Assembly (NCBI GenBank): GCA_001898645.1
Contig: MKUQ01000014.1
Location: forward strand, 1 to 64,000
Length of the DNA: 64,000 nucleotides
Direction: 5' to 3'
Source of the DNA: Burkholderiales bacterium 70-64
GTDB taxonomy: Bacteria > Pseudomonadota > Gammaproteobacteria > Burkholderiales > Burkholderiaceae_E
The translations under genes and the position numbers were made by a program. The notes under the pieces were generated by a model that had not been told where the DNA came from, ran no database searches, and worked only from the letters and a program-made list of their open reading frames with translations. Shown here piece by piece: positions 1 to 64,000 of the stretch. How positions within the stretch are numbered: position 1 is the stretch's first letter; each line of letters begins with the position of its first letter.

Positions 1-248
1 GTTCACTCTCGACCGCTTCGTCTCGCCTCAGTGTGCCGCGCGGACGGGCGCTGCGTTAATCAGATGATCCTTAACGCACTGATGATCAGCGAGATCGAGC
101 GGTTGATCAAGAGCTTCAGCTGTGCAAGCCTGAAGCTGAGTGACCCGATGGCTGGGGAGGTGTCTATGCGTTCATACATGCGTAAGAAGGGTCCCGCAGT
201 TGTTCGAGCTATCGGGACGCGTTGTGGCGCCATCTGAGGTAGACGGTC

Positions 249-1925
249 GTGCCTTCACGCAAAGCACGTACTGTAACCTCGAGGCAATCGGCTGCTTCAG
301 ACGCTGAGCGGGTAGACAATTCCCCGCTTGTTGCCAAGCCGTGCCCTGAGGTGGTCATAGGTTTGGTCGGCCCTGTTGGCATCGACTTGGATCCGATCAT
401 CGATGTGCTCATCCGCCGGCTGGAAGCCGTCGAGTACAGAGCCGTGCCTGTCCGATTGAGCGCACAGATCGAGAAGTTCTTTGGTGTTGACCATTCGGAC
501 CTGCCGGAGGACGAGCGAATCGAGAAGCTGATGGATGCCGGCACAAGGCTTCGTGAGAACAGCGAACGCGGTGAGGCCGTCGCTTTGTTGGCGATCGCGG
601 AAATTCGACGCATTCGACAGCAAGAACTGAGCGGATCAGTCGAAGGCAACGCCTACATCTTGCGGTCGTTGAAGCACCCCGACGAGGTGGAAACCTTGCG
701 GGCGGTTTACGGCAAAGGCTTTTTCCTGATCTCGGCTTATGCTCCTCGCGACGCGCGGGTGTCTGCCATGGCGGAGAAGGTCATGCGATCTCAGCATGGC
801 AACCCAAACCATTCACGTGAGAAAGCCGAAGCCATCGTTGAGCGCGATGAACAGGAAGAGAACAAAGATCTTGGCCAGGACGTAAAGGATGCGTTTCCGC
901 TGGCGGATTTGTTCATCGATGCGCGGGACAAGAAGTCCTTCGAGCCAGAGATTCGGCGTTTCGTCGAACTCGTCTTTGGCAACCTATTTCACACGCCAAC
1001 GAAGGATGAGCATGGCATGTATCACGCTAGGTCAGCAGCTCTTCGATCTGCCGATCTTGGCAGACAGGTGGGTGCGGCGATCACCGCTTCGTCGGGCGAA
1101 CTACTTGCACTGGGTTGCAACGATGTGCCGAAGGCCAGTGGAGACTTGTACTGGTCCGGTGACGATGGAGACGCAAGAGACTTCCAGCGTGGCTTCGACC
1201 CGATCGTTGAGGAGCGCAAGCAGATTCTGAGCGAGTTACTCGCTCGGCTTCAGAAGGCGGGCGTTCTTGCAAAGCCGTATATGGACGCCAAGGCGATCGT
1301 GCCGTTGGTCTCCACCCTCACGACGGGAGATAAGCGCGAGTTCCTAAAGGGAGCGCGCGTAATGAATCTGCTTGAGTTTGGACGATGCGTGCACGCCGAG
1401 ATGGCCGCTATTACGTCTGCGGCGAGGCTTGGTGTTCCAATCAATGGCGCCACGCTGTACACAACAACGTTCCCGTGCCATATGTGCGCTCGGCACATCG
1501 TTTCGAGCGGGATCGCGCGAGTCGTCTATGTCGAGCCGTACCCAAAGAGTCGGGCGCGCCACTTGCACGGTGATGCCATTCAGGTCGACGCGCAGAAGCC
1601 TGTTCCCGGTTTGGTAGTCTTTGAACCGTTCGTCGGCATCGCTCCACGTCAGTACCAGGACATCTTTGATGCTAGAGACAGGCGGAAGGACTCGGCGGGG
1701 AGGATTTTCAACTGGCGGGTCAAGGGCAGGCGCCCGCAACCACGCTTCAGTAGGTTCAGGAACACGTATAGAGAAATCGAGGATGCTATTGTTGCCATCG
1801 AAGTACCACAGCTAGCGCGGAAGCTCGGTGTCGACTTGGATCACGAAGCCGCAGAGAGGAACGATCATGAAGAAGCCCATGACACTCGCCGAACAAGTAA
1901 GAGACGCGCAAAGAGCGGTAAATAG
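249..1925 (+). CDS. Anti-phage dCTP deaminase-like protein (N-terminal P-loop-kinase-like region plus C-terminal cytidine/deoxycytidylate deaminase domain)
   Basis: 558-aa ORF with GTG start. Zinc-deaminase signature CVHAEMAAI...TTFPCHMCARHI. N-terminal 'VIGLVGPVGIDLDPIIDVL' resembles the N-terminal nucleotide-kinase-like part of the phage-defence dCTP deaminase family. Confidence 0.8.
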   Translation: MPSRKARTVTSRQSAASDAERVDNSPLVAKPCPEVVIGLVGPVGIDLDPIIDVLIRRLEAVEYRAVPVRLSAQIEKFFGVDHSDLPEDERIEKLMDAGTRLRENSERGEAVALLAIAEIRRIRQQELSGSVEGNAYILRSLKHPDEVETLRAVYGKGFFLISAYAPRDARVSAMAEKVMRSQHGNPNHSREKAEAIVERDEQEENKDLGQDVKDAFPLADLFIDARDKKSFEPEIRRFVELVFGNLFHTPTKDEHGMYHARSAALRSADLGRQVGAAITASSGELLALGCNDVPKASGDLYWSGDDGDARDFQRGFDPIVEERKQILSELLARLQKAGVLAKPYMDAKAIVPLVSTLTTGDKREFLKGARVMNLLEFGRCVHAEMAAITSAARLGVPINGATLYTTTFPCHMCARHIVSSGIARVVYVEPYPKSRARHLHGDAIQVDAQKPVPGLVVFEPFVGIAPRQYQDIFDARDRRKDSAGRIFNWRVKGRRPQPRFSRFRNTYREIEDAIVAIEVPQLARKLGVDLDHEAAERNDHEEAHDTRRTSKRRAKSGK

Positions 1926-2040
1926 CTGGTCGAGCCAGAAGAGGGAGTCGGTGCGACTGGAAGGTTCTGGGATCCAGCAGAACCGCGGGAAGGACCGTAT
2001 GAGCTACACCGAAGCGTTGCAGCAACGAAAGAAAAGCTGA
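1867..2040 (+). CDS. Small hypothetical protein (57 aa) overlapping the 3' end of the deaminase gene
   Basis: ATG at 1867 preceded by a purine-rich GAGAGGA. Product MKKPMTLAEQVRDAQRAVNSWSSQKRESVRLEG... has a non-random composition. Overlaps the upstream stop by about 59 nt in another frame. Confidence 0.55.
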   Translation: MKKPMTLAEQVRDAQRAVNSWSSQKRESVRLEGSGIQQNRGKDRMSYTEALQQRKKS

Positions 2041-2278
2041 GACCGATCGATCTGGCGACAGGGGTAATGATGGCCCCTTGTACGATGCACGCCCGCACCC
2101 TGCCGTGAGAGCGTGTCGTGTTTCATGGCGATTGATGTTATTTTGCAGCAACCTCGTCATCATCTGCCAGGGTCAACGACGAGGAAAGTGAGAAAGCGCT
2201 ACTGCGACAAGGGCCGTTATCCTCCTTTCGGTATCACCTGACACGAGTCACTTCACGTGTGGGGCACGGGCCGCCTCA

Positions 2279-2707
2279 TCAGGGCTCCGCCCCGCCTTCG
2301 GGATCGGTCACGAAGCCGATGCGCGACAGCCCCTGGCGCGCCAGCGCCGAGAGCACCCGCGCCATGTCCCCGTAGGGCACCGTGCGGTCGCCCTTCAGGT
2401 GGATCTCGGGCTGGGGCGTCTGGCCGGCGGAGTGTGCGGCGCGCTGCTCCAGCTCGGCGTACGAGACCGCCTCGCCGTTCCAGTGGATGCTTCCGTCGTG
2501 CTGCACGGCGACCTCGACGCGCTCGGCGCGGTCCACGTTGGGTCGGCTGCTCGCCCGCGGCAGATCGAGCTTCACCGCGTGGGTGAGCAGGGGCGCGGTG
2601 ACGATGAACACCACCAGCAGCACCAGCATCACGTCGACCAGCGGGATGACGTTGATGTCGGACATCGGCCGCCCGCCGCGGCCCCCGGCGTGCATTCCGT
2701 GCCCCAT
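2279..2707 (-). CDS. exbD: Biopolymer transporter ExbD
   Basis: MSDINVIPLVDVMLVLLVVFIVTAPLLTHAVKLDLP, the typical ExbD N-terminal TM and motif. Confidence 0.93.
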   Translation of the reverse strand: MGHGMHAGGRGGRPMSDINVIPLVDVMLVLLVVFIVTAPLLTHAVKLDLPRASSRPNVDRAERVEVAVQHDGSIHWNGEAVSYAELEQRAAHSAGQTPQPEIHLKGDRTVPYGDMARVLSALARQGLSRIGFVTDPEGGAEP

Positions 2708-3456
2708 CACGCGGCTTCCGTCACGCGCAGCGCGTGCACGCGCTCGCCGCGCGCTGCAGGGGTGCTGCCGCGCACCAGCGGCGCGCCGGTCTCGGCGAGG
2801 ACGGACAGCTCCTGGACGAAGGCATCGAGGCGGCCGAGCACCTGCCGGTTGCGCCGCGCCAGGGCGTTGTAGCCGAGCACCGCCGGGATCGCCACCGCCA
2901 GGCCGATCGCGGTCATGATCAGCGCCTCGCCGACCGGACCGGCGACCTTGTCGAGCGTGCCCTGGCCCGACAGGCCGATCGCGATCAGCGCGTGGTAGAT
3001 GCCCCAGACGGTGCCGAACAGCCCCACGAAGGGCGCCGTCGAGCCGATCGAGGCCAGGATCGTGAGCCCGCGCTCGAGGCGTTCCTCTTCCTCGTCGATG
3101 CCCTGGCGCAGGGCGCGGGCGAGGAACTCGGGCAGGTTGCCGCCGGTGTCGGGGTAATCGGAGCTGCGCGCCGCGTAGTGACGGGTCGAGTCGATCGCGA
3201 GGCCGGCGAGCCGGGCGCAGGGATCGTCCGCCGGGCTGGCCGCCAGCGCCTCGGAGGCCTCGGCAAGCGAGCGGGCACGCCGGAAGCGGGCCAGGAAGGC
3301 GCGGCTGCGTCGTTTCGCCAGCCAGTGGCCGACCAGCCGGTCGAGGAGGATCCCCCAGGTGGCGACCGATGCGACGAGCATCGCGGCGAGGATGAAGCGC
3401 GCGACGGAGTCGGCCTGCGACAGGTAATGGGTGAAGCCGAGCGCGGATTCGTTCAT
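2707..3456 (-). CDS. exbB: MotA/TolQ/ExbB proton channel family protein (ExbB)
   Basis: ...ILASIGSTAPFVGLFGTVWGIYHALIAIGLSGQGTLDKVAGPVGEALIMTAIGLAVAIPAVLGYN; internal ATG chosen within ORF 2707..4602. Confidence 0.93.
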   Translation of the reverse strand: MNESALGFTHYLSQADSVARFILAAMLVASVATWGILLDRLVGHWLAKRRSRAFLARFRRARSLAEASEALAASPADDPCARLAGLAIDSTRHYAARSSDYPDTGGNLPEFLARALRQGIDEEEERLERGLTILASIGSTAPFVGLFGTVWGIYHALIAIGLSGQGTLDKVAGPVGEALIMTAIGLAVAIPAVLGYNALARRNRQVLGRLDAFVQELSVLAETGAPLVRGSTPAARGERVHALRVTEAA

Positions 3457-3464
3457 GGAAGGGC

Positions 3465-4214
3465 TCACATCACGAAGGAAATGGGAATGAGGACCCAGGC
3501 CGCGGTGCGTTCCTCGCCGCGCCGCGCCGGGACGAAGCGCCATCCGGCCACCGCCGTCTGCGCCGCCTGGTCGAGGCGCTCGAAGCCGGAGGAGGTCCTG
3601 ACCTCGATCCGTTCGGCGCGCCCGTCCGCGGACACGCGCACGCGCAGCACCACTCGCCCTCGTTCGCCGAGGCGGCGCGAGATCGGTGGGTATTTGGGCG
3701 ACGGGTTGTCGAGGTAGTCGGCGTTGTAGATCGGCGGAGTCAGCGGCGCCGGAGGCGCCGGCGCGGGTGCTGCCGCTGCCGGCGCGGCGGCCACGGGCTC
3801 GACGGGTCCCTGCTGCACCGGGGCGGCCGGCGGCACCTCGACGACGAAGGGCGCAGGTGCCGCCTCCTCGCGCGGGGCCGCGGTCAGCAGAGGAGGCGGC
3901 TGCGGAGCGGGGCGGGGCCTGGGCGCCTGCACCGGCTTGCGGCGCGGCGGCTCGGGCGGCTTCTCCGGCGGCGCCACCGGCAGGGCCCGGGGCAGGATCA
4001 GGCTGGCCTGCACGACCTCGTTCAGCACGCTGCGCGCCTGCGGTGACACCTGCAGCACCAGCGCGATCACGGCCCCGTGCGCGAGCAGCACGCCCAGCCA
4101 TTGCACCGACCGCCGCGTCCAGCCCGGCGCGCCGGCCCACGCGACGCGCGAGGCGGGCGCGGCGTGGGTCGGCGTGCTGCCGAGCAGGAACTCTTCGTTC
4201 GGGTACGTCAGCAT
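3465..4214 (-). CDS. tonB: Energy transducer TonB
   Basis: N-terminal TM, Pro/Ala-rich linker, C-terminal YPPISRRLGERGRVVLRVRVSADGRAERIEVRTSSGFERLDQAA...WRFVPARRGEE. Confidence 0.93.
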   Translation of the reverse strand: MLTYPNEEFLLGSTPTHAAPASRVAWAGAPGWTRRSVQWLGVLLAHGAVIALVLQVSPQARSVLNEVVQASLILPRALPVAPPEKPPEPPRRKPVQAPRPRPAPQPPPLLTAAPREEAAPAPFVVEVPPAAPVQQGPVEPVAAAPAAAAPAPAPPAPLTPPIYNADYLDNPSPKYPPISRRLGERGRVVLRVRVSADGRAERIEVRTSSGFERLDQAAQTAVAGWRFVPARRGEERTAAWVLIPISFVM

Positions 4215-4258
4215 GTCGCAGGGATGCGCGTTTCGCGCCGCGCAGGCATGCCGGCCCG

Positions 4259-5296
4259 TTAGCGCGCGCCCGGCCGCCGCGCGAAATGCAGCTTGGTGTT
4301 GCCGTAGTTGCCCGCGAGGTCGGCACGCTCGGCATCGACCAGCCCGATGCCCTCCAGCCGCTGGCAGAACTGCTCGACGTGGCACAGGGGATGGCTGTCG
4401 GTGAGCACGGCCTTGTCCAGGTCGCGCAGGCCGCCCGGCGCCGTCTCGCAGTCCTCGAGGCAGAACCAGTGCGCGCAGGACAGCTCGCCGCCGGGCGCCA
4501 GGCAGCCGGCCGCTGCGCGCAGCGCGTCGGTGGTGACCTTGCGCACCGGGTACAGCGCGTGGAACAGCACGACGTGATCGAATGCTTCGCCGGCCGGCGC
4601 ATCGAGCGGCGTGCCGGTCGCGATGCGGCAGCGCGACGACACGCCGCAGGCGGCGATCGCCTCCTCGGCCTGCCGCTGCGCCTCGGGCGCGACGACGACC
4701 GTGGCGCGCAGGCCCGGATGGCGCTGGCACAGCGCGGCGGCGAGCAGGCCGCCGCTGCCGTCGAAGCACAGCAGCGTGCGCGCCGCGGCGGGATCGCCGC
4801 TCCACGCGCTTCGCGTCGCCAGGTGCGCGGCGAGGCCGCGCGCCTCGTCGAGGAAGGGATGCGTCGCGAGCGGCTGCGGCATCGTGCTCGCCGCCGGTTT
4901 CCACGTTTCGGACAGGAACAGCTGCAGGTCGGACCAGCCGCACTCCGGCAGCGTGAGCCCGTGCATCACCCGGGCCTGGCACCACGGGCTGCTCGCGCAC
5001 AGCACGGCGTCCATGCCCGGCGCCAGGGTATAGGCGAGGCCCTGGCGCGCGAGCAGCCCGAGGTCCTCCAGCGTCTGCAGGAAGGCGCCCAGGTGCGCGC
5101 CGCGCAGGTCCAGCGCGGCGGAGATGTCCGCCTTCGGCGCCGGCCCGTTGCGCTGCAGCCAGTCGAACAGGCCCGCGCCGTAGGCCGCGCGCAGCGCCTG
5201 GAACGCCTTGAATCCGTCCCCGATGCGGCGCACGGCGGCGACCGCCGGCGGAGCTTCGAGCGCGTCGAGGTCGGTCTTGCGAAACACCATGTCCAT
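4259..5296 (-). CDS. SAM-dependent methyltransferase, class I O-methyltransferase-like with dimerization-type N-terminus
   Basis: 345 aa; N-terminal winged-helix-like region (FDWLQRNGPAPKADISAALDLRGAHLGAFLQTLEDLGLLARQG) followed by a Rossmann core (LLCFDGSGGLLAAAL...LAPGGEL). Confidence 0.75.
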   Translation of the reverse strand: MDMVFRKTDLDALEAPPAVAAVRRIGDGFKAFQALRAAYGAGLFDWLQRNGPAPKADISAALDLRGAHLGAFLQTLEDLGLLARQGLAYTLAPGMDAVLCASSPWCQARVMHGLTLPECGWSDLQLFLSETWKPAASTMPQPLATHPFLDEARGLAAHLATRSAWSGDPAAARTLLCFDGSGGLLAAALCQRHPGLRATVVVAPEAQRQAEEAIAACGVSSRCRIATGTPLDAPAGEAFDHVVLFHALYPVRKVTTDALRAAAGCLAPGGELSCAHWFCLEDCETAPGGLRDLDKAVLTDSHPLCHVEQFCQRLEGIGLVDAERADLAGNYGNTKLHFARRPGAR

Positions 5297-5332
5297 CTCG
5301 GTTCTCCTTTGCGCGATCGATGCGCGATGGGT

Positions 5333-6364
5333 TCAGCGGGCCTTGGCCGCGGCGCGCGGGCCGCCGGCCAGGATTTCGTCGACCTGCGCCGCCGACAGGT
5401 CGACTCCGAACAGGTCGCGATAGAAGCGCTGTGTCTCGGCGTTCACGTCGACGTCGGCGAACAGCGCGGGATGGAACTGCCGGGCCGCCCACAGCACGGT
5501 GAGGGGCTGCTCCGAGGTGCGGTTGCCCCAGGTGTGCGCGCCGCACGGCGCCACCAGCACGCGGCCGGTGCGTACTGCGTCGAGGCCGGCGAAGCGCCGA
5601 TCGCGCATCACCCTGTCGGCGTCCTCGCGGCTGGAGACGATCAGCACCTGCGGGTCCCAGGCGAGCAGCTGCTCCATGGTGAAGCTGCGCGATTCGATCT
5701 GGCGGCCGTCGTCGGTGACGCTGGCGCCGCCGGCGGCGCGGATCCACCATTCGGCCACCAGGTGCGGCTGGGTCAGCGTGCCCGGGCTGAAGTACAGCAC
5801 GCGCGGCCGCGGCGGGGCTGCGCTGCGCAGCCGCTCGTCGACCCGAGCGAGGATCTCGTCGAAGCGTGCGACGTAGCGCTGCGCGGCCTGCGGCCGGCCG
5901 AACAGCTCTCCGAGCAGCTGCACCACCTTCTTCACGTCCTCGGGCTGGCGCCAGGCCAGGAAGAGCGCGGGCAGGCCGGCGCGGCGCAGGCTGTCGGCGC
6001 TGGCTCGGTCCATGGTCAGCACCACGTCGGGTGCGGCCTGCAGCAATGCCTCGAGGCGCGGCGTGCGGTCGGCGTTCTGCATCGAGGGCAGCTCGGCGGT
6101 GTGCGGGGCGAACACCGACTGGTAGCCCCAGCGCGATCTCCGCGCGAACTCCGGCAGGCCGTTGACGATGCGCGTGCGCTCGCCGATCGCGAACACCAGG
6201 CTGTTGATCACCGGGACCGCGCCGACGGTGGCCACGCGCTCGATGCGTTCGGGCACCGTCACCGCGTCGCCCGCCATGTCGTGCAGCACGCGGGCCGGCG
6301 CGGCCTGCGCCGGCGCGAACGACAGCAGCAGCACCAGGGCCGGCAGGACGAGGCGGGAAATCAT
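5333..6364 (-). CDS. ABC transporter substrate-binding protein, class III/FecB-BtuF type (SBP1)
   Basis: Signal peptide then VLHDMAGDAVTVPERIERVATVGAVPVINSLVFAIGERTRIVNGLPEF...; adjacent to FecCD permease and ATPase. Confidence 0.88.
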   Translation of the reverse strand: MISRLVLPALVLLLSFAPAQAAPARVLHDMAGDAVTVPERIERVATVGAVPVINSLVFAIGERTRIVNGLPEFARRSRWGYQSVFAPHTAELPSMQNADRTPRLEALLQAAPDVVLTMDRASADSLRRAGLPALFLAWRQPEDVKKVVQLLGELFGRPQAAQRYVARFDEILARVDERLRSAAPPRPRVLYFSPGTLTQPHLVAEWWIRAAGGASVTDDGRQIESRSFTMEQLLAWDPQVLIVSSREDADRVMRDRRFAGLDAVRTGRVLVAPCGAHTWGNRTSEQPLTVLWAARQFHPALFADVDVNAETQRFYRDLFGVDLSAAQVDEILAGGPRAAAKAR

Positions 6365-6381
6365 GCGGCCGTCCCTCTCGT

Positions 6382-7146
6382 TCACAGGCGGGGCACGCAG
6401 GCCACCGGCGCGCCGCCGTGGCTGACCACGTCGACCGGCGTGCCGTACAGGCGGGCGAGCGTGTCGGGCTGCAGCACCTCGCGGGCATGGCCGGCCGCCG
6501 CGATGCGTCCGCCGGCGATCGCGGCCACGCGCGCGTCCAGGAGCAGCGCGTGCTCGGGCTGGTGGGTGGTGACGAGCACGCTCATGCCGGCCACGGCGAG
6601 GTCGCGGATGGTGCGCAGCACCCGCACCTGGTTGCCCAGGTCGAGGCTGGCGGTGGGCTCGTCCATCAGGAACAGGCGGGGTGCCTGCGCCAGGGCGCGC
6701 GCGATCAGCGCCAGCTGGCGTTCGCCGCCGCTCACCCGGTTGAACGGCCGCGCCGCCAGGTGCGCGATGCCGACCCGCTCGAGCGCCTGGCGCGCCAGCT
6801 GCTCGTCGGAGCGGCCGGGCAGCGCCAGCGGCGCCAGATGGGGCGTGCGTCCCATGAGCACGATGTCGAGCAGCTGCAGCCCGCTGTCGCCGGCGGCCTG
6901 CGGCACGTAGGCCACCTTGCGCGCCAGCCGGCGCGAGGCGACGTGCGGCTCGCCGTCGATGCGCACCTGCCCCCGGTCGGCGTGCAGCGCGCCGATCAGG
7001 CAGCGCAGCAGCGTGGTCTTGCCGCTGCCGTTGGGCCCGAGCAGGCACAGGACCTCGCCCGGCGCGAGCGTGAGGTCGATGCCGTCGAGCACCGGCGGGC
7101 CGCCGGCCGCGCGGCGATAGACCAGGTTGGCCACGCTCAGGACCAT
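6382..7146 (-). CDS. FecE/BtuD-type ABC transporter ATP-binding protein (ATPase 1)
   Basis: Walker A GPNGSGKTT, signature VSGGERQLALIARAL, Walker B LFLMDEPTASLD. Confidence 0.95.
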   Translation of the reverse strand: MVLSVANLVYRRAAGGPPVLDGIDLTLAPGEVLCLLGPNGSGKTTLLRCLIGALHADRGQVRIDGEPHVASRRLARKVAYVPQAAGDSGLQLLDIVLMGRTPHLAPLALPGRSDEQLARQALERVGIAHLAARPFNRVSGGERQLALIARALAQAPRLFLMDEPTASLDLGNQVRVLRTIRDLAVAGMSVLVTTHQPEHALLLDARVAAIAGGRIAAAGHAREVLQPDTLARLYGTPVDVVSHGGAPVACVPRL

Positions 7147-8180
7147 TGCCGCCTCGCCCGCATCAGCACGGCGGCGAACACCGGGGCGCCGAGCACCGCG
7201 GTGACGATGCCCAGCGGCAGCTCCGCGGCGAACGCGCTGCGGCACAGGTCGTCCACCAGCAGCAGGTATCCGGCGCCGAGCAGGACCGAGGCCGGCAGCA
7301 GCGTGGTATAGGCCGGGCCGACGAGCAGGCGCGCCAGGTGCGGAACCAGCAGGCCGACCCAGCCGACGATGCCGGAGATGCTGACCGCCGCGGCGGTGGC
7401 CAGCGTCGCGGCGGCGATCAGCACGAAGCGCAGCGCGCGGACCGGCACGCCCAGCGTGCGCGCCTCGTCGTCGCCGGCTTCCAGCACCTGGGTCGGCCAG
7501 CGCAGCAGCCACAGGGCAGCGATGCCGACCAGCGCGAACGGGGCGGCCCACGCGAGGTCGGCCGCGACCACGCGCCCGAGGCTGCCGAGCAGCCAGAAGA
7601 CGATGGTGGGCAGGGTATCGAGCGGATCGGCGATGTACTTGAGGGCCGACGTGAGCGCCTGGAACAGCGCCGAGACCACCAGCCCGGCGAGCACCAGCAC
7701 CAGCATCGAGCCCTGGCCCAGGCGGCCCGCGATGAACATCACCGCGGCCACGGCGCCGATGCCGCCCGCGAAGGCCGAGCCCTGGATGGCCAGCGAGCCT
7801 GCGTGCAGCAGCATGGCCAGCGCGGCGCCGAAGCCGGCCCCGGACGAGACGCCGAGGATCGCCGGCGAGGCGAGCGGATTGCGGAACAGCGTCTGGTAGG
7901 CCGCACCCGCGGCGGCCAGGCTGGCGCCCACCAGCATGGCGGCCAGCACGCGCGGCAGGCGCACCGCCAGCACCACGTTCTCCACCACCGGGGGCTGGGC
8001 CGACGGGGCGCCGGTCAGGGCCGACCACAGCACGTCCACGACCATGGCGGGCGACAGCGGATAGTGGCCAAGGCCCATCGAGACGACGGCGATGACCAGC
8101 GTGCAGGCGAGGAGCAGCACGAGGGGACCGTAGGCGCGGCGGCGCAGCGGCTGGATCGCTTCGGCCAGTGCCGTGTTCAT
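7137..8180 (-). CDS. FecCD-family ABC transporter permease (permease 1)
   Basis: Multi-TM; RLPRVLAAMLVGASLAAAGAAYQTLFRNPLASPAILGVSSGAGFGAALAML and GWVGLLVPHLARLLVGP. Confidence 0.95.
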   Translation of the reverse strand: MNTALAEAIQPLRRRAYGPLVLLLACTLVIAVVSMGLGHYPLSPAMVVDVLWSALTGAPSAQPPVVENVVLAVRLPRVLAAMLVGASLAAAGAAYQTLFRNPLASPAILGVSSGAGFGAALAMLLHAGSLAIQGSAFAGGIGAVAAVMFIAGRLGQGSMLVLVLAGLVVSALFQALTSALKYIADPLDTLPTIVFWLLGSLGRVVAADLAWAAPFALVGIAALWLLRWPTQVLEAGDDEARTLGVPVRALRFVLIAAATLATAAAVSISGIVGWVGLLVPHLARLLVGPAYTTLLPASVLLGAGYLLLVDDLCRSAFAAELPLGIVTAVLGAPVFAAVLMRARRQWS

Positions 8181-9325
8181 GCGGCCATCCGCGGGGGAAA
8201 GGCGGCGAGGCTGGCGCCGAATTCGGCCAGCATGCCTGCCAGCAGCGGCCGCCGGTCGACGACGACGCACCCTTGGGGCCCGGCCAGGCGCGATCCCTCG
8301 CCGGCCGGCAGATGGCCGTCGTCGCGCGGCGAGGCGACGACGGCGTGGATGCGGCCGCCGCCACCGCCCGCCGCGAACCACAGCGGCAGCTCGTCGGCCT
8401 CCAGCCCCATGTTCAGGCCGATCTCGCAAGCCGGCGGCAGCACCAGGCGGGCGAGGGCGACGAGGCGAGCCACTGCCCAGGGGCTGCAGCGCATGCAATC
8501 GGCCATCGGCGTGCCGGCGGCGGGACGGAAGCGCGAGAAGGAAACGCGGCGCAGGCAGCGATAGCGCCGCAGGCGGCGGAGATGATCGAGGTGATCCTCG
8601 ATCCGCTCGCCGACGCCGGCGATGGCGATGGTCTCGAAGGGGATGCCTTCCTCCTCGCAGTCGTCCATCAGCACTTGCCTGGCATCCGGCGCTTCGCCGG
8701 GTTTCAGGCGGGCGAACAGCTCCGGCGTGAACGCCTCGGTCGATGTCACGATGGCCGCTGCGCCGCTGCGGTGCAGCGCGCGCAGCCCGGCGCGGGAGAA
8801 GGATGGGCCGAAGTTGAGCACCGGCGACAGGCCGGCCTCGACCGCCGCCTCGACCAGCGCCAGCGCCTGCGCGTCGTAGCCGCCCGGCAGGGTTCCGCCG
8901 TTCAGGTAGACCCAGTGCAGCCCGTGCCCGGCGAGCATGGTCAGCGCCTCGAGCGCCTGGGCGTCGGTGAGGAAGTAGCCGGGGGTGCGGGGGCAGTACA
9001 CGCACGGCGGCGTGACCGCGCAGATCGCGATCGGCGAGACGACGCCCGCGGGAACGAAGCACCGCCCGACGTGCTCGTCGCGGATGCGGCAGGCGAGATC
9101 GAACAGGACGGCCGCATTGCGCGGCTCGGCCGAGATCGCATGCAGGCGCAGCGCGAGATCGAGGTTGTCCGGGTCGTCCAGCAGTTCGGCCGCCACGCTG
9201 CGGCACTCGGCAGCGGCCCGCTGCGCCTTCGTTGCCGTCGCCGATTCCCCGGCGAGGATCGCGGCGGCGTTCACCCCTGGGCGAGGAGGCCAGGGAGACG
9301 GGGAAACCGTGGTATTCGAGCGCAT
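8177..9325 (-). CDS. Radical SAM protein with CX5CX2C cluster motif (paralogue 1)
   Basis: 'CAVTPPCVYCPRTP' = C-x5-C-x2-C; TIM-barrel-like downstream sequence; start set at MRSNTTVSPSP. Confidence 0.75.
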   Translation of the reverse strand: MRSNTTVSPSPWPPRPGVNAAAILAGESATATKAQRAAAECRSVAAELLDDPDNLDLALRLHAISAEPRNAAVLFDLACRIRDEHVGRCFVPAGVVSPIAICAVTPPCVYCPRTPGYFLTDAQALEALTMLAGHGLHWVYLNGGTLPGGYDAQALALVEAAVEAGLSPVLNFGPSFSRAGLRALHRSGAAAIVTSTEAFTPELFARLKPGEAPDARQVLMDDCEEEGIPFETIAIAGVGERIEDHLDHLRRLRRYRCLRRVSFSRFRPAAGTPMADCMRCSPWAVARLVALARLVLPPACEIGLNMGLEADELPLWFAAGGGGGRIHAVVASPRDDGHLPAGEGSRLAGPQGCVVVDRRPLLAGMLAEFGASLAAFPPRMAA

Positions 9326-9369
9326 GGTGAGTTGTGTGGGCAGCCGTGGCGGCAGCGGAGCGCGGCGAG

Positions 9370-9393
9370 CGTTATATTCGGAAGTATATGACG
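9370..9393. promoter_or_regulatory. Putative Mo-box/ModE-like operator upstream of the radical SAM-ABC-tonB operon
   Basis: CGTTATATTCGGAAGTATATGACG: imperfect palindrome CGTTAT-N12-ATGACG in the intergenic region 45 bp upstream of the 8177..9325 start. Confidence 0.6.
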
Positions 9394-9414
9394 GAGTGCC
9401 CGCTTTGATATCCG

Positions 9415-10206
9415 TCAATCGATCGCCGCTGCCTGTTTCGGCAGCACGACCGGCCGCCGCGGCAGGTTCAGCACGTCGACCTCCACGCCATAGAGGCGCC
9501 GGATGTTCTCCGCGGTGATCACCGCCGCCGGTGCGCCGGAAGCGCACAGCTTCCCGTCGTGCAGCAGCAGCGCCCGATCGGAGACGTGCAGGGCGTGATC
9601 CGGGAAATGGGTCGATTTGACGAAGCCGAAACCCTCGTCGGCCATGCGCCGTATCCGGTCGAGCAGGCGGATCTGGTTGCCGAAATCGAGGCCGCCGACC
9701 GGCTCGTCCATGACGAAATAGCGTGCTCCCTGGGCCAGGGCCCGGGCGATCAGCACCAGCTGCCGCTCGCCGCCGCTCAGCCGGTGATAGGGGCTTCCCG
9801 CGAGGTGCTCGATGGACAGGCGCCGCAGCGCCTCGCGCGCGAGGCGGCGGTCCTCGGCGTCGTAGGCCGCCAGCAGGCTCTTGCGCGGCAGGCGCCCCAT
9901 GAGCACCACGTCCTCGGCGCGGAAGGGGAACGTCACCTGGTGGATCTGCGGCACATAGGCGACGATGCCGGCGCGTTCGCGCAGCGGCACGGCGGACAGC
10001 GGGCGGCCCTCCAGCAGGATCTCGCCGGCATCGGGGCGCAGCATGCCGAGCAGCAGGCGCAGCAGGGTGCTCTTCCCTGCGCCGTTCGGGCCCAGCAGCG
10101 AGACCACCTCGCCGGCCGCCAACGACAGGGAGACGTCCTCCAGGATGCGTCGCCCTCCGTAGGCGAAGGCGACGGCGCGGGCCTCGATGCCGGGCGCCGG
10201 CGTCAT
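9415..10206 (-). CDS. FecE-type ABC transporter ATP-binding protein (ATPase 2)
   Basis: Walker A GPNGAGKST, LSGGERQLVLIARAL, FVMDEPVGGLD. Confidence 0.95.
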   Translation of the reverse strand: MTPAPGIEARAVAFAYGGRRILEDVSLSLAAGEVVSLLGPNGAGKSTLLRLLLGMLRPDAGEILLEGRPLSAVPLRERAGIVAYVPQIHQVTFPFRAEDVVLMGRLPRKSLLAAYDAEDRRLAREALRRLSIEHLAGSPYHRLSGGERQLVLIARALAQGARYFVMDEPVGGLDFGNQIRLLDRIRRMADEGFGFVKSTHFPDHALHVSDRALLLHDGKLCASGAPAAVITAENIRRLYGVEVDVLNLPRRPVVLPKQAAAID

Positions 10207-11240
10207 GCCCAGGCCTTCTGCGCGTTGCGCAGCACGATGACGAAGACCGGGATGCCGATCAGCTCCGTCAGCACGCCGAGCGGCAGCTCGGCGCTGTGCA
10301 GCGTACGCGCCCCGGTGTCGACCAGGATCAGGAAGACCCCTCCCAGCAGGGCGCTGGCCGGCAGGAGGCGATGGCTCTGCGGGCCGACCAGCAGGCGCGC
10401 TACATGCGGCACGACCAGCCCGATCCAGCCGACCATGCCGGCCAGGGCCACGGTGAGCGCGCTGGACAGGGTGGCACCGAAGATCACCCAGCCGCGCACG
10501 CGCGGCACGTCGACGCCGAGCGCGCGTGCCTCGTCCTCGCCCATGGCCAGCGCGTCGAGCTGCTTGCACCACACCAGCATGATCGCGATGCCCGCGAGGA
10601 TGGGCGCGGCCATGCGTGCGACGACGGCGCCGTCGGTCTGCGCCAGGCTGCCCATCAGCCAGTGGACGATGGTCGGCAGCTGGTTGATCGGGTCGGCGAG
10701 GAACTTGACGATGGAGAGCAGCGCGGTGAAGAAGGCCGCGCTGATGATGCCGGTGAGGATCAGCATGAGCAGGGAACGATCCTGCTGCACGCGGGCCAGC
10801 ACGAGCGCCAGCGCTACGGCCCCGACGCCGCCGGCGAAGGCCAGCAGCTGGACCAGCAGCCAGCTCTTCGAGAGCAGCAGGCCGAGCGCGGCGCCGAACG
10901 AGGCGCCGGCGAGGACGCCGAGCAGCCCGGGCGAGACCAGCGGATTCATGAACACCGCCTGGTAGGCGGCGCCCGAGGTCGACAGGGCCGCGCCGACCAG
11001 CAGGGCGGCAGCGATGCGCGGTGCCCGGATGTCCCAGAGCAGATTGCCGATCAGCGCCTGGCGCGACTCGTCCATGCCTGCGGCGCCGACCGTGGCGGCC
11101 AGGTACTGGAGCACCTCCAGCGGCGGAAGCGGATAGCGTCCCGAGGAAAGCGACAGCAGGACCGCCAGGGCCAGCGTCGCCGCGAGCGCCGGCAACAGCA
11201 GGGCAAGCTGCCGGTCGCTGCCGTCGCGCCGACTGCTCAT
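10203..11240 (-). CDS. FecCD-family ABC transporter permease (permease 2)
   Basis: RAPRIAAALLVGAALSTSGAAYQAVFMNPLVSPGLLGVLAGASFGAALGLLL; GWIGLVVPHVARLLVGP. Confidence 0.95.
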   Translation of the reverse strand: MSSRRDGSDRQLALLLPALAATLALAVLLSLSSGRYPLPPLEVLQYLAATVGAAGMDESRQALIGNLLWDIRAPRIAAALLVGAALSTSGAAYQAVFMNPLVSPGLLGVLAGASFGAALGLLLSKSWLLVQLLAFAGGVGAVALALVLARVQQDRSLLMLILTGIISAAFFTALLSIVKFLADPINQLPTIVHWLMGSLAQTDGAVVARMAAPILAGIAIMLVWCKQLDALAMGEDEARALGVDVPRVRGWVIFGATLSSALTVALAGMVGWIGLVVPHVARLLVGPQSHRLLPASALLGGVFLILVDTGARTLHSAELPLGVLTELIGIPVFVIVLRNAQKAWA

Positions 11241-12283
11241 CAGGGCGCGCCGTCCAGCAGCTCGCGCGCCTCGTCCGCGCTCAGCGTCACGCCGTAGAAC
11301 CTCTCGTAGAACCGGATGGTCTCGCGCACGAGATCGAGATCCGCGAACCGGTCCGGGTACAGCGTCCTGGCCATCCACAGGAGGGAGGGTGCGAGCTCCG
11401 GCGTGTAGTGCGTCCACGGCATGAAGCCGCGCGGAATCGGGAACACGCGCCGCTGCTTGACGGCGGCCAGGCGGCGCAGGCGCGGATCGCGATAGGCCTT
11501 CTCCGCCTCTTCCCGCGACCAGACCACGATCACGTCCGGATTGTCGGCCAGCAGTTGCTCCGGCGAGAGCTGCAGGGTGTCGATGCCGGCGGTCTTCTCG
11601 GGCACCGGCATGCCGCCGGCATGCTCGATCAGCCATCCGGCCGTCGGGCGCATCGGGCTGGTCAGGCTCTCGAGGCGAAGATAGACGGCCTTGGGCCGCG
11701 GCTTCGCGGGCGAGGCGCGCAGGCGCTTGTCGATGTACGCCAGCACCGCGTCCAGATAGGCGCCGTAGTCGCGCGCCCGCGCCGGCTGGTCGAACACCTT
11801 GCCCATCAGCTCGACGCTGGCGCGGATGCTCTCGGCATTGCGCCAGGTCACCGCGACGGTCCTGAAGCCCTTGCTCTCCAGGGCGCGGATGTTGCCGGCC
11901 TCGACCGCGAAGACGAGATCCGGACGCAGCGACAGCAGCGTCTCCAGGTTGGCCGCCCAGCCGGGCGGCTCGGAAACGGCGGGCAGCTCCGCCAGCTGCG
12001 GCGCGGCCAGCGTCTGCAGGCGCCAGCGCGCCGGCTGGCTGCGGATGAAGTTGGGCAGGCCGTTGACCAGCGCGCCTCCCTTGCCGAAGAGGAAGACGAA
12101 GGCGTTGACGCCGGGCGTGCCGTCCGGGGTGGCGATGCGCCGGATCTGGCCGGCCGGCGGCAGGGCCACCGTGCGTCCGGCCATGTCGGTCACCGTGCGC
12201 GCTTCGCCCGCCGCCGCGGCTGCCCCCGCCAGGCAGAGGAGAAGCAGCGCCAGCAGCGGCCTGGCGAAGGCCCGGGCCGGCAT
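11240..12283 (-). CDS. ABC transporter substrate-binding protein, class III (SBP2)
   Basis: Signal peptide then RTVTDMAGRTVALPPAGQIRRIATPDGTPGVNAFVFLFGKGGALVNGLPNF...; translationally coupled to permease 2. Confidence 0.88.
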   Translation of the reverse strand: MPARAFARPLLALLLLCLAGAAAAAGEARTVTDMAGRTVALPPAGQIRRIATPDGTPGVNAFVFLFGKGGALVNGLPNFIRSQPARWRLQTLAAPQLAELPAVSEPPGWAANLETLLSLRPDLVFAVEAGNIRALESKGFRTVAVTWRNAESIRASVELMGKVFDQPARARDYGAYLDAVLAYIDKRLRASPAKPRPKAVYLRLESLTSPMRPTAGWLIEHAGGMPVPEKTAGIDTLQLSPEQLLADNPDVIVVWSREEAEKAYRDPRLRRLAAVKQRRVFPIPRGFMPWTHYTPELAPSLLWMARTLYPDRFADLDLVRETIRFYERFYGVTLSADEARELLDGAP

Positions 12284-13155
12284 CAGAATTGCCCCGTGGC
12301 CGAGACGACGACGGTGCGCGGCGCGCCGGGGTAGTAGACCGGCGCGCTGCCGGGGTTCCGGTCGTCGGCGGTGATGATGCCGATGTAGCGCTTGTCGTCC
12401 AGTTGCAGGCGGCCGGCGTCCTGCGTGAAGCCGAAGCTGAGATTCCTTCTTTCCGATTCGCCCTCGCCGCGCCATTTGTCTGCCGCGGCATGGGAAGCGG
12501 AGACGAACAGGCGGCTTCCCTCGCCGAAACGCCCGCTGTCGAGGCGCAGGAAAGCCTTGTGGAAATTGTCGCTGCCTCCGGCGAGGCGGGTGGTGACGCC
12601 TGCCTGGTCCGCGGGCCGCAGCAGCTTCAGGTCCAGGCCGCCCGCCAGGTTGCCGAAGCCGAATCCCTGGTCGGCCGCCAACGGCCCGCGCAGCGCCACG
12701 ACGCGCTCGACGTTCTCCATGTCGTAGAGGTTGCCGATCGCCGCCTGGCCGACGTTGACCGTGGAGGGTAGCCCTTCGACCGTTGCCGCCAGGTTGCTGA
12801 AGGTGTAGCCCATCTGGCCGCGAACGCGCATGAAGTTCTGGTCGACGGTGATGCCGTAGGCGTCGACGCCCTCGACGTGGGTCGAGGGCGCAAGCTCGAT
12901 GGCCCGATACGGGCTGGTCTGCGCGGCGCCCCCCAGGACCGGCAGGGCCTGCCGTCCGACCTCGAAGCTCGCGGCCTTGGCGTCGGGGCTGGATTCCGCC
13001 AGCGGTGCGCCGGGGCGAACCTCGATGGACGGCAGCGTCGCCTCTTGCGCCAGCGCGGGAAGGGTGCCTCCCGCGGCAACGGCATAGACGGCGGCGGCGA
13101 CGATGGTTCTTGCGAAAGGAGGCCGTTGCGAGGGCACGGCTGCGCTCGTGGTCAT
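12283..13155 (-). CDS. Internally deleted TonB-dependent receptor (plug plus start of barrel joined in frame to the terminal strand), about 290 aa
   Basis: Plug-domain sequence matches the neighbouring receptors (MRVRGQMGYTFSNLAATVEGLP...LFVSASHAAADKWRGEGESERRNLSFGF). It then jumps to a C-terminal receptor end (DKRYIGIITADDRNPGSAPVYYPGAPRTVVVSATGQF). The paralogues are about 745-774 aa. Confidence 0.8.
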   Translation of the reverse strand: MTTSAAVPSQRPPFARTIVAAAVYAVAAGGTLPALAQEATLPSIEVRPGAPLAESSPDAKAASFEVGRQALPVLGGAAQTSPYRAIELAPSTHVEGVDAYGITVDQNFMRVRGQMGYTFSNLAATVEGLPSTVNVGQAAIGNLYDMENVERVVALRGPLAADQGFGFGNLAGGLDLKLLRPADQAGVTTRLAGGSDNFHKAFLRLDSGRFGEGSRLFVSASHAAADKWRGEGESERRNLSFGFTQDAGRLQLDDKRYIGIITADDRNPGSAPVYYPGAPRTVVVSATGQF

Positions 13156-13158
13156 CGG

Positions 13159-15423
13159 TCAGAACTCCGCCGCAAGGGTTGCCGCGACGGCGCGGGGAGC
13201 GCCCGGGTAGAAGGTGGCCGTGCCGCGGGGATCGACGTCGTTGCTGCTGATGATGCCGATGTAGCGGCGGTCGAAGAGGTTCATCACCGTCAGCGCAGCG
13301 GTGGTGCGCTTGAGCCCTGCGAACCTGGGCAGGGCATACCGGATGTCCAGGTCGACGACGACGTACCCCGGCAGCTTCTGGGTATTGAGCGCATCGCCGT
13401 AGCGCGCCCCGATGTAGCGCGCGGTCGGCGTCAGCGTCCAGCCGCCCTGGCGGTAGCTCGCGCCCAGCTTCGCCATGAAGCGCGGCGCGTCGGCGACCTG
13501 CTTGCCGGCAGTGGCCAGCACGACCCCGCTGGCCGCCTCGATGTCCTGGGACATCTCGAACCTGGACAGGGACAGGCCGCCGAACAGCGTGAGCCCCTGC
13601 ATCGGCGACCAGCCGCCCTCGATCTCGCCGCCGTAGGCGTGCGCCTTGCCCGCGTTCTGGGCATAGGACACGCCCAGCAGCGGATCGAAGAGCTGCACGG
13701 AACGATTGCGGTACCGCGCGTCGTAGAGCACCGGAGACAGGTACCAGTCATCGCCTGCGAGGTGCAGGCCGATGTCCAGGTTGTCCGAGAGCTCCTGGTC
13801 GGCCTGGTTCCACAGGTCCTGGAGCGTCGTGCCGGCGGCGACGAACTGGGCCCGGGCCGCGTTGTAGGTGGTGGCGATGCCGAAGGCCGGCACGCCGTAG
13901 TTGCGGCCGTAGTTCACGTATGCCTTGGCGCGGGGCGAGAACGCATACGCCACGCCCGCGTTCGGCAGCCAGTTGGTCAGCCGGCGGCTCGATGCTTCGC
14001 GGTCCGGGCTGGTTGCCGGGTTCTGCTTGAACGCGTCCTCGTAGCTGCTGTCGGCGAGCCCGGCGCCGTTGTAGTAGGTGATCGACGGCGTGCGGTAGTG
14101 CAGATAGCGGGCGCCTCCTTCCCACGACCATGCCCCGGACTTCCCTTGCAGGCCGGCGTAGGGGCTGCTGTAGAGATGGTTGGTCATCTTCGAGAGCGTC
14201 GTCCAGCCGGCGAAGCTGAGGCTGCCGTCGGCGGCGATGCGATACGCTCTCTGATGAAGCGGGGGCCCGGGCGGCTCCTGCACGTGGAACCAGTAGCCGG
14301 CGATGCCGCGGATCTCGTGCCCCTCGTCCCGATAGAGCTGCCGCTCGGCCTGGGCGAGCAGGCCGTACACCTCCGATTCGAAGTCCCAGCGCACCACCCC
14401 CGGCGCACCGAGGGCGTTCGACGATCCGTTCCACGTGTGGCCGTCGATCTTTAGGTAATAGGCCTTGAGGAATCCGGTCGATGTGGGGCCTCCGAAGCGC
14501 AGGGTGCCGAACAGCGCCTGGTTCTTCACGCTCTGCCGGTTGAACCCGTAGTAGGCGACGTCCTGCGCGGCGTTTCCGGTCAGCGTGCGGTTGTAGTCGA
14601 AGTCGCGGTAGGTGGAGAGATCCGTGGCCTGCGCGTAGGTGAGCGGCCGGTAGTTGTGCTGGTCCTGGTCGTTCTGGAGGCCGAACAGCTCGAGGCGGAC
14701 TCCGCCCCCCAGCGGCTGCACGAGGCCGAACTGGATGCCCTCGCGACCCTCGGGAGACTGGCCGGCGCCCCGCCACTTGTCCGCTTCGGTGCGCGAGGCG
14801 GACACGAAGAGCTGCGTTCCTGTCGCAAGCTTTCCGCTGTCGACGCGGGCGAACAGGCGCTGGAAGCCGAAGCTGCCGAACGAGGCCTTGACCTGCCCGC
14901 CGAAAACGTCGGCGGGGCGAAGGAAATGCATGTCGACGCTGCCCGAGGCGTTGACGAATCCCACGCCCTTGTCGATGGGCACGGCGCCGCGGTAGAAGTC
15001 GATGGCGCCGACGTTCTCGAGGTCGAACATCTGGATCCCGGTGAATCCGCCGAGATTGCCGATCGGCATGCCTTCGTAGGTCTGGCCCGGCGCCTGGGAG
15101 CTGTTCGGGCGCCCGCGCGACCGGATCGACTGGCTGCTCGAAAGGCCATAGGGGTCGGCAGCCTCGAACATCACCGACGGCAATCCGGACAGCGCCCTGT
15201 AGGCATTGGTCTGGGCAGGGCCGGAGTAGATGCGGATCCCTTCGGCGGTCACCGTCTCCTCGGAGCGCGGCCGTTCCGTTGCCGGCGCGCTCAACTCGCC
15301 GTTCTGCCCGCCGACGACGCTGATTTCCGGCAGGGCGGGTTCCTCGGCGGCGGCCAATGCGGACGACATGCTCAGCAGCGCGAGCGCGACATGCAGCCTC
15401 GTTCTTCCGGTTTCTGGTTTCAC
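13159..15423 (-). CDS. TonB-dependent receptor (TBDR2)
   Basis: 754 aa; signal peptide, plug (SIRSRGRPNSSQAPGQTYEGMPIGNLGGFTGIQMFDLENVGAIDFYRGAVP), C-terminal aromatic ...LAAEF. Confidence 0.92.
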   Translation of the reverse strand: MKPETGRTRLHVALALLSMSSALAAAEEPALPEISVVGGQNGELSAPATERPRSEETVTAEGIRIYSGPAQTNAYRALSGLPSVMFEAADPYGLSSSQSIRSRGRPNSSQAPGQTYEGMPIGNLGGFTGIQMFDLENVGAIDFYRGAVPIDKGVGFVNASGSVDMHFLRPADVFGGQVKASFGSFGFQRLFARVDSGKLATGTQLFVSASRTEADKWRGAGQSPEGREGIQFGLVQPLGGGVRLELFGLQNDQDQHNYRPLTYAQATDLSTYRDFDYNRTLTGNAAQDVAYYGFNRQSVKNQALFGTLRFGGPTSTGFLKAYYLKIDGHTWNGSSNALGAPGVVRWDFESEVYGLLAQAERQLYRDEGHEIRGIAGYWFHVQEPPGPPLHQRAYRIAADGSLSFAGWTTLSKMTNHLYSSPYAGLQGKSGAWSWEGGARYLHYRTPSITYYNGAGLADSSYEDAFKQNPATSPDREASSRRLTNWLPNAGVAYAFSPRAKAYVNYGRNYGVPAFGIATTYNAARAQFVAAGTTLQDLWNQADQELSDNLDIGLHLAGDDWYLSPVLYDARYRNRSVQLFDPLLGVSYAQNAGKAHAYGGEIEGGWSPMQGLTLFGGLSLSRFEMSQDIEAASGVVLATAGKQVADAPRFMAKLGASYRQGGWTLTPTARYIGARYGDALNTQKLPGYVVVDLDIRYALPRFAGLKRTTAALTVMNLFDRRYIGIISSNDVDPRGTATFYPGAPRAVAATLAAEF

Positions 15424-15490
15424 GATGCAGGTTTCCGGATGGCAGGGTGGGTGATGTCGTCGATCGGGACGGACGAACGCGGAGACGCAG

Positions 15491-16516
15491 TCATGGGCCG
15501 AGCCGGCGGTCGGTGAAGGTGGGCCGCAGCCCGGCGTCGCTCAGGAACCGGTCCAGCAACGGACGCCGGTCGACGAGCCGCAGCCCGCCCTCGAGCGGCG
15601 TGGCGAGCTCCCGCAGTGCCGGGGGCGGCTCCATGGTGTGCACGCCCATGGCGAAGAGCTGGTTGCCGCCGCCGGCGCGGTGCCACGCCGGCAATTCGGC
15701 CAGGTCGACCCCGCCGCCCAGCCCGATGCGCACGTGCGGCAGCAGCAGGCGGGCGAGGGCGACGGTGCGCGCCCAGTCGTGCATCGTGGTCGACTCGCGC
15801 TCGGCCAGCGGCGTATCGGAGCGGGGAGTGAAGCGCGACACCATGAGGTGACGCAGGCCGCCGCAGGCGCGCAGCTCGAGCAGATGGTCGATACGGTCGG
15901 CGTCCGATTCGCCGAGGCCGATCATCATGATGCTGCGCACCTCGAAGCCCCGCTCGCGGGCCTCGACGAGCACGCGCCGCCGCGCGGCCAGGGAATCGCC
16001 GGGCTTGTGGCGGCGGAAGAGCGGTTCGTTCACCGTCTCCAGCGAGGCGGTGACGCCGGCCACGCCGAGGGCGCGCAGGCGCTCCAGGCCGGCGGCGGTC
16101 AGGCTTCCGCCGACGTTGACCTCGATCTCCATGTCGAGGCCCTGTTCTCGAATGCGCTCCACGACGTCGACGACGGCATCGTCGTAATCGCCGTCGCGGC
16201 TGCCGCCCACCAGCAGCACGCGGCGGATGCCGCGCGCCGCCAGCGCGGCGGCGCCGCCAGCCAGCCGGCTGCGCGCGATGACGCGTGCGCGCCACCAGTC
16301 GCAGTACTCGCAACGGGGCTCGATGGCACAGGCGAGGATGGGGCCCATCGTCGCCATGTAGTGCACGGTCGTGCCGAAGACGCGGTCGCGCAGCCGCGCG
16401 GCCGCATCGAACAGCGCTTCGGCTGCGGCCGGCACGACTGCCCCGGCATAGAGCGCGAGCGCTTCGTCGCGCTCGAGCGCCCTGCCGTCCAGGATGTCTT
16501 CGTCCAGGCTGCCCAA
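15491..16516 (-). CDS. Radical SAM protein with CX5CX2C cluster motif (paralogue 2)
   Basis: 'CAIEPRCEYC' = C-x5-C-x2-C; shares the FDxAxRxRD segment upstream and the VSRFTPRSDTPLAE / VSFSRFRPAAGTPMAD segment with paralogue 1. Confidence 0.78.
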   Translation of the reverse strand: MGSLDEDILDGRALERDEALALYAGAVVPAAAEALFDAAARLRDRVFGTTVHYMATMGPILACAIEPRCEYCDWWRARVIARSRLAGGAAALAARGIRRVLLVGGSRDGDYDDAVVDVVERIREQGLDMEIEVNVGGSLTAAGLERLRALGVAGVTASLETVNEPLFRRHKPGDSLAARRRVLVEARERGFEVRSIMMIGLGESDADRIDHLLELRACGGLRHLMVSRFTPRSDTPLAERESTTMHDWARTVALARLLLPHVRIGLGGGVDLAELPAWHRAGGGNQLFAMGVHTMEPPPALRELATPLEGGLRLVDRRPLLDRFLSDAGLRPTFTDRRLGP

Positions 16517-16537
16517 GGCCCGTGCCCCTCGATGAGA

Positions 16538-17617
16538 TCAGTCCATTCCGGCCAGGATCGCCGCGGCTTCCCGGGCATCGATGGGCATGGAATAGAAGCG
16601 GCGGTAGAACTCGCGCGTCTCGCCGACCAGGTCGAGATCGGCGAAGCGTTCCGGATGCGTGCGCTGGGCCAGCCAGAGGATCCCGAGGCAGTATTCGGCG
16701 CTCGGGGTCAGCCAGGGAGCGGCGCCCACCGGAACCGCATGGACGCGCTTGTTGCGTACCGCGGACAGGTGGGCGAAACGCGGGTCGGTCGAGACCTGTT
16801 CCAGGTCCTTGCGCGACCACACGACCAGCACTTCCGGGTCGGCCCGCAGCAGGGTCTCCAGCGGCATCGCCGTCTGCCCTTCCGGCGTGCGGCGGCCGAT
16901 GTTGTCGCTGGCGACGGTGGCCAGGGCCCAATCGGTCAGGTGCCGCACCGGCTGAGACATGGTCTTCAGGTTGAGGAGGGCGGCGCTCGGGCGCCGCAGC
17001 GGCGCCGTGCCGGCGGCCAGCCCCGAGCGGACCCGCTTCACGTTGCCTTCGCAATAGCCGCGGAATTCCTGCGCCCGCGCCTTTGCGTGGAACACCTCGC
17101 CGAACAGGTCGACGATGCGCATCAGGTCGTCGAAGTCGTTCCAGTCCACGAGCAGCGTCGGCAGGCCTGCCGCCTCGAGCACCGGCACGAAGGCGCGCAT
17201 GTTGGTGACGACGACGCCGGGGGCCAGCGCCAGCAGCGCCTCGATGCTCGGCTGCCCGTCGCCGCCGGTGATGGGCGGCAGCGTGCTCACCTGCGGCATC
17301 AGGCGGCGCTGCATGGACCAGTACGATGTCCGGGCGAAGGGCGGAAGGCCGTTGGCGATGACCTCCGTCCTGCCGATAGCGAACAGGAAGCTGTTGAGCA
17401 CCGGCGTGCCGCCCAGCGTCGCCGTGCGGCTGACCGTCTCCGGGATCCTCACCGAGCGGCCGGTGACGTCGGTGACCGTCCGCTGCGCCCATCCCGTACC
17501 GCACAGCAGGCAGCATCCCAGCCACAGCGCGGCGCGCAGCAGCCCGCGCAGCGGGCCGCTGCGCCTGGGGCCGGCGCCGTGGCCCGCACCGACCAACCCT
17601 GGCACAACCCGCTTCAT
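16538..17617 (-). CDS. ABC transporter substrate-binding protein, class III (SBP3)
   Basis: RTVTDVTGRSVRIPETVSRTATLGGTPVLNSFLFAIGRTEVIANGLPPFARTSYWSMQRRL... Confidence 0.87.
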   Translation of the reverse strand: MKRVVPGLVGAGHGAGPRRSGPLRGLLRAALWLGCCLLCGTGWAQRTVTDVTGRSVRIPETVSRTATLGGTPVLNSFLFAIGRTEVIANGLPPFARTSYWSMQRRLMPQVSTLPPITGGDGQPSIEALLALAPGVVVTNMRAFVPVLEAAGLPTLLVDWNDFDDLMRIVDLFGEVFHAKARAQEFRGYCEGNVKRVRSGLAAGTAPLRRPSAALLNLKTMSQPVRHLTDWALATVASDNIGRRTPEGQTAMPLETLLRADPEVLVVWSRKDLEQVSTDPRFAHLSAVRNKRVHAVPVGAAPWLTPSAEYCLGILWLAQRTHPERFADLDLVGETREFYRRFYSMPIDAREAAAILAGMD

Positions 17618-17642
17618 CGCGCCCGACTTCGAAGACGGTTAC

Positions 17643-19877
17643 TCAGAACTTCGCGGTCATGGTCACCGCCACCGTCCTCGGGGCGCCGGCGTAGTAGGAC
17701 GTGCCGGCATTGAGGTCGGTGCTGTTCGGCGTGATCATCCCGATGTAGCGCTTGTCGAAGAGGTTGAGCACGGAAGCGTGGATGCCGACGTCCTGCAACG
17801 CTCCGACGTTTCGCCAGCGATAGCCCAGGTGCACGTCGGCGACCCAGTAGGCGTCGACCTCTTCCTTCTGCAGGATGTCGCCGTAGCGCTTGCCGGTGTA
17901 GCGCACCATTGGCGAAACGCTCCAGTCGCCGCTGCGCCAGTCCAGTCCGAAGCGGCCCAGGACGCGGGCGGCATTGGGCACCTGCTTGCCGTCGGTGGGC
18001 GTCGGGGTGCCGCTGCGCGTCAGGATGTCGCCGTCGAAGGCGAAGCGGTTGTAGGACGCGGCGAACAGCGCCGACAGGCTGGCGCTGACGCGATAGCTGC
18101 CCTCCAGCTCGACCCCCTTGCCGATCGTGCGCGCCGTGCACTGGTTGTAGCTGACGCCGACCGTCGGATCGAAGACGTTGACCTGTCCGTTGCGAGCGCG
18201 CGAGTAGTAGATGCTCGAGGCCAGGGACAGGCGCTCGCCGGCGTAGCGCACGCCGAGATCCACGTTGTCGGAGACCTCGGGCTCGAGCTTGCCGATGACG
18301 TCCTGGAGGGTGACGCCCTTGCTCACGAAGGCGTTCCGGTTGGCGATGTAGGTGTTGATCGTCGCGCCCGAATTCGTTCCGCCGACCCGGCGGCCGTAGG
18401 CCGCGGTCAATGCCGTGTCAGGGGTCAGGTCGTAGCGCAGGGAGAGGTTCGGCAGCAGGGTGCGCAGGTCCTTCGATTCGATCTGCATCCACGGGTCGCG
18501 GGGCGGGTTCGCTGCCAGGGCGCCGTCGTAGCTGCCGTCGGGCAGGCCGGCGGCATTGAAATAGGACAGCGACGGGACGTACTCCTCCATCAGCCGCAGT
18601 CCGCCGGACAGCGTGGCCGGGCCCAGGCGTCCGGTCAGCTGGACGAAGGGACTGCGGTACTTGTGGTCCCCGTGCTTCGACAGCAGGGCCCATTGGGCAA
18701 AGGTGAGGCTGCCGTCGGCATTGATGCCGTAGTCCTTCTGGTACACCGGCGGCGGCGGCGACTCGAGCGTCATCCACCAGTAGCCCGCCGCGAGATCGAC
18801 ATTACGCGACAGCTTCAGGTCGTACTGGGCCAGCAGGCCGGTCTGCTTGTGCTCGATGTCCCAGCGCCGGACGCGGTTGACGCCGGCGCCGAACATCATG
18901 TAGCCGTCGTCGTCCAGGTAGTGCGTGCGCAAGGTGAAACGCCCGTTCTCGCCGACCGGCAGGATCAGGTTGGCCATCAGCGCGATGTCATCGAACTCCT
19001 GCCGGTTGAAGCCGTAATAGAGCTGCTGCTGGGCGGGATTGCGCACCTCGTCGTAGTCGAAGCGGCGCCAGTTCGACTTGTCCTGCGCCTGGGCGTAGTT
19101 CATCGCCCGGTAGTCGTTGGCGGCGATGTGGTTGAACAGGGCGAACACCTCGATGCGCGCGCCGTTCGAGAACGGCTGGGCGAGCCCGAACATGGCATTG
19201 CGGCGCTCCGACTGGCCGGCGCCTTTCCATTTGTCGGTCTGCATGTCGGAGGCGGAGACGAAGAACGCGGTGCCGGCGGGCCCGACGCTGCCGCTGTCCA
19301 GCCTGGCGAAGGTCCTGCGGAAACCGAACGAGCCGAAACCCTGGGAGGCCTCGATGCCGAACTGCTTCTCCGGCCGGCGCAGCGTCATGTCGGCCACGCC
19401 CAGGATGTTGGAGACGCCGAGGCCGACGCCGGCGGGCATGGCGCCGCGGTAGAGGTCGTACGCGCCGATGTTCTCGAGATCGAACAGGTCCGCGCCGCCC
19501 GGCCCGATGGTGGTCGGCATGCCGTCCACCGTGAAGGTGATGCCGCCTCCGCCGCCGGCGGTCCTGCCGCGCAGGTTCAGGTTGCGGTTGGCCGAGATGC
19601 CGTAGGCATCGGCGGTCTCGGTGTTCACGGAGGGCATCAGGTCGAACAGGCGGAAGGTGCTCGTCTGCGCCGGGCCGCCGAGAACGCCGATGCCTTCGCG
19701 CGACACCGAGTCGTGCGCCCAGGGCAGCGGGTCGGGTTGCGTCAGCGGCGCGTCCTTCGGCGAGGGAACGACGACGTCGGGCAGGGTGACTTCGGCGGCC
19801 GCCGCCTGGGAGGCGGCGAACAGGGCGGCGAGCGCGGCGGCAAGGACTTTCTTCCGTGGGTGCATGAGGGATGCCAT
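17643..19877 (-). CDS. TonB-dependent receptor (TBDR3)
   Basis: About 744 aa; N-terminal signal MHPRKKVLAAALAALFAASQAAAAEVTLPDVVV; plug and C-terminal NLFDKRYIGMITPNSTDLNAGTSYYAGAPRTVAVTMTAKF. Confidence 0.92.
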   Translation of the reverse strand: MASLMHPRKKVLAAALAALFAASQAAAAEVTLPDVVVPSPKDAPLTQPDPLPWAHDSVSREGIGVLGGPAQTSTFRLFDLMPSVNTETADAYGISANRNLNLRGRTAGGGGGITFTVDGMPTTIGPGGADLFDLENIGAYDLYRGAMPAGVGLGVSNILGVADMTLRRPEKQFGIEASQGFGSFGFRRTFARLDSGSVGPAGTAFFVSASDMQTDKWKGAGQSERRNAMFGLAQPFSNGARIEVFALFNHIAANDYRAMNYAQAQDKSNWRRFDYDEVRNPAQQQLYYGFNRQEFDDIALMANLILPVGENGRFTLRTHYLDDDGYMMFGAGVNRVRRWDIEHKQTGLLAQYDLKLSRNVDLAAGYWWMTLESPPPPVYQKDYGINADGSLTFAQWALLSKHGDHKYRSPFVQLTGRLGPATLSGGLRLMEEYVPSLSYFNAAGLPDGSYDGALAANPPRDPWMQIESKDLRTLLPNLSLRYDLTPDTALTAAYGRRVGGTNSGATINTYIANRNAFVSKGVTLQDVIGKLEPEVSDNVDLGVRYAGERLSLASSIYYSRARNGQVNVFDPTVGVSYNQCTARTIGKGVELEGSYRVSASLSALFAASYNRFAFDGDILTRSGTPTPTDGKQVPNAARVLGRFGLDWRSGDWSVSPMVRYTGKRYGDILQKEEVDAYWVADVHLGYRWRNVGALQDVGIHASVLNLFDKRYIGMITPNSTDLNAGTSYYAGAPRTVAVTMTAKF

Positions 19878-19885
19878 CTGTCGAT

Positions 19886-20929
19886 TCAGTTCGTTCCGTT
19901 GAGGATTGCCCGGGCTTCCTCGGCGTCGATCGCGATGCCGAAGAAGCGCCGGTAGAAGTCGCGCGTCTCGCGGACCGGGTCGAGGTCCGCGAATCGCGCC
20001 GGGTGCAGCGCCCGGGCGGTCCACAGCACGCCGAGGCATTGCTCGACGCCGGGCGCGAGCCAGGGCGTGGCGCCCACCGGCACCGCGTGGACCCGCTGTC
20101 CCCTGACCGCGCTCATGGCGGCGAAGCGCGGGTCGGCGAGCAGCGCATCGCGTTCCTCGCGCGACCAGACGATCAGCACCTCGGGATCGGCCCGCAGCAG
20201 GGCTTCCGACGTCATGGCCGCCTGCCCGGCAGCGAGGCCATGACGGCCGACGTTGTCGCCGCCGGCAGCCGACAGCGTCCAGTCCGCGATGCGCGCCGGT
20301 TGCGACATGGTCTTCATGCGCAGGAACGCGACGCGCGGCGGCCGCGGCCGCTCGCCGGCCGCCAGGCCGGCGGCGATCCGCGCGACGTTCTCCTCGCACG
20401 AGCGGCGGAACTCGGCCGCCCGTTCCCGCGCCTGCAGGACCTCGCCCAGCAGCTCGGCGGTGCGCATCAGGTCGCCGAAGCCGTTCCACTCGAAGAGCAG
20501 CACCGGCAGGCCGACCGCCTCGATCACGGGCACGGCGCCGCGCGACGAGGCCAGCACGACGCCGGGTGCGAGCGCGAGCAGGGCCTCGACATTGGGCTGG
20601 CCGTCGCTGCCGGCCACTACCGGCAGCTCGGCCAGGCGCGGCCCCAAGCGACGCTGCATCGCCCAGTAGCTCGTCCGGAAGAACGGCGGCAGGCCGCTGC
20701 CGATGAGGTCGCTTCGGCCGAGCATGAACACGAAGCTGTTCAGCGGCGCCACCGCTCCCAGGATCGCCGTCCGCTCGACCCGGGCCGGCACGGCCACCTG
20801 CCGGCCCGCGAGGTCGGTGACGCCGTCCCGTGCCCACGACGCGGCGCAGGACAGCGCGAGCAGCAGGCAGAGTGCGATCCGCCGCGCGGCGCGCGTCGGA
20901 TCGCCTGCCCGCAGGGAGGCCTGTTTCAT
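19886..20929 (-). CDS. ABC transporter substrate-binding protein, class III (SBP4)
   Basis: DGVTDLAGRQVAVPARVERTAILGAVAPLNSFVFMLGRSDLIGSGLPPFFRTSYWAMQRRLGP... Confidence 0.87.
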   Translation of the reverse strand: MKQASLRAGDPTRAARRIALCLLLALSCAASWARDGVTDLAGRQVAVPARVERTAILGAVAPLNSFVFMLGRSDLIGSGLPPFFRTSYWAMQRRLGPRLAELPVVAGSDGQPNVEALLALAPGVVLASSRGAVPVIEAVGLPVLLFEWNGFGDLMRTAELLGEVLQARERAAEFRRSCEENVARIAAGLAAGERPRPPRVAFLRMKTMSQPARIADWTLSAAGGDNVGRHGLAAGQAAMTSEALLRADPEVLIVWSREERDALLADPRFAAMSAVRGQRVHAVPVGATPWLAPGVEQCLGVLWTARALHPARFADLDPVRETRDFYRRFFGIAIDAEEARAILNGTN

Positions 20930-20960
20930 GAAGCCGGCCCGAGAGGCGTCGGTGGCCCGG

Positions 20961-23285
20961 TCAGAACCTCCCGCTGAGCGTCACTGCCACCGTGCGCGGC
21001 GCGCCCGGCAGGTAGCTCGGCAGCCCGCCGACCGCGTAGTCGTTGGTGTTGATGATCCCGATGTAGCGCTTGTCGAAGATGTTGGTGACCGACAGCCCGA
21101 TGCCCAGGTTCTGCAGCCCGGCGACGTTCCCGAGCGCGTAGTCGATGCCCAGGTCGGCGACGGCATAGCCCGCCACCGCCTGGTCCTCCACCGTGCCGCC
21201 GAAGCGCCGTCCGGTGTAGCGCACCAGCGGCGCGATCGACCACGATCCGAGCCGCCACACCGCGCCGATGCTGGCCATCTGCCTCGGCGAGTCCTGCATC
21301 TGCTTGCCCTTGGTGTTCACGATCGTCCCGCTGCCGGTGCGCGCGTCCTCGCTGTACTCGGCGCGATTCAGCGAGAGCGAGAAGTAGACGTCGAGGTTGC
21401 GCGTCGGAGCGGCCCCGACTTCCAGCTCGATCCCGGTCGCCTGCGCCTTGGCCACGCTCTGGTGGTAGGCCACGCCGACTGCCGGATCGAACAGGCTGAG
21501 CTGCTTGTTGGTGTAGCGGATGTGATAGAGCGTCGGGGCGATGTAGGCGTTGCCCATGACGAAGCGCGCGCCCACGTCGAAGTTTTCCGACAGCTCCGGC
21601 CGCAGCCTCGACCAGATGTCGTCGAAGCGCAGCCCGGCGGCGGCGAACGCGGCCCGGTTGGTCGTGAACGCGCTGGCCACCGAGCCCCAGTTCTGCCGCC
21701 CGTAGGTGCGCCCGTAGCTCGCCCGCAGCAGCGTGCTGTCCGAGACGGGGTAGGTGACGCCCAGGTTGGGCAGCCACTCCTGGAGCTTGCGGCTGTTCGA
21801 GTACATGTCCGGGTCGACCTGCGGATTGCTGTCGAACACCGACTTGTACGAGACGTCGGGCGCCGTGTTGCCGAGGTAGTAGGTGAACGACGGGTCGCGG
21901 TAGTTCATGTACCGCAGGCCCGCCGTCGCCTCGGCCTTGCCGAGCCGGGTCGTGACCGACACGTAGGGGTTGTGGTAGGCATGGCGCGTCGTCTTCGCCA
22001 GCGTGGTCCAGCGCTCGAAGCGCAGGCTGCCGTCGGCATTGATGCGGTACAGGCGCTGGGCCGTGGGCGGCGGCGGCGCTTCGCTGCTCTGGTACCAGTA
22101 GCCGACGGCCAGCTCGCCCCACGCGTGCTTCGATTCGTGGCGCAGGTCGAAGCCGTAGGTGTCGTGGACGATCTCCCACCACGTGATGCCGGGCGCGCCG
22201 AGCGTGTTGGCGCCCGACAGCGAGTAGCCCTCCTCCTTCCAGTAGTAGGGCTTGAACACCAGGCGGGAGCTCTCGCCGGTCAGCAGCGTGACCCGGCCCA
22301 GGTAGGCGTCGTTGGTGTAGTTCTGGCGGTTGAAGCCGTGGTAGAGGATGTCCTGCGCGGGGTTGCCGGTGAGCTGCGCGTTGTACTCGAAGCTGCGATA
22401 CGTGGAGGGGTCCTGCACCTGCGCGTAGCTCAGCGCCCGGTACTCGTTCCACTCGACCTTGTGGTGCACGCCGAACAGCTCGATCGCCAGCCGCTCGCCG
22501 ACGTCGATGTGCAGGCCGAACTCGCCGTTCCAGCGCTCCGACTCCCCGGGACCGCGCCACTTGTCGGCACTGGTGTCCGAGGCGGACACGAAGAACCGCA
22601 CCGGCGCCGCGGACAACTGCCCCGAATCGAGCCGCACGAACGTGCGGCGGAAGTTGTTCGATCCGAAAGCCTGCGACGCGGTGATGCCGAACGCCTGCTC
22701 CGGCCCGCGCAGCGTCATGTCGACCACCGACGAGTTGGAGAAGCCCAGCCCGCTTCCGGCCGGCACCGCGCCCCGCATCAGCGTGATGTCGCTCATGTTC
22801 TCGAGGTCGAACAAGTCGGCGCCGCCCTTGCCGTTGGCGAAGGCAGGCTCGCCCGCGATCGGCAGGCCGTTGACCGTGCGGCCCACGTGCGTGCCGCTCT
22901 TGCCCCGCACCCGGAAGCTCATCCGGTTGCCGAGGCCATAGGGATCGGCGCTCTGCATGTTCACCGACGGCGCCGTCTGCAGGGCCCTCCAGGGGTTCAC
23001 CTGGGCCGGGCCGCCGAGGACCCGGATCCCCTCGCGCCCGACGTGCGTCTCGGTGTTCGGCCGGTCATCGGGAGGATCGACCAGCCGGGCCGGCGCGGTC
23101 TCGCGCACCGTGACCTCGTCGAGCATGGCGTCCGCCGTGCGCGTCTCGGCCGCATCGGGAACGAGGGGCATGGCACACAGGGCGGCGGCAAGCGCGGCGG
23201 TGATCGGGGCGCGCCTCGGCGATCCGGCAAGGCGGGAGGCGCGGGGGCGCCGGCGAAGGGGCTGGGTCCTGGTGTGGTGGGGCAT
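20961..23285 (-). CDS. TonB-dependent receptor (TBDR4)
   Basis: 774 aa; plug MSFRVRGKSGTHVGRTVNGLPIAGEPAFANGKGGADLFDLENMSDITLMRGAVPAGSG; C-terminal DKRYIGIINTNDYAVGGLPSYLPGAPRTVAVTLSGRF. Confidence 0.93.
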   Translation of the reverse strand: MPHHTRTQPLRRRPRASRLAGSPRRAPITAALAAALCAMPLVPDAAETRTADAMLDEVTVRETAPARLVDPPDDRPNTETHVGREGIRVLGGPAQVNPWRALQTAPSVNMQSADPYGLGNRMSFRVRGKSGTHVGRTVNGLPIAGEPAFANGKGGADLFDLENMSDITLMRGAVPAGSGLGFSNSSVVDMTLRGPEQAFGITASQAFGSNNFRRTFVRLDSGQLSAAPVRFFVSASDTSADKWRGPGESERWNGEFGLHIDVGERLAIELFGVHHKVEWNEYRALSYAQVQDPSTYRSFEYNAQLTGNPAQDILYHGFNRQNYTNDAYLGRVTLLTGESSRLVFKPYYWKEEGYSLSGANTLGAPGITWWEIVHDTYGFDLRHESKHAWGELAVGYWYQSSEAPPPPTAQRLYRINADGSLRFERWTTLAKTTRHAYHNPYVSVTTRLGKAEATAGLRYMNYRDPSFTYYLGNTAPDVSYKSVFDSNPQVDPDMYSNSRKLQEWLPNLGVTYPVSDSTLLRASYGRTYGRQNWGSVASAFTTNRAAFAAAGLRFDDIWSRLRPELSENFDVGARFVMGNAYIAPTLYHIRYTNKQLSLFDPAVGVAYHQSVAKAQATGIELEVGAAPTRNLDVYFSLSLNRAEYSEDARTGSGTIVNTKGKQMQDSPRQMASIGAVWRLGSWSIAPLVRYTGRRFGGTVEDQAVAGYAVADLGIDYALGNVAGLQNLGIGLSVTNIFDKRYIGIINTNDYAVGGLPSYLPGAPRTVAVTLSGRF

Positions 23286-23292
23286 CGGATTT

Positions 23293-23316
23293 CGTTATGT
23301 TTGATTGTATATAACG
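23293..23316. promoter_or_regulatory. Putative Mo-box/ModE-like operator upstream of the TBDR4 operon
   Basis: CGTTATGTTTGATTGTATATAACG: perfect 6-bp arms CGTTAT/ATAACG with 12-nt spacing, immediately upstream of the TBDR4 start. Confidence 0.65.
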
Positions 23317-23473
23317 AAGAGCGACAAAGGCGCTTCGCGGTCGGACGGGCGCGCTGCCGGTCCGCGTCGGTGGGTCGTCAACCTCGAAAAAGGGAGGGCC
23401 GGTGCGGTCGAGCCCGGTTGCCGGCGCCGCTGTGGGCGTGCTGCTCACGGCGGGAAGGAAGTGGGCTCAGAAG

Positions 23474-23497
23474 CGGAATATAAGAGTTTATATAACG
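23474..23497. promoter_or_regulatory. Second, weaker Mo-box-like site in the TBDR4/cas intergenic region
   Basis: CGGAATATAAGAGTTTATATAACG: same 24-nt frame, one perfect arm (ATAACG), the other degenerate. Confidence 0.4.
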
Positions 23498-23669
23498 ATA
23501 GTAAAGTCGGGAGTGGGCCTTCGGTGTCAAGAGCGTTCGGCGGCCGGGAGCTGCCGCTTCTCCGCCCGAGGGCCGGATAGCCGGGTCGCTTCCGCCCGCG
23601 AACCTCAAGGCCGGGTCATCCGCGGCCGAAACCTCCGGTGTGGGTTAGTCCCCGTTCCACGAGCGCATC

Positions 23670-25418
23670 GTGGACGATCGACCGTCGAGGGTCCCGGCCA
23701 TGTCCGACACACCGGATTCCCAGCCCGATCTTCCGCTGCCGTTTCCTGAACTCGGCGGCGACTTGCCGCTGCTGCCGGTACGCATGCTCAACGAGTACCA
23801 GTATTGTCCGCGCCTCGCCTATCTCGAATGGGTTCAGGGCGAGTGGGCCGACTCGGCAGATACGGTGGAAGGCCGACACGCCCATCGGCGGGTGGACAAG
23901 CGATCGGGGGCCCTTCCGCCGGCCGACGAACTGCCCCAGGACGAAAAGCTGCACGCGCGATCGATCACCTTGTCGAGCAATCGACTCGGGTTGATCGCGA
24001 AAATGGATCTCGTCGAAAGCGAGGACGGCTTCGTCGTTCCGGTCGACTACAAGCGCGGCAAGCGACCGCATGTCTCCGGTGGCGCCTACGACCCTGAGCG
24101 CGTGCAGCTCTGCGCCCAGGCACTGATCCTCGAGGAGCACGGCTATCGGGTGCGCGAAGGCGTGCTGTACTTCGCAGGCAGTCGCGAGCGTGTCCGCGTC
24201 GAGCTCGATGAAGAGCTTCGAGGGCTCACGCGCAACGCGATCGATGGGCTGAGGCTGGTCGCCGCCGGCGGGACGATTCCCCCGCCGCTGTCCGATAGTC
24301 CAAAATGCCCCCGGTGTTCGCTCGTCGGCATCTGCCTGCCCGACGAAGTCAACTTCCTGAAACGCGAGACCGCGCCGCCTCGTCCGCTCGCCGTGGGCCA
24401 CGACGAAGCGATGCCCGTCTACGTTCAGGCGCATCGCGCCAAGGTGAACAAGAACGGCGAGACCCTCGAAGTTACGGTCGAGGAAAAGCCCGCGGCGACC
24501 GCCCGCCTCTCGGAAGTGTCGCAACTCGTTCTGATGGGCAACGTCTATCTCACGACGCCGACCCTGCATGCCCTGATGGAACGGGAGATCACGGTGTGCT
24601 GGCACAGCTATGGCGGCTGGTTCATCGGGCACACGGTCGGCACCGGGCACAAGAATGTGGAGCTGCGAACGGCGCAATATCGCGCCAGCTTCGATGACGG
24701 CCGCTGCCTGCGGATCGCCCGCGGACTGGTCATCGCGAAGATCCAGAACGCGCGCACGCTGCTCCGGCGAAACTGGAAAGACGGCAGCGCACCGGAACCC
24801 CTGCTCGACGAATTCAAACGTGACATAGACCATGCGCGGCGCGTCGGAACCATGGCGGAACTGCTGGGAGTCGAAGGCAACGCCGCGGCGCGCTACTTCC
24901 GTCACTTCAGGCAAATGCTGCCACGCGAGGGCGACGCTGCCAGCTTTGCCTTCGACTTCGAGCGCCGCAATCGCCGGCCGCCGACCGATCCCGTCAATGC
25001 GATGCTCTCGTTCGGATACGCGCTGCTCGTCCGGGCCTGGACGGTCTGCCTGAGTGCGGTGGGGCTCGACCCTTATCGCGGCTTCTACCACCAGCCGCGC
25101 TACGGAAGGCCCGCGCTGGCCCTGGATCTGATGGAGCCGTTCCGCCCGCTGATTGCCGAATCGAGCGTGATCCAGGCGATCAACAACGGGGAGATCAAGC
25201 CGACGGATTTCGTCAGCGCCGCGGGCAGCGTTGCGCTGGATGCGGACGGCCGCAAACGGTTCATCGCAGCATTCGAGCGTCGACTCGGGCACGAGATCAC
25301 CCACCCCTTGTTCGGCTACAAGGTGAGCTATCGCCGGCTGCTGGAACTGCAGGCGCGCCTCTTCGGGCGCTACCTTCTCGGCGAGCTCGACGACTATCCG
25401 AACTTCGTCACGCGCTGA
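23670..25418 (+). CDS. cas4-cas1: CRISPR-associated Cas4-Cas1 fusion (type I-G)
   Basis: N-terminal Cas4 (LNEYQYCPRLAYLEW...CPRCSLVGICLPDE) fused to Cas1 (NVYLTTPTLHALMEREITVCWHSYGGWFIGHTVG...DPVNAMLSFGYALLVRAWTVCLSAVGLDPYRGFYHQPRYGRPALALDLMEPFRPLIAESSVI). Confidence 0.97.
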   Translation: MDDRPSRVPAMSDTPDSQPDLPLPFPELGGDLPLLPVRMLNEYQYCPRLAYLEWVQGEWADSADTVEGRHAHRRVDKRSGALPPADELPQDEKLHARSITLSSNRLGLIAKMDLVESEDGFVVPVDYKRGKRPHVSGGAYDPERVQLCAQALILEEHGYRVREGVLYFAGSRERVRVELDEELRGLTRNAIDGLRLVAAGGTIPPPLSDSPKCPRCSLVGICLPDEVNFLKRETAPPRPLAVGHDEAMPVYVQAHRAKVNKNGETLEVTVEEKPAATARLSEVSQLVLMGNVYLTTPTLHALMEREITVCWHSYGGWFIGHTVGTGHKNVELRTAQYRASFDDGRCLRIARGLVIAKIQNARTLLRRNWKDGSAPEPLLDEFKRDIDHARRVGTMAELLGVEGNAAARYFRHFRQMLPREGDAASFAFDFERRNRRPPTDPVNAMLSFGYALLVRAWTVCLSAVGLDPYRGFYHQPRYGRPALALDLMEPFRPLIAESSVIQAINNGEIKPTDFVSAAGSVALDADGRKRFIAAFERRLGHEITHPLFGYKVSYRRLLELQARLFGRYLLGELDDYPNFVTR

Positions 25419-25427
25419 CGATGCGCC

Positions 25428-25721
25428 ATGGAAGAGCGCCTTTACATCGTCACCTACGACATCGCCGACCAGAAACGTTGGCGAGCCGTATTCAAGCTGA
25501 TGAATGGATACGGCGAGTGGGCTCAGCTCTCGGTATTCCAGTGCCGACTATCGCGCCGACGACACGCGGACATGATTGCCACGCTCGACCAGATCATTCA
25601 CCATGCCGAAGACCACGTGCTGGTGATCGACATCGGCTTGGCCGAGCGAGTGGATCCGAAAGTCGTGAGTCTGGGGAAACGGGCATTCGAGCCGGTTGCC
25701 CGATCTCCGCTGATCGTGTGA
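25428..25721 (+). CDS. cas2: CRISPR-associated endoribonuclease Cas2
   Basis: MEERLYIVTYDIADQKRWRAVFKLMNGYGEWAQLSVFQCRLSRRRHADM...; directly downstream of cas4-cas1. Confidence 0.96.
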   Translation: MEERLYIVTYDIADQKRWRAVFKLMNGYGEWAQLSVFQCRLSRRRHADMIATLDQIIHHAEDHVLVIDIGLAERVDPKVVSLGKRAFEPVARSPLIV

Positions 25722-25926
25722 ATAGGCTGCCCCCGCTGCGCGAGCGCTGATATGCGGACACGTGCCGTTACGAGCGCTCGCGTCGCGTAAGTTCTTTAAC
25801 AATAAGGAAAATTCCGGGATCGGCGCATGCGGCTGCGCCGATCCCGTTATACTGGCCGCGCGAATTTCGCCAGCGCTCGCAGCGCGTCCCTGGGAGGCAC
25901 GCCGGATGAGGGACGCGAGATGGGCT
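25722..25926 (+). promoter_or_regulatory. CRISPR leader
   Basis: Intergenic segment between cas2 and the first repeat. Contains an A/T-rich patch, a 12-bp perfect hairpin (25816-25845) and a TATACT -10-like element (about 25848). The decayed repeats are at the opposite end of the array. Confidence 0.75.
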
Positions 25927-28900
25927 GACATCCGCGGTGAACAGCCGCGGCATCATTGAAGCGCCCAGCGGGTGCTTGGTAGCCCTGCCACCGAGATGGA
26001 CATCCGCGGTGAACAGCCGCGGCATCATTGAAGCGCGTTGACGGTCTCGGGTCGGTGTAGGGTGAGGCGAGACATCCGCGGTGAACAGCCGCGGCATCAT
26101 TGAAGCGGGTCCGCGCTGGCTATGGAATGGCAGCGCCGAGCGCCCGACATCCGCGGTGAACAGCCGCGGCATCATTGAAGCTGGAACTCCGGCCACTTCC
26201 CGGGGTCCGCACCTTCCGACATCCGCGGTGAACAGCCGCGGCATCATTGAAGCATGAACTGGGCGCTGGATGTCGTGAGGAACGCCAAGACATCCGCGGT
26301 GAACAGCCGCGGCATCATTGAAGCGGCGCCTGCGACAACTTCGACTACTCGGCTGACGGCGGGACATCCGCGGTGAACAGCCGCGGCATCATTGAAGCTC
26401 GGTCGGCTCAAACAGCAGCGCGAACGACGTCAGGTGACATCCGCGGTGAACAGCCGCGGCATCATTGAAGCTATTCGATGACCTCGAAGGCGAGGACTAC
26501 TCCTGCCGGACATCCGCGGTGAACAGCCGCGGCATCATTGAAGCGCTACGCGATCTGCGCGTTCGAGGCGCTAGCCGTCTCGACATCCGCGGTGAACAGC
26601 CGCGGCATCATTGAAGCTTGGCGGTCGATATGTGGTATTCAACCCCGGTATCGGACATCCGCGGTGAACAGCCGCGGCATCATTGAAGCCCGGGTCGGAC
26701 AGGACGGGGGCCGCGCTGACAGAATGACATCCGCGGTGAACAGCCGCGGCATCATTGAAGCGCGCATGCCTCGCGGAGTCTTTCCAACACCGAACGGACA
26801 TCCGCGGTGAACAGCCGCGGCATCATTGAAGCTCCCGCAGCAACCGAGTGGCTCTCGAAACTCTCGGAGGACATCCGCGGTGAACAGCCGCGGCATCATT
26901 GAAGCGACTTCCAATTCCCCTATGCGTGCGTCCCATGGCCTTGACATCCGCGGTGAACAGCCGCGGCATCATTGAAGCCGCTCCCTGTGCGCTTGTGCCG
27001 CTTACCGCCATCGCCTTGACATCCGCGGTGAACAGCCGCGGCATCATTGAAGCTCCGGGATAACCCGAAGGTTCGCCACGACATGCAAGACATCCGCGGT
27101 GAACAGCCGCGGCATCATTGAAGCCTCGCCGAAGTGGAAGCCGCTTTCCAACACATGACGACATCCGCGGTGAACAGCCGCGGCATCATTGAAGCGGGCC
27201 GTTGCCGCGCGAATTCCGCTCATCCATCGCCGACATCCGCGGTGAACAGCCGCGGCATCATTGAAGCTCGATGCGGTGGTGATGGCCGGTGGCCTCGCCG
27301 AGCGCGACATCCGCGGTGAACAGCCGCGGCATCATTGAAGCGAATAGTCCGCCTGTAACAGAGTCTGGTCGCCCAATCTGACATCCGCGGTGAACAGCCG
27401 CGGCATCATTGAAGCCTTTCGAGAGGAGCTGGCGAAGCGGCGCGCCGACGTGACATCCGCGGTGAACAGCCGCGGCATCATTGAAGCATCTTCATGCTCA
27501 AGGCCCGCAGGCCGGAGCGGTTCGACATCCGCGGTGAACAGCCGCGGCATCATTGAAGCCTGAGCTGCCTATGCGGCAGTTATGGTTCCTGGTCAAGACA
27601 TCCGCGGTGAACAGCCGCGGCATCATTGAAGCCACAGCCCGAGCCAGCAGTTCGTTGCCGCCAGCAAGAGACATCCGCGGTGAACAGCCGCGGCATCATT
27701 GAAGCGGGTATCGGCACTTCGGGAATTACACGATCCCTGTCGCGACATCCGCGGTGAACAGCCGCGGCATCATTGAAGCAGGTACGTTGTTCCGTCGTGC
27801 CACACGGAGATCGGCGACATCCGCGGTGAACAGCCGCGGCATCATTGAAGCGATGCGATGTCGTAGGTGAATGCGCCCAGGGCGTTGACATCCGCGGTGA
27901 ACAGCCGCGGCATCATTGAAGCCACTGCTGGCCGCCTCACCCGCTTTCGTGGTCGCTGTGACATCCGCGGTGAACAGCCGCGGCATCATTGAAGCACCGC
28001 CGATTTTTCCGGCAGCGGGTCGGTGCGCACGGACATCCGCGGTGAACAGCCGCGGCATCATTGAAGCAGCGCCGACTGCTCGATGGACGCCAGGTGCAGG
28101 AAGACATCCGCGGTGAACAGCCGCGGCATCATTGAAGCCGGCGTACCCAGCGAAGCCGTGAAGCCATCGACGGCGACATCCGCGGTGAACAGCCGCGGCA
28201 TCATTGAAGCGCGACTCGCGGCGGCGCGATGATCAATGCCCTATCGACATCCGCGGTGAACAGCCGCGGCATCATTGAAGCGAGGCCTATGAGTGAGATC
28301 GAATTCGTGCGGGAGCAGACATCCGCGGTGAACAGCCGCGGCATCATTGAAGCACGCAGCGAAGACCGCCATGAACCCCCGCCCCAGCCCCGACATCCGC
28401 GGTGAACAGCCGCGGCATCATTGAAGCATGATGATGTCGGCCCAATCCAGCACGGCATCCGTGGACATCCGCGGTGAACAGCCGCGGCATCATTGAAGCG
28501 TCGACGAGGCCAACGCGAGCCGCGCGCCAGGCGAGAGACATCCGCGGTGAACAGCCGCGGCATCATTGAAGCTTGTGCAGACACAAAGCCTCTGCAGCGG
28601 CGCCCGCTGACATCCGCGGTGAACAGCCGCGGCATCATTGAAGCGCCGTGCTCGTGGAAGCCCTTGTTGGACATCCGGTCTGACATCCGCGGTGAACAGC
28701 CGCGGCATCATTGAAGCACTGCATCGGCCGCCGTCGTGACATTCCCGACCTGAGACATCCGCGGTGAACAGCCGCGGCATCATTGAAGCTGCTTTGCGAA
28801 CATTTCCAGCGCTTTCCGCGCGCCGACATCCGCGGTGAACAGCCGCGGCATCATTGAAGTCCGGCCACGCGATCCCACGTGCCGACGAGTACGCAGGGGA

Positions 28901-31900
28901 CATCCGCGGTGAACAGCCGCGGCATCATTGAAGCGGTCAATGCTTGGCGTTCTCGCGCTCGAGCTGGCGGGACATCCGCGGTGAACAGCCGCGGCATCAT
29001 TGAAGCGCGCTCTACGACGAAGGCACGATCACGCTCGATCGGACATCCGCGGTGAACAGCCGCGGCATCATTGAAGCTCGTGGAAGCCCTTGTTGGACAT
29101 CCGGTCTGTCGTCGACATCCGCGGTGAACAGCCGCGGCATCATTGAAGCGCGCCGGTGTGCTGCGCGGCGACCGCGATGCACGTGACATCCGCGGTGAAC
29201 AGCCGCGGCATCATTGAAGCCGAATGATCGCCGGCTGGATCGGTCGATGTCGGAGAGACATCCGCGGTGAACAGCCGCGGCATCATTGAAGCGCGCCGCT
29301 GGGCGCGACGCTCGACCCCATCGGCACGACATCCGCGGTGAACAGCCGCGGCATCATTGAAGCGTGACTTCAGGCATACATCGCCTCGCGGGCCACAGCG
29401 AGACATCCGCGGTGAACAGCCGCGGCATCATTGAAGCCCGGAGACCCGCGCGTTGCCGGAGACCCGCGCGTTGGACATCCGCGGTGAACAGCCGCGGCAT
29501 CATTGAAGCGTCGTCGACGGGGCTATCCAGTTCCTCGGCGATTGGACATCCGCGGTGAACAGCCGCGGCATCATTGAAGCGACAGCCCGGTCACCAGGTC
29601 TTCGGTCGTGATCGTCGACATCCGCGGTGAACAGCCGCGGCATCATTGAAGCCGCAAGCGGGGCAAGGCTCCTGTCGCGACGATCGAGACATCCGCGGTG
29701 AACAGCCGCGGCATCATTGAAGCCCGGCGGCGCCGGCGGCTTTCTGGCCCTGGATCTCCAGACATCCGCGGTGAACAGCCGCGGCATCATTGAAGCCGCG
29801 CGCACCCGCGCTATCGCGTGGGCTCGCTCGGCGAGACATCCGCGGTGAACAGCCGCGGCATCATTGAAGCTGTGTTAGGTGCCCCGGCAGGCTGGTTCCT
29901 GCGGTCCGACATCCGCGGTGAACAGCCGCGGCATCATTGAAGCGGCCGGATGCATGCCATCGACGAGCACCAGGCGCGCGGACATCCGCGGTGAACAGCC
30001 GCGGCATCATTGAAGCTTGCCGTAGCGGTCCTCGTAGTCCTCGCAGGTCATGACATCCGCGGTGAACAGCCGCGGCATCATTGAAGCATCTACTTCCGCG
30101 ACGGCCCGACGCCGGGCGTGTGGACATCCGCGGTGAACAGCCGCGGCATCATTGAAGCGGCGGCACATACGTCCCGTGCAATGCCGCCAGATTCGACATC
30201 CGCGGTGAACAGCCGCGGCATCATTGAAGCACGCAGGACGCCGGCATCTACCAGACGACGAAGTTGGACATCCGCGGTGAACAGCCGCGGCATCATTGAA
30301 GCTCCGCCCTAGGTTGCATGGCTGCTCAGCTCGTCACATGACATCCGCGGTGAACAGCCGCGGCATCATTGAAGCGCCACCGGCTACGGAATGACGGCCA
30401 CGCGGAGGTAGCGACATCCGCGGTGAACAGCCGCGGCATCATTGAAGCGCCTGCGCGGCCTTGAGGATGCGCACGAGCGTGAGGGACATCCGCGGTGAAC
30501 AGCCGCGGCATCATTGAAGCGCGGCGACGACTTCATCGACTACGCCGCCTACCCGGACATCCGCGGTGAACAGCCGCGGCATCATTGAAGCCGCCAGTAG
30601 TTGCCTATGCCCATCTGCGGCTTGACGACATCCGCGGTGAACAGCCGCGGCATCATTGAAGCTCGTGCTGTCGGGCTCGACCCGGACCGCCCGGCCGGAC
30701 ATCCGCGGTGAACAGCCGCGGCATCATTGAAGCCAGGCTTCTCCGCGCTCGCGCTGGCCGAGAAGGTCGACATCCGCGGTGAACAGCCGCGGCATCATTG
30801 AAGCTCCCGCTGCCCCGGTCGCACCGACGGCGCCTACCAGAGACATCCGCGGTGAACAGCCGCGGCATCATTGAAGCTACTGTTCGGCCACGGCCGCGAT
30901 GATGCTCTCCGGGGACATCCGCGGTGAACAGCCGCGGCATCATTGAAGCGATATTCAGTGCAAGAGTTGCGCCAATGATGCCGCCGACATCCGCGGTGAA
31001 CAGCCGCGGCATCATTGAAGCGGGTGAAAAAGTACCTCCAGTGGAACCCGCCGGAGAGACATCCGCGGTGAACAGCCGCGGCATCATTGAAGCAATGAAG
31101 GATCGGGCGCGAGTACCGTCCTAGCGGAAGGACATCCGCGGTGAACAGCCGCGGCATCATTGAAGCTCCCTATCTTCGCCCCAGAAGTCTACGCAGTGTT
31201 GAGACATCCGCGGTGAACAGCCGCGGCATCATTGAAGCTCTTCGCTTTCGATCTGTTTCTTGATCTCTGGATTGACATCCGCGGTGAACAGCCGCGGCAT
31301 CATTGAAGCCTGCGCTGGCGACGCTCTTCGGCGGGCGCATCTATCGACATCCGCGGTGAACAGCCGCGGCATCATTGAAGCGGCGAGCACTACGACGACA
31401 CGAAGGCGTTCTTCGATGACATCCGCGGTGAACAGCCGCGGCATCATTGAAGCCTGTTCGCGCGTGAGGTGATCGATCTGCTCGCCACGACATCCGCGGT
31501 GAACAGCCGCGGCATCATTGAAGCGACCGTTCGGCAGTTTCGACTCAGCCGAACGGCCTAGACATCCGCGGTGAACAGCCGCGGCATCATTGAAGCGCCC
31601 AGACCCGCAGCGGCACCCTGGGCTGGCCCTCGACATCCGCGGTGAACAGCCGCGGCATCATTGAAGCGCGTAAGCGTGCAGTCGGCAAGATCGGCCCACC
31701 CTGGCGACATCCGCGGTGAACAGCCGCGGCATCATTGAAGCCCTTGTCGGCGGGCGCAGCGCGCTTGCTGGGCGTGGACATCCGCGGTGAACAGCCGCGG
31801 CATCATTGAAGCTTGGCGTCGGCTCGCAGATCGGCGCGGCTGATCTTGACATCCGCGGTGAACAGCCGCGGCATCATTGAAGCCTGGCCTACCTGCGATT

Positions 31901-33977
31901 GCGGCTTCTAAAGGAGTTGACATCCGCGGTGAACAGCCGCGGCATCATTGAAGCGACAACGAGGTACCAGACGCGTGGCGATGGGATCTCTTGACATCCG
32001 CGGTGAACAGCCGCGGCATCATTGAAGCGCCTGCTCGCTGCGCTCCTGCTCGATCGGCACCACGGGACATCCGCGGTGAACAGCCGCGGCATCATTGAAG
32101 CGACCCCGATGACGACGGCTCGGATCCGGACGACGAGACATCCGCGGTGAACAGCCGCGGCATCATTGAAGCCATCGGCCGCGCGCCTCCCTGCGAATCA
32201 TTACCTCGCGACATCCGCGGTGAACAGCCGCGGCATCATTGAAGCGTTGTTGCGCCGGCTGCCGATGCCGTCATTACGGCGACATCCGCGGTGAACAGCC
32301 GCGGCATCATTGAAGCGATCTGGCCCGGGAGTTCGAGTTCGAGACGGCGGTAGACATCCGCGGTGAACAGCCGCGGCATCATTGAAGCTCGATCGTCGCC
32401 ATTACGCGTCCCTCACCCGCACCCGACATCCGCGGTGAACAGCCGCGGCATCATTGAAGCGACGGCAACCGCATGCAGGCCGTGGACGCGATGAAGACAT
32501 CCGCGGTGAACAGCCGCGGCATCATTGAAGCTCGCATGTTGCCCACAATTGGGCCGCAGCGTTCGACGGCGACATCCGCGGTGAACAGCCGCGGCATCAT
32601 TGAAGCCTTTCCATCGCGCCCCACACCCCGCAACTCGACGGGACATCCGCGGTGAACAGCCGCGGCATCATTGAAGCGAGCAGATGGATTACCTGACGCC
32701 GAAACTGCTGCGCGACATCCGCGGTGAACAGCCGCGGCATCATTGAAGCGTGCTCGCGCAGGAGGTTGTAGATCGCCAGCCCTTCGAGACATCCGCGGTG
32801 AACAGCCGCGGCATCATTGAAGCGTGCCACGGGAGGCGCTATGACGCTGCCACCCCTCGCGACATCCGCGGTGAACAGCCGCGGCATCATTGAAGCGCGT
32901 TCGGGGGCGAGCACGGCATCCAGTGGAGCAAGACATCCGCGGTGAACAGCCGCGGCATCATTGAAGCCGGTGTCATGGTCAGCGCCACGGCGGCGCCAAA
33001 GAAAGACATCCGCGGTGAACAGCCGCGGCATCATTGAAGCCTCGCCCGGCTCAAGGCCGGCGAGGTCGTGGTCCCGACATCCGCGGTGAACAGCCGCGGC
33101 ATCATTGAAGCGCGACCATCTGCTCGGCGGTCTGGAGTCGTGCCTGCAGACATCCGCGGTGAACAGCCGCGGCATCATTGAAGCCCGGCGAAACGTACGA
33201 GGCGACGGCGAGCTTCGATCGACATCCGCGGTGAACAGCCGCGGCATCATTGAAGCGACCTTTGTGGTCCGGCAACGTTGCCGGACCTCTCGTGACATCC
33301 GCGGTGAACAGCCGCGGCATCATTGAAGCGCGACCGACGAGTGGATGCTCGAGGGAAACCTGGAGACATCCGCGGTGAACAGCCGCGGCATCATTGAAGC
33401 TTGACCCGACCACCGGATCAGTTCTGAGCACGCTCAGACATCCGCGGTGAACAGCCGCGGCATCATTGAAGCCAGGTGATACTGGAACGACGCGATCGCG
33501 CGCGCGAGACATCCGCGGTGAACAGCCGCGGCATCATTGAAGCGCCGTGTCGCCGACTGAGAGGTCCGACATGGTCAAGCGACATCCGCGGTGAACAGCC
33601 GCGGCATCATTGAAGCGCGCGCTTGGCTGCCATCTTGAGCGCGGTATTCGCCGACATCCGCGGTGAACAGCCGCGGCATCATTGAAGCGCCAGCTCTTCG
33701 GTGAGCAGCGACCGGATGCGCCAGGACATCCGCGGTGAACAGCCGCGGCATCATTGAAGCCGTTCGCGCCGGAGCTGTCGGCGTCGGGGTCATGTCGACA
33801 TCCGCGGTGAACAGCCGCGGCATCATTAAAGCAACCACCACTACGCCACCAACAACCGAACGATTCAGGACATCCGCGGTGAACAGCCGCGGCATCATTG
33901 AAGCCTCTCGCTCGGCGGCGGCGTCATCAGCGCTGCCGGAGGACATCCGCGGTGAACAGCCGCGGCATCATTGAAGC
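25927..33977 (+). CRISPR. Type I-G CRISPR array, about 112 repeats and 111 spacers; repeat GACATCCGCGGTGAACAGCCGCGGCATCATTGAAGC (36 nt), spacers about 35-38 nt
   Basis: Repeat starts listed by hand at a 71-73 nt period from 25927 to 33942. The repeat contains a CCGCGG-TGAACAG-CCGCGG hairpin and ends in ATTGAAGC, consistent with + strand crRNA orientation. Confidence 0.98.
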
Positions 33978-34013
33978 GAGGACTCGGGCAACCACTTCGA
34001 GAGTAGCTATCAC

Positions 34014-34299
34014 TGCATCCGAGGCGAACACTCGACGCACCGGAGGGACTCCACGGTGAACAGCTGCAGTTTTATTGAAGTACCGTCACGCCTAAGCATG
34101 ACATACTATGCTTATTGGTCATCCGCGGCGAACACCCGTGGATTCATTGAAGCGTGTGCTGCGTGGCATGCTCAGCGTGGACTAGGCCGACGCCATCCGC
34201 GGTTAAGAACCGCGGCTTTATTGAAGCCCGATGCGCGCCTCGATGTCCGATAGCGTCTGCGTGGATAGCCGCGGCGAAGAGCCGCGGCTTCATCGAAGT
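34014..34299 (+). repeat. Decayed CRISPR repeats at the trailer end
   Basis: Recognisable degenerate units at about 34014-34049 (very weak), 34046-34081, 34118-34153, 34192-34227 and 34264-34299. The last four are separated by 36-38 nt. Confidence 0.85.
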
Positions 34300-34548
34300 C
34301 TGCACGACCTGTTCGATCATCGAGGACGGCTCGCTGGTCCCCGCGGCATCACCAGAGCAGCAGCGCCTCCGTCGCCGGATCGCTATCCGGGATGGGTCTT
34401 CGCGGCAAGGTGTCAACGCCATCGCCGGTAAAGGCGCCAGCCTCAATTCGTGAGGGGTGGGTTGCAGGTCACCGCTGTCGGGCTGATGTCTTGGCAGCTC
34501 TCCGTCTACCCACCAGCGCTTCCCTTCACGGCCATGGCACCAATCCGC

Positions 34549-36123
34549 TTACTCAGCGCGAAACATACCCAGGCCGAAGTGGCAGCCGAAGCCCAGAGCT
34601 ACCGGGCCGCTTATCCGTTCGGGAAACTCCAGCTGAAGGGCCAGTCCGGTGCGATCCGGCTGCGTCAGGCCGCGTCGGCTGCGGAAGCGGTGGAAAGCGA
34701 GAACGTTCCGCGTGTGCCCACCGACGCGAATGTTTCGACCGGCGCCCGCGCCGTCGCCGTCGAGCGTGATCTGCGGCGTGGGCCAGCCGCGGCCTTCGCA
34801 TTCGGCGCGGATCATCCGGCTCGTTTCCTCGAGCGGGTCGCCGCCCTTCAGGTGCAGCGGACGCAGATAGGGCGTGATGCCGACCCACGTCTGCGACGAC
34901 CGTAGCAGAGCGCAGTCGCCGAACTCTGCGGGCGTGCCGAAGCCTTCCAGTGCCACACGCCATTCGCGGCGGCCGGTGTCGGTTTCCTCTTCCTCGCGCC
35001 CGCGCCCGGATCGGTCGTTGATCCAGAGTGCTCGCAGGCTTTCCGCCGCCCGACGCACACTCCGATCCAGTCCCGGGCGGGCGTACAGCACGAGATGATC
35101 GATGAATCCGTCCTCGTCGTGGTCCTCCGGCAGGAAGAACGCGTGCGCATGTCGAGGATCGCGCAGCGGCGCTCCGTTCTCGTCACGACCGGAGAGAACG
35201 GCAGGAACAGGCTCGTCGACGCGTGCCATCAGCGCACGGCGGAGAATCTCGCCAATCTTCACCGCGTCGGTGATCGGCGGCAGCGGACGGCCGGCAAGAA
35301 CGAAACGGGCGACCGGAAAGCGGGTCGGATCGTCGGGGCGGGCCGGTTTCGATCGACGAGCGGGGGGCCGAGGCCCGACCACCGGGCAGGCGTAGCGCAG
35401 TAGTCGCGCCGCGGGCGGGCGGCTCCATCCCGCCGCTTGCAGTTGCGAAGTTTCGACCTGCAGCGCATCGGTGAGCGTCGGGGGAACCGTTGCCTCGAAG
35501 GCGAGTCGGCCTTTCGATCCGGGTCTGTCGCGATTCTGCGCCAGCAGCGACGGCCGGGTTTCGGCGTATTGCGCGGACGTCAGCGGCGCCAGGACGTCGG
35601 CGCTCGTCGAGCCCGGCGCGAGGGGCCCCTGGGGAGTCACCGGGAATTCACCTTCCAGATGATCGACCGCCTGCGCGACGACGACGGACTCGGCGCGCCC
35701 GAGGTACCCGATGAGGCTCGCAAGATGCGAGGCCAGCGCAAAGTTGTCGGCGTCCAGCGTCAAGTCGGGCCACGCTGCCACCAGCTCTGCGTCGGGATCG
35801 ACACGATAGAAGGCGTCGAACACCAGACTGGTTCGTTCGCGTCCGCCTTCGAGGCTGCCCTGCGGCATGTAGTGCCGCGTATGCGTGTGGACCGCTTCGG
35901 GCAGGCGATACACGGGAGCGGACGCCGCAAGGGTCTCGATCAGGCGATGCAGCGCCGGGTTGCTCCAGCGTGTCTTGTCCGCCTTGCGATGCCAGGTCGC
36001 GATCAGCGCACGCAGGATGCGATAAGGCTCCGGCGGCCAGGCGACCGCGCCTTCGTTCACGTGCCGGCCCCACGGCGTGGCGTGGTAGCGTCCGCCCGGA
36101 AAGCGGAAGACGATGGCGAACAT
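34549..36123 (-). CDS. csb2: Type I-G CRISPR-associated protein Csb2 (GSU0054 family; Cas5/Cas6-like)
   Basis: MFAIVFRFPGGRYHATPWGRHVNEGAVAWPPEPYRILRALIATWHRK...; position between csb1 and the array. Confidence 0.93.
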   Translation of the reverse strand: MFAIVFRFPGGRYHATPWGRHVNEGAVAWPPEPYRILRALIATWHRKADKTRWSNPALHRLIETLAASAPVYRLPEAVHTHTRHYMPQGSLEGGRERTSLVFDAFYRVDPDAELVAAWPDLTLDADNFALASHLASLIGYLGRAESVVVAQAVDHLEGEFPVTPQGPLAPGSTSADVLAPLTSAQYAETRPSLLAQNRDRPGSKGRLAFEATVPPTLTDALQVETSQLQAAGWSRPPAARLLRYACPVVGPRPPARRSKPARPDDPTRFPVARFVLAGRPLPPITDAVKIGEILRRALMARVDEPVPAVLSGRDENGAPLRDPRHAHAFFLPEDHDEDGFIDHLVLYARPGLDRSVRRAAESLRALWINDRSGRGREEEETDTGRREWRVALEGFGTPAEFGDCALLRSSQTWVGITPYLRPLHLKGGDPLEETSRMIRAECEGRGWPTPQITLDGDGAGAGRNIRVGGHTRNVLAFHRFRSRRGLTQPDRTGLALQLEFPERISGPVALGFGCHFGLGMFRAE

Positions 36124-39309
<3,186 letters not shown>

Positions 39310-39313
<4 letters not shown>

Positions 39314-41799
39314 GTGGATTCGTCCTTCGCCGATGCCGAGGCACGCCAATCCGCCATGCGAATCAGCGCTTCCAGGTACGCCAGGCGAAACGGTCCGTGC
39401 TCGGCGAGTAGCGTGCGCATTCGCGCCGACCAGCTTGGGCGGCCTTGCTCGTCCTCGCCCATCTCCATCGGTCCGAGATCGAGCTCTACGGCGTTCGAAA
39501 GCTCGTCGCCGCAGCGCAGCTCGGGTAGGCGATCGCCGTCTTGCACGCCGCGTGCGATGCGCAACGTCGGCTTGTCCGCACGCTCCTGCGACAATGCTCG
39601 TAGACCCATGCGAATCTTGCCGTGATGCGCGGCGATCAGGAAAGCGATGAGATCCGCGTTCGGCTCGCCGTGGTGCTGCTGCAGGAACGCGAGCGCCGAG
39701 GCGAGTTCGTGGCGGAAGTATCGGCGCAGTCCGGTCGCTTCGGCCCGCTGCCGACGCTCCTTCGAAGCCTGGATCTCGGCAGACTTCGCCAGCAGCGGGG
39801 CGGGGGGCGAGCCGCCGAGCAGGATCTGGAACGGCGGGAATGCCTTGCCGAGATCGTGCCATGCACCAGCGCGGCACAGGGCTTCGACCTGGGCGGGCGG
39901 CAGGCCGAGCGCCTGCGCGATCTCGCGAGCGCATTTCGCTACGTCGTCGAGATGCCGCTCGAGCAGCAGCGCGGCCGCAGAACCGAAGGACTGGGGGTCG
40001 TCGTCGGTGGTCGCGCCGACATCGGTGTCGTTGCCGGCCGCCGCCGCGGTGGTTGGGCTTTCTGCGATCGGCTTGACCGGTGCGGTTGCAGATGCGCCGA
40101 CGAAGCCGAGTTCCAGGTCGTAGCCGCCCATCCGTACATCGAGGAGCACGGTCAAACCTGGGCGCAAGCGCCGGTGGGATGATTTGTCGAGGCGTACCCA
40201 GGGGTCGCCGTCGTGTGCCAGCGGATCCTCGACGTAGGCGGGTGCGTTCCCCTCCTTGGGAAGTAGCCAAGCCCGAAGGTCGTCGTTCAGGGGTGCGGAG
40301 CAAAGCTCGTCCCTCAGGGGACGCTTCGCCGAAACCCGTTCGGCGTTGCCGACCGTTCGCCAGAAGAGGCTGACCGACAGGTCGTTGCTGTCGCGGATAT
40401 ACGGCGAGACGTCGAGATCGTATCCGGAGAGATCGGCGTCGGTGTCGAACAGTTCCTCGAAATCCTTCGGCCGAATCACCTGTGCGGGTCTTCGCGGACG
40501 AGAAGGCGGCGGCAGCTTGCGTGGGCTGACCTCGTCGAGCGTGGCGAGGATGTCGCGTGCCGCTTTCAGGTCTTCGACTTCGTACGGCCGGGCCGATGCC
40601 CGGTCGGCTTCCGTCTCGATGTCGATCCAGCGAACCTCGGCGCCGCCCGTGTCGTTCAGCTCGCCGGCGCGGTTGCAGCGGCCAAAGCGCTGCACCATCG
40701 ACGACCATGGCGCCAGCTCCGTGAACAGGACCGCGGACGTCATGTCCACCCCTGCCTCGATCGCTTGCGTGGCGACCACCACGCGGTCGTCCCCGGCGCC
40801 GGCGCGCAAGTGCTCCTCCAGCGCTCGGCGCTCGGGCGGACGATAGCGGGAGTGGATCAGCAGGCGCGCGGTGGACGCTTCGAGCACGTCGGCGAGTGCC
40901 GCGTACAGCGCCACGGCACGGCGCACCGTGTTCACGATGACGAGGGTGGTGGTTTCCTTGCGATGCAGCGAAGCCACCTCCCGGGCAAGAGCGATGGCGT
41001 GCGCCTGCGGCTTCTTCAGGCTGTCGGCCGTGACCGTCGTCTCGGCGCGCTTCACCCGCTTGACGGCGTCGAGCCGGGCCCTCAGGGACGGCGACTCGGG
41101 CGGATTACCGTCATCCCAGCGCAGGACGACCGGTTCGGGGATCTCACTACGGAACTCGACGGTGTCGAGCCACCGCGGATCGAGAGTGGCCGAGACCCAC
41201 AGGCTTCGCGCCGCTCGCTCATGCCGCCATCCCGTACGTCGGCGAAACGCTTCCAACTGCGCCGACGTGGCGAGCCCAGCGCCCATCAGCTGCACCTCGT
41301 CGTAGACCCACAAAGCGTCGTTGTGGAGCAGCCCGTAATCGATCGGCCAGCCGAACCGGCTCATGCCGTAGCCGCGCATCAGCGCGCGCGAAAGCAGCAT
41401 GTCCTGCGTGCCGACGAGGATTGCCGGATTTTCCGGGCGCAGCCTCCAGTCTTCATCGACCGCGCCGCCCATCAGTAGATGGACGCTCGGCTTGGGGCAG
41501 CCGCTTCTCTCGAACAGATCGTCGAGATTGTCGATCCAGGCTTGTGCTTCTCGAGCGATCTGCTCGGCGAGCACCCGCATCGGCAGGCACCAGACGAGGC
41601 GTCGCGGAGTAGCAGGGGCGTTGGCCAGTAGCTGCCAGATCCAACTCAGCACGATAGCCGCGGTCTTCCCCAGGCCAGTCGGTGCGACAAGGATGTCGAC
41701 ATCGGCGTTTTCGGCGATCGCGCGCTGGAACGGATACGGCTGCACATCTTCTCGTCGGTACGCGCACCGATAGATCGTTTCCAGGTTGGGATGGTTCAT
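39310..41799 (-). CDS. cas3: CRISPR-associated helicase/nuclease Cas3 (type I-G, helicase N-terminal and HD C-terminal)
   Basis: PYPFQRAIAENADVDILVAPTGLGKTAAIVLSWIW, WVYDEVQLMGAG, VATQAIEAGVDMTSAVLFTELAPWSSMVQRFGRCNRAGE; C-terminal HD-type AGAWHDLGKAFPPFQ. Confidence 0.95.
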
Positions 41800-42265
41800 C
41801 CGTCTTCTTTGGTCGAGTTGAACGAGGGTGTCGATCGGCTTCGGCTCCAGCTCTGGCTGTCGAGCAGCGTAAGCTGCGTCAGGGGTTCGGTCAAATCTCT
41901 ACACAACACACTAACCCGCGTAAAATTCTGCTTTGTGACAGGCATTTCTGAGATTCTGACAATGCCAACAGAAGCAGTGATGACGACGTTGAGAGCCGGG
42001 GGTCGGCAACTACATCCATGGGCCTTCACCGAGCGGGTTCGTGTCATCCATTGTGTCGAACCACGGGCTCAGAGGAAGAGCCCGGGATCCATCGTCCAGG
42101 ATGTCGTATGGGTGTGCTCCGGCGCACACGGGCTTTCCGTCACCACTTGTCGAGAGGCGGCTGGCCATCGCGGCGGCGTGCGCCTCGATATTACGAACAC
42201 GGCTTTTAGCCGGTTGACCGGCCGCCTCCGCTATCATACGATTTATGAATCGATGAGGATTCCGT

Positions 42266-42472
42266 ATGACGACGGTGACTGTGTCCGAGAAGTTCCAGGT
42301 CGTGATCCCGAAAAGTGTCCGGGAATCCCTGGCGATCCGGCCCGGGCAGAAGCTCGAGGTCATCGTTCACGACGGACGTGCCGAATTCGTGCCGGTGAGA
42401 GAAATGAAGGCGATGCGCGGTTTCCTGCGCGGCATCGACACTCGTGTCCCGCGCGAGAAGGATCGCGTTTGA
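42266..42472 (+). CDS. AbrB/MazE-family antitoxin (VapB-like)
   Basis: MTTVTVSEKFQVVIPKSVRESLAIRPGQKLEVIVHDGRAEFVPV, SpoVT/AbrB fold signature. Confidence 0.88.
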   Translation: MTTVTVSEKFQVVIPKSVRESLAIRPGQKLEVIVHDGRAEFVPVREMKAMRGFLRGIDTRVPREKDRV

Positions 42473-42852
42473 ACGTCGTCGATTCGTCGGGCTGGCTCGA
42501 GTTCTTCGCCGACGGGCCGAACGCTGCGTTCTTCGCGGCTTCGATCATCGATACCGACCGGCTGGTCGTGCCGACGATCAGTCTGCTCGAGGTGTTCAAG
42601 CGGGTGTTTGCGCAACGCGGCGAGAATGCAGCGCTTCAGGTGGCCGCACAGATGCGGCAGGGGCGCGTCGTCGACCTCGATGCCGATCTCGCGATGCAGG
42701 CAGCCAGCCTCGGGCTGTTGCACAAGCTGCCGCTCGCTGATTCGGTCATGCTCGCGACCGCACAGGCGCACAGCGCGACGCTGTGGACGCAGGACGCGGA
42801 TTTCGATGGCATCGACGGCGTGCGCTATATCCGCCATGCATCCGTTAGGTAG
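42469..42852 (+). CDS. PIN-domain toxin (VapC-like), TTG start overlapping the antitoxin stop
   Basis: NVVDSSGWLEFFADGP...PTISLLEVFKRVF...LADSVMLATAQAHSATLWTQDADFDGIDGV; TTGA overlap with the upstream gene. Confidence 0.88.
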   Translation: MNVVDSSGWLEFFADGPNAAFFAASIIDTDRLVVPTISLLEVFKRVFAQRGENAALQVAAQMRQGRVVDLDADLAMQAASLGLLHKLPLADSVMLATAQAHSATLWTQDADFDGIDGVRYIRHASVR

Positions 42853-42884
42853 CCTAGCTCAGCGGCTGCCCCCACTCGCCCCAC

Positions 42885-43592
42885 TCAAACGCGACGCAGC
42901 ACCCGCACGTGCATCGGGCGCGTGAAGCGCGCCCCTTCCGGGCCGCAGTGGGGCTCGAACGCCGCGCGCACCGTCGCGAGCATCGCGTCGTCGATCCGAT
43001 GATCGGCGAAGGTCGGCCGCATCATGCGCTGCTCGAACTCGGCGAAGTCGCGAAACCGCGAGGGCATCTCGAAGCGCTGCTCGGCCTCCTGCTCCCAGGC
43101 GCCCGTGAGCAGCGCCTCGTCCAGCGCAGCCTGCGCGGCTGCACGCACCGTGCGCTCGTCGTTGAAGAGGCGCACCACGTCGTTGAGCGCCCCCGCGTAG
43201 ACCGGCTCCGACACGTAGAGGTGCCCGCCCGGGCGCAGCACCCGTGCGGTCTCCGCGAGCGCCTGCTCCATCAGCGGCAGCGGGATGTGGTGCAGCGACT
43301 TCAGCATGAGCGCGAGATCGAAGCTCGCGTCCGGAAACGGGATCGCCTGTGCGCCGGCGGCCACGAAGCTCAGGCCGGCCTGCGGCGCTGCCAGGTTCTT
43401 CGCATGCTGGCGCTCGTCGACCTCCAGGCCGGTGACCCGGCTGTCCGGGTACTTCCCCAGCAATGCGCGCGCCAGGCCGGCGGCGCCGCAGCCGAGCTCG
43501 ATGATCCGCTGGCCGGCGAGCGGCACCAGGGCGGCCAGCACCGTGAGCTCGTCGTCGATGAGGGGGGTGGTGTCAGCGGTCGTGGCAGCCAT
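42885..43592 (-). CDS. Class I SAM-dependent methyltransferase
   Basis: RIIELGCGAAGLARALLGKYPDSRVTGLEVDERQ...ARVLRPGGHLYVSEPVYAG. Confidence 0.88.
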   Translation of the reverse strand: MAATTADTTPLIDDELTVLAALVPLAGQRIIELGCGAAGLARALLGKYPDSRVTGLEVDERQHAKNLAAPQAGLSFVAAGAQAIPFPDASFDLALMLKSLHHIPLPLMEQALAETARVLRPGGHLYVSEPVYAGALNDVVRLFNDERTVRAAAQAALDEALLTGAWEQEAEQRFEMPSRFRDFAEFEQRMMRPTFADHRIDDAMLATVRAAFEPHCGPEGARFTRPMHVRVLRRV

Positions 43593-43669
43593 GGGTCTCG
43601 CACCGAAACGGGCGGCGAGCAGCCGCCCGACCGGTGCCATTGTCCCGCATCCGTGCCTTTGCCGCCGGA

Positions 43670-45778
43670 TCAGAAGCTCGCCTCCAGCGCCACCCAGAGG
43701 CGCCGGCCTTCGTCGACCATCCAGTTGCCGGCCAGGCCGGTGGTGCGGGTGCGGTCGTCGACCGGCACTTTCTCGTCGGCGACGTTCAACAGCGCGAATT
43801 TCAGCGCCAGGTTGCGGCGGAGCTGGTAGCTGCCCCCGATGTCGAAGGTGGTCGAGGCCTCGCGCTCGCGCACGTTCATGGCGCCGTTGCGGAACGCCGC
43901 CCAGTACTGCTTGCCCAGGTAGTTCATGCGGGCGTAGAGCGCGAGCTTGTCCGCGGCCGCCCAGTCGAGCTGCGCGTTGAGCACGTGCTCGGGCGTCTTG
44001 TCGAGCGGACGTCCGTCGAGCGAGCTGCCGTCGAAGGCCGGCTCGCCGCCGCCCTTGCGTTTGGAGTCGGTGTAGGTGTAGTTGCCCGACAGCCGCCATG
44101 CGCGCGCCAGCGGCCATGCGGCAGCCAGCTCGATGCCGCGCAGCGTCACCTTGTCGATGTTGTCGTACACGTAGATGTTGCGCGAGGGCACCCGCGGATC
44201 GGCTACGCCGGTGTCGTAGCTGGCCACCTTGTTCTTGAAGTCGCTGTTGAAGAGGGTGGCGCTCAGGCTCGCGCCGTTCGGGGCGTCGTAGCGGATGCCG
44301 ACCTCTTCGTTGACGCTGGTCTCCGGCTCCAGGTTCGGGTTGCCGCACAGCGTGCCGGGCGGCGAGACGTTGCCGGTCTGCCCGCCGGTGGTCATGCAGT
44401 AGCCCGCGGTGCTCTGGCGTATGGTCGGCGCCTTGAAGCCCTTGGCGGCGCCGCCGCGCAGCGTGAGCGTGTCGCTGAGCTTGTAGACCGCATAGAGGCG
44501 CGGCGTCCAGTGCGAGCCGTAGTTCTCGTGGTCGTCCAGGCGCAGGCCGCCGGTCAGCGTGAGGCGCTCGGTGACGAAGAGGTCGTCCTCGGCGAACAGC
44601 GCCCACGATTTCACGGTGACCGCATCGACGTTGGCCGGATAGCCGGCGATCGAATCCTGGCTGCTGATGCCTTCGACCTTGGCGTGGCTGTATTGCCCGC
44701 CGAGCTTGAGCAGGTGACGGGCGAAGGGCAGCGAAACCTGGCCGTCGAGGACGGTATCGGTCAGCTCGGGGACCACCGGGCTGCGCACCCCGTTGGTCCA
44801 GTTGGTCTGCTTGCCGATTTCCTGGTACAGGGCCAGCGTGGAGGTGCCGAAGGACCACCTGCCTTCGTGCGTGAGCGCCCAGTGCCGGCGCTCGTGCTCC
44901 GTTTCCAGCGCTGCGGCGTTCGCGGCCAGCGAGCGTCCCGGCCGCCGTTCCTGTGAGAACTCGCTGTGGCCGGCCTCGACGGTGAAGGCGTGCTCGCGCG
45001 ACGGCGTCAGCGACAGCTTGGCGGTGAGGTTGCGATCGGTCGAGCCGAAGGTGCCGCTGGTGAGCGAGCCGGGGTAGTAGATGCGGTCCTCGTCGCGGTC
45101 GGTGAGCTTGCCGTAGACCTGCAGCCCTACCGTGTCGGTCTTGATCGGCCCGCCGAGCCAGAAGCCGGCATGGCGCGCGTCGCCTTCGTCCGAATCCTGC
45201 GGCACCACGGTGCCCACGGTGAACGAGCCGCCCCAGGTCTTGGGGACCTTGCGCGTGATGATGTTGATTACGCCGCCGATGGCATCCGAGCCGTAGAGCG
45301 AGGACATCGGCCCGCGTACCACCTCGATGCGTTCGATGGCCTCGAGCGGCGGGACCAGGTTCGACTGCACGCCGCCGGTGCCGCGGTTCATCGTCTCGCG
45401 CGTGCTCTGGCGCTTGCCGTCCACGAGGATCAGCGTGTATTCGCCGGGCAGTCCCCGGATGGAGATGTCCTTCTCGTTGGGGCCGCCGCCCACGATGCTC
45501 ACGCCCTCGAGGGTGCGCACCGCGTCCTGCAGGTTCATGAAGGGCTCGCGCTCGAGCTGTTCGCGCGTGATGACCGAGATGCTGGCCGGCGCTTCCCGGA
45601 TCTTCTGCTCGCGGGCGCTGGCGGTCACGACGACGGCCTCGAGCGTGGGCGTGGCGTCCTGCTGCGCCGCGGCCGGCGAGGCGGCGAGACAGGCAAGCGC
45701 ATATCCGATGAGCGACAAGGGGCGCCGTGGACTCCGGCGCCGGCGGCCCGGGGCCGCCCGGTTCGAGCGAGTGAGCAT
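43670..45778 (-). CDS. TonB-dependent siderophore receptor, FepA/CirA-like (TBDR5)
   Basis: LEAVVVTASAREQKIREAPASISVITREQLEREPFMNLQDAVRTLEGVSI...IERIEVVRGPMSSLYGSDAIGGVINIITRK; C-terminal ...LEASF. Confidence 0.93.
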   Translation of the reverse strand: MLTRSNRAAPGRRRRSPRRPLSLIGYALACLAASPAAAQQDATPTLEAVVVTASAREQKIREAPASISVITREQLEREPFMNLQDAVRTLEGVSIVGGGPNEKDISIRGLPGEYTLILVDGKRQSTRETMNRGTGGVQSNLVPPLEAIERIEVVRGPMSSLYGSDAIGGVINIITRKVPKTWGGSFTVGTVVPQDSDEGDARHAGFWLGGPIKTDTVGLQVYGKLTDRDEDRIYYPGSLTSGTFGSTDRNLTAKLSLTPSREHAFTVEAGHSEFSQERRPGRSLAANAAALETEHERRHWALTHEGRWSFGTSTLALYQEIGKQTNWTNGVRSPVVPELTDTVLDGQVSLPFARHLLKLGGQYSHAKVEGISSQDSIAGYPANVDAVTVKSWALFAEDDLFVTERLTLTGGLRLDDHENYGSHWTPRLYAVYKLSDTLTLRGGAAKGFKAPTIRQSTAGYCMTTGGQTGNVSPPGTLCGNPNLEPETSVNEEVGIRYDAPNGASLSATLFNSDFKNKVASYDTGVADPRVPSRNIYVYDNIDKVTLRGIELAAAWPLARAWRLSGNYTYTDSKRKGGGEPAFDGSSLDGRPLDKTPEHVLNAQLDWAAADKLALYARMNYLGKQYWAAFRNGAMNVREREASTTFDIGGSYQLRRNLALKFALLNVADEKVPVDDRTRTTGLAGNWMVDEGRRLWVALEASF

Positions 45779-46070
45779 GGGTTCTTACCGTTAATGATTC
45801 GTATTCGAGGGCGGGTCGATTGCAGCACTTCGCTCGTGGACAATGGTTTGCGGCGGCGACGAAGACGTTTGCCGGAGCGACGATGCGACGTGTGATCGCA
45901 TGCGGAGGCTCTGTACGTCCCGGCCGGCAGGGACGTGGCACGCGATCGCGCGCCGCGGGGCGCCTGACGGGCCGGGGCACCTCGGGCCGGCGCCCGCATC
46001 CGTGCGTGGGGGGGCCGGCCTGGTTTCCGGTGCCGGCACCGGTTCGGATTCGCGAGCGGGACTTGCCTGC

Positions 46071-47141
46071 TCAGACTCGTGCGCGGGCTACTTTCGGCGA
46101 GAGGCCGAACCGGCGCTTGTAGGCCGTCGCGAAGTTGGCGGGGCTGGTGTAGCCGGCCAGCCGTGCGGCTTCCGCGACGCTGAGTCCGCGGCTTTCGAGC
46201 GCGGCCCGCGCGCGCTGCAGCCGGCTTTCGCGCAGGTATTCGAAGATGGTGGTGCCGAAGGCGGCGCGGAACTGGCGCTGCAGCGAGTTGGCGTTCACGC
46301 CGGCGCGGCGCGCCAGTTCGCCGAGCGTAAGGCCGTCGCAGGCGTCGCCGTCGAGGAAATCGCGCAGGTCGCGGGCGCGGCGATATTCGCGCGGACTCAG
46401 TGCGGGCCGGCCCGGGCCGGGGCGGTCGAAGCTCCCCAGTGCCTCGCTCACCAGCTCGATGGCGCGGCTCTCGAGGAACAGGTGCTGCAGCAGCGGCGGC
46501 ATCGCCGGCGCGCGCACGATCTGCTCGGCGATCGCGATCGTGCGCGGCGAGGGCTGCCAATGCTCGATTGCGAGGTGGCGCGACATGAACGCCCGCAGCG
46601 CGGCCGAGCCCTCGCCTTCGCCGGAGGGCCCGCACGAAGCCAGCCATCCGGCACTCACCGTGACGACCACCTTGCGTTCGTAGGCGCCCTGCCGCCAGCG
46701 GCGCTCGAAGACCTCGGGGCGCGTGAGCCCGATCAGGGCGCCCACCGGTTGGGGCGTGTCCCCGGGCGCCGCGCGCGCCGACAGGCTCACGCGTCGCGAG
46801 CCGAACGATACGTCGACGCATCCGTCGAGCAGCAGCAGCACGCGCAGCCCTGGCTCCGCCGTCGCGCGCGTGCGCATGTCGTGCAGGTCGTTGACGTCGG
46901 CGCAGTGCATCCCCAGGCCGGGCCGCAGCGCCTGCGCGGTGAGGCGCCCGGCCAGCACCGGCTGCCCGGGCGCGATGTCGGTGGCGAGGAAATGGTGATC
47001 GGCACCCGCCAGCCGGGCCACGTCGTCGCCGGTAACGGTAGCGCCGGCGACGATGGCGCCGGGAAACCTGCCCGGCGCGCGCATGCGCGGGCGGCCGGCG
47101 CGGACCCGGGCAGTCTCGTGGAACATCGTTTTCCCAAACAT
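46071..47141 (-). CDS. AraC-family transcriptional regulator (PchR-like)
   Basis: C-terminal LTLGELARRAGVNANSLQRQFRAAFGTTIFEYLRESRLQRARAALESRGLSVAEAARLAGYTSPANFATAYKRRFGLSPK. Confidence 0.9.
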   Translation of the reverse strand: MFGKTMFHETARVRAGRPRMRAPGRFPGAIVAGATVTGDDVARLAGADHHFLATDIAPGQPVLAGRLTAQALRPGLGMHCADVNDLHDMRTRATAEPGLRVLLLLDGCVDVSFGSRRVSLSARAAPGDTPQPVGALIGLTRPEVFERRWRQGAYERKVVVTVSAGWLASCGPSGEGEGSAALRAFMSRHLAIEHWQPSPRTIAIAEQIVRAPAMPPLLQHLFLESRAIELVSEALGSFDRPGPGRPALSPREYRRARDLRDFLDGDACDGLTLGELARRAGVNANSLQRQFRAAFGTTIFEYLRESRLQRARAALESRGLSVAEAARLAGYTSPANFATAYKRRFGLSPKVARARV

Positions 47142-47230
47142 ATTCGTCGGCGCCGCAAATACGTATGTCCGATGTGGACGGGATGCTAGCGGGCTATCCA
47201 TACAAATGCAAGTAATTCTCATTAGCATCG
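47142..47230. repeat. Regulatory-region repeat copy 1 (contains a Fur-box-like element)
   Basis: Aligns without gaps to 47519-47607 at about 2/3 identity. Contains AAGTAATTCTCATTAGCAT, the reverse complement of which contains AATGAGAATTACTT. Confidence 0.65.
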
Positions 47231-47518
47231 TGAGGCTGTCGAGCAGGGGCGCGGCGCTGTACCGCAAGATCTTTCCGCGTGTCGTGCATATCCACCGCGA
47301 AGTGCTTTCGGCGCTCGATGAACACGAGCAGCAAATGCTCGCGTCCTGCCTCCTCAAGATGCAGGTGCGCGCGCTGGAGGTCAGGCGGGACGGGCTGGTC
47401 GACGCGTACGCCGACCGACGCAAGGGCGGCAGCCGCAGGGCCTGGCCGTGCGATGCGGCATGGCTCAACCAGGCCGAGGCGGGTGTGATGCCGATCATCT
47501 GATCGCTTTCTCAAATGA

Positions 47519-47607
47519 ATTCGTTGGCGCCGCAAACGTGTGCGCCGCGTGCGCATGGGATGCTGGTGGGCTGCCCGGATGGGCGCAAGCAATTCTGGTC
47601 AGCATCA
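47519..47607. repeat. Regulatory-region repeat copy 2, upstream of the esterase gene
   Basis: Shares attcgt-ggcgccgcaaa...gggatgct-g-gggct...gcaag-aattct...agcatc with copy 1 at identical spacing. Confidence 0.65.
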
Positions 47608-48552
47608 GTGCCCCGACCTGTTCCCGAGTGCCGCATCGCCCGGCGGGTCACCGCCGCGGCCGTTGCCGCGGCCATCGCCGCGACCGTGTCGGCGTGCACC
47701 ACGCTGCCGCGCGACGCGGCGACCGCCACGCTGGCCGGCGCGCCGGTCGTGACGCTGCCGGACACCCGCCGGCTTGACCTTCGTTCGAGTGCCGACGGGC
47801 GCGTCTACCGGGTGTTCGTGGCGCTGCCCGAGGGCCCGCCGCCGCCCGGCGGCTATCCGGTGCTCTACGTGCTCGACGGCAATGCGCTGTTTCCTGTCGC
47901 GGCCCTGATGGCGCGCGCCCAGGCACGGCGCAGCGCGAGCACCGGCATCCGGCCGGGGATCGTGGTCGGCATCGGCTACCCGACCGACGAGCCGTACGAC
48001 GAGCAGGCGCGCGCGTTCGACTACACGCCGCCGGCGCCGGGACTGTCGCCGGAGTTCGGCGGCGGTGACGCCTTCCTCGATTTCATCGAGCGCGACCTGC
48101 AGCCATTCATCGCGCGCGAATTCCCCGTCGACGCGCGCCGCCGCACGCTGTTCGGCCACTCCTTCGGCGGGCTGCTGGCGCTGCACGCGCTGTTCACCCG
48201 TCCGGGCCTGTTCGCGGACTACGTCGCGGCCAGCCCGTCGATCTGGTGGAACGATGGCTTCATCCTGAAGGAGCGCGAGGCTTTCGCGGCCCGCTCGACG
48301 CCGCGGGCGCGGGTGCTGGTCACGGTCGGCTCGCGCGAACAGGCGCCGCCGACCGGTGCGTCCGCCGAACGCGCGGCGCTGCTGCGCCAGCGCGGCCAGG
48401 TGGACGCGGCCCGCAGCCTCGGGCTCGACCTCGAGCGCCTGCGGCCGGCCGGGCTGCAGGCGGGGTTCCGCGAATTCGAAGGCGAGAACCACGGCAGCGC
48501 CGCGCTGCCGGCGCTGCAGCGCGCGATCGAGTACGCGCTGGGGCAACCCTAG
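47608..48552 (+). CDS. Alpha/beta hydrolase, siderophore esterase (IroE/Fes-like), putative lipoprotein
   Basis: ATVSACTTLP lipobox; GGYPVLYVLDGNALFPVAALMARAQ...RTLFGHSFGGLLALHALFTRPGLFADYVAASPSIWWNDG. The start codon is uncertain. Confidence 0.85.
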   Translation: MPRPVPECRIARRVTAAAVAAAIAATVSACTTLPRDAATATLAGAPVVTLPDTRRLDLRSSADGRVYRVFVALPEGPPPPGGYPVLYVLDGNALFPVAALMARAQARRSASTGIRPGIVVGIGYPTDEPYDEQARAFDYTPPAPGLSPEFGGGDAFLDFIERDLQPFIAREFPVDARRRTLFGHSFGGLLALHALFTRPGLFADYVAASPSIWWNDGFILKEREAFAARSTPRARVLVTVGSREQAPPTGASAERAALLRQRGQVDAARSLGLDLERLRPAGLQAGFREFEGENHGSAALPALQRAIEYALGQP

Positions 48553-48563
48553 CAAGCAGATTC

Positions 48564-49721
48564 ATGATGCCGGCTTCGACTCTGTTTGCCTTTACCGTGC
48601 GAGCCCTGATCGTGCTCGCGGCCGTGCAGTTCTGCTTGTTCGCGACACCGGCGCGCGCGGCCGGGGAGATCGAGCTCACCGACCTGGCCGGCCGCACGGT
48701 TCGCGTGCCGGCCGGGGTCGAGCGTCTGCTGCTCGGCGAAGGCCGCCTGCTGCCGGCGCTGGCCATCCTGGAGCACGACGACCCGACGCGGCGGCTGGCC
48801 GGCATGATGGGCGAGTTCGAGCTGCTCGACCCCACCGGCTACGAGCAGTGGCGGCGGCGCTTCCCGCGGCTCGAGCGCGTGCCGCGCATCGGGCGCTCCT
48901 CCAGCGGCAGCTTCAGCGTGGAGCAGGCCATCGCCGTGCGGCCCCAGGTGGCGATCTTCACGCTCGGAGGCGGGCACGGGCCGGGCGATCGCGATCGCGA
49001 GGCGATCGAGCGGCTGCAGGCCGCCGGTACGGCGGTGGTGTTCGTCGACTTCCGCCGCGAGCCGCTGCGCAACACCCCGCGCAGCATCCGCCTGCTCGGC
49101 GCGCTGCTGGGCCAGCCGCAGCGCGCCGAGGCGTTCGCCGCGCACTACGAGGCGCAGCTCGCGCGCGTGACCGAACGCCTCGCGCGCGCCCGGCCCGCGG
49201 CGCCCACGGTGTTCCTCGAGAACCGCGTGGGCCTGAGCGAAGGCTGCTGCGACACGATGGTCGGGCTGGTCGGCCAGCTGCTCGACGCCGCCGGCGGCGG
49301 CAACATCGCGCGCGGCCTCGTGCCCGGCGACTTCGGCACGCTCAATCCCGAGTGGCTGATCGCGCGCCAGCCGCAGGTCTACATCGGCACCGGCATCGGC
49401 AGCATGGCCGGCGCCGAGCGGCATCCGCTGCGCGTGATCCTCGGCCCCGGCGTGCCGCCCGAGGCGGCGCGCGCGTCGCTGCAGCGCGCGGTGCAGCGGC
49501 GCGCCATCGCGCGGCTGCGCGCCGTGCAGGAAGGCCGGGCCTACGCCATCTGGCACCACTTCTACAACTCGCCGTTCAACGTGGTGGCGGTGCAGGTGTT
49601 CGCGAAGTGGCTGCATCCCGACCTGTTCGCCGATCTCGATCCGCAGGCGACGCTGGACGATTTCTACTCGCGCTTCCAGCCGCTCGCGCTGGACGGCACC
49701 TACTGGATCTCGCTGCGGTGA
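48564..49721 (+). CDS. ABC transporter substrate-binding protein (siderophore; SBP5)
   Basis: Signal peptide then GEIELTDLAGRTVRVPAGVERLLLGEGRLLPALAIL... Confidence 0.88.
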   Translation: MMPASTLFAFTVRALIVLAAVQFCLFATPARAAGEIELTDLAGRTVRVPAGVERLLLGEGRLLPALAILEHDDPTRRLAGMMGEFELLDPTGYEQWRRRFPRLERVPRIGRSSSGSFSVEQAIAVRPQVAIFTLGGGHGPGDRDREAIERLQAAGTAVVFVDFRREPLRNTPRSIRLLGALLGQPQRAEAFAAHYEAQLARVTERLARARPAAPTVFLENRVGLSEGCCDTMVGLVGQLLDAAGGGNIARGLVPGDFGTLNPEWLIARQPQVYIGTGIGSMAGAERHPLRVILGPGVPPEAARASLQRAVQRRAIARLRAVQEGRAYAIWHHFYNSPFNVVAVQVFAKWLHPDLFADLDPQATLDDFYSRFQPLALDGTYWISLR

Positions 49722-49738
49722 CGCCGCCTGCCGACGCG

Positions 49739-50785
49739 ATGCCCGCCGATGTCTCGCTGGCGCGGCGCTACCGGCGTTTCTCCGGCGCGCGGCTGGCTTG
49801 GATCGCGGCGCTCGCGCTGGCGCTGGCCGCTGGGTTCGTGCTCGACGTCGCCACCGGGCCGTCGGCGTTCGCCTTCGGCGATGTCGTGGCAGGGCTGCTG
49901 CGGCCCGACGTGCTGCCGATCGACCAGCGCGTCATCCTGTGGGAGGTGCGCCTGCCGCAGGCGGTGATGGCGCTGCTGGTGGGCGCCGCGCTCGGCCTGG
50001 CCGGCGCCGAGATGCAGACGGCGCTGAACAACCCGCTGGCCAGCCCCTTCACGCTGGGCGTTTCCGCCGCCGCCGCAGTGGGCGCATCGGTCGCCATCGT
50101 CGGCGGCCTGGCGCTGCCGGCCTTCGGCGAGAACCTCGCGGTGCCGCTGGGTGCCTTCGCCGGCGCCGCCGGCGCGACGCTGCTCGTGCAGCTGCTGGCG
50201 CGCCGCTACGGCGCCTCGGTCGATACCGTGGTGCTGTTCGGCATCGCGCTGCTGTTCTGTTTCGAGGCGCTGCTGTGGCTGCTGCAGTACGTCGCCGACA
50301 GCGACTCGCTGCAGCAGATCGTCTTCTGGACCATGGGCAGCCTGGCGCGCGCCGCCTGGAACAAGATCGCGATCGTGGCGGCGGTGCTCGCGCCGTGCTG
50401 TGCCTGGTCGCTGCGCAACGTCTGGGCGCTGACCGCGCTGCGCTCGGGCGAGGACCAGGCGCGCAGCTTCGGCATCGCCGTCGAGCGGCTGCGCCTGGCG
50501 ACGCTGCTGCGCGTGAGCCTGTCCAGCGCCGCCGCGCTGTCCTTCGTGGGCATCATCGGCTTCGTCGGCCTGGTGGGCCCGCATATCGCGCGGCTGCTGG
50601 TCGGCGAGGACCATCGCCACTACCTGCCGGCCAGCGCGCTGGCGGGCGCGCTGATGCTGTCGCTGGCGTCCACGCTGAGCAAGACGCTGATCCCCGGCGT
50701 GGTGCTGCCGATCGGCATCATCACCGCGCTGGTCGGCGTGCCGATGTTCATGGCGCTGGTGCTCGGCCGGCGCCGGCGCGCATGA
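49739..50785 (+). CDS. FecCD-family iron-siderophore ABC transporter permease (permease 3)
   Basis: EVRLPQAVMALLVGAALGLAGAEMQTALNNPLASPFTLGVSAAAAVGASVAI; GFVGLVGPHIARLLVGEDHRHYLPASALAGALML. Confidence 0.95.
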   Translation: MPADVSLARRYRRFSGARLAWIAALALALAAGFVLDVATGPSAFAFGDVVAGLLRPDVLPIDQRVILWEVRLPQAVMALLVGAALGLAGAEMQTALNNPLASPFTLGVSAAAAVGASVAIVGGLALPAFGENLAVPLGAFAGAAGATLLVQLLARRYGASVDTVVLFGIALLFCFEALLWLLQYVADSDSLQQIVFWTMGSLARAAWNKIAIVAAVLAPCCAWSLRNVWALTALRSGEDQARSFGIAVERLRLATLLRVSLSSAAALSFVGIIGFVGLVGPHIARLLVGEDHRHYLPASALAGALMLSLASTLSKTLIPGVVLPIGIITALVGVPMFMALVLGRRRRA

Positions 50786-51645
50786 GGCAGCCGGTGGCTG
50801 CCCCGGGCGGCGTCGAGGGCGGCTCGGGCGCGCACACGGCCGCCGGCCTGGCGCTGCACGGCCTGGCCGCGGGCTACCCGGGCCGCGCGGTGATCCGCGC
50901 GCTGGACCTGCCGCGCGTGCCGCCCGGATCGCTGGTCGGCGTGCTCGGCGCCAATGCCGCCGGCAAGTCGACGCTGCTCAAGGCGATCGCGGGCCTGCGC
51001 CCGGCGCGCGGCAGGATCCTGCTCGACGGCGAGGACCTCAACGCGTGCCCGCCGCGCGAGCGCCTGCGCCGCGTCGGCTACCTGCCCCAGGCGCTGCCGC
51101 AGGCGAGCTCGCTGGTGGCCTACGAGGCGATGCTGGCCGCGCTGCACGCCAGCCGGCCCGAGCTCGGGCGCGCCCGCACGCAGGCGCTGATCGAGGCGGT
51201 CTTCGCGTCGCTGGGCCTGGCCGGCATCGCGCTGCGCCCGCTGGACGAGCTCTCCGGCGGGCAGCGCCAGATGGTGGGTCTGGCGCAGGTCATCGCGCGC
51301 GAGTCGCGCCTGCTGCTGCTCGACGAGCCCACCAGCGCGCTGGACCTGCGCTGGCAGCTGCAGGTGCTGCAGACGGTGCGTACGCTGGTGGACCGGCGGC
51401 AGGCCATCTGCCTGATGGCGCTGCACGACCTGAACCTCGCGCTGCGCTTCTGCGACCGCCTGGTCGTGCTGGGGCCCGATGCCGTGCTCGCGGCCGGGCT
51501 GCCGGCGCGCGAGGTCGACGCCGGGCTGCTGCACCGGGCCTACGGCGTGCAGGCGCGCATCGAGCGCTGCTCGCACGGCTATCCGGTGGTGCTGGTGGAC
51601 CGCGCCGTCGACGCCGCCGCTTCCGACACCGACCCCCATCCGTAG
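50782..51645 (+). CDS. Iron-siderophore ABC transporter ATP-binding protein (ATPase 3)
   Basis: GANAAGKSTLLKAIAGL, LSGGQRQMVGLAQVIARESRLLLLDEPTSALD. Confidence 0.95.
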   Translation: MRQPVAAPGGVEGGSGAHTAAGLALHGLAAGYPGRAVIRALDLPRVPPGSLVGVLGANAAGKSTLLKAIAGLRPARGRILLDGEDLNACPPRERLRRVGYLPQALPQASSLVAYEAMLAALHASRPELGRARTQALIEAVFASLGLAGIALRPLDELSGGQRQMVGLAQVIARESRLLLLDEPTSALDLRWQLQVLQTVRTLVDRRQAICLMALHDLNLALRFCDRLVVLGPDAVLAAGLPAREVDAGLLHRAYGVQARIERCSHGYPVVLVDRAVDAAASDTDPHP

Positions 51646-51660
51646 ACCGGACCTCCCGCC

Positions 51661-51957
51661 ATGATCCGACTGCAGGGCCGCATGCCCACCGCCGAGGCCA
51701 GCCGCTACCTGACGCGGCTGTGCTACCACTTCGGCCGCAAGATCCGCGTCGAGTACGACGAGCGGCTGGGCCGCGCCGAGTTTCCCTGGGGTGTCTGCCG
51801 CTTCGTCGCCGAGCCCGACGCGCTGCGCTTCGAGTGCGAGGCCGACGACGAGGAGCGGCTCGCGCGCGTGCGCTTCGCGATCGACGAGCACGTGAAGCTG
51901 TTCTCGCGCAAGGCGCCGCTCAGCGTGGCGTGGGAGGCGCCGCACGGGGGAGACTGA
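51661..51957 (+). CDS. DUF2218 domain-containing protein
   Basis: RYLTRLCYHFGRKIRVEYDERLGRAEFPWGVCRFVAEPDALRFECEADDEERLARVRFAIDEHVKLFSRKAPLSVAW. Confidence 0.8.
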   Translation: MIRLQGRMPTAEASRYLTRLCYHFGRKIRVEYDERLGRAEFPWGVCRFVAEPDALRFECEADDEERLARVRFAIDEHVKLFSRKAPLSVAWEAPHGGD

Positions 51958-52048
51958 GCGCGCCGCCGTCCCGCCCGGCGGCACTGCCGGAGTGCCTTCG
52001 CCTGCTCGAAGGCCGGCTCGCGCCGGGACGGCGCCGCTCCGGGTGCGG

Positions 52049-53128
52049 TCAGCCCGCCCGCCGGTACCAGCCCACGCCCTGCACGTCGGTCTCGACGGTG
52101 GCCTCGCCGTGCGCCAGCAGGTGGTTGAGGTGCGCCAGGCACTCGCCGGTGGCCATGTTCATCAGGTGCGGGTCGGTGCGCACGTCGCGCGCGAACAGCG
52201 CGCCGAACAGGTCGACGACGCGCTTCGGCTCGCCGAGCGCCTTGCGCAGGCGCTCCAGCCCGCGCAGGTGGCCGTTCCTGAGCGACTGCAGGCGCGAGTG
52301 CAGCCCGTTGAAGGGCTCGTTGTGCGCCGGCAGCACCAACACGTTGTCGGGTACCAGCTGCTGGATGCGTTCGAGCGACTCGAGCCACTCGCCCAGCGGG
52401 TCGGCGTCGGGCTCGGTGGGGAACACCGAAACGTTGGAGGAGATGCGCGGCAGCACCTGGTCGCCCGAGACGAGCAGGCCGAGGCCGGCGCAGTGCAGGC
52501 TGGCGTGCTCGGGCGAGTGGCCGCTGCCGACCACGACGCGCCACTCGTGCCCGCCGATGGCGATCGTTTCGCCGTCGACGATGCGCCGGTAGCTGTCGGG
52601 CGGGCGATAGACCCCCTTGCCGAAGCTGCCGAAGCGCGCCTTGTACTGCTCGATCGCCTCGTCGTCCCAGCCGGCGCGGCGGTAGAAGGCGACGCCGTCC
52701 TCGGGCGCCTCGCGCCCGGTGTCGGCCACCAGCACGCGGCAGTTCAGGTACTCCAGCCGGGTCATCCACAGCCGGCAGTCGAAGCGGCGCGTGAGCCAGC
52801 CGGCCATGCCGATGTGATCGGGGTGCATGTGGGTGGCGAACACGCGCGTGATCGGGCGCCCGCCAAAGGCCTCGGCGATGAGCTTGTGCCAGGCCGAGGC
52901 GGTCTCGGCCGTCTGCATGCCGGTATCGATGATGGCCCAGCCCGCGCCGTCGTCGATGGCCCACAGGTTGATGTGGGTGAGCGAGAACGGCAGCGGCATG
53001 CGCAGCCACAGCACGCCGGGCGCGATCTCGCGTGCGGTGCCCGGCTCGGGAGCGGGGCCCGCCGGGTAGGTCGGCAGGGCGTTGCGAGCCCCGGCTGGGT
53101 CTGGCGGCCGTGTTTCGGGCGCTTTCAT
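52049..53128 (-). CDS. MBL-fold metallo-hydrolase
   Basis: GWAIIDTGMQTAETASAWHKLI...VFATHMHPDHIGMAGWLTRRFDCRLWMTRLEYL...VVGSGHSPEHASLHCAGLGLLVSGDQVLPRIS. Confidence 0.92.
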   Translation of the reverse strand: MKAPETRPPDPAGARNALPTYPAGPAPEPGTAREIAPGVLWLRMPLPFSLTHINLWAIDDGAGWAIIDTGMQTAETASAWHKLIAEAFGGRPITRVFATHMHPDHIGMAGWLTRRFDCRLWMTRLEYLNCRVLVADTGREAPEDGVAFYRRAGWDDEAIEQYKARFGSFGKGVYRPPDSYRRIVDGETIAIGGHEWRVVVGSGHSPEHASLHCAGLGLLVSGDQVLPRISSNVSVFPTEPDADPLGEWLESLERIQQLVPDNVLVLPAHNEPFNGLHSRLQSLRNGHLRGLERLRKALGEPKRVVDLFGALFARDVRTDPHLMNMATGECLAHLNHLLAHGEATVETDVQGVGWYRRAG

Positions 53129-54429
53129 CCCGCGATAGTCTCACGAGCGGGCGCCGGGCGCATCCCCTGCCGGGCCGGGCCGGTGAAGGCGAAATCGACC
53201 TCCGGCCGGCGTCCGGCGATGAGGTCGGCCAGCGCCTTGCCCGATCCGCAGGCGTGGGTCCAGCCCAGGGTGCCGTGGCCGGTGTTCAGGAACAGGTTGG
53301 CGTAGCGGGTGGCGCCCAGGTAGGGCAGGTTCGACGGCGTGGTCGGGCGCAGCCCGCTCCAGAACTCGGCGCGCGCGGTGTCGGCGGCGCCCGGGAACAG
53401 CGCCTCGAAGCGCCGCACGATGGCCGCGCAGCGCTCCCGGTCGAGCGAGCGGTCGTAGCCGGCCAGCTCCGCGGTGCCGGCGATGCGCAGCCGATCGCCC
53501 AGCCGCGAGAACACCAGCTTGTGCTCGTCGTCGGTGAGCGAGACCTCGTGCGCGCGCGAGGCGTCGAGCACCGGCATGGTCACCGAGTAGCCCTTGGCCG
53601 GGTAGATGTCCAGGCGCAGGCCGAGCGGCGCGGCCAGCCGCGCGCTGAAGCTGCCCAGCGCAAGCACGTGGCAGTCGGCGGCCAGCCGCACGTAGCGGCC
53701 TTCCTCGTCGGTGGCCTCGACGTGCTCGAGCCGGTCGCCGGCCGCGCGCAGGGCGGTGATGGTATGGTTCATCAGGAAGCGCACCCCCTGGGCCCGGCAC
53801 AGCGCGGCCAGCTCGCGCGTGAAGCGGCGCGCATCGCCCGATTCGTCGGCCTCGGTATAGGTGCCGCCCACCAGCCGGCTGCGCGCGAGGCGCAGCGCCG
53901 GCTCGATGGCCACCGCCTCGTCGGCCGAGACGATGCGCCGGTCGCAGCCGAACTCGCGCATCAGGCGGGCCGGCTCGTGCGCCGCCTCGAACTCCGCCGC
54001 GTCGGTGTAGAAGTGCAGGATGCCGCGCGTGCGCGCCTCGTAGGCGATGCCGGTGTCGCGGCGCAGCGCCTGCAGCGTGGCGCGGCTGTACAGCCCCAGC
54101 CGCACCAGCTGCTCGATGTTGTGGCGCGCGCGCGCCGGCGTGCACTGGCGCAGGAACGCCAGGCTCCACAGCCACTGGTGCAGGTCGGCGCGCAGGTGGA
54201 AGCGCAGCGGCGCGTCGCGGCGCCCCAGCCAGCGCAGCAGCTTGAGCGGCGCCGACGGATTGGCCCACGGCTCGGCGTGGCTGACCGAGATCTGCCCGCC
54301 GTTGGCGAAGCTGGTCTCGCAGGCCGCCTGCGGCCGCCGGTCGATCACCGTGACCTCGCAGCCCAGGCGGTTGAGGAACCATGCGCAGGCGACCCCGACG
54401 ACGCCGGCGCCCAGGACGTTGACTCGCAT
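53125..54429 (-). CDS. dadA: D-amino acid dehydrogenase
   Basis: MRVNVLGAGVVGVACAWFLNRLGCEVTVIDRRPQAACETSFANGGQISVSHAEPWANPSAPLKLLRWLGRRDAPL... Confidence 0.92.
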   Translation of the reverse strand: MRVNVLGAGVVGVACAWFLNRLGCEVTVIDRRPQAACETSFANGGQISVSHAEPWANPSAPLKLLRWLGRRDAPLRFHLRADLHQWLWSLAFLRQCTPARARHNIEQLVRLGLYSRATLQALRRDTGIAYEARTRGILHFYTDAAEFEAAHEPARLMREFGCDRRIVSADEAVAIEPALRLARSRLVGGTYTEADESGDARRFTRELAALCRAQGVRFLMNHTITALRAAGDRLEHVEATDEEGRYVRLAADCHVLALGSFSARLAAPLGLRLDIYPAKGYSVTMPVLDASRAHEVSLTDDEHKLVFSRLGDRLRIAGTAELAGYDRSLDRERCAAIVRRFEALFPGAADTARAEFWSGLRPTTPSNLPYLGATRYANLFLNTGHGTLGWTHACGSGKALADLIAGRRPEVDFAFTGPARQGMRPAPARETIAG

Positions 54430-54438
54430 GCGGACCCC

Positions 54439-55083
54439 TCAGGCGAGCGCCGCCAGCGCCGCCTCGTAGCGCCCCTCGAACTCCCTGTGGCTCTGCGCCG
54501 TGACGCCGAGGTCGCGCAGCAGCCCGTTGCGCAGGCCGTAGATCCAGCCGTGCACCGACAGCGCCTGGCCGCGCTCCCAGGCGTCGCGCACGATGGTGGT
54601 CCGGCACACGTTGCGCACCTGCTCGATCACGTTGAGCTCGCACAGCCGGTCGAGCTTGTGCGACTCGTGGTACAGCGGGCGGATGCGCGCCTCGTGGTGC
54701 TCGGTGATGTCCTTGACGTGGCCGAGCCAGTTGTCGGCCAGGCCGATGCGCTCCTGGCGCAGCGACGCGCGCACCCCGCTGCACCCGTAGTGGCCGACCA
54801 CCATGATGTGCTCGACCTTGAGCAGGTCGACGGCGAACTGCATCACCGACAGGCAGTTCAGGTCGGTGTGCACCACCACGTTGGCGATGTTGCGATGGAC
54901 GAAGACCTCGCCCGGCGGCAGGCCGATGATCTCGTTGGCCGGCACCCGGCTGTCGGAACAGCCGATCCACAGGTAGCGCGGCGTCTGTTGCTGCGACAGG
55001 CGCTCGAAGAAGTCCGGGTCGTCGCGGCGCACGCGTTCGGCCCACGCCTTGTTGCTTTCGAAGAGGTGCTGCAGGACGCGCAT
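54439..55083 (-). CDS. can: Beta-class carbonic anhydrase
   Basis: QTPRYLWIGCSDSRVPANEIIGLPPGEVFVHRNIANVVVHTDLNCLSVMQFAVDLLKVEHIMVVGHYGCSGVRA. Confidence 0.96.
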   Translation of the reverse strand: MRVLQHLFESNKAWAERVRRDDPDFFERLSQQQTPRYLWIGCSDSRVPANEIIGLPPGEVFVHRNIANVVVHTDLNCLSVMQFAVDLLKVEHIMVVGHYGCSGVRASLRQERIGLADNWLGHVKDITEHHEARIRPLYHESHKLDRLCELNVIEQVRNVCRTTIVRDAWERGQALSVHGWIYGLRNGLLRDLGVTAQSHREFEGRYEAALAALA

Positions 55084-55176
55084 GCGGTCATCCGGTCGGC
55101 GGGTCGTCGATGCGCAATTATCACCCCGCCGGGCCGCGGCGAGGAGACGACCGCAGGGTCGTAGCGTGAACAGGCC

Positions 55177-55668
55177 CTAGCCGGATTCCACGAAGTTCAG
55201 CGGCAGGGCGGTGGTGTACTTGAGCTGCTCCATGGCGAAGCTGGAGCTGACGTCGGTCAGCTCGGCCACGCGGATCAGCTCCTTGTAGACCGCGTCGTAG
55301 CCGGCGATGTCGGGCACCACCACGCGCAGCAGGTAGTCGATGTCGCCGCTCATGCGGTAGAACTCGACCACCTCGGGGATGCGGGCCACGCCGCGCGCGA
55401 AGCGTTCCAGCCATGCCGGGTTGTGCTGGCTGGTCTTCACCGACACGAACACGGTGACCCCGACGTTGAGCCGCGCCGCATCGAGCAGCACCACCTGCTT
55501 GCGGATCACGCCGGCGTCGCGCAGCTTCTGGATGCGCCGCCAGCACGGCGTGGGCGAGAGGTTGACCCGGGCGGCCAGCTCGGCGATCGGCAGCGAGGCG
55601 TCGTCCTGCAGCAGCTGCAGCAGCTTGCGATCGATCCGGTCGAGCTTCAGGCCGCCGCCGCGGGTCAT
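55177..55668 (-). CDS. Lrp/AsnC-family transcriptional regulator
   Basis: LDRIDRKLLQLLQDDASLPIAELAARVNLSPTPCWRRIQKLRDAGVIRKQVVLLD. Confidence 0.95.
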   Translation of the reverse strand: MTRGGGLKLDRIDRKLLQLLQDDASLPIAELAARVNLSPTPCWRRIQKLRDAGVIRKQVVLLDAARLNVGVTVFVSVKTSQHNPAWLERFARGVARIPEVVEFYRMSGDIDYLLRVVVPDIAGYDAVYKELIRVAELTDVSSSFAMEQLKYTTALPLNFVESG

Positions 55669-55670
55669 GA

Positions 55671-56618
55671 TCAGAGCGTTTCGCAGGTCTTGCGGATCGC
55701 CTCGAGCGCGTACCAGGGAGTCTGCGTCGGGATCGTGCAGCCCGGCGAGAGGATGAAGCGCTCGCGGCCGATCTGGCGCACGCAGTCGTGGATCTCCTCG
55801 CGCAGCTCGGGCAGCGACCTCTCGACGATCGTCGATTCGTCGATGCCGCCCATCAGGCACTTGGGCGTCATGGCGCGCAGCTGCGCGAGCGACGGATTGC
55901 CCGGCAGCCGGTCGGAGACGCTGATCACCTCGACCGGGTAGTCGATGACGCGCGAGACGTCGAGGTCTGTGCCGTGGATGTGCAGCGCCCGCGTCATGCC
56001 CGCCATCGCCTCGAGCATGCGCAGCTCGAAGGGGCGGAAGAACTCGCGGAAGATCCGCTCGTCGATGCCGCGCGAATGCGGCGGCTTGATGGCGCTGTTG
56101 ACCGAGAAGAAGACGGCGTCGCAGCCCGCCTCGCGCACCGCCCCCATGTACTCTTCCATGGTCTCGCACACCGCCTCGAGCATGGCGAGCGACTCGCGCG
56201 GGTGCTCGAACACCAGGTGCGCCTTGGTGTAGCCGACCCGGCGCATCACCTGCTGGAAGGGGTCGAAGGTGGTGAGCATGATCGGCATGTCGGGGCCGAA
56301 CTCCGCGCGCAGCAGGCGGATGCACTTGAGCTCTTCGCGGAAGCTCTCCCGCGTCATCGGCTCGCGCGCGAAGCGGCGCATCTCGGCAGGCCCGGTGAGC
56401 GTCTCGACGCCGTCCGGCAGCGGGTAGCGGAAGTCGTTGACGATCTTGCAGATGTCCCAGTCGTTGTCGTGCACGAAGCGGGCATGCCGCATGGCGTGCT
56501 CGGTGCCGCCCAGGTGGTCGCTCGCGAAGTGCACCCACGCCGTGCACGGCGGCCGGTCGACGGGCCCGCCGGCGACCGCGGCCTCGAAGCGCTGCCTCTT
56601 TGTGAGGGGTGCGCTCAT
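55671..56618 (-). CDS. Uroporphyrinogen decarboxylase (URO-D) family protein
   Basis: TKRQRFEAAVAGGPVDRPPCTAWVHF...GCDAVFFSVNSAI...HIHGTDLDVSRVIDYPVEVISVSDRL...RFILSPGCTIPTQTP. Confidence 0.8.
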   Translation of the reverse strand: MSAPLTKRQRFEAAVAGGPVDRPPCTAWVHFASDHLGGTEHAMRHARFVHDNDWDICKIVNDFRYPLPDGVETLTGPAEMRRFAREPMTRESFREELKCIRLLRAEFGPDMPIMLTTFDPFQQVMRRVGYTKAHLVFEHPRESLAMLEAVCETMEEYMGAVREAGCDAVFFSVNSAIKPPHSRGIDERIFREFFRPFELRMLEAMAGMTRALHIHGTDLDVSRVIDYPVEVISVSDRLPGNPSLAQLRAMTPKCLMGGIDESTIVERSLPELREEIHDCVRQIGRERFILSPGCTIPTQTPWYALEAIRKTCETL

Positions 56619-57616
56619 TGGATCTTGGCTCCCGAGAACTTGACCACCTCGGCCCACTTCCTGATCTCGGCATCCAGGTGCCTGGCCAGCTTGTCCGGCG
56701 TGCCGCCGATCGGCTCCATGCCCATGCCGATGAGCCGCTGGCGCACCGGCGGGTCGGCCAGGATCTGGTTGATCGTGGCGTTGAGCCGGGTGATCACCTC
56801 GTGCGGGGAGCCCTTGGGCAGCAGCATGGCGAACCAGGTCGACGACTCGATGTCCTTCATGCCGAGCTCGGCCATGGTCGGGACGTCGGGCAGCACCGAG
56901 GAGCGGTGCTCGGCCAGCACCGCGAGCGCCTTGACCTGCCCCGCCTTCACGTAGGGCGCGGCCCCGGTGACGAGGTGGAACATCAGCTGCGTCTGGTTGG
57001 CGAGCAGGTCGGAGGTGGCCTGGCCGGCCGAGTTGTAGGGGATGTGGACCATGTAGATGCCGGTGCTCTTCTTGAACAGCTCGGCGGCCAGGTGCATGGA
57101 GCTGCCGTTGCCGGTCGATCCGTAGTTCAGCGTGCCGGGCGCCTTCTTCGCGAGCGCGATGAACTTGCCGAGCGTATCGACGCCCAGCGCGTTGTTGACG
57201 ACCAGCACGTTGGGGACGGCGCCGATCAGCACCACCGGGTCGAAGTCCTTCTGCGGATCGAAGGGGATGCGGGAATACAGGCTGATGTTGGTCGCCAGCG
57301 TGCCGGCCCAGGAGAACAGGATGGTGTTGCCGTCGGGCGCCGATTGCGCGGCCGCGGCCGCACCGATGTTGCCGTTGGCGCCGCCGCGGTTCTCCACCAC
57401 GAAGGACTGGCCGAGGCGCTTGGTGAGCTCGTCGGCGAGCACCCGCGCGATGGGGTCGGCCGTGCCGCCGCCGCCGCCCGAGGGCACGATGATGCGCACG
57501 GGCTTGGTCGGCCAGTCGGCGGCCGTCGCCGGCTGGGGGGCGGTCACGGCGAGCAGCGCCGCCGCGGCGCCTGCGAGCAGGCCCAGCAGGCGCGAGGAGA
57601 AGCGGGTGAATGACAT
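56615..57616 (-). CDS. Tripartite tricarboxylate transporter (Bug) substrate-binding protein
   Basis: WPTKPVRIIVPSGGGGGTADPIARVLADELTKRLGQSFVVENRGGANGNIGAAAAAQSAPDG. Confidence 0.95.
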   Translation of the reverse strand: MSFTRFSSRLLGLLAGAAAALLAVTAPQPATAADWPTKPVRIIVPSGGGGGTADPIARVLADELTKRLGQSFVVENRGGANGNIGAAAAAQSAPDGNTILFSWAGTLATNISLYSRIPFDPQKDFDPVVLIGAVPNVLVVNNALGVDTLGKFIALAKKAPGTLNYGSTGNGSSMHLAAELFKKSTGIYMVHIPYNSAGQATSDLLANQTQLMFHLVTGAAPYVKAGQVKALAVLAEHRSSVLPDVPTMAELGMKDIESSTWFAMLLPKGSPHEVITRLNATINQILADPPVRQRLIGMGMEPIGGTPDKLARHLDAEIRKWAEVVKFSGAKIQ

Positions 57617-57713
57617 GCGTGGCTCCGGTGGTACGGGAATGGGGCGGTTCTAGGAATGGGGCGATTTTAGGCTCGTCCGGACGGCGATCGACGCGGTAGG
57701 GGAACGCGGCCGC

Positions 57714-58814
57714 TCATCCGGCACAGGCGCCCGCCGCGGGCAGCGCCCACGGCAGGGGGCGGCCTTCCTCGGCGCAGGCGCGCACCGCGGGCAGGGCCGA
57801 GTGCAGGTCGATCCCGCGTTCGGCCAGCCAGCGGTCGTCGTAGTAGCTCTGGAGGTAGCGCTCGCCGCTGTCGCACAGGATGGTGACGATCGAGCCGCGC
57901 TCGCCGGCCCGGTGCATCCGGTGCGCCAGGTGCAGCGCCCCGATGAAGTTGGTGCCGGTCGAGCCGCCGCAGCGGCGCCCCAGCACCTGGTGCAGGTAGT
58001 GGATGGCGGCCAGCGAGGCGATGTCGGGGATCTTCAGCATGCCGTCGATGGCGCCCGGCATGAACGAGCGCTCGACGCGGGGCCGGCCGATGCCCTCGAT
58101 CATCGAGCCGGCCTGCAACTGCAGCGAGGTGTCGCCGCTCGCATAGGCGTCGAAGAAGACCGAGTTGTCGGGATCGGTCGCGCATACGCGGGTATCGAAG
58201 CAGCGATAGCGGATGAAGCGGCCGATGGTGGCGGTGGTGCCGCCCGTGCCGCAGCTGCACACGACCCATTTCGGGACCGGGTGGGGCTCCTGCGTCATCT
58301 GGGCGAAGATCGACTCGGCGATGTTGTTGTTGCTGCGCCAGTCGGTGGCGCGTTCCGCGTAGGTGAACTGGTCCATGTAGTGGCCGCCCAGCTCGCGCGC
58401 CAGCCGCTCGGCCTCGCCGTAGACCGCGCCCGGATGCTTCACCAGGTGGCAGCGCCCGCCGTAGAACTGGATCGCCGCGATCTTCTCCGGCGAGGTCGTC
58501 TCGGGCATGACGGCGATGAAGGGCAGCCCGAGCAGCCGGGCGAAATAGGCCTCGGAGACCGCCGTGGAGCCCGAGGAGGCCTCGATCACCGTGCTCTCCT
58601 TGTGCAGCCAGCCGTTGCACAGCGCGTACAGGAACAGCGAGCGCGCCAGCCGGTGCTTCAGGCTGCCGGTCGGGTGGCTCGATTCGTCCTTGAGGTACAG
58701 CTCGACGCCCGGGGTGGCGGGCAGCGGCACCGGGATCAGGTGCGTGTCGGCCGAGCGGTTGAAGTCGGCCTCGATCTTGCGGACGGCCTGGGCTTCCCAG
58801 CTTCTCGGGTGCAT
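57714..58814 (-). CDS. PLP-dependent cysteine synthase-family protein (L-cysteine desulfidase/Cds1-like)
   Basis: [33 protein letters not shown]...[36 protein letters not shown]. Confidence 0.85.
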
Positions 58815-59037
58815 GCTCAGAGTCCGTCTGCGCAGGGCGCGGCGACGGGAGGTCGTTCGCGGGGGGTCATGGGAGTCCTTTCCGAGGTCGGCCTGCCATT
58901 GTCCGCTATCGTGAGGAGAAATTTGGTGCGAATTCGGCCCTGTATCGGTCGATTCGTGGCAGATCATGCTCGCGAAGAGACCTCTTCGAGGAAAAATAAT
59001 CCAGCCGTGTGACCTTCGCGGTGCGGCGCCCGCCGGA

Positions 59038-59937
59038 TCAGGCCTTCGGCGGCGTCTCGCCCCGGGCCGGCTGCCCGGTGATGTGCAGCAGCAGCGCGCT
59101 GGTGTCCAGGTGCCCGAGCCCTGCCAGGCGCGCGCCCTGCAGCTGGCTGCGCACCAGCGCGCCGAGCGGCACCGGCCGGTCGACCTGCTCGGCCAGCGCG
59201 AGGAAGTAGCGCAGGTCCTTGTCCATCAGCTCGAGCCGGAACTGCGGCGCGAAGTCGTGCGCGATCATCTTGGGGATCTTCGAATGGGTCAGCCGCGAGC
59301 CGGCAGCGCCCTCGCACAGGATCTGCCGCGCCGCCTCGGGATCGACATGGGCGGCCTGGGCGACGGCCATGGCCTCGGCGATGGCGGCCGTGAGCACGCC
59401 CGAGAGCATGTTGTTGATCAGCTTCATCGTGGCGCCGGCGCCGCTGTGCCCCATGTGCACGGTCATGCGGCCCATCGCCTCGAGCAGGGGGCGCGCGAGC
59501 TCGAGCGCCGGGAGCTCGCCGCCCACCATGAACACCAGCTCGCGGCTGCGCGCCTGCGCGATGCTGCCCGCGACCGGCGCATCGAGATGGAACAGGCCGC
59601 GGCGATGCGCCTCCGCCGCCACGGTGCGCGTGAGCGCCGGGGAATTGGTGCTCGCATCGACGATCACGGTGCCCGGCGCGGCGCGCGCCACGACGCCGTC
59701 GGGCGCCAGCATGACGGCGCGCGTCGCGTTGTCGTCGGAGACCATCGACACCACGAAACGGGCGCCCTCCACCGCCTCGGCGATCGATGCGCAGACGACG
59801 GCGCCGCGCGCGCCCAGCGCCTGCGCGCGTTCCGCATGGCGGTTGTAGACGCGCAGCGCAATGCCGGCATCGAGCAGGTTCGCGGCCATCGGTGCGCCCA
59901 TTGCGCCCAGGCCGATGAAAGCGACGGAAACACTCAT
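59038..59937 (-). CDS. NAD(P)-dependent oxidoreductase, 3-hydroxyisobutyrate dehydrogenase family
   Basis: [30 protein letters not shown]...[16 protein letters not shown]. Confidence 0.92.
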
Positions 59938-60031
59938 TGCGGATCCTCCGTTTCATGGCACGTCGCCGCGGAGGCGACGATCCTTGCATATAGGTTACCC
60001 TTGCGCGAAATCCGCTTTGGTGGAGTGTGCC

Positions 60032-60607
60032 GTGACCGTCCTCGTGCTGGGCCTCGTCCTGTTCCTGGGCATGCACTCGGTGCGCATCGTGGCCGACGAC
60101 TGGCGCGGCGCGCGCGTCGCGGCCATGGGCCTGGGGCCGTGGAAGGGGCTGTACTCGCTCGTCTCGCTGGTCGGCCTGGTGCTGATCGTGTGGGGCTTCG
60201 GGTTGACCCGCCAGGCGCCGGTCGACCTGTGGCATCCGCCGGCCTGGACGCGCCACCTGGCGTCGCTGCTCACCTGGATCGCCTTCGTGCTCATCGTCGC
60301 CGCCTACGTGCCGCGCAGCCGCCTGCGCGCGGCGATCGGCCATCCCATGGTGGCGGGGGTGAAGCTGTGGGCGCTGGCACACCTGCTGTCCAACGGCCGG
60401 CTGGCCGACGTCGTCCTGTTCGGCGCGTTCCTCCTGTGGGCCGTGCTCGACTTCCGTTCGGCGCGCCGGCGCGATCGCGTCTCGGGAGCGCCGGCGCGCG
60501 CCGGCCTGTGGGCCAACGACCTGGTCACCGTGGTCGTCGGCACCGTGGCCTGGTACGTGTTCGCGATGTACCTGCACCAGCCGCTGATCGGCGTGCGGCC
60601 GGTCTGA
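60032..60607 (+). CDS. NnrU family protein (GTG start)
   Basis: VLGLVLFLGMHSVRIVADDWR...GPWKGLYSLVSLVGLVLIVWGFG...HLLSNGRLADVVLFGAFLLWAVLDF. Confidence 0.85.
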   Translation: MTVLVLGLVLFLGMHSVRIVADDWRGARVAAMGLGPWKGLYSLVSLVGLVLIVWGFGLTRQAPVDLWHPPAWTRHLASLLTWIAFVLIVAAYVPRSRLRAAIGHPMVAGVKLWALAHLLSNGRLADVVLFGAFLLWAVLDFRSARRRDRVSGAPARAGLWANDLVTVVVGTVAWYVFAMYLHQPLIGVRPV

Positions 60608-60785
60608 GCCGGCGGCCCGTGTGGTGCCCCTCGGCGCCGGGCCGCCCCGCAGCGCCGGGTCGCTTCCCGATGCCGCCGCCTTGACGCCGGCTCCCGGCGT
60701 TGCGACGATCCTCATCAGGCCGCGCGGTGCGCCCCCGGAGGGCCCTCCCGGCGCGGGGTGATCACCTTTCGACAGGAGCACGACC

Positions 60786-61310
60786 ATGGCGAAACCCGCC
60801 CCCAGTCCGGCCGATCTGATGAAGCTGCATGGCGAAGCGATCCAGCGCGGCGGCGCCGCGGCGCGCACCGCTCTCGAAGGCATCGGCAAGCTTGCGGCGC
60901 TGAACATCGATACTGCGCGCGCCTCGCTCGAGGAATCGACCGAGCAGATCCGGGCCTTGCTATCGGCGCGCGACGTGGGCACGCTCACCGACCTGGTCAG
61001 CAGCTTCGCCAAGCTCTCGCCGGAGAAGGTGAACGCGTACGTGAACGCCGTCTACGCCATCTCGAGCGAGACCGGGGCCGAGCTGCGGGCCATGCTGGAG
61101 CAGCAGGTCAACGAGGCCAATGCCCAGCTCACCGCGACGGTGGAGACGCTCGCGCAGTCGGCCCCGTCCGGCGCCGATGGAACCCTCGATTTCATCACCA
61201 AGTCGATCGATGCGGCGAGGTCGGCGTACGAGCAGATGCAGTCGGCCACCCGGCAGTACGCCGAGGCCGCGGCGGCGCCGGCGGGCGCCACCGGCAGGAA
61301 GAAGCGCTGA
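60786..61310 (+). CDS. Phasin family protein
   Basis: 174-aa helical protein with ALEGIGKLAALNIDTARASLEESTEQIRALLSARDVGTLTDLVSSFAKLSPEKVNAYVNAVYAISSETGAEL. Confidence 0.85.
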   Translation: MAKPAPSPADLMKLHGEAIQRGGAAARTALEGIGKLAALNIDTARASLEESTEQIRALLSARDVGTLTDLVSSFAKLSPEKVNAYVNAVYAISSETGAELRAMLEQQVNEANAQLTATVETLAQSAPSGADGTLDFITKSIDAARSAYEQMQSATRQYAEAAAAPAGATGRKKR

Positions 61311-61392
61311 CGCGCGGCGCACGGTGCAGCGGGCGGGAGGAAGCGGGGCGTTTCCTCCAACGGGGACGAAGCTTCGCGTAAGATCGGCCGCC

Positions 61393-62619
61393 ATGCCTCT
61401 CGAAGCCCCGATCCGGCCGCCGACCCGCCTGGCCCGCGTGCTGCGCGACGCCGGCACCGTCTACTCGGTCAACGGCCTGATCGGCTTCATCTTCGCCGCC
61501 ACCGGCCCGGTGGCGGTGATCCTCGCCGTGGGGACGCGCGGCGGCCTGTCCGAGTCCGATCTCGCCTCCTGGATCTTCGGCTCGTTCTTCCTGAACGGGC
61601 TGATCACGCTGCTCTTCTGCTGGCTCTACCGGCAGCCGCTGGCCTTCTTCTGGACCATTCCGGGCACGGTGCTGGTGGGCCCCGCCCTCGGGCACCTGAG
61701 CTTCCCGCAGGTCATCGGCGCCTTCCTGGCCTCGGGTCTGGTGATGGTGCTGCTGGGCCTGAGCGGCTGGGTGCGCCGGGCGATGGCGGCCGTGCCGATG
61801 CCCATCGTCATGGGCATGGTCGCCGGGGTGTTCCTGCGCTTCGGCCTCGATCTGGTGCGCTCGCTGCACGACGATGCGCCCATCGCCGCGCCGATGGTGA
61901 TCGCGTTCCTGCTGCTCAATGCCTGGCCGCGCGCGGGGCGGCGCCTGCCGCCCATGCTGGGCGCGCTGCTGGTCGGGGCGATCGCGGTGGCGTTCTCGGG
62001 GCGCTTCGTGCCCGAGCTGTCGGCCAGCGTGATCCTGGCGCGGCCCAACCTGTACCTGCCCGAGTGGTCGCCGCAGGCCATGGTCGAGCTGGTGCTGCCG
62101 CTGGTCATCACCGTGCTGGTGGTGCAGAACGGCCAGGGCGTGGCGGTGCTCAAGGCGGCCGGCCACGAGGCGCCGATCAACGCCGTCACGCTGGCCTGCG
62201 GCATCGGCTCGATGGTCACCGCCCTCGTCGGCACCGTCTCGACCTGCCTCACCGGCCCGACCAACGCCATCGTCTCCGCCTCGGGCGAGCGCGAGCGCCA
62301 CTACACCGGCGGCCTGGTGGTGGGCCTGCTGGCGCTGGCCTTCGGGCTGCTCTCGCCGCTGTTCACGCGGCTGATGCTCGCCACCCCGCCGGCCTTCATC
62401 GCCACCCTGGCGGGCCTGGCGATGCTGCGCGTGCTGCAGATGGCCTTCGTGACGTCGTTCGGCGGCCGCTTCACGCTCGGCGCCCTGGTCACCTTCCTCG
62501 TCACCGTGGCCGACATCGCCCTCCTGAACGTGGGCGCGGCCTTCTGGGGGCTGGTGGCCGGCTACCTGGTGTCCCTGCTGCTCGAGCGGCACGATTTCGC
62601 GGCGCTCGCAAAGGCGTAG
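61393..62619 (+). CDS. Benzoate/H+ symporter BenE family transporter
   Basis: YSVNGLIGFIFAATGPVAVILAVGTRGGLSESDLASWIFGSFFLNGLITLLFCWLYRQPLAFFWTIPGTVLVGPAL. Confidence 0.92.
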   Translation: MPLEAPIRPPTRLARVLRDAGTVYSVNGLIGFIFAATGPVAVILAVGTRGGLSESDLASWIFGSFFLNGLITLLFCWLYRQPLAFFWTIPGTVLVGPALGHLSFPQVIGAFLASGLVMVLLGLSGWVRRAMAAVPMPIVMGMVAGVFLRFGLDLVRSLHDDAPIAAPMVIAFLLLNAWPRAGRRLPPMLGALLVGAIAVAFSGRFVPELSASVILARPNLYLPEWSPQAMVELVLPLVITVLVVQNGQGVAVLKAAGHEAPINAVTLACGIGSMVTALVGTVSTCLTGPTNAIVSASGERERHYTGGLVVGLLALAFGLLSPLFTRLMLATPPAFIATLAGLAMLRVLQMAFVTSFGGRFTLGALVTFLVTVADIALLNVGAAFWGLVAGYLVSLLLERHDFAALAKA

Positions 62620-62648
62620 GGCGGCTTTCCGGCCCGACTCCGCCCAGA

Positions 62649-63161
62649 CTACTCCTGGCCGAGCAGGCCCTCGTAGACCGTGAGGTCGCGCGGCGAGAAG
62701 CAGCAGAAGATCACTTCCTCGATCGCGGCGCAGCGCGGCAGGGTGGTGCGCACCGTGTCCACCGCGACGGCGGCGGCGAGCTCGACCGGATAGCCGTAGA
62801 CGCCGGTGCTGATGCCCGGGAACGCCACGGTGCGCAGCTCGTGCGTGGCAGCGATCTCCAGGCAGCGCCGGTAGCAGGAGGCGAGGAGCTCCGGCTCGCC
62901 CCTGGCGCCGCCGCGCCATACCGGTCCGACGGTGTGGATGACGTAGCGGGCCGGCAGGCGGTAGCCCCGCGTGAGCCGGGCCTCGCCGGTCGGGCAGCCT
63001 CCCAGCAGGCGGCATTCGTCGAGCAGCTGCGGCCCGGCCGCGCGATGGATCGCGCCGTCGACGCCGCCACCGCCCAGCAGCGAGGAGTTGGCCGCGTTGA
63101 CGATGGCCTCCACCGCGAGCGTGGTGATGTCGGCGTGGCGTGCGTCGAGCGTTGCGGGCAT
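62649..63161 (-). CDS. Macro-domain protein (O-acetyl-ADP-ribose deacetylase-like)
   Basis: [73 protein letters not shown]. Confidence 0.96.
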
Positions 63162-63178
63162 GGGGAGATTGTGCGCCG

Positions 63179-63565
63179 TCAGCCCGGCTCCCGGCGCATG
63201 CGCAGGCGTGCCGCCATGCGTGCGACGGCGATGGCGGGCAGGGCGAGCAGGGCGAACAAGATCAGCCCGAGCGGAAGCAGGCCGAAGCCGCCCGCCGTGA
63301 GGACGAGCACTACCGCCTGCGTGAGCATCACCGCCAGCCCCCAGCGCCACGCCCGCTCGGGATACGTATAGCCCAGCACGCCGGCGACGGCGATCGACAG
63401 CGGGTAGGCGGCCGTCCAGTAGAGGCCGGAGTCCCACGCTTCCCTGCGGCCGCTCGCGGCCGCCGTGAGCAGCCACAGCAGGGCTCCGGCGGCGATCGCG
63501 ACGGCGTAGGGTAGCGTGCTCGAGGTCCTGGGCATGGCTGGCGGGCTTCCGGGGCGTGTCGACAT
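63179..63565 (-). CDS. Hypothetical small membrane protein
   Basis: About 128 aa with several hydrophobic segments ([58 protein letters not shown]). Confidence 0.65.
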
Positions 63566-63567
63566 GG

Positions 63568-63999
63568 CTAGCGCATCTTCGAGGGCAGCCGGATGGTTTC
63601 TCCCGCCACCATGAAGCTGCCGTATCCGCGGTGGTGGATGGTCCGCGGGTCGTGCAGCGAGGCATCGACCCAGGCCTGCACGACTTCGACCACGAAGAAC
63701 GCATACTTCGCCGCCATGCCGGGATCGACGACGCGGCATTCGAGGCTCGCGTAGCACTCGTCGATGAGGGGAGCCCCGACCTGCCCGGCGGGGCGGGTGG
63801 TGAGACCGAATTTGCGGAACTTGTCGGTCCTCGCGCCGGTCGAGTTGCCGCAGCCCACCACCTTTTCCGCGATCTCCACGGTGGGGATGTTGATGACGCA
63901 TTCCCCGGACGCGGTGAGCAGGCCGTGCGTATGGCTGCGGTCGCTCACCACGCATCCGACCAGGGGCGGCTCGAACTCGAGCATGCAGTGCCACGACAT
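63568..63999 (-). CDS. Flavin reductase family protein, probably truncated by the window edge
   Basis: [57 protein letters not shown]; the ORF reaches the window end. Confidence 0.82.
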
Positions 64000-64000
64000 G

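Follow-up and report, generated by a model that had tools for sequence, protein, structure and literature searches.

Genes of the locus

The window analysed here, a 64,000-nucleotide stretch of a contig of Burkholderiales bacterium 70-64, carries two operons on the minus strand. The upstream operon opens with a TonB-dependent receptor gene (20961..23285), followed by genes for a periplasmic binding protein (19886..20929), a second TonB-dependent receptor (17643..19850, start approximate), a second binding protein (16538..17617) whose second-best PDB match is MolA (HI_1472), the HcgA/HmdB-like enzyme radical SAM-2 with a CX5CX2C motif (15491..16516), a further TonB-dependent receptor (13159..15423), a shortened receptor (12283..13155), a third binding protein (11240..12406, start approximate), a FecCD permease (10203..11237) and an ABC ATPase (9415..10206). 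The shortened receptor has 290 aa and retains only the plug and the last strands: its residues 38-253 and 254-290 match residues 52-269 and 738-774 of a neighbouring receptor, which points either to an internal deletion in frame or to a collapse in the assembly.

The downstream operon begins with radical SAM-1 (8177..9325), also HcgA/HmdB-like with a CX5CX2C cluster motif. It continues with a FecCD-type permease (7137..8162; 75-85% identity to permeases of three other genomes), the ABC ATPase of the same importer (6382..7140), a periplasmic binding protein whose relatives include MolA and further class III binding proteins (5333..6361), a SAM methyltransferase with an O-methyltransferase dimerisation domain (4259..5296; the neighbouring gene is conserved in two of the three relatives), TonB (3465..4250), ExbB (2707..3420) and ExbD (2279..2710). 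The parts of a MolBC-A-type importer, namely a FecCD permease, an ATPase and a class III binding protein, are thus all present. Among the solved structures closest to the binding proteins are H. influenzae MolA, which binds molybdate, and equally iron-complex proteins and proteins of unknown ligand. A plus-strand gene for a 558-aa deaminase-domain protein (249-1925), perhaps an anti-phage deaminase, borders the cluster in a stretch of lower GC content (57%).

The radical SAM proteins carry the cluster motif as CAVTPPCVYC and CAIEPRCEYC. Their closest family model is that of HcgA/HmdB of [Fe]-hydrogenase cofactor synthesis (PMC10100467), with which they have this unusual motif in common; unlike HcgA/HmdB, they score far under the family cut-off (74.3 and 110.6 bits against TIGR03957, curated cut-off 320.9), and Hmd (TIGR01723) was not found in this genome. 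A role in FeGP cofactor synthesis was dropped because of this lack of an Hmd gene. The radical SAM family is rare: it occurs in 2 of 300 genomes in a sample of the order, and this is the only genome to have it of 74 in the taxonomic family, of 369 in the class and of 399 in a phylum sample. Plasmid-borne relatives of radical SAM-1 were not found by tblastn.

A ModE box in front of radical SAM-1

The ABC ATPase stop (9415) and the radical SAM-1 ATG (9325) are separated by an 89-bp gap, and within it lies CGTTATATTCGGAAGTATATGACG, at 9370-9393. An initial annotation had described a 24-nt palindrome at this place, intergenic and 45 bp from the start codon, and had proposed that it is a site for ModE, the molybdenum-sensing protein. 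Its description of the element was accurate, as the outer 8-mers pair at 7 of 8 positions as an inverted repeat and 44 bp lie between the box and the ATG (95 bp if translation starts at the alternative in-frame GTG at 9274). Symmetry is not what makes the site noteworthy, since the window holds 99 gapped 8-N8-8 palindromes with at least 7 of 8 pairs, as compared with 53-60 in shuffles; we therefore dropped palindromy as evidence. The site stands out because it fits the ModE core far better than chance would allow: it agrees with CGTTATAT-N8-ATATAACG at 15 of 16 positions, a single mismatch, with exact spacing. Letters and spacing also agree with the E. coli ModE consensus ATCGNTATATA-N6-TATATANCGAT as quoted in PMC545781, and the inverted repeat CGnTATATA-N6-TATATAnCG is found here with the correct spacing. 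One hundred dinucleotide shuffles of the window gave no match to the core at up to 3 mismatches, whereas the real window has three. An RNA element at this position was also considered and dropped, since an Rfam search of the window returned no match, including to the known Moco riboswitch.

The two other matches in the window, both absent from the initial annotation, stand in front of the upstream operon. One is CGTTATGTTTGATTGTATATAACG (23293..23316, 1 mismatch), whose end leaves 7 bp to the ATG of the first TonB receptor gene; the other is CGGAATATAAGAGTTTATATAACG (23474..23497, 2 mismatches), which lies farther upstream of this gene, at about 190 bp. Radical SAM-2, internal to this operon, has no box in front of it. 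On the other side, a Cas4-Cas1 fusion gene (23670-25418, plus strand) starts about 170 bp from a ModE box, divergent from the receptor operon, and an apparent long repeat array follows it at about 26-34 kb.

ModE boxes and ModE proteins in the genome

Across the whole 4.72-Mb genome the core occurs 3 times at up to 1 mismatch, 7 times at up to 2 and 8 times at up to 3, where 0.0007, 0.025 and 0.55 occurrences, respectively, are expected per genome at 70% GC; a reversed control pattern does not occur in it at all. One box precedes modA-modB-modC-modE (C46:70055-70078), and two (C60:145989 and C60:146083) precede a cluster of TonB receptor, binding protein, FecCD permease and ATPase genes. Another stands 6 bp before the ATG of a third radical SAM gene, radical SAM-3, which a TonB receptor gene follows (C54:3397), and a further one separates a short ModE-like HTH gene from a DUF2325 gene, DUF2478 adjoining (C30:6337). 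Because three congeners (G715, G724 and G725) all have a box directly before modA, the motif is, judged from this placement, the mod operator in this genus.

A full-length ModE, with an HTH and two tandem TOBE domains, is encoded in the genome (L013:12335-13189). It matches E. coli ModE in the PDB (1b9m) with an E value of 8.8e-41, and its recognition region is conserved (SYKAAWDAVDTMN here, SYKSAWDAINEMN in E. coli). There is also a short ModE-like paralogue (L015:5851-6303) that has the HTH domain without the molybdate-binding domains, carries a box of its own on its divergent promoter, and could share the site at 9370-9393.

Related loci in other genomes

Three further loci were found, in genome G120 (L023), Candidatus Accumulibacter sp. 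66-26 (L026) and Janthinobacterium sp. palsa_998 (L027), the two named relatives coming from a scan of genome contigs. All three have the gene order radical SAM, TonB receptor, permease, ATPase and binding protein, with the methyltransferase in two. Identity to the genes that follow radical SAM-1 here is 59-85% for the permease, ATPase, binding protein and methyltransferase. The orthologue of their radical SAM genes is radical SAM-3 (71-75%) and not radical SAM-1 (35-39%), and for this reason the box at 9370 has no strict orthologous site. Footprinting, suggested in the initial annotation as a check, showed conservation in front of related operons. Boxes stand before the radical SAM ATG of the related operons in these three other genera, at 11 bp in G120, 12 bp in Accumulibacter and 47 bp in Janthinobacterium, with 4, 4 and 3 mismatches; two of the three are weak, having 4 mismatches and one degraded half-site. 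Equal matches arose in 5 of 1000 shuffles for G120 and 2 of 1000 for Janthinobacterium. Since the radical SAM family occurs in very few genomes, the footprint rests on few loci.

The neighbourhoods in G120 and Accumulibacter also contain molybdoenzyme, DUF2478, ModE-like or modA genes. G120 has in addition a perfect box close at hand, next to a short ModE-like gene, and its cluster includes a molybdopterin oxidoreductase; the modA-like gene of the Accumulibacter locus was identified by reading its translation.

Discussion

The core match, the presence of ModE in the genome and the box at modABC together support the ModE site proposed in the initial annotation. It is very probable, as far as the sequence can tell, that 9370-9393 is a ModE operator that represses the radical-SAM-1 operon until molybdenum is low. 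When molybdate is plentiful, a molybdate-loaded ModE dimer would bind 9370-9393 and cover the promoter of this second minus-strand operon, so that transcription of radical SAM-1, permease, ATPase, binding protein, methyltransferase, TonB, ExbB and ExbD would be blocked. When molybdenum is low, ModE would leave, and the operon would be expressed along with modABC, the upstream receptor operon (boxes at 23293 and 23474) and the rest of the regulon. We infer ModE binding at 9370-9393 from what was observed: the site itself, its match, its genome-wide company, the ModE gene and the boxes of the relatives.

That 9370-9393 might be a chance AT-rich palindrome without function is extremely improbable; gapped palindromes of equal quality are indeed common in the window (the 99 counted above), but the match is specific to the ModE sequence, has no equal in the shuffles, and is accompanied by other boxes in the genome and by conservation. 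It is also unlikely that the short ModE-like protein (L015:5851-6303) is the main binder of the site, in which case the signal would perhaps not be molybdate directly. The gene is present here with its own box on its divergent promoter, and in G120, too, there is a short ModE-like gene, near which lies the best of all the boxes; this must be set against the full-length ModE with its conserved recognition region, whose own operon has the same box.

As for the direction of control, E. coli ModE both activates and represses, and this dual action would allow ModE to serve as an activator at 9370-9393, as it does at E. coli moaA or dmsA. A simple scan of 9300-9480 did not locate a sigma-70-like promoter, so that any overlap between box and promoter is putative. 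Activation nonetheless seems very improbable to us. Five boxes stand 6-47 bp before start codons, too close for the usual activator position, and this closeness suggests repression instead. Moreover, the presence of a metal normally represses the genes for its uptake, morAB and mopA-modABC of Rhodobacter capsulatus being examples (PMC6925177).

Returning to ModE repression, the operator itself is of a known kind, sharing with the ModE operators of Escherichia coli and other bacteria its sequence, its spacing and its place before modABC with modE in the operon; the surrounding regulon is unusual. The difference from known ModE operators lies in the targets, among them TonB receptors, FecCD-type importers and HcgA-like radical SAM genes. 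In R. capsulatus, where the Mo-boxes of MopA/MopB precede mopA-modABC, morAB and anfA, ModE-like repressors also act on a second transport system besides ModABC; that system, MorABC, is ModABC-like, and the available part of the source mentions neither a TonB receptor nor a radical SAM gene (PMC6925177). Haemophilus influenzae MolBC-A resembles the present system as a BtuCD-type importer, in its case for molybdate; MolA (HI_1472) ranks near the top of the solved structures related to the binding proteins here, and mol expression drops with molybdate; it differs in that no outer-membrane receptor or radical SAM enzyme is reported for it in the available part of PMC4031551. The HmuTRUVW haem uptake system likewise combines a TonB receptor, TonB/ExbBD, a BtuCD-type importer and a radical SAM enzyme, there the ligand-breaking HmuW, but it serves iron and haem, and HmuW is a class C methyltransferase and not HcgA-like (PMC10404700). 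Neither a ModE box before HcgA-like enzymes and TonB receptors nor outer-membrane molybdenum uptake under ModE control was found in the literature searched.

The box is almost certainly a site for ModE, and would thereby put a rare set of outer-membrane receptors, importers for metal complexes and unusual radical enzymes under molybdenum control. What the cluster takes in is probably molybdenum, or tungsten, complexed with an organic ligand, and the HcgA-like enzymes would make or break that ligand; the radical SAM enzymes may either build it or break it as HmuW breaks haem. More tentatively, we can imagine a dedicated molybdenum metallophore system, a starvation regulon in which HcgA-like radical SAM enzymes and the methyltransferase would make and/or cleave a small organic molybdenum ligand and TonB receptors would take up its metal complex, a possibility that we would not yet favour. 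The regulation links a rare and unexplained HcgA-like radical SAM family, together with TonB receptors, to molybdenum, and this link offers a direct growth and expression test for the substrate of these enzymes and receptors.

Two minor observations concern boxes at other loci. In two distant genomes (L023:3410-5785 and L015:5851-7754) a short ModE-like HTH gene and a DUF2325 gene are neighbours and flank a ModE box; the pair is on the same strand in one and divergent in the other, and DUF2478 genes are near both. In G120, another TonB receptor gene lies near ModE-like, TOBE-domain and ModA-like genes (L047:1762-6678), with a 1-mismatch box upstream.
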